This document shows, piece after piece, positions 1 through 64,000 of a DNA stretch of 64,000 nucleotides. The stretch is from assembly GCF_905475395.1 (NCBI RefSeq), contig NC_058341.1, positions 69,013,501 through 69,077,500 of the forward strand, read 5' to 3'. Made by a program: the position numbers and the translations under genes. The DNA is from Chrysoperla carnea. Its lineage: Eukaryota > Arthropoda > Insecta > Neuroptera > Chrysopidae. Each line of letters opens with the position of its first letter. The first letter of the stretch is position 1. The notes below the pieces were generated by a model. The model was not told the DNA's origin and searched no databases. It saw only the letters and a list, made by a program, of their open reading frames with translations.

Positions 1-353
1 TCACAGGTTAAAAATGATGCTTACGATAAAAAGTTTCCAACAAAGTTTTTTTTGTTTATATAAGGAATATTTTTCCTTTAAACTTCTGTTTTGTCTCAAA
101 CGGCTTCCAAATCCGCGGACCCAAGACCTAATTGACCCATGTTGATGATTTACGAGCTCAATATAAAAATTAACTCACATGATATCTATTTTCGTTTTTG
201 AAATATCGTACTGGTAGACGGATATGGACTAATTAGGTGCTCTTATGAACACCTATACCAAAATTTTGTTCGTAGTATCAATATTTTTAGGCGTTACAAA
301 CTTGGGACAAAACTTAGTATACGTTGATATATTTTATATATACATGGTATAAG
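1..353 (-). mobile_element. Family A repeat, copy 1, cut by window edge
   Basis: Minus-strand copy of the ~590-bp family A repeat. It shows the shared landmarks in reverse order: the 'gaccca' block, 'cacctaattagtcca', the 'aagtttgtaacgc' stretch and the palindromic end around ATACCATGTATATA. The distal part lies outside the window. It has no coding capacity. Confidence 0.75.
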
Positions 354-360
354 AATATAT

Positions 361-1080
361 ACAATAGATAAATATTGTACAGTTCAATCATTTTGTGGAA
401 ACTACTTCTCGCAAATTTAGAGCAGCAAATTTTTTTCATAAGATTGCAGAGGAGAGTTGTTACTTTAAGAAGCATGAAAAATTTGTTTAAATTTGGGGGT
501 TCCGCCTCCCAAAATAATGCTTTACCCCAAAAATGTATTTCTCAAAAACTATGGTATAATTATATGAAAATTTTACAAACAAAGAACAAAAAGAATTCGA
601 ACAATTTGCTCAAAAAAGGTCTCTTTAATTGTTTTCGTAACTAACAGCGTAATCAAGCAAATCGTGGTTTAAAACTGTAAAAACTAGGTTTTATGTTTAG
701 TAATCTGAACTCAAAAATACAAAATTCATAAGAAATAGTAATCAGAACTCAATAATGTAAAAATTCAAAGTATTTTTTTATCATAATTTGTGCAACTACT
801 TTTTTTTAAATATATTTTTTAATGCGTGCGTGAAACAAGAAACTTTATTTTTTAAATATTATTTAATCATTTGATAGGTCAGCATCGTTTGGGAACCACT
901 GGCCTGATTGTATAAAAAAGTAGCTTCACATCACATTCGACTGGAATTTCCATTAGGAAATAAATAAAATTCCCACTCCATTAAGTAATAAATAATAAAT
1001 ATACAATAAAAGACTATACAATAAAAAAGTACTGTAAGTGTTAACCATTCCACACAAATTTTTATCACCGTTTTGCATTT
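361..1080 (+). repeat. Duplicated segment, copy 1 (partner about 10.2-11.06 kb)
   Basis: The order of sequence blocks here recurs at about 10230-11060 in the same orientation. Shared blocks include the 'ttttacaa..aaagaa' stretch, 'atcgtg(g/a)tt..aaaa', 'ctcaaaaata', 'cccactc..ttaagtaata' and 'ttccacacaaa.tttttat'. The copies are strongly diverged, with indels. This may be a segmental duplication or an old repeat family. The short ORFs inside are not conserved between copies, so I do not call genes here. Confidence 0.5.
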
Positions 1081-1375
1081 ATTTATTTATTATTTTATGG
1101 TCTTCGCAAAGATGTTTTGGCAACTGAAATTATGTACTTGTAATACCTCAATTTCCGGGTCTTGTTTCGGATGTTCAACTTAAATAGATACATTTCAAAA
1201 TTTGGTTTAAAGCCTATATACATTCGACAAAACATATCAAATATTTCCGAGATTTCCCTCAGAAAAACTTCTCGTGAAAATTTTTTGCTCATACAAATAT
1301 AAATTTTAGTAATTTTTGTCCACCTCTTTCCTTTCTCCTCTTTAATACTAACATTTTTTTTGGTATTTAGGAACT

Positions 1376-1608
1376 ATGGATCAACAACTCAAAGCAGCAT
1401 GCTTATTGGCAACCTTCTACAATTCTTAGTTTCGAAGAAAATCTCTAAACAAAGAACTAAACTAAACAAAGCAGTGTCTAGAGCAAAGTCTTGTTTACAT
1501 AAATATGAGTCTGTTATTGCGCGTTTCAGTGATAGATACCTGACACGCATTGAGCAGAATCCAAAGTTTGAAGTGATCAAACTCTTGGACAAGTGTGAAC
1601 ACACTTAA
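1376..1608 (+). CDS. Possible 3' terminal exon, unrecognised protein
   Basis: A good acceptor (T-rich tract then 'ggtatttag') precedes an open frame encoding about 77 residues that ends at TAA (1606-1608). The product is basic and helix-prone, with Lys/Arg-rich stretches such as KKISKQRTKLNKAVSRAK and a tail ending LLDKCEHT. Codons are less AT-biased than the surroundings. I found no upstream exon and recognise no family. It is followed at about 1606-1705 by an imperfect duplication of the 3' flank (aacagacaa(g/a)atgtgctaga). It could be a chance ORF. Confidence 0.3.
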
Positions 1609-1717
1609 CAGACAAGATGTGCTAGATTTAAGATTTAGATTTATTTAACAGTCATTGTGAACAGACTAAACAGACAAAATGTGCTAGATTTAAAATTTAG
1701 CTTAATTTAATAGCTGG

Positions 1718-4700
1718 AGAGCTGAGTGGCTTTTTTGAGTACATATTGGAGGCTCATTGAAAATATTACAGTTGATAACTTGCGAATGTGTGGATGGTGA
1801 AATCGACAACCTGGCTGGGAGGATAGGGGGCGTCAGTGACCTATGAAATTTTTAAATTTTTAATTTGCAATTTTTCCTATGTAAAAAATGTTCTTGAGGC
1901 ACTTTGAAACCTACACTTTTTTAAAGTCTTATATTCAATCAAACGAAATATCATCGCCTGGCATGATTTGGTGGGGGCTAAAATAGCCTGGCAGGTGATT
2001 TTAATTTGCAATTTTTCCTATGCAAGAAATGTTCTTGAGACACTTTGAAACCTACACCATTTTAAAGTCTAATCTTCAATCATACGAAATATCATCGCCT
2101 GGCATGATTTGGTGGGGGCTAAAATAGCCTGGCAGGTGATTTTAATTTGTAATTTTTCCTATGCAAAAAATGTTCTGGAGGGACTTTGAAACTTACACCG
2201 TTTTAAAGTCTTATATTCAACTAGCTTTTGCCCACGGCTTCGCTCGTGATAATGATTCATTTCAAGGTATTCTTTGCATGATTCATTTAATGAATCATTG
2301 ATTCGTTTTGAGAATCAATTTCAAAGACCAACAGCATGTCTTTCAATCTGCTTTTCCTACCATAGCCCGTCTTCTAAACATCAACTTCACTTACATCATT
2401 TTGAAAAATTCCTTTAAAGAATGAAATAAAAAAGTTACACAATATACCTTTCTCTCATTCGTTTGTGATAATGATTCACTTAGTGAATCATCAATTTATT
2501 TAAACTTATGCCCTTTTATCTCACTTATGCCCTCCATATACACAATGTCCACTTTGAAGGCTCAAATGCTACCCTTTAGCCCGCTTGCCTGCGCTTAGCC
2601 CGCCCCATAAAGATCAACTCTACTTACATCCCGTTTGAAAATAAGGCGGCAATCGGTGATGGACTTCGCTGTGTTCCTATAAAGAATGAAATAAAAGAGT
2701 AATACAGTATACTTCTGTCTTAAACCATGAGCACATAAATCAATTTGTAACTTCCAACATTAAAAAGTGACAACGTTTCATACAAACTTTCACCACCTAT
2801 TTGCCCCTTGAAGAATGATTTTTTTGAAAATAGTATGTAATACAGTAAATTTTGTTTTGAACACTGAGCTCATATATCATTTTTTGTATTTCTAACATCA
2901 AAATTCATAAAGTTTCATGCTGTTATCTTTCTTCTGATACCAAATTCGATCAGTTAACAGATTGGCGTAGGTCTCTTGATAACATATGGGCCGGTGTAAA
3001 TCAATATAGGTTACTACATCGATCTGTGAACCAATCTAATTGATATCAGAAAAAAGATAAATTAATTAGAAAAATAATGATATCGGTTTGCCTGATAAAA
3101 AAATGGAAAATAATTGCTTAAAATTAATTTAATGAAAAATAGTCATGAACACTTTTCGATAGAAAAAATATAAAAGGAGTATTCAAAAATCAATTAAATT
3201 TCGTAAAAAATATGTCTCATCTGGATATCATCAGATGGGTGAAGAACGACCTTATACCGCCACTTCTAAGTGCTGCACATGTGATTTAAGAAATATGTTT
3301 GTATAAAATTTTATGCTTCGATCAGTCAGTCAGGCAGTTCCTACTTTAAATTTTTTGGTTAGTGTATCAAATATTTATTTTAATGAACAAAAAATTGGAT
3401 GCCAATTTTAATACTTAAAATATGAATAAAAACATAGTTTTCATGAGAGGAACGGAAAAACTCTATTAGTCGTTCTGTATTAAGTATTATTTTGTCAAGG
3501 ATATTTGATTTTGTAAGAAACCTATTATACTGTTTTTCCTTTAAAAATAATTCTAATTTCTATCTTCAATCTGATTTTGTTCTTGACTTTTTCTGCTGGT
3601 TAAAATTATACAGCTGTGTAATCATTGTTTGTACAACAAATATTTTGTACAGACTTTCAAATTAAAAAAAAAAGATTCACTACATATCACTTGTGCGAAA
3701 TAATAATTAAAATTCTCTGTAAATATGATAAACCATATGAATTTAAAAAAAATTATAGTAATACTAGCTGGGAACTACCCGCTTTGCTGGGCAACATCCC
3801 CACTTGCACCCCTCCCTCCACATTTCCTTGCGTTGGATAACAGTTTTGTAATGTACACGTCAAACTCTTTTATTTGATACCCCACTTAGGTATATTTGTA
3901 AATATTCGATATTTCCTTCCCACTTTCTCGCTACACCTTTCTACTCTCCGAAGGTTAAAAAAATTTCTAAATGTAATTTAAAACATTCTGACCAAGTTTT
4001 GAACTATTAAAAGCCATAATTGAAAAATATGAATTTTTTATTCATGAACACCCCCGCAACCCCCTTTGTGGGTGGAATTTCGTAAAATCCGTTCTTAGCT
4101 GACCTCTACTTGGCAAAAGGAATATTCCTGCCAAATTTCAAGTCTCTAGGTCTTATAGTTCCAGAGATATCGTGATGAGTGACTATCTATATCTATAGAA
4201 AGTCTCCTATATATTTATAGATGACCAACATGCATACGTTGATCTATATTTGTGTATAAAATTATTAACATGGGTTTTTCATATACATCATCCGATAAGA
4301 GAGAATTTTCCAAAATTCACCCCCTCAGGGGGTAAAACGGAGATGTGAATTTTGGAAAATTCTGTCTTATCGGATGCCTACGTTATACAAAGAACACACT
4401 CTCCAAGTTTCAAATCTCTACGATCGGCGGTTTAGGCTGTGCAATGATCCGTCAGTCATTCAGGACAAAGCATTTTATAGATATAGATTAGACGAATTAT
4501 GATCGCCGGGCACGATTTGGTGGGGGCTAAAATAGCCTGGTAGGCGATTGAAATGCACTATTTGAATCATTTGCCAGGCTATTTTAGCACCCACCAAATC
4601 ATGCCAGGCGATAATGTTTCGTATGATTAAATATAAGACTTTAAAATGGTGTAGGTTTCAAAGAGCCTCAAGAACATTTATTGCATAGGAAAAATTGCAA

Positions 4701-4986
4701 ATTTAAATCATCCGCGTGGCTATTTGAGCCGCCATCAAATCATGCCAGGGGATTATATTTCGTATGATTGAATATTAGACTTTAAAATGGTGTAGGTTTC
4801 AAAGTTCCTTAAGAACATTTTTTACATAGGAAAAATTTCAAATGAAAAATTTCATAGGTCACTAACGCCCCCCATCCTCTCAGCCAGGTTGTCGATTTCA
4901 CCACCCCCCCCCCCACATTCGCAAGTTATGAACTTTAATATTTTCAATTTGCCTCAAATATGAACTCAAAAAAGCCACTCAGCTCT
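1718..4986. mobile_element. Foldback element with 141-bp subrepeats, split by a Helitron block
   Basis: The left arm (1718-2220) and right arm (4488-4986) are inverted copies of about 500 bp. Both begin with AGAGCTGAGTGGCTTTTTTG. The left arm contains about 2.5 direct repeats with a 141-bp period (starting at 1861, 2002 and 2143), each carrying 'cctggcatgatttggtggg'. The third unit stops at 2220 and resumes at 4488, so the 2.27 kb between is a later insertion. With that removed the element is about 1 kb of almost pure hairpin. No transposase is present. Confidence 0.8.
2221..4487 (-). mobile_element. Helitron-like insertion block (nested, probably two elements)
   Basis: On the minus strand the 5' end reads TCTATATCTATAAAATGC (from 4487) and the 3' end is CTAG at 2224-2221, preceded by a GC-rich hairpin (cacggcttcgctcgtg). 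The flanks are A and T with no duplication, as expected for Helitrons. A second Helitron 3' end lies at 3767-3764: CTAG preceded by the hairpin cccagcaaagcggg and a spacer. The block is therefore probably one Helitron of 724 bp (3764-4487) next to or inside another. Both are non-autonomous, with no Rep/helicase coding. Confidence 0.75.
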
Positions 4987-5091
4987 TAGACTATAACGTA
5001 ATCATTAGATACATTCATATACTTAACTTAATCATATTAAGATGATCATCAGTGGATAAATTACCGTTCAAGCCAACCTTTTAGTCACTAG

Positions 5092-5098
<7 letters not shown>

Positions 5099-5135
<37 letters not shown>
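5099..5135. repeat. (TA)n microsatellite
   Basis: Uninterrupted TA dinucleotide run of about 18 units. Confidence 0.95.
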
Positions 5136-5138
<3 letters not shown>

Positions 5139-6632
5139 TTTTACAATTTGTATAAAACTGATAAACTTCTAGTTTTTTTGTAATTTGTAAAAAACCTCCA
5201 CCTTGTTTCCTTTGAGATATTTAGCTTGATTGTGCTAGTATTAGTATTTAAAGATATATTATTTTGGACAAGGTCATTATTATTTGTATTCATTAATAAA
5301 ACTCAAGTTAAAAGAGACTGTTATAAATAACAAACCGCAGTTATAAATTATTAATAAATTGAGGAAAGTCTCTATTCTATTGCGTAAAATATTTATTTTA
5401 AAAACTCATATCAAATAATTAAAAAAAATTATAATACAAAAATTATTATATAATGATTAAAAACGATAAAATATCCAAATAAAATAATCTTAACGTCTTT
5501 GAACACCTCAATGTGGCGAAAATTTGTTAACAACAACGTCGTAGGATTCCGTTTACAAAATGCTCCTGAACGTAAAAATGTAAGTTGCCAGTGGGTAACC
5601 CGATAGGATATTGTTTTAACTAATTTTTTTTAAACAAATAAATAATATTGACCGTATCACTTCAGATATGATTGGGGTCAAAACTAACAAAGAATGTTCT
5701 TCTTCAAAACTAACAAAGAATGTTCATTTTTCTCAGAGCCTTCCACTAGTTCAAGCCGCTTGGTGAAAATCCCAGCTTTCTAACATGTATAGAATAGAAA
5801 ATTAATATTTTTGGTTGGGTTTTTGCCCCCTCTATTATCAATTAACAATCAAGCACTTAGAATGCAAGTAGGACTAAAATTTTTGTGGGATCTTACTGAG
5901 TAAGCTTTACACTGCAAGTAAAATTTATACATATTTAAAATATGATTTTTTCATACACTGGTTGAAAATCGTAAGAATTGCATTTTTTCACATTTTACGA
6001 TTTTTTTTATTCGAAAAGTAGAGGGCTTAGAACATCAATTATATGAATAAATTTTTTTCCGAAGCGATTCGGTCAATATTATTTATTTGTTTTAAAAAAA
6101 TAAGTTAAAACAACATTCAACCGGGTCCCCTTCGACAAACTGACAACAAAAATTTTTTTTTATTAGTTATAAAATTTATTATTTTAATTACTTAGTAAAA
6201 TAAGTTGACCCTCATAATTCAAATCTACTGGAGTTGTTTATTCAAACACTCTAAATAATAAATAGAGCTAATTGACCTTCAAAATTCACTTGCTTCAAAA
6301 GATAAATCACTATTACTAAAACAGTAAATTATTTTGGAATATTAATTTACAGTTACGAACAAGTGAAAATTACAAGGCACTGACAAATTTTTAGGTTACG
6401 AAACCCTAAACTCGCATCTGAAACATATCTAAGAACACTGTCCATTGAATAATCTTTCAAACGAAACAAAAAAATCAAAATCAGTTCAGGCGCTACGATG
6501 CCATAGACAGACACATACACACACACACAGAGCGGTCAAACTTATAACGCCACTTTTTTGTAATTCGGGGGTTAAAAAAAATCACAAATGGCACATATTA
6601 TAATAAAGGATGGTAGTCAGTTCGATATCCTC
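5136..6632. other. AT-rich sequence without supportable genes
   Basis: I see no credible exon. There is a short tandem duplication at about 5683-5726 (ctaacaaagaatgttc twice) and a (CA)n run near 6514-6529. The end of this stretch is the 3' flank of the minus-strand Cys-rich gene A. Confidence 0.5.
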
Positions 6633-7148
6633 CTACACTCCAGTTTCAGTAATGGGAGATGATTGTTCTAAAGGCACTGGTTCTTTTGACTGCCGATCCA
6701 TTAATAATTTCTGTTTAGTCTTCTCTTCATCTTCTTCTTCTTCTTCTTCTTCGCCCTCTTCTTCTTCTCCTACTTTTTTCTTTTGTTGTTTTTTTGGTTG
6801 CTGCTGAATTGGTTGCTGTTGTTGTTTTGGTTGATAACGGTTTGGAGTATAATAATAATGATCAGCAAGAGGTACAGTAGGTTGTCTTGGAGTAGGGTCA
6901 TCTGCACAAAGCCACCAGCAACATGGGTCGTTTTCGCAACAATCACAATCATCATCACAACAGTCACAATCACAGTCACCATCACCACAATCAGCATCAC
7001 CGCAATCAGTATCACCAAAATCAGCACCACCACCAGAATCGTCGCCGCCATCATAACCACCGTAATCTCCATCACCACCACCATAATCTCCACCTCCAGA
7101 ATCATCACCACCACCACCAGAATCGCAACCACCACCGTCGTCACTCAT
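6633..7148 (-). CDS. Cys/Gly/Asp-rich acidic protein, paralogue A (171 aa)
   Basis: Unrecognised protein, the first member of a local four-copy family. I chose the ATG at 7148 because its context (taattgtt..acaaaATGAGTGA) matches that of paralogue C and both proteins start MSD. Residues 1-48 are Gly/Asp/Ser repeats (DSGGG, DYGGG). Residues 49-81 are Asp/Cys-rich with 12 Cys (DCDCDCC, DCDCC, DPCCWW). Residues 106-125 contain QQPIQQQPKK. Residues 127-142 are almost all Glu, and the tail ends SPITETG. There is no signal peptide or membrane segment, so it is probably cytosolic or nuclear. Alternating Asp and Cys suggest metal binding; that is inference only. The GAA-type and CA-rich tracts are unstable repeats likely to vary in length. 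Confidence 0.65.
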   Translation of the reverse strand: MSDDGGGCDSGGGGDDSGGGDYGGGDGDYGGYDGGDDSGGGADFGDTDCGDADCGDGDCDCDCCDDDCDCCENDPCCWWLCADDPTPRQPTVPLADHYYYTPNRYQPKQQQQPIQQQPKKQQKKKVGEEEEGEEEEEEEDEEKTKQKLLMDRQSKEPVPLEQSSPITETGV

Positions 7149-7450
7149 TTTGTAAAACAATTACTTCAACAACTATTTATTTTGTAATTTTTATTTATAA
7201 GAATTATAAATATGCGTATAAATATATTGTTAAAATACTACTAAGTTTGAATGGTCATTGATACTACATTATAAGCGCGTATAGATACAACAATCATAAT
7301 AATTAAAAATAAACTAAATAATTATAGTCTAGAGATTAGAGTATACAACCTTGCATTTTTTTTTTTTGTTGAAATTAATTTTTGAAGGGAGCTGGTGTTC
7401 ACGAGGACAAGACAACATCCTATATCATGATTTAAAATTATTTTCATATT

Positions 7451-8304
7451 AGTCTTGAGTAGTTCGCGAACGACCTAGTTCGTAAGAGCGCTCCTTTTGG
7501 CAAACTACGCGAACTAGTTCGCCAATGTTTCCACTTTTAGTTCGTTAGTTCGTTTTTACCATAGAAGTAATAACATAAAACCGTAATGTGGCTATGCAAA
7601 CGGTTGATCGTTATAGAGAGAAGCCTAAAAAAAGTACGCGTTTAGCTGTCGTCGTCTGTCTTATCATACCTCTAGACACATATATGCACGTATTTATACA
7701 GCAATTCTAAATATTAATTTTCACGCTTTGTCAGGCTACGAGACAAAAAGGGAAGACGGTCCCCTTTTTCGATCTCTTTTTTAGCAGACAATAATTCACT
7801 TATTGTGTTTCCTATGCTTCTAAGCCTCTATGTTATATAACCTCCTTGGTTTTTACAAATATTTCGTTTTGAAAGCGTCTGCGTATGTGGTTGCGCCAAT
7901 TTTGAAAGTTTGAAATATCCGACTTATGATTTTTTGTTTGCTAAAATTGAATATATTTTAACTTTAGCAAAAAGCGCTTTTTGACAAAGATCGAAGATAT
8001 GTGATATGTCTTTACTTGATTGAAATCTATCTATTTCTAAAACTGATTTTGTGTAGATACCAAAAATAAAAAATTTCCAATATTTAATTATATAATTTTA
8101 ATTTTCTTTGATTACAATCGTGATTTTATGAAACATTAATTTAATATAAATGTACATTTGCGCTTTATAAAAAAATTTGGAAAGTCAACTTAGTTTGTTT
8201 TCATTAAAAAAAAAGAACTAGCGGACTAAAAGAATGAATTTGTTCGCAACGAGTGAACGAACTAAACTGAGTGATCCCAAAGGCGAACTAGAAGTCCCAA
8301 GACT
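7451..8304. mobile_element. hAT-like non-autonomous element
   Basis: Ends are inverted: AGTCTTG on the left and CAAGACT on the right. Both subterminal regions carry many copies of GTTCG/CGAAC and ACTAGTTCGC-type motifs, the style of hAT transposase-binding repeats. An 'attttca' string occurs near both ends, but an exact 8-bp target duplication is not certain. The interior has no transposase ORF. Confidence 0.6.
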
Positions 8305-8403
8305 ATTTTCAGTTAGCACACATACATAGATTTGGAATTGAGGTATGTAGCATTACAAACAAATTTGAACACTTTTTCACTACATTTTAACTACTCGCCA
8401 ACA

Positions 8404-8515
8404 AAAAAGGTTTCGACCGCCTGAGCCTGACAGTGCATCATGACTATTGCAGGATCTCTCGCAGTGCGGTGGTGGAAAAAACGATATCTGATCTTTTCTG
8501 TCACTGTCCAGTTTG
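8404..8515 (+). pseudogene. Non-LTR retrotransposon C-terminal fragment
   Basis: The frame reads HHDYCR followed by a Cys/His spacing ending LFCHCP. This matches the HDYCRSC...FHLLCHGPAL stretch in the better preserved fragment at 34938-35141 on the other strand. It is the Cys/His region found after the RNase H domain in Jockey/R1-type elements. Only about 110 bp survive. Confidence 0.55.
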
Positions 8516-9660
8516 CATATAATTGCATTAGTATAATTCTGAAAATTTCATGTATTCATTTAAAAAGTCAAACACTTGTTTTATTGTTTAAAAAATTAAA
8601 TATTATAGCTACTTTACCTCTATATTTAATTGTAATATTAAAGTTTAAAAAAGACATACTTCTGATTTAGTAGTCAACCCAATATGTGCGTACACTACCA
8701 CCGATTTCTTTGATCAAAATATTTAATATGACATAACATAAAATTTCCTTGTACTTACTTTAAATTATTTATATTATGTTTAACTTCTTCTGATAACTCA
8801 CAACTCATTTTTTTTAATGAAAAACCATAAATTTTGGACAAACTCACATTGTAAAATATTTTGCATATTCGCAAAATTCATGGCAAGCTGAATCGATTAA
8901 AAAAGTTTTAGTTTCCTTGGTAACCTACATCGTCGGATTTTGGGGTAGTTTTAAATTGTAGCACTTTTTTTGTATTACCCCTCAACCAGTAAACAAATCA
9001 TAACATACAATAATGAACATAGTTCCAAAAATGGCGGTGAAGATGAAGAAAAAATTACTACATGCATTATTATTATTACTACAGTGATCAAGACCATAAA
9101 AAATAATGATCAATTTATAAAAAAGTTGTCGTAAATGAAAAATTTCGTACTTTGAGACACTTACAAATGTTATTTTCTTTTTATTTGAAAATAAATGCTT
9201 ATGGATAATCATTCTCTGCGTTGCTTGCCTTCTAATAATAAAACTTTATCTTGCATATAATTGTTATTCGGCATCAATATCTGTGGATAAATTAGAGAAT
9301 GAATCAAAGTACATTGTACTTTGTATTATTGTACTACCCTGTTTTAACAAAATTCTTTCTTATATGGTAAAATAATTTCTATGAATTAACACTCAAAAAA
9401 GTACTGATCTTTTACTTCATTTCAGCAAAATCAATTGTAAGTTAGTGGGACTAATCCGTATCACTAACTTCTGAACTATAACAAAAATATTTTAACACAC
9501 GCGTTCGTTGATGACGTTCATAATGTTGGATGGATCAAGGTCATTATTGTTGTCTGATGAGGAAACAGTATATGTGTATATGATTAAAGTATTTCGGTCG
9601 CAGTTTTTACACATTTAAATATTTACAATAGATGAATATTGTATAGTCCAATCATTTTAA
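8516..9660. other. AT-rich sequence without supportable genes
   Basis: Only short low-complexity ORFs are present on both strands; none has a family resemblance or a convincing splice context. Confidence 0.5.
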
Positions 9661-9918
9661 GGGAAATAGAGAATATTCATGTATTTTTTTATATTTTTAA
9701 TTCATTGTTTACACCGTTATAACAAAGTTAAAAATATAAATACTGCTTTAAAATGCTGTATTTAAGTGTAAAAAAAAAAAATTTTTAATACATTATCATT
9801 TTGAGATAATTAAACGAAGTTTTTAGGCGCTCTCTATTGATGACTTATAAGTACGTGATCTGTTAATTGTGACTGTTCAATGTATAATTTACACTTAAAA
9901 AAAATGAATTTACAACAC
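9661..9918 (+). repeat. Family H repeat, copy 1
   Basis: Begins 'ggaaatagagaatattcatg' and continues through a T-rich stretch, 'aggcgctctctattgatgac' and 'aagtacgtgatctgttaatt' to 'gaatttac'. An inverted, recognisably similar copy lies at 51391-51642. It is non-coding. Confidence 0.65.
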
Positions 9919-10229
9919 AGAATTTACACTCGTTATTATGAAGTTTTCTAACAAAAAGTCGTAGAATAGTATAATTTAAGGAAATACCATATAAAATGTA
10001 AGTAATTAATATCATACAGTATGTCAACAAATTTGACAAACCCGTACTATAATGTCACGTCCGTAAAAAAATTTGTATTTCCGTTTTAGAAATTTTTAAA
10101 TGCCTTCACTGAATTTGTACTTTTATTAATTAATTTTAAGTTATTAAAAAGATATTAATTACTAAAATAATGGTTTAGTTGAAATGTCCAGTCATTAAAG
10201 TTACAGAAAAGAAAAATATTTGATTGAAC

Positions 10230-11060
10230 CAAATTTAAATTTCATGAATATTCCCTATTATCTCTCACAAATTTCGAACAGGTATTTTTTTTATAGGATT
10301 TTAGGTGATAGTTTCATGCAACCATACAAAAGCTTCAAATTCAAGGAATGCATATCCCCTCACAAACGGGTGTTTTAAAAAAATTTTACAAGAAAAGAAA
10401 CAGTTCAATCAATTTGCTATAAACAGGGTTTCTTGTATTTTTTTTTCGATCAGTCCGCTTTTACAACGTTTTCGAGAAAATCGTGATTAAAAAGTATAAA
10501 AAAACAAGTTTTTTGTTCAGCACTCAAAAATAAAAAATTTTAAGTAAATTTGACCCCTTAACCTTTTTTTAATTCAATTTCATTTATGGGAACTTCGGTC
10601 GAAACAAAAAATCTTATTTTTTAATATTTTTTAATCACAAACTTCTCTAAAACGATTAAAGATACAAAATCATTTTTTTTACAGTGATTTGATTGAATTT
10701 TTCTCTTGTAAGATTCTGATATACGTGCATCATGTCGAAATATGCCTTTTTCGAATAAAACACCTTTTTTAAGACGAATATTTCCTCCCAATTTAAAGGG
10801 TTTTTATGATTTTATAAAGTAACAGCTATCCCATAACTTGCAATAAATAAAACTTTTTTCCAAATTTGTAAGATTTCAGAAACTTTTTTTTTTGGTAAAT
10901 AACTAGTCTAGTAATACGAAACTTAGCTTCACGCCAAGCACATTTGAAGGAGGATTGACTTCCCACTCGGTTAAGTAATAATAATAAAATAAATTAAGAT
11001 GAAACAAAAAAACGAAAAATGGTTCCACACAAACTTTTATCTACTTACCTTTTGCATTTT
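10230..11060 (+). repeat. Duplicated segment, copy 2 (partner 361-1080)
   Basis: Contains the same ordered blocks as 361-1080. It ends about 0.5 kb before the duplicated small 3' exon at 11593-11726. No gene can be supported in it. Confidence 0.5.
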
Positions 11061-11592
11061 CGTTCCAACTTTTTTTTTTTTATTAGAATTAAAGATTGAA
11101 TTCTGCACCTTACGCCATTAAAATCTAACAACAAAAAAAAAACAACTAAAATAGCAAAACGCGATGCACAGCTACTGTTTTGGTATGTTTTTGAGTAGAG
11201 GAGTGTGAAACTACGTTTTGCAAGCATATAAAAGTTATACAACCGGAGTAAGATTTCTTTGCTAAGTTAAAAAAATAACAAATAAATTGAAAAGAAAATG
11301 CAAAACTTGGTTGCTGGAAAATGCAGTTTCACACTCCCTTAAGGAGTCATAAAACATTTCAAAAAAACACCTTTAAATCGCCTTCCGACCGCCATATCAG
11401 GGCAACCAACTTTCTGGCCTAGAATCGTAAATTAGTATGCAACCAATGTCCATAATGCTAGAGGCCATAGCGTATGTGATCCATAGCCTAACTATGAAAT
11501 GTAACTTTCTGGTCCTGGGTAAGAGACAAATAGAGAAGGACTTTCTGATCTAGAGTATACTATGAAAGGTAATAAGGAAAGAGTTGCTTTTG

Positions 11593-11726
11593 TTAAAAAA
11601 AATATATTTGTAAAAAATTGTTTCGTTCTTTGCGACGAATATTCTTGTCTTTCCAAGCAAAAACGAGTTCTTCATTTCCCAACTTACTGTGGTGTAGTTG
11701 GTAATTAAACTCTTTTTCCATCAGTC
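11593..11726 (-). CDS. Paralogous 3' exon K1, unrecognised protein
   Basis: A minus-strand exon follows the acceptor ttgtttaatttcag (AG at 11728-11727) and runs to TAA at 11595-11593. It encodes (G)LMEKEFNYQL, then SKL, NEELVFA and a Lys/Arg-rich tail. The twin exon K2 at 18762-18916 has the same acceptor sequence, phase and order of motifs, including LM(E/D)KE, YQL, SKL, NEEL and FA. Conservation of frame across two diverged copies argues that it is coding. The protein is a charged, probably helical C-terminus. The upstream exon was not found. It lies about 1 kb downstream of Cys-rich paralogue B. Confidence 0.5.
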
Positions 11727-11986
11727 CTGAAATTAAACAAGTAGACAATCTCAAATAAAATAATCTCACAAAATATATTACAATCAATAAATAAGCTTAT
11801 GATTTTTTTATTATGTACGATTTCCGGGGAATGATAAATTTAAGGAATTAATCGCAGATTAATTCCTTAATGGGGAATCCGGGGAATGAAAAATTTTTTC
11901 GTAAACATTATTGTTTTCTCGTGCTGGGGCAAATTAGAGCAAAACTATGGTGTCCATTTTCTCCAAAAATATAAAAGATGGAGGAG

Positions 11987-12340
11987 TGGAAATTTGTAGG
12001 TAGCTTCACCTTGCGAGCCTTATGAAAAATTTATTAAAATCCAAAAAGTTTTCTTGCAAATACTTCCAAAAATTTTCGACACCTGGTACAAATGGGGCCG
12101 AACAGCAATATAAAGCTGCTTTTTTGGTGTGTTATTTGGACCCCTTAGAGGAGTTTGAAACAACGTTTCGAAAGCAAAAAAAAGTACCAAAAAAGCAGCC
12201 TTGTATCGCTACTAAGACCCATTTGTACCTGGTGTCGGAAGTTTTGAAAATTTTTCGAAGTATTTGCTAGAAAACTTTTTTGAATTTTTTTCAATAATTT
12301 TTCGTAATGCTCGCAAGTTGAAGATACCTACAAATTTTAA
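11987..12340. mobile_element. Foldback (MITE-like) element
   Basis: Inverted arms: 'aaatttgtaggtagcttcac' with 'cttgcgagc' on the left, and 'gctcgcaagttgaagatacc' with 'tacaaatttt' on the right. The 82-aa open frame at 12022-12270 lies across the hairpin and is not taken as a gene. A related end (tgaaaatttgtaggtagctt) occurs near 49174. Confidence 0.65.
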
Positions 12341-12691
12341 TCCCTGCTTCTAGTCTAATATCAGCCATTATTTTGCTTGGGTTATACTTTAAAAGCATAA
12401 AATAATAATAAATTAGAAAAAAAACGTATTACAGTATGTATAAATTTTTTTGGGATGCTAACCATTGACGATATTATAAATGTATGTGGCTGCAAAAGGC
12501 ACTAGTCTTAGGATATCTTAAAACTAAATCGATTAATCTGAATTTATCTTACAAAGCTGTACCATTTGAGAGCAATGACATGTTTAAATATTTAAATATA
12601 GTTAACCAAAAAGATAAAAGCCCTATTATTGTGGATCCTATTTTAAATTAGATCTAATACGATTCAATTACCAGAAAATTGTGAACGCAAT

Positions 12692-12907
12692 TCAAATTTC
12701 AGATATTGGAGATGGTTGACCTTGTTGAACTTGTTGCAATGGCTGTTCCTCTTCTGGATTCTTTTTGGGTTGTTGTTGAATTGGTTGCTGTGCATTCTGT
12801 TGGACATAAATAGGATCAGTAATTGGAATAATAGAATGATTGGGGTGAGTGGTAGCTGCATTATCCCAACAACACAAACAACAGCAAATGTCACCATTGC
12901 CAGCTAT
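12692..12907 (-). pseudogene. Cys-rich acidic protein, paralogue B (truncated)
   Basis: The open stretch starts after a stop at 12910-12908 and ends at TGA (12694-12692). It encodes NGDICCCLCCWDN, a polar linker with HSIIPITDP, AQQPIQQQPKK, a short EEE tract, QPLQQ and a terminal SPISEI. This aligns along its length with residues 80-155 of paralogue C. The Asp/Cys N-terminus is missing and no ATG precedes the ICCC block in frame. It is either a remnant or a last exon whose first exon I could not find. The acceptor-like 'gtaaatag' before it is weak. Confidence 0.6.
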
Positions 12908-12910
12908 TTA

Positions 12911-13842
12911 CATTCTTGATACTGAACCTATTTAAATAAAAAAATAACTTCCGTAATTTAGTGCATTATGTGACAAGAGTTACGAACTCCTATATTACCT
13001 ATTTTATGTACTTTTGATAGGTACTTATCCTGTAAACAAACTAAGTGCACTCCTAGTTTTAACGAGTGGCCCCAAAATGTTCCAATCTATTATTAAATTG
13101 TTGTTCTATTTTAGAATAATCAAAACCTCATACTAATCAGTTTAAAGTTTGTGGCAATATCGAGAATTTTTTCACGAGTCACGTGAAAGTGATTTTTAAA
13201 ATGATTCTAAAAATATTAACAAATATAATAATCTGTATGAACAATGTAATTTACAGGATAAGTGTCTTAAAAGTTTCCACCCTTATATTTCGAAAACGAA
13301 ATGGAAAGTCAAGAATGAATATATCGGCTAATTTTTAGAGGAAATCGAAATACTGTGTTAAGTTTTTTTATACCAGGTGATCTTTATAATCAAATAGGTG
13401 ATTCTTGTTCTCTTTGGCTAAAAAACAACTTTGGTTTGAAATGTTTTTTCCTAGATCTTAATTTTCGATGACAGATTTTACGATTTTTTAAGGCTTAAAA
13501 CTGTAAGTATAGCTAGAAAAAAAAGTAAATGACTTGTTTTTCGAAAAAAAAAAATATGTTTTTATTTTCAGAATTTGTTGGTTAAAAACTTTCTTACTGG
13601 AAACTTTTTTACCTGTTAATACTCAGGTATCAAAAATTGAGATCGAGAAAAATACAAATATTTGTAATAGTTTTTGAGATATTTTCAACAACCCCCACTC
13701 TCTTGTTCGTAACTTTCGAAACTTTATTTTTCGTGGGAAATTTTTCATAAAACTGAATACAATTAAGCATCGAATGACACCTGGTCATAATTTTTTGAGA
13801 AGAAATTCTTAAAAATGGCACATTTTAATGTAAATATCTAAC
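12911..13842. other. AT-rich sequence without supportable genes
   Basis: This is the upstream flank of paralogue B. No Cys-coding N-terminus is visible here in any minus-strand frame. Confidence 0.45.
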
Positions 13843-14792
13843 TTAAGGAGGATCCCTCACCAGTAATAGAAAAAAATAAATTAGTAGAAAATGATCCAAA
13901 TTTTTATGTTGTAGTTAACGAAACATATTATTAAATTAAAAAAAAATTTGGGTATCTTATCGATCAATTAAGAGAGTAATTAATTAATTAAAAATACACT
14001 AAATAACATAGCATGATATGAGGATGGTATGTTATTTAGTGTATTTTTATACCATGTATATATGAAATATACATAGTATATTAAGTTTCGTCCCAAGTTT
14101 GTAACGCTTAAAAATATTGATGCTACGAAAAAAATTTTGGTATAGGTGTTCATAGAATCACCTAATTAATCCATTTCCGGTTGTCTGTCCGTCCGTCCGT
14201 CCATCTGTGGACACGATAACTCAAAAACGAAAAAATATATCGAGCTGAAATTTTTACAGCGTACTCAGGACGTAAAAAGTGAGGTCAAGTTCGTAAATGA
14301 GCATCATAGGTCAATTGGGTCTTGGGTCCGTAGGACCCATCTTGTAAACCGTTAGAGATAGAACAAAAGTTTAAATGTAAAAAATGTTCCTTATAAAAAA
14401 ATAAAAAACTTTTGTTTGAAACATTTTTTTTGTAAACATCACTGTTTACCCACGAGGGCGTTAATTAGGTGCAAATTTTATAGTATGTATTAATATAGGA
14501 ATATCAGTTGTGTGTGTGTCTATTTAAAAGTGAATATCTTTTGTTATTTACGTGACGTCAAAAAACAAACGATTGCGCATCAACACTGTCTGTACATGGT
14601 ATTTCAACAATTAACTCAGTCAATTGTTTGTTTTCACTTGTAAATTAATAAAAACTCTCTTAATTGTTCGATAAGATACCCACATTTTTTTTTTGATTTA
14701 ATAATATGTATCGTTAACTACAACATACTAAAAATTTGGATCATTTTCTACTAATTTATTTTTTTCTATTACTGGTGAGGGATCCTCCTTAA
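13843..14792. mobile_element. TTAA-flanked foldback (piggyBac-like) with nested family A
   Basis: The element 13847-14788 is flanked by TTAA on both sides (13843-13846 and 14789-14792). The terminal inverted repeat begins GGAGGATCCCTCACC, and the arms match for about 145 bp and more. The inner tips form an exact 21-bp palindrome (13990-14010 and 14028-14048) around a 17-base loop. TTAA duplication is the hallmark of piggyBac-type transposition. There is no transposase. A family A copy interrupts the right arm. Confidence 0.85.
14049..14640 (+). mobile_element. Family A repeat, full-length copy with defined ends
   Basis: Runs from ATACCATGTATATATG to GTTTTCACTTG (592 bp). Because it interrupts an otherwise symmetrical foldback arm, its limits can be read to within about one base. 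The flanks are T on both sides and there is no target duplication. The 5' end is a near palindrome (ATACCATGTATA .. TATACATGGTAT type). Near the 3' end is a hairpin, aacaatt...aattgtt, about 12 bases before the terminus. It contains (GTCC)n-like runs and no coding sequence. Confidence 0.8.
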
Positions 14793-15653
14793 CTGAACTA
14801 AAATAGCTAACTTAATGGTTTCTTGTTCTTCATGCATTGTTGTACTTGATTATCACCAACTTCCATTTTCACACTGCACAACAGTTCCTAAGCCTTCACT
14901 TATTATCATTAAAAAAAAATGTCAAAACGCTTTCCATTTTGATTGCAGTTTTCGTACTTTCGAATGACAATATGAGTTTTTTTGGGAATAATTATTTTTA
15001 GGAGATATGCAAGAATTGAATAATACTAGGAATTTCAGTAAAACTTTATAATAACATTTTTTGAATAACAAAATTTCCAAAAGTCACAAAAAATTCCCAT
15101 GTCATCGGGTTTTTTATTATTATTTTATTCCTATGTTATCGTTCAAAGTTGGCTGAAAAAATGATGAATCATATAAGTTATCCTTTTCAATTGGATATTT
15201 CTATATCAAAAAATCTAGAGAGTGTGATAAAAAGCTAGCTAAAATATTTAGACAATATTGTAGTTTATTATAATACCATAAAAATATAAGGTTGTCGATG
15301 ATATAAAACCAAAATTTTAATTTAATTATGAGTTCATCGAAGTTCCATCATTTGATGAACAGAGACGACTATACTTAGAGTATTGATGATTGAAGAGAGA
15401 TATATATATTATCGAATTTATAAGCAGCACTTGCACACAATATATTATATATTTTTGTAGTTGCGTGGTATTGTAAAGCTAAAATTAACACATTATTTGA
15501 CTACAAAGCATGTATTTAGTTTATATGTATGTACCGTGCAGTAACCCAAAACTTGTTTACAATACTGTAGGGAAAAAATCACCTTAATAGATTTTTGACA
15601 AAAACGTTCAAGGGCTGACATTAAGGATGACTGGAAAATAAGCCAGAAGCACT
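14793..15653. other. AT-rich sequence without supportable genes
   Basis: No conserved ORF, RNA gene or clear repeat was recognised. Confidence 0.45.
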
Positions 15654-16134
15654 TCACTACATATTATAAAACAAAGTCGCTTTTTCTGTCCCTATGTCCC
15701 TTTGTACGCTTAAATCTTTGAAACTACGCAACGGATTTTGATGCGGCTTTTTTAAATAGATAGAGTGATTCAAGAGGAAGGTTTTTATGTATAATACATC
15801 CATATTATAGTAGAGTAAGGGGTTGAAATAGGGGTTGAAAGGGATATGCTTCAAAAACTAAAAAAGTTGTGCATCGATTAAGCTCAAATATTGACACGAT
15901 ATACAACCAGCTTCAAAGCTCTATTGTTTTTATCTACTTTTAACCTTTGGAGGGTAGAAAGGTTTAGCGAGAAAGTGGGAAGGAATTATCGAATATTTAC
16001 AAATATACCTAAGTGGGGTATCAAATAAAAGAGCATGACGTGTACATTACAAAACTGTTATCCAACGCAAGGAAATGTGGAGGGAGGGGTGCAAGTGGGG
16101 ATGTTGCCCAGCAAAGCGGGTAGTTCACAGCTAG
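15654..16134 (+). mobile_element. Non-autonomous Helitron (481 bp)
   Basis: The 5' end is TCACTACATATTATAAAAC. The 3' end has the stem-loop cccagcaaagcggg, then tagttcacag and the terminal CTAG, followed by T. The hairpin lying about 10 bases before CTAG is the standard Helitron 3' structure. Its body matches, in reverse, the Helitron at 3764-4487 (shared 'aatgtggagggaggggtgca' and 'tacctaagtggggtatcaaa'). Confidence 0.85.
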
Positions 16135-16331
16135 TTTGTTACAATTTTTAGTAAGATATTTTCGAATGTATAGAGAGGTGAAAATGGTTGTTTGTCCCAC
16201 TATTAGCACTCAAACAAATAGAGGATAATAAAAAAATTAACTCAGTTAATGGTTATCTTCACTTCTTTTTTATTGAATTTATTTGTGTAATAAAGAAACA
16301 CTGAACATTTTTATTTATTTATTCTTTTTAA

Positions 16332-16963
16332 GTATGTATGAACACGGTAGCGGGGGTGCAAATTTAAAAATATATATTTTAAATTTTAATGGTGAATTAC
16401 GTTACCATTTGATAATATAACGACGAAAAGTCGAATATAAAAAAATTTTTTTATATTCGTAATTTTCAAAATATCAAAAATTGAAAATTTTGTTTAGTTA
16501 TTCAGATTTCGATATTTCGAAAACCAAGCTATTTTTTTTCTACATATATACATGAAGTTATAATAAAATTCATCATTAAAGTTGAAAATAAGATAAAAAT
16601 AATTTCAACCTTAAATTTGGCCTGCCTGAATCCCTTATTTGGATGGAGACACTTGGTTTTTTTTTCTTTTCAAGGTCATTGCTTATATGTTTACTTTCTA
16701 TCAAAGATTTTTTAAATTTGTTTTAATTCGTTCCAAGAAAATTTAAAAAAAAATTTCAAAATATGTCGTTTTTTGAGATATTTTTACATGCAAAATATTT
16801 AAAATCGATTTTCAATGATTTTTTTCTTAAAAATTTGCATGGATACCTAAGCTGAAATTTTAATCACATATTCTTTGAGTAAAAATCTAAATATACAAAA
16901 ATTTTGAGCCTTTAAATCAATCAATGTTGTCATGCTCATACATCCTTGAAGAAGTAAAATTTT
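16332..16963 (+). mobile_element. Family B repeat, copy 1
   Basis: Starts atgtatgaacacggtagcgg and ends gtcatgctcatacat, giving short terminal inverted repeats of the form ATGTATGA(A/G)CA. The same sequence recurs at about 39430-40490 (+, interrupted) and about 45720-46224 (-). It is a MITE-like element with no coding. Confidence 0.7.
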
Positions 16964-18061
16964 TTAAATATAATAGTTATAGACGTAAGTACAAAAAATA
17001 TTTACTTAAAATTATGTATAGTATAGTAATTTATAAAGCGTATTTATTTCGTGTATATATACTGCCCAGCCAAAAAAAAGGCGGACATTCTAAAAAATAT
17101 TATTAATGTTTTCGATTTTTCAAACAATTATATCTCGACGAAAAAAGATTGGATCGAAATGAAACATATATGATCCGGTAGCTTGCAATTTCTAGTTTCA
17201 ATAGAATCAATATCTCAAATATAATTCCTTAATATTTTTTGCGCAGAGATGTTATGCTGAGAAAATGTATTGATTCATTTGATATGAATTTTAAGAATAT
17301 ATACGAGGTGCATAAGTATTTATACAAGAAATTGACCGTGTGCAATCGAATGTTTGTTTTTTTATTTCTCTTTAAAATGCATTAAATATGCCTTTATACG
17401 AGCTTCTTAGAACCAGTTATTTGCCGATAAAGAAAATATACACCAAATATTCCAAGGTTCTTTATTATTAGACCATGTATATATGAAATATATCAAAGCA
17501 TACTAAGTTTAGTTCCAAGTTTGTAATGCTTAAAAATATATTTTAAATATAAATTTAATCGAGAAAAATGCTTCATATTTTAAACTGACATTTGATCTTA
17601 TTTTCAGGTTCAATTAAAACATTGCTCTGATTCCTAACTGACAAACATTAGATGAACACTTTAAATAAGAAGTTCTCCTTTATAAATACGCAAACCTTTT
17701 TTTTTTGAAACTTTTTTTGTAAATCGAATAGTTTATAGACAGTAATTGATAGCAAAAATCTAGCTTTTAATTTTTGATAGCAAAAATATAGTGTGCTTTG
17801 TTCATTCTATAGTTCAAAATCTATAGAAAAACGAACCACTTTTAATGGATTTATTGAAAAAAAATTTTCGAAGAGTGCCTAGATTTACGAAACACAATTA
17901 TACGAAATAACAATCTTAATTCTAAAAAACAAGTTTGGGTAAAACTTTTCAGTCCGTTTTTGACTAAACTGTACAGTTTGCAGAAAAATATTTCGAACAA
18001 AAAATGTTCCTTTTTTAATCCCTAACAACTTTCTAATTTAAATATCTATCACCAGTTAAAA
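16964..18061. other. AT-rich sequence with a family A fragment
   Basis: Positions about 17472-17541 hold the first 70 bases of a family A copy (accatgtatatatgaaatat ... 'ccaagtttgtaatgct'). No gene is supported in the rest. Confidence 0.5.
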
Positions 18062-18251
18062 ATGTTGGGTCCACAGGTGCTTATTTTACGCAGACAATAA
18101 AGTTGGCCAGGGTTTTCAGTCTCAATGAATAGCTCATTCTATTTCATATCTATCTATTACCAGTTATGAAATAGAGTGAGCTATTTATTGAGACTGAAAA
18201 CCTGGGCCAAGTTTAATGTCTGCCTAAAATAGGAACCTGTTGACCCAGCAT
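18062..18251. mobile_element. Small foldback MITE (about 190 bp)
   Basis: Arms of about 87 bp (18062-18148 and 18166-18251) begin ATGTTGGGTCCACAGGTGC on the left and end GACCCAGCAT on the right. The arms match closely with a 17-base loop. Confidence 0.75.
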
Positions 18252-18761
18252 TTTTTGTTTGAAAGATTTCAATGGGTATAAAGCTTTTTTTCAATTTTCA
18301 CGCATATGTCAATTTAAAAAAGCCACTCTGTACATCCCTTCTGTATTTATTTCCTTAAGAATTATTTGTAGTGTGATTTTCCCAACATTGAATTGTATAC
18401 TTTTGTTATTGGTTATTTCGTCGAGAGATACCTGTTACGTGCTGCGTAATAGAAATTAAAAAAAAATATTAAAAATATGACTGTATATATTAATATTATT
18501 AGTATTAACTTATTAAAATCAAATAGAAAAGCATTTTTCATATATTCCTGAAAGAAATTACCACTAATAATATTTGGAAGTTAAAATAACATACGGGTAA
18601 ATTATTTCTTTATCCAGCAGATGCATATTTAAAACAATCACAGCCATTAAATAGAAGCAATTTACACCGTTTTCTTTCGTTACTAAAGAAAGTTGAGCAA
18701 AGCTGTAATTTTTCTCCCAAACAATAGCACTATTAATGTAATAAAAAAGTAAGTTTATTAG

Positions 18762-18916
18762 TTAAAAAAAATTTTTTTTTGTCAATATATGTTTCATTTT
18801 TTTGAGAAGAGAGTCCTTATTTTCCTGAGCAAATAATAGTTCTTCATTTTCACTGTCTTGCATCAGTTTTGAAAATTGTAATTGGTATTTGAGCTGTGAC
18901 TCCTTATCCATGAGTC
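18762..18916 (-). CDS. Paralogous 3' exon K2, unrecognised protein
   Basis: Same architecture as K1: acceptor ttgtttaatttcag, phase 1 entry, then (G)LMDKESQLKYQLQFSKL, ENEELLFAQENKD and a Lys-rich end, with TAA at 18764-18762. The adjacent intron also matches K1 (attaatctcacaaaatgtat compared with 'ataatctcacaaaatatatt'). The product end is strongly charged and probably an amphipathic helix. It sits about 1.1 kb downstream of Cys-rich paralogue C, the same relation K1 has to paralogue B. I do not recognise the family. Confidence 0.55.
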
Positions 18917-19094
18917 CTGAAATTAAACAATTTATTAATCTCACAAAATGTATTGCAATGAATAAAATAAAATTTCGATTTGGCTATTTTAGCGAAAGAA
19001 AATGGGGCTATTGCTTTTATACTGATAGAAGAATTTTGGAAAATTTTTTTCAAATGTTCATCGATTCTACCTACTAGATGTCAAAAATGACCAT

Positions 19095-19412
19095 AACTGA
19101 TTAAAAAATACAAAAATATTTTTTAATTTGGAAAAATTCAAAATTTTGTACTCTACAGATCCCCTCCCTCCTTGTTTATCGGTTGATTTTTCTCATTTAC
19201 GAACTTGACCTTTCAAATACCAAAACCCTTCTTGATACCAAATTTTAATCTAATCGGACTTAAATTTAATAGAAGAGTTTTGGTATTTGAGAGATCAAGT
19301 TCGTTAATGAGAAAAATCAAGCGATAAACAAGCGGGGGGGGGGGGGGGGTTGTAAAGTACAAAATTTTGAATTTTTCCAAATTAAAAAATATTTTTGTAT
19401 TTTTTAATCAGT
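19095..19412. mobile_element. Foldback element with a G16 run
   Basis: Two arms of about 145 bp, from 'aactgattaaaaaatacaaa' to 'tttgtattttttaatcagtt'. The right arm carries an uninterrupted G run (19334-19349), where the left arm has only 'cccctccctcc'. It is non-coding. Confidence 0.75.
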
Positions 19413-19689
19413 TTTAAGCAAAAAAGTACTCTCAAAGATTGATCTTCTAGACGCTTAGTTTTCGAAAAAAAATTCTTGAAAAATTAAAAATGTAATATTA
19501 GATTTTAAGAAAGAAAAATGTGTTATTTTTTCAATCTCTGAGGGTATTCACTTAGCTAACGCAGCTCCTGCGCTACGAATTTTTTTTATGGGAACTCAGT
19601 TCTTTATTCACGTTCGGCGAGAGCTGGATACAAAAAGTGTCCTACTGATACTTTTAAGAAAATTACTTGAAATATTAATATTCTTTCAT

Positions 19690-19752
19690 GAGGCCATGGT
19701 CTTGTGATTACGATGCTTGCTTATCATGCGGAAGTTCGCGAGGTCAAAGTCC
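19690..19752 (+). repeat. Possible tRNA-like SINE relic
   Basis: 'ggccatggtcttgtgattac' ... 'cttatcatgcggaagttcgc' ... 'gaggtcaaagtcc' resembles the A-box to B-box spacing of a tRNA-derived SINE head. It cannot fold as a clean tRNA by eye and has no tail that I can define. Confidence 0.3.
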
Positions 19753-20015
19753 ATCTATATGAATAAATTTTTTTACATTCTACTTTGTTAACGATGTTAC
19801 CATGAACAAGTATTATTCTGATGTTTGGTAATTTGCCTATAAGGTTAACGTATTCCTAACTGATCTGTTTAATCAATTAACTGTTGTATTAATATAGTAA
19901 TTAACAAACCCACTGCCAAACAACCCAACCCTATTAATTAAGAAGAAATACCTATACGGCTCTATTCCTAGACAAGAAGCAATCAAATTAAATTACCAAC
20001 AAAATTGTTGACGAC

Positions 20016-20483
20016 TCAAGTTTCCGATAGTTGGGGCGATTTTTCTACGGTGTCTTGTTGCAAAGGCTGTTGTTCTTCCTCTTCTTCGTCCTCTTCTCCC
20101 TTTTTTTGTTTTTTGGGCTGTTGTTGAATTGGCTGAGGTTTCTGTTGTTGTTGGGTAGAAGTACCATCAATTATTGGAATAAAAGATTGGTTGTGCTGCT
20201 GAGTGGAACTTGTATCTAAGCAACATAAACAACAACAAATGTCATTATTTGAATCACCAATCGAACATAATAATGTTTGATAAATGCACTTGAAACAGAT
20301 AAAATTCCAAAAATCATAGCAGCATTGACCACAATCGTCTACACAACAATTACAACAATCATTGCCACAACAATCGTCGGTGCAACAACAACAATCACCC
20401 CCATCATTATTTCCAGTACAATCACAATCGCAATCGCCACAATCACAATCACAATCGCCACAATCACAATCACAATCACTCAT
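20016..20483 (-). CDS. Cys-rich acidic protein, paralogue C (155 aa, 30 Cys)
   Basis: The best preserved member of the local family. The ATG at 20483 sits in gttaataaaATGAGTGATTG, a context shared with paralogue A. Residues 1-22 are almost pure Asp/Cys (DCDCDCGDCDCDCG). Residues 29-55 hold CC pairs (CCCC, DDCCG, DCCNCC, CGQCC). Residues 63-68 read CFKCIY and residues 81-88 read DICCCLCC. A polar linker follows, with FIPIIDGTSTQQQQ, then QPIQQQPKKQKK, a Glu/Asp run (129-137) and a tail ending QLSET. There is no signal peptide, so the Cys are probably reduced and able to bind metal or to be S-acylated. Both roles are inferences; I recognise no family. Confidence 0.7.
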   Translation of the reverse strand: MSDCDCDCGDCDCDCGDCDCDCTGNNDGGDCCCCTDDCCGNDCCNCCVDDCGQCCYDFWNFICFKCIYQTLLCSIGDSNNDICCCLCCLDTSSTQQHNQSFIPIIDGTSTQQQQKPQPIQQQPKKQKKGEEDEEEEEQQPLQQDTVEKSPQLSET

Positions 20484-21218
20484 TTTATTAACAACAATTA
20501 TTTATTTTCAATAATAACACTTAAAATAATAATTTAAATGTTTATAAAGATAAGAATAATTTATTTTTAAAACGTAGAACGTAGTGTATTAAACTCAATA
20601 TCAACAGTAAAAATGTTTGGTTAATATTATTGAACAAAAACACATGTGTTTGTATGCGCTGTAGTCATACGGAGCAAGTAAGGTCAACACATATTATTTA
20701 ATACCACAAAACAAGCATAATTCTAGGTAATGGGTGGACGTCGCATACGTATGATATCATCTTTTTTGAAGTACACGCCTGTTTAAACAAAATGAAACAC
20801 GATTATGTAATGTACTAGACGGAAATCGGTAAAAATAGGTTTAGAAAAATAAATACGGAAAAAGTTCACCGAAAATATAAATAAGACTCAGAAAAAATAG
20901 ATCCGAAAGAAAAAATTTACGACTTTATTAATATTTAATACTTATTAATAGTCAGTTACTGTTTTCAGGTGTTTTTTTCCGAATTTAGTTTTTAAGAATT
21001 TTAGGATCTATTTCATTTTTGTTGCCTTCAACATTTCTTATATTATTTTTTTTATAACTCTGTATAGTTGTAATAATGTGAGTTGGATATTTTTTGAAGT
21101 TTTTAGCCCTTGCGTTCAAAAATGGGACACTATTACAGAAAAGGGAGATGTTTAAAAAAAAAATGAAGATATTATAAACATAAACATAATCATATAATAA
21201 ATAATTAAATTTATTATC
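20484..21218. other. 5' flank of paralogue C and left part of a degenerate inverted repeat
   Basis: From about 20815 the motif ggaaaa(a/t)atagatccg appears repeatedly. The same motif occurs inverted at 21905-22075, on the far side of a family A copy, so a decayed foldback may span about 20815-22080. No promoter motif can be named with confidence. Confidence 0.4.
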
Positions 21219-21800
21219 ATACCATGTATATAAAATATATCAAGGTAGAATAAGTTTAGTCCCAAGTTTGTAACGCTTAAAAATATTGATGCTATGAACA
21301 AAATTTTAGTATAGGTGTTCGTTCATACAATCACCTAATTAGTCCATTTCCGGTTGTCTGTCTGTCCGGTTGTCTGATTGCTCAAAAACGAAAAGAGATA
21401 TCAAGCTAAAATTTTTAAAGCGTGCTTAGGGCGTAAAAAGAGGTCAAGTTCGTAAATGAGCAACATAGATCAATTGGGTCTTGGGTCTGTAGGACCCATC
21501 CTGTGAACCGTTAGTGATACAACAAAAGTTTAAATGTACAAATGTTTCTTATAAAAAATGAACTAGTTTTGTGGGAAACATGTTTTTGCAAACATCTCTG
21601 TTTACCCGTGAGGGCACAAATTAGAGATGCAAATTTTATAGTATGTATTATGTGGGAGTATTAGTTATGAATGTGTGGTTATCTAAAAGTGGATATCTTT
21701 CCTTACTTACGTGTCGTCAAAAAACAAGCGATTACTTCATCAACATTATCTATATATGGTATTTCAATAATTTACTCAGTCAATTGTTGGTTTTCACTTC
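21219..21800 (+). mobile_element. Family A repeat
   Basis: Nearly complete plus-strand copy from ataccatgtatataaa to tttactcagtcaattg and 'ttttcacttc'. Confidence 0.8.
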
Positions 21801-22688
21801 TTTTAGAAAATAAATTTAAATCTAGTAACATTTGATAATATCACAGTTAGTATGCTTGGTTCGGCAGTCACTAGATCATACCACACCGTCGTGAGACGAA
21901 CTTATTTTTTCCCCGATCTATTTTTCCGGTCTATTTTGCCGGATCTATTTCATTTATTCGTTTATGAATAAAAATTCGGATCTATTTTTTCCCTGATCTA
22001 TTTGTTCACAGGTCTCCTTTTTCCGGAACGATTCTTTCTTTTCTTTTTTTCCAGTATATTTTTCCCAAATCCTTATAGTCCAAGGTTGTTTTAGCATTCC
22101 ATTTTTGCAATAAAAAATTATAGCATATAAGCTATTGTAATCGTGCGAGGAAAAAAATTTGTTTTGATTTATACATATTAGGAAAGTACTCTCTTTCGTA
22201 GGAAAAATAAGTAATTGAGGAAGTACGGCAAATGAATTAGTCCCGTTTTCATAGAAAAATGCGTATGTAACTCGTGTATATTGTCTCTTTAATACTTGCT
22301 GTAAAATGAAATAATTTCTTCACTCAAAATTTGGAGTTTTAAGTTTGGAAACACGTAAACGAAGTATTGAAAAAAAAAAAAGAAAAAAAAAAACTATTTA
22401 ATAGCTCTACATATAGTTTTTTCATGCCAAAATATTTAAAACAAACAGGGAAAAAATTGACAAAATTTCGATTTTTTGTGTTTTTTTTCTTTTTACCTGT
22501 ATCTCTTTTTTGAGCAAAGATAGGTAAGGGGATTGTAAAAAAATTAGATTAAATTTCCTCTTAAATGGCTAAATGAAAAATTATTTGGTTCAAAATTTAC
22601 CGAGATATAGCCATTTCGACCTGGTTTTTTTTTTTGCTTTTTATACCATGTGCGCAATTATTGCAAATATTATTATTTAACTCAATAA
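21801..22688. other. AT-rich sequence, right part of the degenerate inverted repeat
   Basis: 21905-22075 holds inverted counterparts of the 'atagatccg' motif seen at 20815-20920. The rest is A/T-rich without genes. Confidence 0.4.
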
Positions 22689-23229
22689 AACAAGTGAAAG
22701 AAACAATTTACTGAGTTAATTGTTGAAATACCATGCATAGTCAGTGTTGATTTCTTTATCACATAACACATACAAACATGTGACACATACATAACTGATA
22801 ATCAAGTATAGTACATATTATAAAATTTCCGCCTAATTAGCGCCCTCACGGGTAAACAGTGATGTTTACGAAAAAATGTTTCAAACAAATTGTTTAATTT
22901 TTGATAAGGAACATTTTTTACATTTAAACTTTTGTTCTATCTCTAACGGTTTACAAGATGGGTCCTACGACCCAAGACCCAATTGACCTATGATGCTCAT
23001 TTATGAATTTGACCTCACTTTTTACGTCCTGAGTACGCTGTAAAAATTTCAGCTCGATATCATTTTTCGTTTTTGAGTTATCGTGTTCACAGACGGACGG
23101 ACAACCGGAAATGGACTAATTAGGTGATTTTATGAACACCTATGACAAAATTTTTTTCCTAGCATCATTAGTTTTAAGCGTTACAAACTTGGGACTAAAC
23201 TATGTATATTTCATATATACATGTTATAA
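22689..23229 (-). mobile_element. Family A repeat (inverted pair, left member)
   Basis: Minus-strand copy, from 'caagtgaaa' to atatacatgttata. It pairs head-to-head with the plus copy at 23481, leaving a 250-bp spacer. Confidence 0.8.
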
Positions 23230-23480
23230 AAATGTATTTTCGTTTATTATTTAGGGATATATGGCAACTGCCGGTACTCTCCCTATGTGTGGTTTCCAAC
23301 AATGTATGTTATCATACTGTTCCGGCAACAGATATAAAATAATAAGATATCACGTTGATAACATTATTGAGGAAATATAATAGCACCATTCTTCCAAACA
23401 TGTCGTTATTGTCAATTTCCACCCTCTCATTTAATTCTAATATAGTGCTTTGAACCAAATGATATACCTAATCTTCTTTT

Positions 23481-24007
23481 TATACCATGTATATAATGAA
23501 ATATACATAGTAAGATTAAGTTTCGTCCCAAGTTTGTAACGCTTAAAAATATTGATGCTACGAAAAAAATTTCCATTTCCGGTTGTCCGTCCGTCCGTCC
23601 GTCTGTGAACACCATTACTCAAAAACGAAAAAAGATATCGAGCTGAAATTTTACAGCGTTCTCAGGACGTAAAAAGTGAGGTCGAGTTTGAAAATGAGCA
23701 TCATAGGTCAATTGGGTCTTGGGTCCGTGGGACCCATCTTCTAAACCGTTAGAGATAGAACAAAAGTTTAAATAAAAAAAATGTTCCTTATGAAAAAATA
23801 AACAACTCTTGTTCGAAACATTTTTTCGTAAACATCACTGTTTACCCGTGTGGGGGCCAATTAGGCGGAAATTTTATAGTATGCACTATACTTGAATATC
23901 AGTTATGTATGTGTGACATATATGTATATGTAATGTGATAAAGAAATCAACACTGACTATGCATGGTATTTCAACAATTAACTCAGTCAATTGTTTGTTT
24001 TCACTTG
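23481..24007 (+). mobile_element. Family A repeat (inverted pair, right member)
   Basis: Plus-strand copy starting tataccatgtatataatg after a T-run and ending 'gttttcacttg'. A small internal deletion removes part of the 5' third, so the (GTCC)n stretch follows 'aaaaaaatt' directly. Confidence 0.8.
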
Positions 24008-24434
24008 TTTTTGTTAATATTTTATATTAAGCCTTTCATATATTAAAAAGTCTACCAATTTTGTTTTTATTATTTTGTGACGATTTTGATCGTCAATTTA
24101 TCTTTCATGTCTATGGTTTGTTTATTACGATAAGAAATTTGTTGACACCACAATCGTAATCTGAATTCTAGAACGACAGCACTTAAGGGAAAAATTAGCA
24201 ATGTTTTTAAATCATCATTTTCAAACAAAATAACAAGTCATATAAATGAATCAGTCCTGTTTTACTTTAGTTTGTTGCATTTATGCATACTTTCTTGACT
24301 AATTAACAAATTAAATTGACATTAATTAAACACATTTTTATTTGCTTAATTAATATTAATAGCTTCCACAAGTTAACGCTCTCAAACTTGAATTAAATTG
24401 AATTTACCTTTAACAATATAATAATATTCCTCCA

Positions 24435-24638
24435 TCAAACAGCAGTTTTGGTTGGTTGTTGTATTATTGGAGGCTGTGAGCCTCCAGTATTTGCAGCTGT
24501 AAGAGCACTCTCCACACAACAACAACAAATTTGATTACATTGATAATCACAACATAAACTAACTAATCCTTCATAAATACATTCAATACATATCATATGT
24601 AAACATTCACCAAAACATTCAAAAATACCATCCTCCAT
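24435..24638 (-). CDS. Small Cys-rich protein, paralogue D (67 aa)
   Basis: ATG at 24638, TGA at 24437-24435. It starts MEDGIFECFGECLHMI and has 11 Cys. CIECIY (17-22) and QICCCC (36-41) align with CFKCIY and DICCC of paralogue C with the same intervening length. The tail is short (PPIIQQPTKTAV), keeping only a trace of the QQP(I)QQQP motif and no poly-Glu. The Asp/Cys N-terminal tract is absent. It may be the ancestral-like or a reduced form. It is probably intracellular because there is no signal peptide. The function is unknown. Confidence 0.55.
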   Translation of the reverse strand: MEDGIFECFGECLHMICIECIYEGLVSLCCDYQCNQICCCCVESALTAANTGGSQPPIIQQPTKTAV

Positions 24639-25524
24639 ATTTGTTTGTTGTAAGCCAAAACAAAACTATGATTGTTTTAATTTAATTGTATTAAGTATTA
24701 AAACTATAGGTGTACGCGCTGTGAATTATTTATACTTATTAATTGCAAAAACAAATAATTTTTGTTATAAAATGAAGTGGTGCCGGTAACATATTGTTGA
24801 GTGGCATCAAGGTCATTGTGAAGTATTTATAACAGCAAACTAAAAAATTTGGTGTGAAACATTCATAAGACTACTATATACAACACAAATGTTAATTCTA
24901 ATGAATAATGTTCCCAAAAAAATCTTTTTCTCCAAAAAAATGTAATAGACACTTCCAAAAAAAAAAATTTATTTTCCCGTTTTTTTTTTTTGTTTTCAAA
25001 GTTCAAAAAAAAATCTTATCTAAGCTACCGAAACCATTATTTAATTGTTCGTTATTTAAAAATTTAATGTTCAAATTTTTGCAAGGTAATAAATATAAAC
25101 CTTTTTTATGATTGATTTTGAATCCAAACAGTTTATATACATAGAAAACGCAAGGAATCTAGTTATATAAAGTTTTCTATTATTTTTTCTGAAAAATGAA
25201 AATGTCTTTAATATGCAGATTGCATATTCTCCAATATGTGACCGCAGTTTATACTAAGTAAACAATATATTAAGTACGCAATTTATTTTTTTCAGAAATA
25301 TTGTGAGTGAAATATTGGCAGATGAAAGTGAAATTTAAATAATAAATAAACTCAATAAAACTTTTAGTTAATTTTACTAAAAATTAAACTGATTATATTG
25401 TGTTTGTTATGTAAATAAAGTTTCTTTTCACGTTTCTACTTTTTTGAATAATTTTCAATGTATTAATTAATATTCCATAAATCGTTTTTTAACTATTTAC
25501 TAAATTTTAATAGCAATAATGTAA
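24639..25524. other. AT-rich sequence without supportable genes
   Basis: This is the 5' flank of paralogue D followed by low-complexity A/T tracts. The Lys/Phe-rich ORF at 24908-25111 reflects base composition. Confidence 0.5.
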
Positions 25525-25635
25525 ACAATATGTAACCAATGACATACAGATTAGACAATAACACAGAGGAACTCGCCGACAGGTTTGACCCCTGACGTTC
25601 TCTAGTTGTATAAACTCTGGTATACTATGTTTTAA
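25525..25635 (-). repeat. Family I repeat, copy 1
   Basis: In reverse it reads gtataccagagtttataca, 'ctagagaacgtcaggggtc', 'attgtctaatctgtatgtca' and 'tggttacatattgtttacat'. This matches 60215-60355 block by block. Confidence 0.65.
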
Positions 25636-26494
25636 ATGGAAATTTCAAAACAGTTTTAAATGGAAATATTTTATTATAGGAATTATTTTTTTTGGTTCCT
25701 GCAATGGATTCGACGTGTTTTTAATGCATTGAAAAATTTACTGGAAGTTCTATTGGTAAACAAAAAATTTTCCAAAAAATACTATATCAAATACAATAAA
25801 TGAGTAACGGGTTCTTCTTTCACAAAATAAAGGTCAAGCGCCAAATAAATTTCGATTTTGCCGTAATTTCCTCGATCAATTTTTGAGCCAGTATAAATTA
25901 GCTAATCGTAATTACTCTTATTGAGTATGTTACTCGTTGGTAATTTGGTGACTGTCTACACATTGATGACTTCATGTGCCTACAATTTATACGGTCCTAA
26001 GTATCCATTAAATTGTAATGTACATGATCCTTATGGGCCAATAATATTCGAGTATTTCATCAACTGATTTTGACATTTTAAATCAGAAATCAAAATTAAA
26101 AATAAAATTCAAAAATAAATCATGAAAGTAAATAATTTTTCACAAAATCTACTATTAATTCTAGAAATTCAATCTTGACTTTTTATTTTTCTTAAATAAT
26201 CTAAATTTGGAATAGATCCCTTATCCAAGTTCATTGTTGCATCATCCAGTTTTTGAATAAGCATTTAATTCGCTAGGTTTGGGTACTGATTTTAAAAATT
26301 TTAAAATAGATTTGTCGACTTTATGATAGATAATTTTTGATTACGTGACATCTTATAACAATTTGTTGCCTGCTTTGGCTCTCATATTTCTTCGAACAAT
26401 TTTGACATCCAATGTCATAAATTCCCGACTGTTATTCGTTGTTAACCGTATCTTTTGGATTCCGAAGTAATTGATTTAATTTAGTTCTACTGAT
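25636..26494. other. AT-rich sequence without supportable genes
   Basis: Nothing recognised. Confidence 0.4.
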
Positions 26495-26591
26495 GAGAGC
26501 TATTTTTTTTAGATTATGTTTTCCAAGTTATTTTGTAATGTATCAATAAAATAACAAAAAAACTTGGAGACATAATCTAAAAATAGCTCTA
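26495..26591. repeat. Short inverted repeat (hairpin)
   Basis: 'gagagctatttttttt' with 'agattatgttttccaagtta' is mirrored by 'aacttggagacataatctaa' and 'aaatagctct'. Confidence 0.7.
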
Positions 26592-26624
26592 CGAGTACGA
26601 ATCGAAAAATACCTCTAGAACATC

Positions 26625-27010
26625 TGATGCGTTTCTCCACGGTTGTTTATCAGCAGTCTCTCTGTCTCTCACAATTTCTATTGTTCATTCTAGGTGTCCA
26701 GAATAAAATTCGCTTTGTCCGTCGATCGACTTTTGATGTTAGAATATGCCCTATCCAGGTCTACTTTAGCCTTTTAGTAATAAAATTTGCAGAGCGAATT
26801 TGGCTTTTGATCGTATCACCTTGTTTTTCATTTTGTCTCCTTGGTTTATATTCAGAATACAGCCTTACATTATTGTCTCGCAGATATCAAGTTTATTGGT
26901 AATCAGGTCTGTTAGAGCACAAGATTGACAACCATATGTTAAAACTGGTGTTATGCATGTTTCAATTATTTGAGCTTTGACACTTAGAGAATGATCATCT
27001 CTTAGAACTT
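26625..27010 (-). pseudogene. Non-LTR reverse transcriptase C-terminal fragment
   Basis: The minus strand reads KAQIIETCITPVLTYGCQS and then, with frameshifts and stops, KNKVIRSKA and a W..GH stretch followed by a Trp/Arg-rich tail. The order TYGCQ..L, VIR and W.GH is typical of the end of the RT region in Jockey-like and RTE-like elements. It is clearly dead. Confidence 0.55.
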
Positions 27011-27319
27011 CTTTTAGAGATCAAAATTTCTGCCAGGCTTGGGCACAGCGACGTTAAATTTATTTTCTGTAACGATTTTAAAAAAATACGATTTGACCCA
27101 TAGTTGATACAGACGATAACCAGCAGAAAACCTTAACTGTAAATGTTACCGAAAATATGCATAATAGCTAATACAAACAACTTCAAGAGTCGAAAATTTT
27201 GTATTTTGCATATTATTCCGTAAGTTTCCTACTGATATAGTGTTTCTATCGACGGCTAAAACAACATTTCAGCCCTGTTTTGCGCAGACAACTTAAGCCT
27301 ACTTACTTATAATTTTTTT

Positions 27320-27775
27320 CATCACTACAACAAGCACTGATTGCCCTAGAGGAGTACAAGAAAAGAAAATACATGGAAGTAAATTCTCAGAAATCAAGCG
27401 GTATGATATTTAGAAGAACTCCAAAATTGTCTAAAACCTAGAAAGTTATTAAATAAACAACAATATAATAGCAATAGTTTCAGAATTGAATTATTTAGGT
27501 GTAAGCTTCCATTCTTCTGGGCAGTTTTTGAAGTGCTGGAGCACGCAATTCAGAAAGGCTAAGCTGCTTTGGCAAACGTCAAATCCATTGTCTACAATTC
27601 AAATATAAACTTCATAAATGCTATTAAATATATCTATGATTCTTTCTTGCATTTTCTTCTATACACGAAGTTTGAGGTCTCCGATATCCAGACGTTTGAG
27701 GTAGGTTTCTTTGAATCTTTGTTCCTTCTAGATAAATATACACTCAGCTGTGTTATTAGATCTGAATTCTAATTA
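27320..27775 (+). pseudogene. Degraded non-LTR reverse transcriptase fragment
   Basis: Broken frames read QQALIALEEYKKRKYMEVNS and later GVSFHSSGQF with KAKLLWQT. These fit the segment of non-LTR RTs that follows the catalytic motif (ALxxLExY...MxVN..KSxGMxF, then LGV.FxxxGxF). There are several stops. It is probably a different insertion from the minus-strand fragment next to it. Confidence 0.45.
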
Positions 27776-27780
27776 AAGTA

Positions 27781-29515
27781 ATTACCAGAGTGTTTAAACT
27801 AACTAGCATTGCATAATTTTGCAAACATATGATCAAGAAAAGGCTACAATCGCCCTTTGTTTGTTTTGTAACTGGTAATTTGATTTTCCTGTTTTTCAAA
27901 TTCACGATAAATACTTCCTTACTAAAGTCTAAATAAATACTTAGTTACTATTTCGGAAACAGGCAACGAAAGCAACTTTCAGATTCTAATACAAATTTTT
28001 TGCTATTACAGCAAGTTTTTAGCGCAAACTTGTTTATATTTTTTAATTAAACTTTTTATTACTGTTTGTGTTTTTTGTCTTTTTTTTTTCATATCTTAAG
28101 AATAAAAAATTGTTCGGTGTTTTAAAATAAAGGATATATCAAAAGTCATCTAACATTAGAAAAAATAGGCATGCGTGTAGAAAATCACTGACCACGATGG
28201 CAACTATGAAAAATTTTCTCGGAGAGTGGAGCAGCCTCAAAGGTTTGTGTTTATACATATAAGTCGAATATAATCTTTGCATACTGTGTTTTTTGTTCTT
28301 TCAAGTGATTTTGATAATTGCAATATTTCCACACACAACAAAACTCTTGAGCAACGAAGATCAATGATTAAGGTCATACCCCCCGTTAGACGAATTTTAT
28401 TATTTTTTTCATTGAAATGAGTTTTTTGTCTTTCCGCACTCCACAGAAATATTTAATCAGTTCGCTAACAGAAATTTAGTTAATAGCTTTTGGGATTGCG
28501 GAAATTTTTACTGATTTACAACCCCTCCCCCAATCTGTCGATTAAAACCGGTTCTGTCCTTTCTGGAATCAGTTCAAACTTGAGACAAACGCTACGTTAT
28601 TGGTACTCCATTGGGATCAAAGTCAGAATAAATCAAAGTAAGCTTGCGATAGACAGTATATTATAGGCAGCCTAAGTAAACGAGAAAGTAAGCAATAAAA
28701 TAGACTACTTTCGTATCCAATCAACCTTAAGTATCAAAATACATGCACACAATGGCCCTCAAAGTTTAATCACTCTGGTTTCTCAGTATATGGATGTAAA
28801 AAACCTATGATGAATTAATGTTGATTATGTCATCACACTGTTTTCATAAAACTTGTGTGTACAATATTGTTAAATAATATGTAACATATTTAAATAAAAA
28901 GCCTATACAAAAGATCCAAAGTTATTTATCACTTGAAAAAATTTGACGTAAATACGTAAATAAATTTAATTTAAAAAAAATAATAATAATAAATTTTATG
29001 GAACTTCAGAAAGATTCATTTTGGTCTTAAACCTCGACTAAAAACAGAAGTCTTAAAGTTGGACTTATATTGAATCTTTGCATCTGTCCGTTTCATCGTA
29101 GCTCTTGTATTTTGTTTGTTTGTTTATTTGAAAGGTAATTTGACACTTCTTAGGTATGTTTCAAGTGCGAGTAAGGGTTAAACAACTAGAAGAGAGGCGA
29201 TAATTCTCAAACTCAGTAAAATTAAAACACTCGATCCAATTACCATTCAAACAAACAAACAAAAAATCTATATCGGTTTATTCGTTTTGTAGCTGGTGGC
29301 ACAAACGAGTCAGACCATTTTGTAGCATCGTATTTTGAGTTTCCTGTTTTCTAGTTGCTAGTATCACATAATGCTAGCAACGAAATTTTGAGTATTGACT
29401 TGCGGTGTAGGTAACAGCACCTAATTTTTGGCTTTGGTATCTAAATAGCACCCAAAAGCACCTAATTTTGGTTTTTTTTCTATCCGATTTTCGTACTTTA
29501 CGTCGCTGGCTTAAC
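27781..29515. other. AT-rich sequence, one weak inverted repeat
   Basis: About 29105-29260 has 'tttgtttgtttatttgaaag' facing 'ccattcaaacaaacaaacaa', a possible decayed foldback. No gene is supported. Confidence 0.4.
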
Positions 29516-29519
29516 CGAG

Positions 29520-29990
29520 CACATATAACTGATATTCCCATATAATACATACTATAAAATGTTCTGACCTAATTTCCGAACACACGGGTAAACAGTAATC
29601 TTTACGAAAAAAATGTTTCACACAAAAGTTTTTTATTTTTTATAAGGAACATTTTTTACATTTAAACTTTTGTTCTATCTCTAACGGTTTACAGATGAGC
29701 TCTACGGGCCCAAGACCTTGAACTATGTTGCTTATTTACGAACTCATCCGCAATTTTTACTTCCGGTATAAAAATTTCAACTTGACATGTCTTTTCCTTT
29801 TTGAGTTATCGTTTTCTCAGATGGACAGGCCGTGGACAGACAGACAGACAACTCAAAATGGCCTCTTTAGAGGTTTTTATGAACACATATAACAAAATTT
29901 TTTTCGTAGCATCTATATTTTTAAGCGATACTAACTTGGAAATAAACTTAGTATACCTTGATATATTTCAAATATATACATGGCATATAC
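29520..29990 (-). mobile_element. Family A repeat (diverged)
   Basis: Minus-strand copy lacking the 3' hairpin part. It contains inverted 'cgggtaaacagt', 'ctctaacggttta' and the 'aatatatacatgg' end. Confidence 0.7.
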
Positions 29991-30104
29991 AGTGAGTAGC
30001 GAAATCTTTAAATAAGTATAAATCTGTGATCTTTACATTTCATGCAAATGAGCAGCTGCATGACCAGATAAAAGGTTCATTTTTTTGCTACAGTGAATGA
30101 GTCA

Positions 30105-30725
30105 GAAAAGGTGCCGGTAAAGTTGGAAAACAGCTCCGATTTTTATGAAACTTTGTGTAAATTTTTTTTTTTTTTTTGTTCACTTTGGAATATAAATGCC
30201 ACCTAGTATAAGTATTGCTGGTCTCTGAATACGAATCCAACGCCAAATAACATGGATTCTGTCACTTATTGTGAAAATCATTCCATTTTGGGCAAAGAAT
30301 TTCACTTTTTAGGCACACAAAAACACAATATTTTTTTGGCACAAAAAATTATTAAATATTGACCTTGGAAATTCTAATTTTTACATTTAAACAATTATAC
30401 CAAGGTATCTGTAGTGTATAGAGGCTATGTTCAGAAATAATATTTAATTTTTAGTTACTGGCAAAATTTTCTCAAGATGTGGCAGAATCCTTGTAATCCG
30501 ACATCGGATTCGTAATCAGCGGCCAAAAGTACCTACTAGATGACAATTTCAAACCAAAATAAGAATTTAAAAAAAAATTTGGCGTACATATGCCCCTGCT
30601 TGGGCCCTATGCCTCCTCTAACAAAATTAAGTTGGCAGAATGTTTTTTGGGGGCTTTTCAACACTTTACAAAAAGTTTCATTAAAATAGGTGCTGTTTCC
30701 CAACTTGTCCAATGCATTCCGGCTT
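30105..30725. mobile_element. Foldback element, diverged arms
   Basis: 'gtaaagttggaaaacagctc' with 'tatgaaactttgtgtaa' on the left faces 'acaaaaagtttcattaaaat' with 'tgctgtttcccaacttgtc' on the right. The 101-aa minus frame at 30536-30841 lies across the arm and is not taken as a gene. Confidence 0.55.
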
Positions 30726-31030
30726 TTTAAATGTACTGTAGTTGTACCAATTGTCATATAGGTTTGTAAATAGAAACTGAGGGTAATTTTATAGTCGGGT
30801 TGAACTGAGAGTAGTGAAGGTACTTGTTGGACTTCAAACAACTAATTACGTGTATAGATCCTGTAGTTTTCCAGTAAAATATAGGTAAATTTTTTATTGC
30901 AATATTAATAAGTAACAAATGTTAGTTTTACTGTTTTATATTTAGAAGTTGTCTTTTTTTTGTGTAAATCAATGTTTGAATTATATAGCTTTTATGATCC
31001 AGTTTCTAAGAATAATATTATAGTTTCCTA

Positions 31031-32209
31031 CAGTGGCGTGCACAGAGTTTTTAAACAGGGTAGGCAGAAAATTTAAAAGACACTATATATTCAAAAATAC
31101 TTAATGTTGGTTTTGGTTCATCGTCATGGTGAGTAAGTAATGATGTAGGTATTTGTAACCACAAATATCCATAGATTAGCTGATCTTTAATGATTACAAT
31201 TAAATAATAGCAGTGAAAAGATGGTGGTGTGAGTATACTGATTTTTTCTAAAGGTGCGACACTTAATGGAAGCGTCTAAGTGTTTTTCAGATTGATCGTG
31301 TTGTTTGCGGTCGTAGAAAAGTTATGAACATTGTTGTAACCGGTGGCGATGCAGACGGTTTTATTGTTAGTTTATGGTAGACAAGGGAAACAAAAAAACC
31401 GATTGCAACCGGTCGGCCAATAATAAGAATCACATTGTTTTGTATTGAATTTACGATTCACTTTACCTTTAGTTTGCAGTAATTGCAAATCAGGTGTACA
31501 ACGGCCTTTCACGATCACTTGATCCGTTTTGAAAACGTACAATTTTTTATTTTTTCTACACTCATCATCTGAACAAGTTTCGTAGTGAATATTATCCATT
31601 TTCTCTATTATCAACGCTAACATCTCAACACCTGATAAATAACCACAAACAAGCCAAAACAATCAATAATGGCGACTCGCCTCAATATAAAAACAATAAG
31701 ACGAAAAAGTAATAGTGCTTTATGTTCGTAGATCACTGATCGTTATATGAAATATGGAGATCAACTAATCATTCAAACTTGTAGTGTATGTGTATTTAAA
31801 TGAATAAGAAACAAAGTTACTTCGGTAAATGTCGGAATTTGCCGTGTTGTAAAAGACAATGTCTTTCTGTACGTTCGTATGTGTGCACACGTATTTCTGC
31901 AAGTGCACATATAAACATACACATATAAACATTTAGGAAGGAATAGTTATTGTCTTGCCCGACGCATGGTCTGGGGACACCCAGTAGCGCTAATGTAGCG
32001 CAATGTGAAGTTCTTAAAATTCACTGAACGAGCTAAGATAAACTGTATGCCGGCCGCATAGAATTAGAGATGATACCCGTTAAGATATTGTGTTTATTGA
32101 TAGTACTCGTATATAAATAATATTAGATATCAGTACAAGATTATACATATTTGTCTGAATTATGTAGGGTAGGCAGTGTCTTTCTGTCTATATGTAATGC
32201 ACGCCAATG
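31031..32209. mobile_element. hAT-like element (1.18 kb) containing a Cys-rich ORF
   Basis: Ends are CAGTGGCGTGCAC and, inverted, CATTGGCGTGCAT. The flanking 8-mers gtttccta (31023-31030) and gttcccca (32210-32217) agree at 6 of 8 positions. The 8-bp duplication and CAGTGGCG-type end are hAT features. A second inverted block, 'gggtaggcag', sits inside each end. No transposase is visible. Confidence 0.55.
31372..31643 (-). CDS. Possible exon of a secreted Cys-rich peptide
   Basis: The minus strand has a good acceptor (ggcttgtttgtggttatttatcag) and then a phase-1 open frame of about 90 residues to a stop at 31372. It contains 7 Cys, with ETCSDDEC, VKGRC, KQC, WPTGC and a terminal RFFCFPCLP. 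A phase-1 exon without its own signal sequence is the usual second exon of small secreted insect proteins. I could not find the first exon. It lies inside the hAT-like element, so it may be a captured host exon or a chance frame. Confidence 0.35.
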
Positions 32210-32817
32210 GTTCCCCACAAATAATTATTATATCTATAAGTAGAAAAACTTTAAATAAAAATCAAACTTCAGTACTTCAAAAGAAAACTACCTAAATCTC
32301 CACATTATTTTGCAGTTTATTATGATTTATAGTTCTCGTTTATAAACTATTATCAAAAATAATATATAAACGAGATTATAATTTTATTTTAAAATAAATA
32401 TAAAATTTTCCTCAATTTATTTTCAATACATTTTCTTGACTCACACATGCAAATAAAAATAAATACATTTATTTTCATATAACGTTTTTATTATTATTAT
32501 TAATATTGTTTTTCAACGAAAATATTTACACGCAATTGAACTCTTATATTTTATGATTATTGATGTCGAAAATCTTTTTTAAAAATAAAATGCTATTAAT
32601 GTACTAACATTACATTTTCTTTCAAAAAAATAATACATTTCGATTTATTCGTTGCAAGCAGAATTCGACACCGCTAGCGTGAATATAAATAATATTAATA
32701 TTTATAATAATAATAATAATAAATGTTTATTTGTGTTAATAAAAATTACAATTTTGTACAAATAGATTGGACACCTGTAGGCTATAATTTGAGAAAAAAT
32801 GGATACAAATTACTATA
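32210..32817. other. AT-rich sequence with (TAA)n-like runs
   Basis: Short ATA/TAA trinucleotide runs occur near 32700-32722. No gene is supported. Confidence 0.45.
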
Positions 32818-34295
32818 ATAAACGAACCTCCTTCGAAAAAATTTTTTGCTGGGTATATCGATTTGCGGTTTTTTGCATTGGCTTCAGAAAATTATCCAAA
32901 AAATAGTCTTAAGAGTTTCAAACGGAACTTTTTATTTTTAACCCTCGTGCCATTGGGGTGAACGGTGAAGAGAGTAAATCAGATAGAATAAAATAACTTT
33001 TCAAAGATTTTAAAAAAGTCAAGTAGCCTAAAGTAATCCAAAATTTCAGATATTTTTATTAATAACCTCATTTTTGCATCCCTCCCCTTTCGGGGGTCTG
33101 AAAAACTCTCAAAATAAAAAAGACCATTTTTTTGTAAACCAAGACTTTTAATGACGAATAAGGATGTTTTTTGGGTCGGTGATCTCGAATTATCCCCTCG
33201 AATTATAAATACCATTTTTTTTCAAATAACCTAAAGTAACCCTAAATTTAAGATATTAATAACCTCATTTTTGCACCCCTCCTTTCTCGGGGGTCTGAAA
33301 AACTTTCAAAAAGAAAAATGCCATTTTTGTGCAAATTAAGACTTTTAATGACGTATAAGGGGCTTTGTGAGGTCGCTGATCTCGAAATTTCAGTTAAAAC
33401 TATTAATTTGTTAACCCTAGGCCTCTTTTAGCCCACACAAATAATGGCCGAAAAAAAACATAAAAAAATTAAAGCCTTTGTAAGCCATGTAAGAGGTTTT
33501 TAAAGTTGCTGATCTTGAAGTTATGATTCAATTTTCACCCCCCCTTATCTTTAAGCTTATATAAGTAGACCCCCGAAATAAGAAATACCATTGCTTTGAA
33601 AATTTAAGATTTTTTAAAGCATTTAAGGGAGTTTTTAAAAATAAAGGTAAATGTATTGTCACTAGATTCGATGTCAAAGACACAAAAAAACTTTTTTAAA
33701 AACTTTAAAGAGGATTAAATACCAAAAAATGGTGATTTTCAGTTCAAGGGACTTCTAATAACCACAAAAAAAAAAAACACAAGAGCAAAGACTTAAAAAC
33801 CCCCTAACATGAATAAATGTTCAAAAAATTATTATTTCGGAGTCTACTTATATGGGCTAAAAGAAGGGGAGAGGTAAGAAATTAACCGTTTTGACTGAAA
33901 ATTCGAGAACAGCGAACCCAAAAACCCCATTATACGTCATTAAAAATCTTAATTGGCAAAACAATTGCTATTTTTATTTCGGGGGGCCTACTTATGTAAG
34001 CTAAAGAAGAGGGGTGTGACAAATTAAACATTGGGACTGAAAGTTCCAGATCGACGATCCCAAAAATCTTTTTATACAAGATATTAATTTTCAAAAAAAT
34101 GGTCTTTTTCATTTTGAGAGTCTTTCAGGAGCATGAAATAATTTATTTATAATTTATGTATTTTATTCTATCTGATTTGGCGCGGGGGTTGAAAAACCAT
34201 GCAGACTTTTTTAAGGATAATTTTCTGAAGCCAATTAAAAAAAATGTCGACACACTCACTTAACATGGAATAAAAAAATTCTAGGTTCGTTTATT
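32818..34295. mobile_element. Large foldback element (about 1.48 kb)
   Basis: Outer ends are AATAAACGAACCT (32818-32830) and AGGTTCGTTTATT (34283-34295). The arms also share 'cttcagaaaattatccaaaa' facing 'aaggataattttctgaagcc', and 'tcagatagaataaaat' facing 'attttattctatctga'. Both arms hold degenerate tandem blocks built on 'ctttcgggggtctgaaaaac'. It is non-coding. Confidence 0.75.
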
Positions 34296-34865
34296 GTATT
34301 AAATTTATATAAATAAATATGAAACAAGTAAAGAATTATAAATCATTATCAACCTAATCAAGTAGAGTGGTCCTAATTAAGCTTTTATAGATTTTACAAA
34401 ACTTAAGACTTTTTAACAAATTAAAAAAGTTCAAAAAACAATAATAACAATCATTAAACTTTCCAACATTCAACAATTAATTGCAATGGAAATATGGTCG
34501 TTCATGGAAATAAGAATAAATGAATAATTAAATAGATAAATAAAATAGAATTAAATAGACAATTATGGACCATGCATCTGTAGACGACAAGTAAAGAATG
34601 TGTACTCAATCCATAAATATCAAAATACTAGTAGGGTATTTGTTTCGTATTAATATACGCTGCTTAACTGGAGAATTTTTAAACTATAACATTAATGACA
34701 ATAATAGAACTGATTATGACAACAAAATAAAGAAAGGAAAAACGAATAATTAAGCAAAATAAATAATAACATCAATAATAATTGAACCGCTAAGCGATCT
34801 TCTTATTTCACTATCTATATTGTTCCTTGAAGGCGAAGGAACTAGTGCATAAAATTGTCTTATGG
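34296..34865. other. AT-rich sequence without supportable genes
   Basis: Nothing recognised. Confidence 0.4.
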
Positions 34866-34884
34866 TAGGTTAGGTTAGGTTAGA
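34866..34884 (-). repeat. TTAGG-type (TAACC)n tail
   Basis: About four units of TTAGG (plus strand taggttaggttaggttag) form the 3' end of the non-LTR fragment. The same tail occurs in the other orientation at 62895-62910. Confidence 0.8.
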
Positions 34885-35760
34885 GTGGCTGTCCTGGGAT
34901 GGGACACCAACAAGAAGGGTTGGCCCATGAACGGTCACTACTCCATGAACCGTTTGGAGCCGTTTAAGAACAGGAGAGCTTTGACGTCGACGGAATTTAG
35001 GTCGGAGAGATCGTCAAAGAGAGGCTGGCTCAAGTATTTCCATTTCTTTTTGGCAAGAGCTGGACCGTGACAGAGAAGGTGAAACATCGTTGCATCCTCC
35101 TCTTCCACATGGTGACAGCTCCTGCAATAGTCATGATACACTGCCAGGTCCAGGGTCTCAGCATGCCTACCGCCTAATCAGTTTCCTGTAATAGCTGTAA
35201 CAACTTTGCTAACAGAGATCCTTCGAAGTGATATAAGATCTACGGAACGCCTATGATTGTCCTCGGGCCATTTCTTCCTTTTAGTACCACAAGTGCGCTC
35301 CTCCCTCCATTTAAGATTGATTTTTTTAAGATATCCTCTTTGAGGAGCAACTAACAGTTCGCAAATGGAACCCCCGTATATTTATTTCATCCCGGTATCC
35401 ATACCAGGTTCACATTCATTTGTTCCGCCAGCTCACTTTAGGGCGTATGGCAGTCCTTTGCTACCTTTGAGGTTAGATGGACTGAGCTGAAGGATTGATT
35501 TCAGCGCTGCTTGGCTGTCGCTGAATATTGTATTGTCCCTGCACCTAGTGGTGTTCAGTCTTATACATTCACATACCTCCTGAATAGGCATCACTTCCGC
35601 TTGATACACGCTACAGTGATCTGGCAGCCGAAATGATAGACGCAAATCGAGATTTTCAGAAAAGAAAACACAACCTACCCTCCTCTCTAAGTTAGATCCA
35701 TCGATATAAAATACCAAACCCTTTGGCTTGACCAGGTTCCCATCCCAATCCTGTCTGAAG
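34866..35760 (-). pseudogene. Non-LTR retrotransposon fragment: RNase H and Cys/His tail
   Basis: On the minus strand, 35717-35433 encodes an RNase H-like segment: FYIDGSNLERRVGC, then YQAEVMPIQEVCECI and IFSDSQAALKSI. The D..E..D order of the RNase H active site is recognisable. Further downstream, 35141-34938 gives HDYCRSCHHVEEED and FHLLCHGPAL, then FDDLSDLNSVDVKALL FLNGS. The 3' end runs into 'ggacagccactctaacctaa', finishing with TAACC repeats at 34884-34866. The fragment has frameshifts and no RT domain. The family is Jockey/R1-like by domain order. Confidence 0.75.
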
Positions 35761-37390
35761 GGGATCTAATCTTTACTGAGAACTTGTTCCTGAGATTAGG
35801 AGAGCGTTACACGTAGTCAAAGGATCTAGGAAGTGAATACCTTCTTAGCATCCGTGAGGTGTTTTATTGCAGCAAACTATTATTTCGACAAAAAGCCAGC
35901 TCATAAAAAAATGCTTATGGTGTAAACTTTAGTTTTGTTGAAGATAACATACTGTATAAATGCTTGCGACGTCAAAGACAAATGCGATATTATTTATAGA
36001 AAAGCGAATGATTGTAGAGCCTGATACACTTAGTTGTGCCACAAGCAAATAAATCCGATTGGAATCAAATTGGCACAGAATCTTAAAGAGGCTAGAAAGT
36101 CCTAAGGCTGAATTGCCCAGTTGTATCTGTTGCTTTGGGTTTGTGAGCTCAGAAATCTGAGAAGTTTTTAACAAATCTTAATAATTAAAACAAAAAAAAT
36201 ATACACCAAATATATTTATTTTACTTTTGAATATGATAGGATATTGTTTAATACAAATATACTGCCCACCTGTACGGTAAGTAGTGCATGGAGTTAACTA
36301 CAATGCTGGTATGGTGAAGAGACAGGTATATAAAGTATCTATGTTATGTTATAAAGTATCTATGCATAAGTAATACTACAGTAATAAATATGGCTATCTA
36401 CCTTAAGTATTGTGGGTATCGCCAACCAGTAAGGGTCTTTCGCCCAAACTGCATTAACTTTTGCTAATGTTACCATTCCCTCAATGCGATAACAGTATGG
36501 CGTTCACACCGATACTGACGTAGTGATATCGACAAAAATAACTCTAACCGTGTGGAACTCATACAAGATCCGGCCCAAAGTGCGAAAAAGGTAAACGGAT
36601 TCGTCTAGCAAAGAATTAAGCGGCCACGCAATTAAATTCTTGGTAGATGTATTTCTTAACCTTTTCTTGACTCTGAAAAGCCTAGATGAACTCTGAAATG
36701 GGTTTTTATACGCAATTCAATGAAATTTGAATTATGAATTCAATATTCGAGTAGTTAAATTACTTGAATCTTCTAAAAGTGTAAAACATATTAAAAATTG
36801 AAAGTTCAATGATCGGAAATATTAAACCACCCATTTTATCGTTTTTTGACCATCGGCTTACCGGGGTTTTCTCTAACTCACATATGGCCAGCCCGCCCCT
36901 GATACAGACAATATTTCTTTTTTTTTTAAATTGATAAAACTAAATATAACAAACAAAATAATAATTAGGGATCGAATTATATGGCAAAAATGCAAAACGG
37001 CATAAAATAATGATATGTAACACGATATGACTAGATAAACAGAAATAAAATGATTTTAGTAAACACAACAAAATAATCAAAAAAATAACCAAAGTAATGT
37101 AATGGTATATAATAGCTTAAATAAAATATCAGTGTTTCAAAAAGGAAAGAATATGTGTGGTTCGTTTGGTCTTTAAATATTTTCGAGGATTACTTTTATG
37201 TATGCGAACCTCTTACGATTCTAAAAAGGACATTTTTTCATTTTTTGTGGTGTGCAGTATATCAAGATTTAAAAGTTCGGTTTGTGGACAAGTTCTCTTA
37301 AATGGCCCGCAAAAGTTGAGTCCAAGTATTTCGGGGTTCATTGGATGTTATATGCTCTCCTTTGCGAATCTGAATGGATCTCACAGTCAG
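35761..37390. other. Sequence without supportable genes
   Basis: Nothing clearly coding. Short non-conserved ORFs only. Confidence 0.4.
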
Positions 37391-37403
37391 TCTGTCCGAT
37401 GTA

Positions 37404-37538
37404 CGTATCGTCAAACCTGGTGCCCGATTCTTTCGCGATATTCGTCTTCAGCCTCCACAAACCTCCGAGGAACGAATTTGGAAAGATTATATAACGAAAT
37501 TTCCGCAAACTTGGGAAAACGTTAAACCTATGCACAGG
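37404..37538 (+). CDS. Possible internal exon, unrecognised
   Basis: An open block of about 145 bp with balanced base composition lies between 'gatctcacag' (acceptor, about 37383-37392) and 'atgcacag' followed by gtatgttgg (strong donor at 37539). One frame reads DVRIVKPGARFFRDIRLQPP, EERIWKDYITKFPQTWENV and KPMHR. The codon choice is unlike its AT-rich surroundings. I see no partner exons. It may be a host exon or a piece of a retrotransposon. Confidence 0.35.
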
Positions 37539-37559
37539 TATGTTGGACACCAATTCTGA

Positions 37560-37963
37560 AAACCCCGCATTACAAGTTTGGAATCATTTTCATCATTATT
37601 AACTAAATTGTGAATTAAGTAAATTGAAGGTTAATTTAAAATGCAATTATAAAATGGATATTATTTACGATCCGGTCAAATTAAATAACCCCACGAAAAT
37701 TTGGTTGGATCGATCAAAACACCTTCTAAAATGAAGTCCTCATTGAATGGAGATGTGGAAAAAAATTTACGGGGGATCAAATGTTACAGGTTATTCGTGA
37801 TTTTCAGCAAAACGGTATGTTTTATTTTATCACCAAATCAATTTAGATCACAAAATTTTCTCTAGCTCTAACGAATCGAATGACGAAAACCGCATTTAAA
37901 TCTGACTTACTGTTCAAATTTTTGGAACTCCGTTGCATCGTTTCTTCGACTATACTTAAGTTG
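37560..37963. other. AT-rich sequence without supportable genes
   Basis: Nothing recognised. Confidence 0.35.
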
Positions 37964-38270
37964 ACTTCATATAGAAAACTTATATATTAAATCGGCTTAC
38001 GAAAAAAGTTTTCCTTTATAAAAAATCTTTGCTTTCGAAAATATTAACATTCAGCTAATCACTTTTGACATGGAATGTTAGTTGTCGTTTAGAAATGTCA
38101 ACCATTGAGAATAGATTATACGGAAAACGGGTCAAAAAATCACTTCTGAGATATGTAAGAGTGTATTTAAATAATTTATAGAAGAAGACTTACATGTATA
38201 CTACACGAAGGTAAATACGTTGAGACCAAATCGAGCTAAAGATAACGGTTTAGGAATGAATTGTTAGCGA
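37964..38270 (+). repeat. Family E repeat, copy 1
   Basis: Shares ordered blocks with 49372-49700: 'ttacgaaaaaagtt', 'tttgctttcgaaaat', 'aatgtcaaccatt', 'acgggtcaaaaaatc', 'gagatatg..agagtgtattta' and 'acgaaggt.aatacgttgag'. Confidence 0.6.
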
Positions 38271-39429
38271 AGGGAACATTTTGACCACTTCAATTTTAAA
38301 TTTAATTTTGCAAATCGTACTACACGTTATCCGTTATCCTAATTAACCAGTCATCGTACTTCAAATTTTTGTTTGCTTTTTTGAAACATTTGTAACAAAA
38401 TAATTAATACAAAACATTTATTTTTCATACATTACGGTACAACTATTATTGTTGATGTAAATAAATACATTTATTTTCCGTTTGTTTTTAACTTAACCAT
38501 CTTCGAGTTCCATACATGTAATTTTTATACACAAAATTCTTTAAATACACTCCTACATAGCTCGGAAATGATTTCTTGTTCGTAATTCGTAATTTAAATG
38601 ATCATGGCTGACTTGAAAAATTTAATTAATGATATGTTACAAAATAATTAATACAGAGCATTTACTTTTCTATCAGTAAGTAGGACTAAATATTAGTTAT
38701 TAAATTAATACTAAGTAACTGATATGATAAGGTTTTCTTTGGAATTTCTCTAATCGACAGACATATACCGTCGTATGTGTATCTTTCCAAAATAAATTTT
38801 GGTGTTCTTTATTTTATATTTTTAAAGGGGTGTGTTCCATATTTACAATCAATGTTAAAAACTTAGTTATTATTATTAAACTTTGTTTCACCTAAAATTT
38901 ATTTGATAATAATTTTGATATAGTCTTCACTAAATTAATAATATTGTTAATTAATATCTTATACACATGAAACGTTCGAAACATTGCCATTTTAGCAAAC
39001 TTGGATCTATATTAGTCTACAAAATTATTTATATGGGGTTTCCAAATACAAACTATCATTACCCCTTCACCATCTTAGGGTGGGTGTAGGAAGACGGAAA
39101 ATACTTAACGGCCTATTATCATATCATACCTACAGAATGTAAAAAATAAGTCGTGGCGCGTGGGTAGAGTCTGGTTCGACCCTTGAGGTCCACACACAAA
39201 CACATACTTCTTCTCCAAATTATTGTTAATATCTTGTCCTAACCATGAAATGTAAAGATATATTCAAAACTTCGATTTCGAAAATCAGACCCATGACAAT
39301 AACCTATAGTAGGAAGTTAAAAATTTTTTAAACGCAAACACCGTAACACGATATTTATATATTATATAGTTAATCTTATTAAACTAATTTTTAATTCAAA
39401 ATATAATCTAGATTTACCAATTAAATATT
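38271..39429. other. AT-rich sequence with one tRNA-like fragment
   Basis: About 39152-39192 has 'gtggcgcgtgggtagagtct' followed by 'ggttcgacccttgag', similar to A and B boxes of a tRNA-derived SINE but too short to be a tRNA. Otherwise nothing recognised. Confidence 0.35.
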
Positions 39430-40490
39430 CAAGTTTGGTAGAATAAAAAATAAAATAGATAGTAAAATTATATACTTAGGTATATTTTGATATACTTAGG
39501 TAATGGAAAAACCACATCGAAAATTGTATTCTTATTTTTATACTATGCATATATGTAATATGCAAGGTATACTAAGTTTAGTCCCAAGTTTGTAACGCTT
39601 AAAAATATTGATGCTAAGCAAAAAATTTTGGTATAGCTGTTCATAAAATTACCTAATTAGTCCATTTCCTGTTGTCTGTCTGTCTTATGTCGTCTTTCTG
39701 TCCGTCTGTCATCACGATTACTCAAAAACGAAAAGAGATATCAAGCTGAAATATAGCTTTTATAGCGTACTGAGGACGTAAAAAGTGAGGTCACGTTCGT
39801 AAATGAGCAACATAGGTCAATTGGGTCTTGGGCCCGTAGGATCCATCTTGTAAACCGTTAGAGATAGAACAAAAGTTTAAGTGTAAAAAATATTCCTTAT
39901 AAAAAAACCAACTTTTGTTTGAAACATTTTTTCGTAAATATCACTGTTTACCCGTGAGGGCGCAAATTAGGCGTAATTTGTATAGTATGTAATTATGGGA
40001 ATATCAGTTATGTATGTGTGACATGCATGTAGGTGTAATGAGTCTTCAACCCTGTCTATGCATGGTATTTCAACAATTAACTCAGTCAATTGTTTTTTTT
40101 CACTTGTTTCTCTACATTCATGATTTTATAATAAAATTCATCCTCAAAGTTGAAAATGACATAAAAATAATTTCAACCCTAAATCTAGCCTGCTCGTACA
40201 TCCATTATATGGATGTATACACTTAGTTTTTTTCTTTTCATTTGTTTTCATTCGTTTCAAGTGAAAATTATCAAAACCTTTCAAAATACGTATTTTTTTC
40301 TCCAGACTTCTCCATAAGAACAATGTATTTTATGTCTATTTTCAATGATTTTTTTTTCATAAAAATTTGTATTAACACCTAAGCTGAAATTTTAACCACA
40401 TATTCTTTGAGTAAAAGTATACCTATAAAAAAATTTTGAGCCTTTAAATCTAACAATGTTGTCATACTCATACATACTTAATATTATTAC
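39430..40490 (+). mobile_element. Family B repeat, copy 2, interrupted by family A
   Basis: The left part ends 'cgaaaattgtattcttattt'. The right part resumes at 40109 with tttctctacattcatga and runs to 'gttgtcatactcatacat'. Compared with the uninterrupted copy at 45720-46224, the join is exact within the T-run. Confidence 0.65.
39539..40108 (+). mobile_element. Family A repeat nested in family B
   Basis: Complete copy from atactatgcatatatg to gttttttttcacttg. It is inserted in a run of T with no target duplication. Confidence 0.8.
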
Positions 40491-40493
40491 ATT

Positions 40494-40612
40494 TTTATAC
40501 CATGTATATATGAAATATACATGGTATATTTAGTTTAGTCCCAAGTTTGTAACGCCTAAAAATATTGATGCTACGAAAAAAATTTTGGCATAGATGTTCA
40601 AAGAATGACCTA
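40494..40612 (+). mobile_element. Family A repeat, 5' fragment
   Basis: Has the intact 5' palindrome (ataccatgtatatatgaa, 'atatacatggtat') after a T-run, then breaks off at 'aagaatgacct', where an unrelated inverted repeat begins. Confidence 0.75.
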
Positions 40613-40782
40613 AAAAAGATGCTCCTATATGTAAAAGTAATTGTTTAAGTGCCATGCGTTCAGTTTTGCACGATATAGGTGAGAATTGAGTGTCACGGGT
40701 GTAAATGAGAAGTTACAGTAGGTATTACGGTAAGTATTTATGTAAGGTTTTTTTCCATTTTTAACATTATTAATTATATTTA

Positions 40783-41270
40783 CAGACCGTGGGACACCAC
40801 GGTTTTTATAAAGTGTTAAATACATTCTTTAAACTTCGTGAGTGGCTTCCTTTTGACCAGTTTATCAAACTTTCCTCTATGATTTTTTTCGTTTTCGTTA
40901 TCGTTTTGAAAAAACGCAGCAGAGAATTTGTCAGACGCAATAACCACTTGACAACATTAATCATTATTAAACAATTCAGCAAAAGTGAACCATGTACATA
41001 TTGAAAAACAAAAGTGCCTACAGCATGTTCGAGGTGGTATAAGAGCTCATCTGTGCAGTATTTTTATCGGTCAAAATATTTTAGTGTTTGATAATCATTA
41101 ATTCGTTTGTTCAGACCGATAACTCTAATATGACGTCAACTAGTTTGAAAACGCAGCATTTTCGAAAAAAATCATAGAAAAAAGTTTGGTTTAGTCGTCA
41201 AAAAGAATGCTTAAGAAGTTTCAACAATATTGAATTTATCATTTAAAAAAACCCGTGGCGTCCCACTGTC
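40783..41270. mobile_element. MITE with GTGGGAC..CCACGG ends
   Basis: Left end cagaccgtgggacaccacgg, right end cccgtggcgtcccactgtc, with TA at both outer flanks. The arms continue inward ('taaacttcgtgagtggcttc' facing 'aatgcttaagaagtttcaac'). Confidence 0.65.
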
Positions 41271-41564
41271 TAAAATTGTGGTTGATGTCCGTGTAAATAA
41301 ATAATTAAATTTTAGGATGTAATTAATGGTTGAAGCCGTGAGGTCATTTACTTATGTACGACAAGTTGTTTTTTGGTAAATTATATTAAAATGTAATCAG
41401 TACCTGTATCTTATAGCCGTAATAATAAATAACTCAGGAAAATAAAGGTTGTTCTGCTTAAAAAATCCAAGCGAATTTTTTTCACCGTGATTATCTTTAC
41501 TCGGATGCAAGAAATGACCTATGAACAATCTATTGCAAAATCGTGCGGAAAAAAATTCAAGGTA

Positions 41565-41850
41565 AAAGGTCGCGAAAATGAATTAAGTTTATTGTAGTTT
41601 TAGTTATTATAAAATTAATTGCGAGCTAATTTTACAAAAAAAAAGATTCTGTAGAAAAAAAAAAATTAAAAATAATTAATTCTTTTAAATATTATAATAT
41701 ATTTTTTTAGTAGAACTATTGCTTCTACAGATATTTTGTAAAGAACCCTTTTTTATGTAAAATTAACTCACAAAAATTTTATAATAACTAAAACTGCGAT
41801 AAACTTAATAGTTTATGACATATTTGTAAAATTTTCGCGATCTTTGACTT
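41565..41850. mobile_element. Foldback element
   Basis: 'ggtcgcgaaaatgaattaag' with 'tagttttagttattataaaa' faces 'ttttataataactaaaactg' with 'aaaattttcgcgatct'. Confidence 0.65.
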
Positions 41851-41967
41851 TGTTTGTATACTTCCGTTGTTTGAAGTTTAGTGATAAAATTTGTGATAAT
41901 AATTAATAATAATTATTAATTTTATTAATTAATTGATAAGTATATTTATTTTCTATATAAAATATTT

Positions 41968-42048
41968 GACGCATGTACAGAATGTGCGGCAAATCTTTCA
42001 TCACGCTTCTGAAGATTACCAAACGATTGACGCGAGTGCTGGCGGGTT
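41968..42048 (-). repeat. Family G conserved block
   Basis: In reverse it reads gccagcactcgcgtcaatcg, 'ttggtaatctt' and 'gcgtgatgaaagatttgcc'. It is one of four copies (also about 44893, 50937 and 57333) and is less AT-rich than its surroundings. Confidence 0.65.
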
Positions 42049-42989
42049 AATTATACATTGCACAAATATGAAATAAAAATTTTACCTACACTATTTCTCT
42101 TATAAAATGATTGATTATTATGTTTTTAAAAAATAAATATACAGGCATATTACGATTTATAGGGCGGAACACCCCCTAGGCCACTTTGAAAATTTTTTGA
42201 TTATACATTGCACAAATATGAAATTAATATTTTTTTTTCCGTCTGTCCACCAATTCTGCAATAATATTCTATGAATTAAATCATCTTTAAGGAGAAATTA
42301 TTTTTCAAAATCAAGTGTATACAATTAAAGTTTTATAATTTTTTATTTTTATTTTGTTCCTATGCATATTAACTTACAGGGATGTACAGCACTTAAGTTT
42401 TTTTAATGATTGATTTAAGTATAAATTAACTTGACCCGTAGTGTTTCGGGCATTGACGGGAAATCAAAAATTACCTTCCGGTACCGCTGCTTGTGTAGGG
42501 CACTAGGTTAAGTTTCCCATAATTTTTTATAAGGTTCTCTCACACGGAAGAAGGGCTTACAAAATTACTTCACCGTAACTTCTCATATGTACCCGTGACA
42601 TTTAATTCTCACCAATACTCACCTGTACCATGCATAATTGACAGCATAGCACTTAAACTTACTTTTACATATAGGAGCATTCTTTTCAACATGATTCCTG
42701 GTGAGTCATTTTACCCACAAATTTTTAGCATAGACTTGTAGTCATGTCTTTAAAGTAACCTGTATAATGTTTCCAATTTATTTCGGTAGACAAAGCCTTT
42801 CTTAGCCGATTGTTGAATAAATAGATTGCCGTTTTTTTGAGATGTTCCTTAGTTCTATGATTTGTATAGTTTCAAGTCGAATAAAAGCCATATTTTTTTG
42901 CATACTCAAAGAATATCAAAGTTTAGTTTTTTATGTAAGAGGCTCCCTCTCTCTATGAAAAATTCTCAATAATACCCTCTTTTTGAACA

Positions 42990-43335
42990 CCTATACGGTG
43001 CGCCAACTTTTACGTCGGTATGTAAAATATTGACAAACTTTTTTGAATGCAAATGGTCGCCTGTATTGCCCAAACCAATATATGTCCGCTGCGTTTTTGC
43101 TGCCTGGCACACATACTCATCTTTTTTTTTAATTTAATGGCGTTTCATGGATGTCGTTTGGATTCTCCGTTCCACAAATACGTCATTTTTGCTTATTAAC
43201 ACTGCCAGAGAGTGTGAAAAGGGCCTCATGAATTTTCAAAATTTGAACAATGTGAAATTTTTGCGTTCTGGGCAACGGTCTCTTTGACCGCATTAACAAG
43301 CTTATTTGGACGCGTCAAAAGAAATAATAATGTTT
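42990..43335 (-). pseudogene. Dead mariner-like transposase fragment
   Basis: On the minus strand, 43330-43250 gives RPNKLVNAVKETVAQNAKIS, resembling the region after the first helix-turn-helix. After a deletion, 43215-43120 gives FTLSGSVNKQK and RICGTENPNDIHETPL, which matches the segment after the second catalytic Asp region of IS630/Tc1/mariner transposases (FTLSG.VN.QN.R.W...NP). Stops and frameshifts are present and the DDE/DDD triad is not intact. Confidence 0.6.
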
Positions 43336-43639
43336 TCAGATAGGACAATCCCGACGGTATGCACGTTGAACGGCTAAAAAATATGTTGAAAATTGTAAAT
43401 AAACGGTCCGAAACATCGGACAAGACTTTATTATATTATGAAATTGATATATTATTCTTGTATTATTTTTATTGAAAGCAGCAAATTGTAAGAATTATTT
43501 AAGAACAAGTAATGAGGAACAGGCTTAGTATTCATTGGATTTAATATAATATTTAGAAGGATGTAGTTTGGTAAGGGTGAGGTTAAGCAAAAATTACCAA
43601 TTTACAAAAGTTACTTAAAAAGACATTTTAAATAATATT

Positions 43640-44110
43640 TGATCAATTTTGGGTAGGGTTTGGGTTCATCCACTCCAGCTCAACGGCTCCAAGGGAAGAG
43701 GTCCCGACAGGAGTTATACCAAACCTAGGACCTTATTGATATAAACCCTGATACGAAGTTTCAGTGCTGTCCTCTCAGGTTCTCCCTAGAAAATCCCAAT
43801 TTCCTATATTTGGAAAGGTTTTCCCTAGGGTGTGGGCCTTCTCGAATTTTTCCGGATATGTGGCTTATACCAATCCTAGGAACACCTAAAGGTCTAGCCT
43901 TGTGCCAAGTTTAATCGAATTCGTTATAGTCGTTTTTGAGAAAACCCCAAATATCCTGTTTTGGCCTAAAGGGTAGTATCCTTGAAAAAAGGCCTAGGGA
44001 AAAAATGGAAAAAATCGTCTGGAATTATGGCTAAGTTGAACCTATTTACCGAGTTTTAAAACCACTTTTTTCGAATCAGGGACCCTCAAAACGTGTATTT
44101 CCGTTGAAAC
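43640..44110. repeat. GC-richer island, unidentified
   Basis: About 470 bp with clearly higher GC than its neighbours, rich in CCCTAGG/CCTAGGA-type strings (gaaaggttttccctagggtg, 'ccaatcctaggaacaccta'). No frame stays open. It is probably a transposon body of unknown type. Confidence 0.4.
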
Positions 44111-44892
44111 TTTGATATCTATTTTTTTTCGATCGCAATACTTTATTATATTTATAATATAATAAAGAATAAATTTTACTGAATTGATGTTTCAAAAATA
44201 TGTCTAATTAACTCAATCACTTGACAAATGTTGCACCCTGCAAATTGGAACATGATTTTAAAACATGTATTTGTTTTTTTGAATTTTCACTATAGGGATT
44301 TTAGAATTAAAGTGTGAATCATTTATTTATCATGGATTTTTTGTTATTACTTATTCGTCATTTATATAATATTTATTATGAATTCATAGGCCAGTCAAAG
44401 TCCTACAGAAATAGAGTCATGTAGTCAACAATATTTCTGCCACATATCACCAACAAATATGGAAATATTCCAATTTCTTCAAAAATTGTATTAAATATGT
44501 AGGAAAGTTGCAGGCAAGTATTTTTGAACATGCAATTTTTTTATAATTTATATGTTTATTGATCATATTTCTAAAACAGCCACAAAGTATACAAAAATTT
44601 ATCAAAATCAATTTATCAATCAATTTCCTGTTTTAATTCAAGTGTGATGTACAATATATCAACGGATTGAATTTATTATAGGAAAAAATGTTTTATTATG
44701 GGTTTTACGCTAAAAAGTCATAAACAAAAATTTATTGAAATTTAGGAAAGTATAAAAGTTCTAAAGGAGAAAATCATCTTTATTCTTTATTTTATTCAAA
44801 ACTATTGTATTTTGTTAATGGAAAAATTTACTATTTTTGTTCTTTGTTGCTGTTAAGTGTCAATTTCTTACGTAATTAATTTTTAACTTGTC
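44111..44892. other. AT-rich sequence without supportable genes
   Basis: Nothing recognised. Confidence 0.4.
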
Positions 44893-44990
44893 AGAACTCG
44901 CGTCAATCGTTCGGTAATCTTTAGTCGCGTGATTGGAGATTTGCTCATGTGTTCTAAGTTAAAAATTTCGCGCGTTAAATATTCTTTAAC
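44893..44990 (+). repeat. Family G conserved block
   Basis: gtcagaactcgcgtcaatcg, 'ttcggtaatctttagtcg', 'cgtgattggagatttgctca' and 'gcgcgttaaatattctttaa'. Confidence 0.65.
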
Positions 44991-45289
44991 TTTATAAATC
45001 ATAACCTCTATATAATTTTTCTATAAATTTATTATTTAATTCATTTGCTATTTAAAAGAGATTTTGAGAGTTTTTATCGTTACAGTGTAAATTAATGAAG
45101 TCTTCTTTCCTTCTTGCAAAACCCTTTAAAAAACACGATTCCTGTATGCTATCCCATAGGAACCGTGCTTTTTCTCGGGATACAAATTAGCCTTTGTCAT
45201 TTTCTGATCGCAAAACTACTGCTATTTATGCAAAAAATCATTTCAATCCTTTGCTCTATGAAAAATTAAAATAAATCTATCCAATGTAG

Positions 45290-45690
45290 AATTTCAGATA
45301 TAATCTATTTCTGTGCCAAACATCAAAATCCGTTTGGTAGTTTTTGCGTGAAAGAGTGACAAATATCTAACCATCCATCCAAACTTTCATGATTATAATA
45401 TACAATCTGTGAACAACCCGCTTCGCTGGCGACTTTAATTTTAAATACAAAGATTATTGTATTATAACGTTCACTTCATATTCCGTCACTTAGCCACAAT
45501 TTTGTTCACAATTTCGCTTCACCTCAAAAATTATCAGTGTTTCTCTCCTATATTATGCATGTCTTAAAAATAAAAATCTTCCTCTTGAATCACTGTATCT
45601 ACTAGAAAAACCGCATCAAAATCCGTTGCGTAGTTTTAAAGATGTAAGCATATATAGGGACACGGGGACAGGAAGTGGGAAGCTTTGAAT
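45290..45690 (-). mobile_element. Two abutting Helitron relics
   Basis: 45290-45408 has a Helitron 5' region in reverse ('caaactttcatgattataat', 'gtttggtagtttttgcgtg'). 45415-45690 starts with the inverted 3' hairpin aacccgcttcgctgg and ends near 'gttttaaagatgtaagcata'. Both are truncated or decayed. Confidence 0.5.
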
Positions 45691-45719
45691 ATATTTTTCA
45701 TTAACCTTAAAGATGTTTG

Positions 45720-46224
45720 AGTATGACAACAATGTTTGATTTAAAAGCTCAAAATTTATTTATAGGCGGACTTTTTCTCAAAGAATATGTTGTTAAAATT
45801 TTATCTTAGCTATCCATGTAAATTTTTAAGAAGAAAGTAATTGAAAATCGATTTAAAATACATTGGCTCTTATGGACTAACGTCAAAAAACGATATCTTT
45901 TGAAAGTTTTTGATAATTTTCACTTGGAATGAATGAAAACAAATCGTTAATAAAGATTACATTTAAGCAATGGCATAGAAAAGAAAAAGCCAAGTGTCTC
46001 TATCTATATGGGATGTAAGAGCAGGGTAGATTTAGGGTTGTAATTATTTTTATCTTATTTCCAACTTTAATGATGAATTTTGTTATAACTTCCTGAATGT
46101 ACACGAAAAATAAGAACAAAATTTTTCGATATGTGCCTTGGTTTTCGAAATATAATTTATCATCAAACTTGAAAATATAAATTTTTTAAATTTGTGCCCC
46201 CACTACGGTGCTCATACATCTTAA
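45720..46224 (-). mobile_element. Family B repeat, copy 3
   Basis: Inverted copy running from 'gtttgagtatgacaacaatg' to 'ccactacggtgctcatacat'. It is uninterrupted, so it shows the empty site for the family A insertion at 39539. Confidence 0.7.
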
Positions 46225-46431
46225 TGTTTATAAATAAATATAAAAAAAGTATGACGTGACCTGTTTATGATTTTATTTGAACAGGATTTTGACTGGTTTA
46301 AACATAAACTATAAGCTTGCATAATTTTATAGTATATATAAATGTCAGAAGGAATGTAAAATTTTACTATCATTTGATGTTACTTGTAGTAATTGTATAT
46401 AAACTATTTATCTTTACCAGTAAAAGTAACA

Positions 46432-46492
46432 ATGATCATTATAAACTTATTAATCTGGTGTTATTTAAGTTTTGTAGTGTGTATTTCTGCGG
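46432..46492 (+). CDS. Protease exon 1 (signal peptide)
   Basis: ATG at 46432. It encodes 20 residues ending ISA plus one base, followed by the donor gtaagag. A phase-1 exit immediately after the signal peptide matches the entry phase of exon 2. Assigned by phase and signal peptide; the 10.3-kb distance makes it the least certain exon. Confidence 0.7.
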
Positions 46493-49400
46493 GTAAGAGA
46501 ATTTTTTTTTACATATATTTTGAAACGGTATATACAGGGTAGGTCATTTTAATATATAAATGTTAATGGCGCGTTTTGTAGTTAACCAATCAAAAAATAA
46601 CTTCAACAATAGTTGCAGAGTTCTGACATCGGATTAGTCCTAGTTCTACGGATTTCTTTAATAGCCAATTTAGATTCTTAACGGTAAGAGATAGAATAAC
46701 ACACAAATTTAGAAAGTTGATCTTCATAAAAAACTACCATTTTTCATCTAAAAGCGTCAACTTTCGGAGCAAATGCGACTTAAAAATATGTCATTATTCC
46801 ATTAAATCGAAAGAAAATACGCTACGGAAAAATATTTTAGTAAAAAGTTGCCAAGGGCAATAAAGGACATTCGCCTCTGTCCATGATTTTGACCTAAAAT
46901 TATCGAAAAACTGCAAAGGCATTTCCCTTCGACTAAATTCAATAATGATATATTTTTATGGTACATTTTTTCCAAAAGCTGACGATTTTCGAAAAAATGG
47001 TTCCGATGTAAAATGTTACTTTTTTTTTATGAGGATCAACTTTCTAATTTAAAGTGTAATTTTATCTCTTACCGTTTAGGATCTAAGCTAGCTATTAAAG
47101 AAACCCGAAGAAATATGTCCAATCTGATGTCAGAACATTATGTCAACCATCAAACTCAGCAAATTTTGTTGAAGTTATTTTATACTTCCTTAACTACAAA
47201 ACGAGCTGTTAGCCTTTATTGATTAAAAAGACCCATCCTGTATAGAAAGCATACCATAAATCACCCTACCAAGCAGAAACTATGCTTTATGAAGTTGTAA
47301 GCTAAAAAGCCTTTTGAAATTTTTGATCTGACGCACTGTCAATGACGCAAATTCTCGACGAATATTCGGAAAACTTACATTTTTCTGATCAAAAAAAGCT
47401 GTAGAAAATTAAGTTTAATATTGTTAATCGCCAGGGAATTTTTCTGTAGGTTTAATATTTACATAAATAAATACGTCAAAGTTCTAGCATATAAAATTTA
47501 ATTTAATCTGAATATAAATTTCTCTGTCAATGTTAAACTAAGCCAAAATGGTTAATAAAAGATAAATTATAGAAAATTTTATTTCCTTCAACGGTGCTCA
47601 CTATATATGTCAGTAGAGAAATTCTTGAAATAAAAAACTAAAATTAAGGAAGCTTTAAACACAATTAATCTATAAAACGGGTGAAAAAATTACTATCAGA
47701 AAAAAAAAACGTTGTTATAGAAGGAAACAAGATAAGAAACATAGCGTTTTTTGTTAACGGCTAATCAACGGCTAAGTTGATTGCTAAGCTGAAAAAATTC
47801 GCAAAAATCGAAGATCAGTTTTTTTGCGATTCAAGAAAAAAAAAGTTGACGCCCAACATCATATTCGAGTATGATATTTTAGCGGCAACTGAAATTTTTT
47901 TAATTTTATGTAAAAAGTAAAATTCGTAGAGCTCTGAAACTTGCACACGTTGCTAATAAATACTTAGTTTACACTAAAAAAATATTTGCTATCTTTCGTG
48001 TAACGACGGCTATGATCCCGTTAAAAACAAGTGTTTCTACATCTCAAAAAATAGAACTTTTTCAAGATTCGATTCCGAATTCAAAAAATTCAAAATTTCA
48101 CTTGCGGCTAAAATGTTATGCTCGAAGAAGTTTAGATGGAAAGATTAAGTCTCGAAAAAACGCTCTACCATAGTCCCTCGACCAAGAGGAAAATCTTTAC
48201 GAAAGGTGTTTCTTTTAAAAAAAAAAAGCGATATTTCAAAAAAATTTTTTAATTTTTTGCTAAAAAAAAAGTGAAGATTTGTCAACCTAGTAATCATAAC
48301 TTCACTATATATCAACTTTACTTTTTGCTCATTTTCTTAAACTTTTTCAAGTCAACTTTTTTTTATCGCAAAAACAACTTTTTTTTTACTTTGCGAATTT
48401 TTTCGGTTAACTTAGTCATTGATAGCCGTACACAAAAAACGCTTTTTGGCTTGTTTTCTTCTACAACAACGTAATTCTTGATTTTACATAATATACAAAA
48501 CGAATCATTTTGAAAAAAAAATCATCAAAATCGGAGCTGTTATTGAGGACTCCCGAAGAATGGCTATTTTATGTATTCCTTTATCCGACTAGAATGCCTT
48601 GAGCCCAAATAGGATGTAATGAACAGTAAAGTTCACGAAAAAACAATAAACAAAGATTACTTTTTGACGAATAAAGAAGTCTTATAAAGAAGTGATTGAT
48701 ACAAACTTCAACATCGTTCAAATTACTCTGTGTTCTAGTACCTGTTTTGATGGTATTTATTGTAGAGTTGACATATTTACTGTACTTGATTTTTATGTCC
48801 TTTTATATATGAAATATCTATCAAGGTATAATAATTTTTGTCCCAAGATTGTAACGCTTAGAAATATTGATGACACGAACAAAATTGACCGTCTGTATAT
48901 ATGTAAACGCGATAACTAAAAAATGAAAAGACATATTGAATTGAAGTTTTAATAGCGTGAACAGGACGTAAAAGGTGAGTTTGAGGTCGTAAATGAGCAA
49001 GCCATTTTGAAAACCGTAAGAGATAGAACAAAAGTGTGAAGATAAAAAAATCTTGTTTATGAAAAAGTCAACAACTTTTGTCTGAAAAATTTTTTAGTAA
49101 ATATCATTGTTTTTCTGTGGGGTAGCCAATTGGGCCAAAATATTGGAGTCCGAAACTGTATAAAAGAGAGAGTTGAAAATTTGTAGGTAGCTTCAACTAG
49201 TAAAAGATTTTTGAAAAACTAAAAAAAAATTATAGAAAAACTTTCAAAACTAAAACAAATCGAGACCGGAAGGCCGTCATAAATATGTTGGTTTTTTTTT
49301 TTTTTTATAATTAATAAAAATAATGCAGGCAATGACAATGCATGGCAATTCAACATTGTCTACAGGGTGAAGTTGGCTGAATATGGAAAACTTTTTTACT

Positions 49401-52400
49401 ATAAGGTTTACGAAAAAAAGTTACCCAAAAATCTCTGCTTTCGAAAATAATGACATTCTGGTATTGACTCTTGACATCGAATGTACAGGGTGCCACAAAT
49501 TGAGACAGTTCGATAGAAATGTTAACGGTCGTTTAGAAATTTAAACCATTTTGAACTGATAATAATGGAAACGGGTCAAGAAATCTGTCCTGAGATATGA
49601 AGGAGTGTATTTAAACAATTTTGTAAAAGAAAAATTACATGCATGGAACACGAAGGTGGATACGTTGAGGCAAAGAGAACTATATATTTTATCGTTATAA
49701 GAAATCACGTGTTTCCTTGTGCCGATCGACATACCTTAAAAATCTTCATTTATGGTTAAATATAGGCAAACACAAAACGGTAAAGTACCAATTTATTTTC
49801 TGTTTCTTCCAGATTCTCTGTTTCTTCCAGCCACTTTTGTCCATCTTTTTTTTTAGTAGCACATAACGAGTTTTAGTGTTTTAAAAAATTTTTTTGTATT
49901 ATTAAGAAAGAGTAAAAAACCAAATGTTGGAAAAATGTAAATTCATTCATGTTTTTCTAAAATTTGCAATAATGATTATGGTCAAATTTCTATCACTGGT
50001 CGAACACTATAATAAATAATTGAAACATTATTACTCATTCGGGTATTTAGCTCGGTTAATTGTTATCTTCACTTGTTTAAAATCTATCAACTTTTGTTTA
50101 TGGAAAGAACTAGAGTGATACCCACCCGCTTCGCTGGGTTTAAAAGTAAAGATTGCTCTCGCTTATCCCATTTCTATAACACTCGAAATAATGGTAAGGA
50201 CTGTTTTACACAGGTAAAATATATGTATGGTTTTCTATTTTTTAAAATTTATAATTGTAAATATTCATTGAGTATATCAGAAAGATGCCCGTGAAAAATT
50301 TATATGGACTATTTTTGCAGAAATCTGTAAGTTATGGTAATGTCAAATGACAGCTTTTACAGAAATCTGTAATTTATGGTAATGTCAAATAAAATTAATT
50401 TTTAAATTTTTTTATTTCTTTATTAATATATCTTTATAAATTATATCTCATGTGTTATTCTGATATACCAGCTATATTACTGTACAGTTTCATTAAAAAC
50501 CATTCGCTAGTTTTAGCGTGAAAACGTAACAAACAAACAAACAAACATGCTTACTTTGGCATTTGTAATATTTAGAGATAACGGATTACTTAATGTAATG
50601 TTGTAGCTAGGTATAAAGCTAGCGTATATTTTATACTCAAATTACTTGCAATAATTAATTGTTGTGAGCTTTAATTTGTGGAATTAATTGGTCACCTGTT
50701 GTATTTTCTTAATTAGTTTCGACAATGGGATAAAACCCGAAACATGTTAACATATTTTTTAAAATAAAATTAGTGGAATTGCAAATTATAATAAATAAAT
50801 AAATATTTTTAAATAATTAATTTATAAAATTTTATTTTTCTAAAACTAAATTACTTGCAATAAGTTTAAAATTTGTGTGGATGTAGACATAAAAAACTTG
50901 AGAAAGGGTGTTGTTGAGAGAGCGTCGTTATTTCGGCAGCACTAGCGCCAATCATTCGATAATCTTTAAGAGCCTGGTTAGCAATTTGCCGCTCGTTCTG
51001 CGCATGCGTCAAATATTTCCCGCGTTAAAAATTCTTTAAATTTGTAAATCATAACCTCATGATTTTATATAAAATGCATACATGATTATACATAAATTTA
51101 TTTTTTGAAGCAGAAACTAATACAAAATAGTAAATTCTTCATCTAAGTGATATAAGTTGAAGTGAATTTAAAATATCTAGGGCAGATATTGTTTTTTCAA
51201 ATTTGACTAGAAGTACAAAAGTCCCAATGATTGTAAGCGAATCTACAATAAAACAATTTCATAATGAGCAAATGATTAATTTCAGTTATTAAATTATAGA
51301 AATTATTATAAGTTCATCAATTATATTTTAAATACTTATTGAATTGAATGATAACGAGAAAACTTAATGATAACGAGTGTAAATTCTATGTTGTAAATTC
51401 ATTCTTTTAAAGTGTAAATTATACATTGAACTGTCACCAATTGACAGATCACGTACTTATACGTCATCAACAAAAAGCGCCAAAAAACTGCGTTTAAATA
51501 TCTCAAAATTATGATGTATTTTAAATATTTTTTTACACTTAAAATTACAGCATTTTTAAGCAGTATTTATATTTTTTACTTTGTTATAACGATGTAAACA
51601 ATGAATTAAAAATATAAAAAAAAATACATGAATATTCCCTATTATAATATAAATAAATTAAAACAAAGCGCACTTACTTATCGACATTTATGAACATTTT
51701 TATTAAAATTAATTAATAATTATTAATTATTACCACAAATATTTTAATCAAAGAAATATTGAAATTTGATTATTTATGCAAATAAATTCGGGAACAGGTC
51801 CAAGCGGAAATAATAATAACTATTCAAGCTACCGTAAGTACAGGAACAGGGCTTGAAAAAAATTATTTTTTAAAACTGTACATTGGTTGAAAAAATTTCG
51901 AAAATAGATAAAATTACATGATGATAGAAAAGTTTCAACCACTTTACAATTTGAAAAATAAAAGTTATGTCTGTTTTAAATCAAGCGTGCGTATGTTTGG
52001 AATTCGGTTTTATTAAAAACCGAAAAGTTTTTTCTCATGCTAATAAGATGAATGTAAAACAAACGCAAACTATTTTTAAGAGGAATTATTTTAGAGTTAC
52101 CTATTTGGGTTCTAGATATTGGGAATCATTTTGCTATTACATGCTTAAACTGGCTATCACTGATAGCCTATCAACATGTGTTGAATAAAGAGAGGGACAT
52201 TAAAAAAACCATAGACATTTGGAGCAAAACTGTTGAAATGTGTGAATGAACAAGTTTTCATTCAGAGTTCACTCTTTTGCGGTCTTTTTATTCTATTACT
52301 CAGTTAAAAGATCCCAATATCAATCGTATCTCTCTAAAATTAAATTAGTGAAATTTCACTAATTCACAGTGAAATTTCACTAATTTTTTTAGTTGAAATC

Positions 52401-55400
52401 CAGCAACTTAGAATTAGTGAAAATTCACTGAATGATTCGGTTAAAAAAGAAATCACTAATTCATCAGTGAAAATAAGATTCACTAACTGATAAATGGAAA
52501 TATATTTCACTAATTTATAAGTGAAAATTTAAATCACTAATTTGTGAGTGAAAATAATTAATTTAAAAGTGACAGTACTTTTCACTAATCCATTAGTTAC
52601 ATCAAACGGTCTATTAGAGAAAATCGCCAATTAAATTAACAGAATTTACTAATTCTTTTATTGTTGTGAATTAGCAAAATTCACTAATTTATCAGTTAAA
52701 AATACTATTCTATTCAATTGGGTACTTGTAAGTAAAATAATTTTTTATTAGGAAAAGGAAAAAATATGTTCATTTAATAAAAATTTTATTGTCTTTGTTC
52801 ATCATATATTATAAATTTTCTAGTTGAAGAACTAGAAAGAAAGTAATCGGTTACTGCAAAAGTACATTTTTCATTGTTAGAACTTATGTGAAAACTATTA
52901 TGAATTTCATTATTAATTTTAATGAATTACATAGTTATATGAATAGCTGATACAATATTTTTGGGTTTTACTCCCATTTTAAAAATAAAATAATCGATTA
53001 AATTATAAAAATTCATTAATACTCCAAATTTAATACATAATAACATCTGTATAGTCAATCAAATGCAAATATTGGTTCCAGTTTTTTGCCTACTTCCATC
53101 GCCTTGAATAAATGAACTGTTTCCAGATTGTCCCGATTCTATTATTATGTAGGGTTGAATGTTTTCTTTGGAGTTCGCAGTTACTTCTTCGGAAAATTTT
53201 TTCAAATTCCTCTCTTTTTAGAAACATATAAAATAACTATTGGATTAAAAAATTTTGTGTGCCGGCGCTATGATTAAAACATTGCAATGTAACTGATTAC
53301 AAGAGAAAAAACTTCACTTACTCTGGATCAAAAGTTTTAAATCAAAATTTGACAGTCTTCTTTGCACGAAAGATCATTTGAAACTGTTGAAGTAATGAAA
53401 GAATCATAGGTCATAAAACTAAAATATTCTTTTATTATACTGTTATGTCTTGGTTCATACAAGTATGTTATATGTCTCCGTTGGTACAAGTAAATAAAGA
53501 GCATACTTTAAATAAAAAGGGGGAACAATCACTGATAAATTAGTGAAAATCAAAGCCATCAATGCAATTAGTCATAAAATCACTGATAACCAAGTAAAAA
53601 TAACTGCATAATTAGTGAATTCTAATCTGACTAATACAATTAGTGACAAAGCAACTGCTAATTGATGAAAACTACTATTGAATTAGTGAAAATTGAAATC
53701 ACTAATTGAGATAGTGAATGTTTCACTGATTAATCTAGTAAAATCACTAATTTTACAGTGAAAAAAATTTCACTAACTGAATTAGTGAAAATTTCACTAA
53801 TTTAATTTTAGAGGATATATAAAAGTAGTATCAAATGCGGTGAACGATATCAAACCTAAAATTTATCAAAAAATTAACTTCCAGAATCTACCACAATCAC
53901 AATGGGCCGACTCAGAAACGATAATTTTTTACTTTAATATATACTTTTACTGGATAGAAAAATATCAAAAAAATTCATATTTCATTGTTTGCTGTTAAAA
54001 TAAAAAAATAACTTAAATTGGCTAATATTCTAAAAAAATAAACATTCTTAATGACGTCTGCGCACCTATTTAAAAAGTTTAAATCCGATTTTCGGTAAAT
54101 GCATTCCAAAAAGTTTGAGCGAAACAGAATAATTTTTAAAAACAAATAACCGTCCAATTTAATAGTTTTGAAATCTAATTGTTCTTCTAATTAATTCAAG
54201 ACAAACACCAAGCTTAAGGTTTAATTTGTACTTTATTCAGTTTCTTCTGGAATCATTAATATTGCAAATTTCCGAAACGATCGAGATGTTCTAGAACTCT
54301 CTGTATATGGTCTGATACTTTTAAAAATTGCGCATATGTATACTTGAGATACTTTTAAAAGTTGCGCATATGCATACTTGAGATACTTTTAAAAGTTGCT
54401 CATGTGTATATTTGGGAAACAATGAAACAATTTTGTGATAAGTAGAATTTTACACATTTCTATTTGGAGTTTCAAATTTCAAAGTCGAGCTCCAGGTTTT
54501 TAGCACCCCAAGTTGCAATATTCGTGGGCTAAACAAGTTAGACCAATTGGTCACGAAATGGTCCTAAATGGTCAGTTATTATGATCAATTGGTCAGCAAT
54601 ACTGCCAAAGAAGGAAATAGATAAATTTTTATACACTCCAAGTTGCAATATTTGAGTGGTCAGTCATAATTTGCTAGTTGTTTCAAGATGCAGATGAATA
54701 TCAAAACAAGTGAAAAAACACAATAGACTAAGTAAAATGTTCAAATACCACTCGGTATAGAAAGTGTTGAATGCCAATGCTTGCATTATCTGTAATCAAT
54801 ATGAACCATTATGGAGGCCTAAAGGCCGTCATTTGTTTTGGCCGCCAATGCTTACATGATTTTTAATAAATTATAGAAATTTTAAAACCAATACAATTAT
54901 TCGCCATTTGTTTTGGTCATTCTAAGAATATTGTGAAATATTTATTCTTAAAATCTAGTATTGTTACATCAATATTACGAAAGTAGTGCATGAACAAAAA
55001 AAAAAACAGATATATTACTTTGTCTCCTAGACTAAAGTATAGACCTTGAATGTTTCACAAGACCATTTGAAGAAATGAACACCAAAATTTTGTCTTAATT
55101 TGCTCTCTCCCGGAGAATAGTATTTTTTTTTTTTTTTTTAAATTAAAAAAAAAAAAAATTTATACTTTAAAGCTTTTGTTCTATCTCTAACGGTTTACAA
55201 GATGAGTCCCAAGATCCAATTGACCTATATTTACGAACTCAAACTCTTTTTTTTTTGTGTTGAGCACTCCCTAATGTTCTAAGCACGGTATAAAAATTTC
55301 AGGTATTTTTCAGTTATCGCGATCATGGGCGGACTGACGGACACCGGAAATAGACTAATTTTATGAACATCTATACCAAAATTTTGTTCACATCATGAAT

Positions 55401-58400
55401 ATTTTTGAGCATTACAAACTTGAGAATAAAATTAGTTTTCCTTGGTATTTGAGGAGTAAAATATTTAAGGAAATCAAAAATCATGAAGTCAGACCAATCA
55501 GGCTCTAAATTTTAGCCAGACTATTTCAAATTCCCACAGTTAAGTTTACTGACTCACTCACCTACTGACATATACAAATTCTAAGGCACTTCTAGATACG
55601 ATAGAACGATGCGGTTTTTTGTATTTAAAATTGTAAATCCTCCAAGAAAAATGAAAAATTTTTTTATTGCAATCACCCCAAATATTATTTTTTTCTGCTC
55701 TATAAATGTGAGAAAGATGGGGTTTTCACCATCCGACCCCTTGTAAAGTTAAAATAACAGAATACTTTGGCAAAATTTCATGAACCACAGCGTAGTCAAA
55801 ATCTCTGTTGAATACATGCTAGAACGATGAGATTTTCAACGATGTGACTGGGAATAAAGTCAAATTAACAGAATAGTTCAAAAGTTTTTTACCCACATCG
55901 AAACCCCCTGAAATTAGGTTTTTTTTAGCAATTTTGCGTCGAATGCAAATAACCCCATCTTTCTTCCATGTCTAGATGTGCCTAAGAATTTGTATACGAC
56001 TAATTTGTTTGACTTCTTGATTTTTTAATTTCTTAAATATTTTACTTAAGGATATAAAAATATCAAAATGTCTCAAAACCATTTAAAAAAAAAAATCTTA
56101 TAAAGGGGTTTTTCAAAATTTTCCGTAGTGACCAAAGAACGTCCTCCAAATTGTTCACCAGCTCTCGGACTATAACACGCTGTTTATTTAAAAAGTTGTA
56201 GCGTTGCGTTAAAGAAATAAAAGACTTACCTAATCATAAAATATTATGTTATTCGAGTAATATATTCCTAACCCTCTGTGATATCGGAGCTATCAAAGAA
56301 TGTTCCAAACAATATCACTTTTCACAAATCCTTGTGGAAATAAATCTGATCTGGAATAGTTAGTTTGAAATTCAGAAAAAGAATATGTGAAGTAAAAATA
56401 TCTCTGAAATGTCAGAAAAATTCTGAAAAAATTAAATAAATTATTAATCAATCATTTAATGATAGAAAATGGTTATAAGTTTAGAGTGATTTGAGCAGGA
56501 AATATTCTGAGTTATTAAATAGTCTTTTCGAAAGAAGTATTCTAAGTCAGAAAAGTAGTCAATCTATTACCATTTTCTGCTATTAAATGATTGATAATAT
56601 TAATAATTAATTTATTATATTAATTTATTTAATGTTTTCAGACTTTTTCAGAGATAGTTTTACTTCACATATTCTCTTTCTGAATTTCAAAGTAAGTCTT
56701 CATCTCTTATTCTTATTAAGAGTTCCAGTACAGATTTATTTCCACAAGGGAATTCAGAGTCAAACTCTTTACACTTTATAATGCTGCTCATTCACTACAT
56801 ATTTCAGATGAAATCTGCTCCACAAAAGGTCAGAAAGGCAACTGTATTTTATTAAGAAATTGCCCTTCATTATTTAAACTATTCCACAAAGGAAGAACTC
56901 AAAGTGATAATGAAAAGTTAAAAAAAGCGGAATGCGGACAATCAAAAGTTTGCTGTGAAGATCAAGTATCTGCAAGTGAAGATCAAGTTGCTGCAAGTTT
57001 AACACCTATTTCAAAATTTTTACCAACCTATAAACAATGTGGCATTGATTTTGGCAATTTTAAAATTAAAGGTGGTGAAGAAACGGGATTAAAAGAATTT
57101 CCTTGGATGGCAATGCTAATCTATCTTTTGGATAATTGTACTAATAAAACTAGAAATTGTGAAGTAACTTCTTGTGGTGGGGTGTTGATTAGTAAACGAT
57201 ATGTTTTAACTGCCGCTCATTGCTTTCAAATGCATTGGAAAAAATTGTAAGTTGAATGATTTTAATAGTGGTCAAACGAAAAACCCAAAAAATATATATT
57301 TATTGTACTTTGATTACTTAAATAATTAAACCCGTCAGCACTCGCGTCAACCGTTTGGTAATCTTTAATCGTGTGATGAAAGATTTGCTCACGTGTTCGG
57401 CACATGCATCAATATTTCAAATATTATATATTTTTAATTTACTGAGTACGAATTTGAATCAGTGTATATCTTCACAAAAGCCTGATAAATTAAGAATTCA
57501 ATTCTTTTTTAGAGTAAAAGTTCGTCTTGGTGAACATGATACTACTCAACCGATCGATTGTATTAAAAATCAAGGATGTAATAATCCTCCCGTCGAAATT
57601 CAAATCGAAAAAATCATCGCCCATCCTAAGTACAATGCAACTGACATAGACCAACAAAATGATATTGCATTGATTCGATTGGCTGCGAATGTTGAATTCA
57701 GTGGTATGTTTTTTAAAACTTTTATTTAAGAAAAAGAAAAGATACCAAATTTTTGTTTCAGACTTCATTCAGCCTATCTGTATACCCAACACCAATAAAG
57801 AAATAAAAATAGGTGGAAAATTATCACCTATGTGGGCCTCTGGTTGGGGTGCTACTGAAACAGGTTAGTTTTCTTAATAATAAATAGTAGGCATCGTAGA
57901 ACAACGACGTTTGTTCTAAATATTTTTTGCAAAAACCCAAGGGGCTCGACATAAATCTTAAATGGTGAAACAAATTTGTGATGTCAAGCATCTATGTACA
58001 TCCACTTGTTTAAATCTTATACAGGGTTTTTCAGCAAAGCACGTCAATGGGCGTTTTTAAAAGAAGTAGCCACATTTACTTATACAATGTCAAAGGAGCT
58101 GAAACAATATTCTTATTAGATCCATTTCAAACAAACTTTTTTATTTGGTGCGATATTATTTTATGTATTAAGAATACCACTTGGAAAATGTAATTTAGTA
58201 TATTTATATATATTACAGGATTATTTTATTACAGAAAATAATCTTCCAATAAAGAAAAAAGTTTGTTTTAAATGGATCCAATTCTCCTTTTAAAAACGCC
58301 CTCCATGGACGTGCTTTGCTGAAAAACTCTGTATCCTTAATTTATAATTACTTCGGTAGGTAATATGAACTTTCGAAACAAAAACAAACGTGTTATCACT

Positions 58401-59603
58401 TTCAATTCCCTTGCCCTCAAATTAATATCCCTCTTGTTCGCAATTTCATGGATTTTAATTTATCAGTGTGGAACCCTAATTATTTTTCTAAAATAATAGT
58501 ACAAAAGTAGTTATTCCCTATTAGTCCGGAATAATATTCTATAAGACACGCCTATACTACATTTAAAGTAGCCTTGTAGTTCCCTTTTAAAATCACACAG
58601 AAACTGTGTGGCAAATTTCATCCAAATTCATTCGTTTTAGCGTGATTGACTAACAAACATCGAAACACACAAACTTTCATAATTATAATATTAGTAGGAT
58701 TTACAGTTTTTTAAGGTTCTTTTTCACTCGAGGTTCAATAAGACTTTTCAAAATTTAAGAGGAATTTTTTTCACTTGGGATTTTCAAGTGATTTTTTCAT
58801 TGAGAATTTGATGAAATTTCTCGGATTTTCAAGGATAATTTAATCTTTTACAAAACTACAACTTCACAAAATCCCGAATGGCAGCTAACTTTTTAGTTTT
58901 TGTTTAAATCTAGTTTAAACTTAACCAGTCGTTCCCTTTTAGTTGTAATAATGCGCCAATCATTCAAATACACTTTTTCTGCTCTTCTTTATTCCTTATA
59001 TGCATCATCTGATTTACACTTCTTTTTTTCCATTGCTCTCTTAGTTCTCGCAGCAGTCTTTTACAATCCATTAGCAAATGTTCTTCACTTTCACAACACA
59101 AATATTTCATTTCATTCTTTATCTCTTGGACTTTTATTCAAAAAGGGAAGTGAAGGCCTTAACGCAGTGGTCTTTACCAATCAGTATTTTTAAGCCCAGT
59201 GCAGCGGGTGGGTATTAATCAAGTTATTAATATCACGCAAAGACAAAGCTTGAAATAATAAAAAATTTCGTTTTAATTGTTTTTAGGTCCTTATAGTAAA
59301 AAAAAATTGAAATTGAAATTGATGCACCAAGATACAACAATGTGTCAAAAAAAGTTCGGCAATATGCGAAAAATTTCTGACAGAATACAATTTTGTGCGG
59401 GAGGAGAGAAAGGCAAAGACACGTGTAATCGTGATAGTGGTGGGCCGATTATGTGTCCATATGGAATAGAAAAGGATGTGAAATGGTTTACTACAGGTAT
59501 TGTTTCCTATGGTCCAGATCCATGTGGTCAAGAAGGCAAGCCAGCTGTCTATACCCGAGTAAATGCCTATACGGATTGGATAATTGACAATTTAAAAGAA
59601 TAA
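46432..59603 (+). CDS. CLIP-domain trypsin-like serine protease, 5 exons (369 aa)
   Basis: Secreted zymogen of the type used in insect proteolytic cascades (melanisation, Toll activation); easter/PPAE-like (CLIPB) architecture. Exons are 46432-46492, 56808-57246, 57513-57703, 57762-57863 and 59287-59603. All join in phase with GT-AG ends, 1110 nt in total. Residues 1-20 are a signal peptide (MIIINLLIWCYLSFVVCISA). The CLIP domain has Cys24, 33, 39, 63, 69 and 70. A linker carries two tandem EDQV(S/A)AS heptads. Cys98 probably links to the catalytic domain. Activation is predicted at Lys106-Ile107 (K|IKGG). The catalytic residues are His158 (TAAHC), Asp217 (NDIALI) and Ser315 (DSGGP). Asp309 implies trypsin-like specificity. 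Oddities are Arg313 where Gly193 normally lines the oxyanion hole, and Ala at position 226. It could be active, weak or a decoy. Confidence 0.9.
46535..47240. mobile_element. Tc1/mariner-type MITE, 706 bp, in protease intron 1
   Basis: Ends are CAGGGTAGGTCATTTTAAT and the inverse 'attaaaaagacccatcctg'. TA lies on each side (46533-46534 and 47241-47242). Inverted arms of about 230 bp share 'taacggtaagagatagaata' facing 'attttatctcttaccgttta'. It starts only 42 bases after the exon 1 donor. It has no transposase. Confidence 0.8.
47241..48796. other. Intron 1 sequence without recognisable features
   Basis: Low-complexity A/T-rich sequence; no exon, RNA gene or repeat boundary recognised. Confidence 0.4.
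48797..49145 (+). mobile_element. Family A repeat, diverged copy
   Basis: Keeps 'tcccaagattgtaacgctta', 'gaaatattgatgacacgaac', 'aggacgtaaaaggtgag' and 'aaccgtaagagatagaac' in the family order. It has deletions and no 3' hairpin. Confidence 0.65.
49372..49700 (+). repeat. Family E repeat, copy 2
   Basis: Same block order as 37964-38270. It contains a small extra piece, 'acagggtgccacaaattgag', absent from copy 1, which looks like a nested terminal fragment of a Tc1/mariner-type MITE. Confidence 0.6.
49701..50109. other. Intron 1 sequence, family A-like 3' tip
   Basis: 50049-50078 reads 'agctcggttaattgttatct' then tcacttg, a 3' terminus related to family A (another such tip is at about 16237-16266). 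Otherwise nothing recognised. Confidence 0.4.
50110..50576 (-). mobile_element. Non-autonomous Helitron in protease intron 1
   Basis: On the minus strand the 5' end is TCTAAATATTACAAATGCC with a (GTTT)n run. The 3' end is CTAG at 50113-50110, preceded by the stem-loop cccagcgaagcggg. The 3' flank is T on that strand. Confidence 0.75.
50937..51050 (+). repeat. Family G conserved block
   Basis: gcagcactagcgccaatcat, 'tcgataatctttaagagc', 'gcgcatgcgtcaaatattt' and 'cgcgttaaaaattctttaaa'. Confidence 0.65.
51391..51642 (-). repeat. Family H repeat, copy 2
   Basis: Inverse of 9661-9918, with 'cagatcacgtacttatacgt' and 'catgaatattccct'. Confidence 0.65.
51643..52329. other. Intron 1 sequence without recognisable features
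   Basis: The 73-aa ORF at 51967-52188 has no visible family features and is not called. Confidence 0.4.
52332..53813. mobile_element. 1.48-kb element with TTAGTGAA/TTCACTAA motif arrays
   Basis: Inverted ends: tctctaaaattaaattagtg on the left and 'cactaatttaattttagagg' on the right. The terminal 380 and 300 bases (52332-52710 and 53520-53813) are densely packed with TTAGTGA / TCACTAA in both orientations, irregularly spaced, often as the palindrome TTAGTGAAATTTCACTAA. The middle 800 bp has none of the arrays and no ORF. It looks like a non-autonomous transposon with extreme subterminal binding-site arrays, sitting in protease intron 1. Confidence 0.75.
53814..54313. other. Intron 1 sequence without recognisable features
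   Basis: Nothing recognised. Confidence 0.35.
54314..54415. repeat. 34-bp tandem repeat, three units
   Basis: Units start at 54314, 54348 and 54382 with 'gatacttttaaaa.ttgcgc' and 'atatg.atacttga'. Nearby (54540-54600) 'attggtca'/'tggtca' recurs four times. Confidence 0.8.
55155..55450 (-). mobile_element. Family A repeat, diverged fragment
   Basis: Inverted 'gttctatctctaacggttta', 'ccaattgacctat', 'catctataccaaaattttgt' and 'gcattacaaacttgaga'. Confidence 0.65.
55451..56329. other. Intron 1 sequence without recognisable features
   Basis: Two loosely similar stretches (55560-55740 and 55780-55990: 'cgatgagattttcaacgatg', 'aaataacccc'-like) may be remnants of an old duplication. Confidence 0.35.
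56330..56749. mobile_element. 420-bp foldback element just before protease exon 2
   Basis: Ends are CCTTGTGGAAATAAATCTG and its exact inverse. The arms share 'agaaaaagaatatgtgaagt' facing 'acttcacatattctctttct'. It ends 58 bases before exon 2, so it supplies sequence close to or including the branch-point region. Confidence 0.8.
56808..57246 (+). CDS. Protease exon 2 (CLIP domain, activation site, His)
   Basis: Acceptor catatttcag, then DEICSTKGQKGNC, the rest of the CLIP domain, KIKGGEETG, FPWMAML, SCGGVLIS and VLTAAHCF. The donor is gtaagttg at 57247. Confidence 0.9.
57333..57420 (+). repeat. Family G conserved block in protease intron 2
   Basis: gtcagcactcgcgtcaaccg, 'tttggtaatctttaatcg', 'gtgatgaaagatttgctcac' and 'gtgttcggcacatgcatcaa'. 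Intron 2 is only 266 bp, so this block is a third of it. Confidence 0.65.
57513..57703 (+). CDS. Protease exon 3 (calcium-loop region, catalytic Asp)
   Basis: Acceptor ttcttttttag, then VKVRLGEHDTTQP, PPVEIQIEKIIAHPKY and NDIALIRL. The donor is gtatgtt. The C-x-x-x..PPV..I..E pattern is typical of easter-type CLIPB enzymes. Confidence 0.9.
57762..57863 (+). CDS. Protease exon 4
   Basis: Acceptor ttttgtttcag, then DFIQPICIPNT and MWASGWGATETG. The donor is gttagtt. Confidence 0.9.
58022..58331. mobile_element. Tc1/mariner-type MITE in protease intron 4
   Basis: TA flanks at 58020-58021 and 58332-58333. Ends are CAGGGTTTTTCAGCAAAGCACG and the inverse 'gtgctttgctgaaaaactc'. The arms also share 'gggcgtttttaaaaga' facing 'ccttttaaaaacgccc'. 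Confidence 0.8.
58500..58699 (-). mobile_element. Helitron 5' fragment in protease intron 4
   Basis: On the minus strand it starts TCCTACTAATATTATAATTA and continues with 'tcacgctaaaacgaatg', a standard 5' region shared by insect Helitrons. The 3' end is missing. Confidence 0.55.
58920..59190 (-). pseudogene. Retrotransposon C-terminal fragment in protease intron 4
   Basis: Minus-strand frames read ILIGKDHCVKAF and, after shifts, YLCCESEEHLLMDCKRLLRE. The C..C.E.EEHLL..C pattern is the Cys/His region at the end of non-LTR retrotransposon ORF2 proteins. Confidence 0.4.
59287..59603 (+). CDS. Protease exon 5 (catalytic Ser, C-terminus)
   Basis: Acceptor gtttttag, then GPYSKKKLKLKLM, QFCAGGEKGKDTCNRDSGGP, GIVSYGPDPCG, VYTRVNAYTDWIIDNL and TAA at 59601. 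Confidence 0.92.
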
Positions 59604-59654
59604 GTCATACTTGGAGAAACCAGAAAATTAACCATCTTAGTATACAACCTACGA

Positions 59655-59660
59655 AATAAA
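59655..59660 (+). terminator. Polyadenylation signal of the protease
   Basis: AATAAA 52 bases after the stop codon, followed by an A/T-rich and then T-rich stretch. Confidence 0.65.
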
Positions 59661-60199
59661 AATATTAAATTTACCTAGAAATTTTTTTTCAACTTCTTAA
59701 TTATAAGATTGTTTAACCTCGCATTAGTTCACTTAACGAAAGTCCAGTACTTTCGTGAATAAAAAAGTCCTGTGTAAGGCGAATTATGCCAATCAGGAAA
59801 TTTCGTATCTCAAAGTTAGATTTTCGATTTAAAATAAAATAGTTATGTATTTAGGAATTCTAGATAATAAAAAGAGCATGTCGATTATCCGGTTATGAGC
59901 GATATGTAAAATGTCCAAAAAGCTTTAATGATTTTACACTGGGTTAAAGAGAAGGATTTTTAACAAATCCTGAATGTTAATTTGCTTAATTTATTTAATT
60001 TATTTATTTAATTTAATAGAAAATTTCCAGTAAATTTTTCGATGTACCAAAAAGACGTCGAATCGATAGGGGCCAAAAAAAAAAATATTCCAATATTAAA
60101 ATATTTACATTTAAAAGAGTTTTGCAATAAATATACTCGCTTTAAAAAATTGTGTCATTAAAACACTTCAGAATCGTGCGCCATAAATCATGACGTCAT
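59661..60199. other. AT-rich sequence downstream of the protease
   Basis: Nothing recognised. Confidence 0.4.
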
Positions 60200-60980
60200 C
60201 TGTTATGACAATTCATAGTATACCAAAGAGTTTATACAGCTAGAGAACGCCAGGGCCCAAAACTTGCGATATGATGAATGAGAGAGAAGACAGCCAGTGA
60301 GTTCCACTGTCTAATCTATATGTCATTGGCTACATATTGTTTACATCATTGCTTTTAAGTAAATAATTAAAAAGCGATTTATGAAATATTATTTAATACG
60401 TTATAATGTCTTGGGCAGACACAAATCACGATTTTTATCTAGTGATCACTCTATTCACACTTCTTATTAGAACTGATAATAGTTAAACTTAGGACGCTAA
60501 AAAAAATACATTATAAGTTATTCAAAAAGGTAGAAATGTCAAAAGAAACTTTATTTACATAGCAAACACAATATAAGCAGTTTAATTTTTACTAAAATTA
60601 ACAAAAAGTTTTATTGAGTTTAATTATTATTTAAATTTAAGTGACCTTTCAGCTACCAATATTTCAATTATAATATTTCTGAAAAAACAAATTGTGTGCT
60701 TAGTATATTGTTTACTTAGTATACACTGCGGCCACATGTTGGAGAATATGCAAATCTGCATAATAAAAACTTTTCCATTTTTCAGAAAAAATAACACAAA
60801 ACTGTATATAACCTCTTGTACCAAACAAACATAATAGCAGACACAAAATCTGTATGCATCATATGATTATGACATATGACTATGACAAGGACACAGGGTA
60901 ACTCCGTGGCAGTATTCTCTCTTATTCATCATATCGCATACACTTACAGCCTGGCAGGTCCCTCGCGTTGTCTATGATAA
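60200..60980. mobile_element. Family I element with inverted arms
   Basis: 60235-60330 ('cgatatgatgaatgagagag', 'agacagccagtgagttcc') is inverted at 60870-60975 ('tattctctcttattcatcat', 'atcgcatacacttacagcct'). The left arm continues into the sequence shared with 25525-25635. The interior has no credible gene. Confidence 0.5.
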
Positions 60981-61471
60981 TAATTCTTTGGATTCAACAT
61001 CCTTCATAAAAGATGTTTATATTAGTTTGCAAAAATTTGAACTTCAACATTTAAATTTTTAATTAAATAAACGATTAAAAACGGTTTCGATAGCAAAGAT
61101 AACATGTTTTGTACTTAACTAACTTTTGAAAGTGTCTATTATGGTAACACAAGTTTATAAATAAAAGAGGTGTTATAACTCGACTACATAGAATCAGTAT
61201 ATTATTATTAGTTTTAGAATTACAAACTTAAAACTAGAATTATCTATAAATTAATAAATAAATACAGTACAAAGTAAAAAAAATTAAAAAAACTGTGTCT
61301 AAATCGTGTAAGTTCAAAATCAATTATCAATAAATTTCAATAAAATCATTGAGTGTTCTCATCCAGCAAGTAAATTCTCTTTTCAATAGTTTATTAGAAT
61401 TTATTAAAACAAGACTGATTTAGTTTCGTGATTATTTTAAGTGTAAATGATATTGAATAGCTTATTTTCTA

Positions 61472-62153
61472 GCTGAGACCCTCAATCAGATCAGGTTTTT
61501 TACGGTACACTTTGTGACCATAGAAGATGGGTTCTTCCTCTTATCAAAAACAAAAATTCAAAAAAGTTGCACAAAAATTGGCCACGGTACGACCTTTTTG
61601 GAGCGTTTTCTGAAAAAAGGCCAATTGCAAAGCTATTGATTTTCGCTAATATTATTAAATGGGAATGTGGAAGATAAAATTTGAAAAATGCTTTTCCTGC
61701 AATTACTACCATACAAGCTAAAAAAATTTAATTTTTTGATATTTTGTAGATATTATGTCAAACCTCGACCTGAAGGGGTTTATTTTGGTCACTAACTCCC
61801 TCAATTGCCAGCAGCCGTCCATCAATTTTCAAAAACAAACGGATATAAACCCGTTTATATTCGAAAAAATTCTAAAAAAATATCATTAATCGTACATAAA
61901 AGTACTACCTTTTCATACTATTATTATACCTCCTTCCCGCCGTTTTCGGGAAAAAATAAGTCAATTTTAAAATTTCAATTGCTTCAAAACCCAAAAAAAC
62001 GCCTTTTTCAAAATTTTCAAAAATCCGCTAAAAAATATCGTTCCGGGGAAAATTTTTGTGCAACTTTTGTTTGTGATAAAATTACGAACCCATTCCCCAT
62101 GGCCACGAAGTGTGTACCTTAAAAAATTTGCCCTCCAAATTGAGGGTCTGAGC
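61472..62153. mobile_element. Tc1/mariner-type MITE, 682 bp
   Basis: TA at 61470-61471 and 62154-62155. Ends are GCTGAGACCCTCAAT and the inverse attgagggtctgagc. The arms share 'ttacggtacacttt' facing 'aagtgtgtaccttaa', and 'aaaagttgcacaaaaatt' facing 'atttttgtgcaacttttg'. The ORFs inside are not called. Confidence 0.8.
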
Positions 62154-62155
62154 TA

Positions 62156-62699
62156 TTCTTCTTATTTATTCAAACCTTATTCCGTTTTATTTTTAATTCT
62201 ATTATCATTTATTTGTAATTTTATATTTATCATTTTTCATTCAATAATAAATAGTAAATAGTTGTTATAAAAATTATTTTAATTATTTCAGTTTACTTGA
62301 AGTTTATCCAGGGAAGCTGTTTTTGAAGGTATATAAACAGATTTAGGGAAACAGGTTTTTAAAATGCAATTTTAACGGCAATTTAAAAAAAAGATTATCT
62401 TCTTTAAGAGTTTTTCCAAGAACCTCTGCATAATTACGAATCTTGTAGACGCACGATGAATTGATTGATCATTAAAAAAAAGGTACTCCAATGTGAAAAT
62501 GATAATCAATGGAAGAACTGTTACGATGTCAAATCGCTAATTATGTGCTCCTGTTGTTTTGCAAAAAATTTTCACTTCCCAATTCTAGTAAATTTTTTTT
62601 CTTCAAATTCTTGCAATGAATATTCAAGGATTAGATACCTTGATAATTTATTCATAAGCTAATATTTTAGATGCAGCATAATATGCACCTAATTATTTA
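62156..62699. other. AT-rich sequence without supportable genes
   Basis: Nothing recognised. Confidence 0.4.
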
Positions 62700-62910
62700 G
62701 TTACGTTGGAAAGTGCACGTGCCGATAAAATACAAAGCTTTGATAGAGCAAAAATCGAGAAAGCGTCTAATTCTGTGAGTAATGGACTCCGTGATTTGGT
62801 AGAAAAATGATGACCCATAGCTCGAAAAACTAAATGTTAAAAACCATATATGGTATGACAATGGGCTAAGCGTGTCCTTCGTGGACAGCCAATATAACCT
62901 AACCTAACCT
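62700..62910 (+). mobile_element. Non-LTR retrotransposon 3' end with (TAACC)n tail
   Basis: Ends with 'aagcgtgtccttcgtggaca', 'gccaatataacc' and TAACC repeats (62895-62910). The 'gtgtcc..ggacagcc..taacc' order is the same as the 3' end of the fragment at 34866-35760. The upstream 150 bases are probably its 3' UTR. Confidence 0.55.
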
Positions 62911-62934
62911 TCACAAGGCCACTAGTTAAAGCTA

Positions 62935-63354
62935 TATGCAAATTTTGACCTTATTTGCGCCTTCATAGGTAAACAGTGATGTTTACAAAAAAATGTAACC
63001 ATAAAAACTTTATTTTTATAAGGCACATTTTTTTAAATTTAAGCTTTTGTTCAATCTGTAAAGGTTTACAAAATGGATTATACAGACTCAATATCCAATT
63101 GACTTATGTTGCTCATTTAAGAACTCAAACTCACTTTTTACGAGCACCTAAATATGCGTTAAATTTCAGCTTGATATCTCTTTTCATTTTTGAGTTATCG
63201 TGTTCACGGGCGGGCGACAGACGGATTTACACTAATAAGGAGATTTTATGAACATTTATACCAAAATTTTGTTCGTATCATCAATATGTCAATCGTTATA
63301 AACTTGGAACTAAACTTACCATACCCAATATATATTTAATATATACGGAGTATA
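62935..63354 (-). mobile_element. Family A repeat
   Basis: Inverted copy with 'ggtaaacagtgatgtttaca', 'tccaattgacttatgttgct' and 'aaatttcagcttgatatctc'. The 3' hairpin is missing. Confidence 0.75.
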
Positions 63355-63587
63355 TAAATAAAGTAGAATAAAGCAAAGTAATCATAATATATAATAATCT
63401 TTTTAAATATGAATCTTTACAGGCAATACACATAACGTAATTGTGGAATTTTTGTAGAAAAACTGGTTTCGATACGCTCATTCATTAGTTGAAAGTTAAA
63501 CATTTCGAAAAACTGATATTATTTTTGGATTGAGGTATAAGTTTTATTTAGAAAAACAAAAACTTTCTGCTGATTCATTATACTTTT

Positions 63588-63871
63588 TATACCATGTATA
63601 TGAAATATATCAAGGTATACTAAGTTTAGTTCTAAGTTTGTAACGATGAAAAATATTGATGCTACGAACAAAATTTTGGAATACGTTGTCTAATTAATTC
63701 ATTACCGAGGGCGCTACTTAAGTGCAAATTTTATAGTATGTGTGTGGCTATTTAAAAGTGGATATCTTTATTTATTTACGGGACGTCAAAAAACAAACGC
63801 TTGCGTCATCAGTACTGTCTATACATGGTATTTCAACAAATAACTCAGTCAATTGTTTGTTTTCACTTGTT
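63588..63871 (+). mobile_element. Family A repeat with internal deletion
   Basis: Both ends are intact (ataccatgtatatgaaat ... gttttcacttg), but about 300 bases between 'ctaattaattcattac' and 'cgagggcgc' are missing. It runs directly into the hexamer microsatellite. Confidence 0.8.
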
Positions 63872-64000
63872 CTAGTTTTTGTTCTTGTTCTTATTCTTGT
63901 TCTTGTTCTTGCTCTTGATTTGATCTTGATCTTGTTCTTGTTCTTGCTCTTGCTCTTGCTCTTGTTCTTGTTCTTACTGTTGCTGTTGCTGTTGCTGTTG
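63872..64000 (+). repeat. (TTGTTC/TTGCTC)n and (TTGCTG)n microsatellite
   Basis: Interrupted hexamers of the form (C)TTGTTC, CTTGCTC and CTTGATC, changing to TGCTGT triplets and continuing past the window end. Confidence 0.9.

Follow-up and report, generated by a model that had tools for sequence, protein, structure and literature searches.

Five related loci within about 27 kb of the genome of the lacewing Chrysoperla carnea, in the order E, A, B, C and D, probably constitute a family of real, undescribed genes for acidic, Cys-rich proteins. Judging from their sequences, A, C, E and probably D are most likely short protein-coding genes that are apparently intronless, and B is most likely a remnant or a partial gene. 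By the measure of dN/dS the A/E pair is under purifying selection, and as a kind the five loci belong with the tandem, low-complexity, Cys-rich gene families.

Loci and layout of the cluster

The window, that is, the whole 64 kb stretch of DNA that was analysed (C5:69013501–69077500), contains the four minus-strand loci A, B, C and D that a sequence-only reading had described, but the family extends beyond it, with a genome search using A finding a fifth copy, E, outside the window. Locus A (7148–6633, minus strand) encodes an acidic protein of 171 residues with E as its closest paralogue, in which an Asp/Gly and then an Asp/Cys tract are followed by CCWWLC, QQPIQQQPKK, an acidic tail and a terminal SSPITETGV. 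Copy E (window positions −2274 to −1897; C5:69011226–69011603) lies 1.9 kb ahead of the start of the window and encodes 125 residues, ending earlier than A; Asp and Gly make up much of both proteins, each of which contains 13 Cys. Locus B (12907–12692, minus strand) comprises 71 open codons without an ATG and its homology to C is confined to the C-terminal half of the latter. Locus C (20483–20016, minus strand) encodes 155 residues, of which 30 are Cys, as the sequence-only reading had counted, and runs from a (DC)n tract through a CFKCIY...ICCCLCC core and PQPIQQQPKK to an acidic tail. Locus D (24638–24435, minus strand) is a Cys-rich open reading frame of 67 residues with 11 Cys, a CIECIY...ICCCC core and QPPIIQQPTK. 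The net charge (K+R minus D+E) is −34 for A, −25 for C, −21 for E, −7 for D and −5 for B, and the first AATAAA or ATTAAA lies 52 nt past the stop codon in E, 93 nt in D (AATAAA), 143 nt in C, 351 nt in B and 391 nt in A.

Several other repeats accompany the cluster. An interspersed repeat of about 500–600 bases occurs at 14030–14650, 21200–21810, 22690–23200 and 23460–24020, one of the four copies being inverted, with a similarity from about 70% to 94% over the stretches that were compared. One arm of a 192-base inverted pair (93%) lies about 0.4 kb downstream of D, and a 141-base tandem repeat forms two arrays (1858–2220 and 4577–4843) with about 2.4 kb between them, in opposite orientation by eye. 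About 30 kb from E, on the minus strand, a glutaredoxin-like frame with CPKC by eye is present (L008:7611–7955; window about −32389 to −32045).

Homology and shared motifs

Each pair of loci was compared against 1000 residue-preserving and 1000 dipeptide-preserving shuffles. For every one of the six pairs that E, A, B and C form with each other no shuffle scored as well (for A–B, 0 and 1 of 1000), and these four are clearly homologous on this sequence comparison. The C–D score was reached by 0 (residue) and 4 (dipeptide) of 1000 shuffles, which makes D a probable distant member; its membership hangs on C, because the scores of E–D (113 and 127 of 1000), A–D (139 and 245) and B–D (21 and 129) are not clearly beyond chance. 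The four-member family proposed earlier was thus upheld for A, B and C and extended to E, but D joins it only via C and B lacks a start codon.

The shared motifs are in keeping with the proposed modular design, with some corrections. The Asp/Cys tract reported for A and C is present in both and also in E; D is without it. The core described as CIxCIY is found in C and D, but the form in C is CFKCIY, so that the consensus reads C[IF]xCIY; ICC...CC is present in B, C and D, and CWW variants (CCWWLC/CWWCC) are present in A and E. The decapeptide QQPIQQQPKK, attributed to A, B and C with a trace in D, occurs unaltered in A, B and E, but nine of ten residues agree in C and seven of ten in D; the shorter QPIQQQPKK is common to A, B, C and E, and PIxQQPxK to all five copies. 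The acidic tail is seen in A, C and E as well, but in B, where it had also been claimed, it is short. A, B and C further share a final SPI/SPQ..SE. The likeness of A and C around the start codon, noted previously, was borne out by sequence comparison (AAAATAAATA[G/A]TTGTTG...AAAATGAGTGA).

As B has no Met in frame and is similar to C only from C residue 79 onward, it may be either the relic of a gene that lost its 5' part or a 3' exon whose first exon has escaped notice. The B–C likeness runs beyond the stop codon into the start of the 3' UTR of C, and B therefore most likely arose by DNA duplication.

Selection on the reading frames

The length of the frames is by itself weak evidence for genes, since in 60 random 64 kb windows of like composition the longest stop-free run had a median of 125 codons and a maximum of 177; chromosome 5 of the C. 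carnea assembly inChrCarn1.1 is given a GC content of 29.2% in the part of its genome report consulted (PMC10116181). The sequence-only reading had proposed dN/dS between copies as a check, and the values are below 1 for both A/E and C/B. Over 123 codons, A/E gives a dS of 0.42, a dN of 0.15 and a dN/dS of 0.36 (bootstrap 0.19–0.66), climbing along the sequence (first third 0.18, final third 0.71). The corresponding ratio is 0.30 for C/B over 68 codons (bootstrap 0–0.66) and 0.21 for C/D (0–0.65), the latter with saturated dS. Third codon positions hold 57 of the 130 differences in A/E and C/B pooled (p = 0.008; separately 0.043 and 0.057).

The 5' flank of A and E

The 5' flank of A (7149–7384, minus strand) has 97% identity to that of E, with 224 of 231 aligned positions identical, 8 gap columns aside, and a stretch of 109 bases (7281–7173) without a difference. 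In the coding parts of A and E, 22 of 68.3 synonymous sites differ (32%; Fisher p = 1.6e-10 versus the flank, on rounded counts). A/E thus presents a clean case in which some 230 bases of 5' flank stay nearly unchanged while the protein and the synonymous sites drift, and the identity would reflect gene conversion or else a candidate promoter or 5' UTR under strong constraint. Some 235 bases ahead of the start codon the likeness fades, at what is likely to be the edge of the duplicated unit; on the 3' side it is lost past the coding part and comes back at 79% over 97 columns.

A genome search with this 5' stretch matched A, E, one 49-base stretch on C2 (86%) and nothing else. The C2 match was considered as a shared promoter element, and it is taken as chance because the surrounding ATG frames of at least 40 residues are nothing like the family. 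Upstream of C and D the motif ACAGCGC[A/G]TACA is shared, with 1 of 40 shuffles scoring equally high; in the upstream motif comparisons of A with C and of A with D, 13 and 26 of 40 shuffles, respectively, scored as high.

Distribution and database searches

The genome was searched with three of the five sequences, A, C and D. At E-values of up to 10, A matched A and E only and D matched itself only, and at up to 0.001 C matched C and B only; distant members elsewhere could be missed, as each search missed known relatives inside the cluster. In tblastn over 264 kb round the cluster, all matches with an E-value below 0.01 were cluster members or a simple repeat at 63.9–64.1 kb. The codons for DCDCDC are not rare as such, with 28 genomic matches (overlaps counted) against 20 in the reversed control, of which 4 of the 28 fall in the family (three in C and one in A). 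The sequence-only reading had proposed the tandem expansion of a low-complexity gene, and the local multiplication of such a gene, probably a functional one, is sustained by five places in about 27 kb, no copies found elsewhere and the A/E dN/dS ratio. It had named a transposon or contaminant match as what would speak against it, and neither was found. A transposon origin was rejected because A, C and D, used as genome queries, match this cluster only and reveal no dispersed copies, at limited sensitivity, and a contaminant origin was rejected because all of the copies found lie at one place on a 76 Mb contig.

The earlier statement that no named family has this architecture stands as far as Pfam, the PDB and the viral and prokaryote collections were searched. 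A Pfam scan of A–D (E-value up to 10) gave seven weak matches for A and one for C, all below the cut-off, and none for B or D; a PDB search with C and D gave no relative of either. Viral contigs searched with C, D and A, and prokaryote genomes searched with the family alignment, contained no relatives, both collections being poor places for insect genes. Within the window, Rfam gave no matches at the gathering threshold. Among the literature matches listed, there was nothing on such a protein family or on sperm-tail relatives, and the part of a C. carnea venom paper that was consulted (PMC12758981) makes no mention of such proteins. According to the part of the genome report consulted, inChrCarn1.1 has a RefSeq annotation (PMC10116181), which may list the A–E loci already, as uncharacterised.

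Possible function

The products are probably intracellular and disordered, as suggested by their acidity, the absence of a signal peptide by eye, the absence of a long hydrophobic segment and the absence of a confident fold. No signal peptide is evident by eye in the family proteins, in line with what had been said of C, and in A–E no 19-residue window has a Kyte–Doolittle mean above 1.62. The mean AlphaFold pLDDT is 46.8 for C (five sequences) and 57.6 for D (D alone), with no confident fold.

The likeliest role, by analogy, is the binding of soft metal ions by Cys together with Asp, although this role, which the sequence-only reading had raised alongside S-acylation, is put forward as a tentative guess. 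Cys thiolates that alternate with other residues or stand in pairs, aided by the carboxylates of adjacent Asp, would bind Zn, Cu or Cd or would act as a thiol buffer, as in metallothioneins and in synthetic phytochelatins of the gene-encoded (Glu-Cys)n type, and the QPIQQQPKK motif and acidic tail may serve solubility or docking. C is dense in suitable motifs (11 CxC, 10 CC and 19 DC or CD), with three CxC in A and two in E. Two results make the guess a weak one: no metal-response core was found upstream, and the conservation of Cys does not clearly exceed that of the other residues. The metal-response core TGCRCNC, which not every metallothionein gene need carry, was found in none of the four 1 kb regions upstream of E, A, C and D (about 0.27 expected by chance per kb). 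Conserved columns comprise 11 of 14 Cys against 78 of 109 others in A/E (p = 0.76), and five of five Cys against 32 of 63 others in C/B (p = 0.058). The missing Asp-Cys tract of D and the large Asp/Gly share of A and E, with their 13 Cys each, likewise speak against metal binding.

In their small size, the Cys content of C with its many CxC and CC pairs and the lack of a signal peptide by eye, the proteins resemble metallothioneins, but they are strongly acidic, contain aromatic residues and a Gln/Glu tail, have no Pfam metallothionein match (A–D scanned) and have no metal-response core upstream. The metallothionein model PF02067 matched nothing in the genome, and nothing in the control genomes either. 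With phytochelatins and synthetic (Glu-Cys)n peptides they share the alternation of an acidic residue with Cys, whereas natural phytochelatins are enzyme-made γ-Glu-Cys (PMC9917255 and PMC12112059, as far as the parts consulted describe them) and the Asp-Cys here would come from an ordinary gene, as part of a longer protein. In an Arabidopsis mutant deficient in phytochelatins, gene-encoded (EC)n products complement the sensitivity to Cd, as stated in the consulted part of PMC12112059; PMC9917255 also cites the work. Should metal binding by the Asp-Cys tract prove true, an insect employed in biological pest control would carry in its own genes a natural counterpart to the (Glu-Cys)n peptides that have been designed to take up heavy metals. 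That the family as a whole is a ribosomally encoded counterpart of phytochelatins, with a lacewing-evolved (Asp-Cys)n metal-binding tract in tandem copies under a nearly invariant promoter, is quite improbable.

Two other roles compete with metal binding. A tissue-specific structural protein, for example of sperm, cross-linked through thiols in the style of Drosophila Mst(3)CGP, is rather unlikely. The Mst(3)CGP genes of Drosophila are tandem sperm-tail genes for short, Cys-rich proteins without a signal peptide, expressed in the testis, with a translational control element in the 5' UTR. The present family is likewise tandem, short, Cys-rich and without a signal peptide, and its apparently intronless, low-complexity copies of varying length with a short conserved 5' region would suit such a role, but it is acidic, the sequences of A–E contain no Cys-Gly-Pro repeats, and in four 400 nt flanks the translational control element is absent at up to one mismatch, its two two-mismatch matches comparing with 0.32 expected per flank. 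It is unlikely, too, that these are peripheral membrane proteins, S-acylated at the C[IF]xCIY...ICC..CC cluster and with their acidic, Gln-rich tail pointing towards the cytosol. DNAJC5/CSP carries an S-acylated Cys string, and as in cysteine-string and CYSTM-type proteins the Cys of C and D are clustered in a hydrophobic stretch: what C and D, and partly B, have in common is a cluster of Cys with hydrophobic character (ICCCLCC, ICCCC), D consists mostly of this core, and the top hydrophobic windows fall in it (1.62 in D and 1.22 in C). Nevertheless, A and E have CCWWLC/CWWCC in its place, without a hydrophobic window (best −0.18 and −0.13), the long DC tract of C is superfluous for anchoring of this kind, Pfam matched neither a J domain nor a CYSTM domain in A–D, and the Asp-Cys tract and acidic tail are extra to such proteins.

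That most of the loci are decaying relics of a once functional family, with C alone (perhaps also A and D) still working, is quite improbable. On this reading B lost its 5' half and E gained an early stop. B has no ATG, and past the TAA at which E stops the codons still resemble the tail of A, as decay would have it, but dN/dS lies below 1 for A/E and for C/B, and the 5' flank of A and E is conserved more than the coding part, not less.

Other features of the window and genome

On the plus strand of the window, a CLIP-domain serine protease is represented by exons at 56720–59603; in the PDB, its last exon is closest to a pro-phenoloxidase activating enzyme-I (2olg). A frame at 34938–35765 (minus strand) has a weak RNase H match (19.2 bits against a Pfam cut-off of 25.8) and adjoins a frame that by eye resembles the end of a non-LTR retrotransposon. 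An intact 532-residue frame for a bacterial-type coxA, Rickettsiales-like by eye and with bacterial-looking neighbours, lies on C1 (138886126–138887466; L029), and is possibly DNA that was transferred, or else sequence of a symbiont included in the assembly; Rickettsia is described as common in lacewings in the part of PMC5557424 consulted. Interstitial TTAGG arrays are widespread, with 458 overlapping matches of a 25-base pattern in the whole genome against two in the reversed control. True flies are not known to have this telomere repeat, and the arrays suit an insect other than a fly. The places listed on C1 span 1.8 to 117.6 Mb, and the longest among those listed is about 170 bases.
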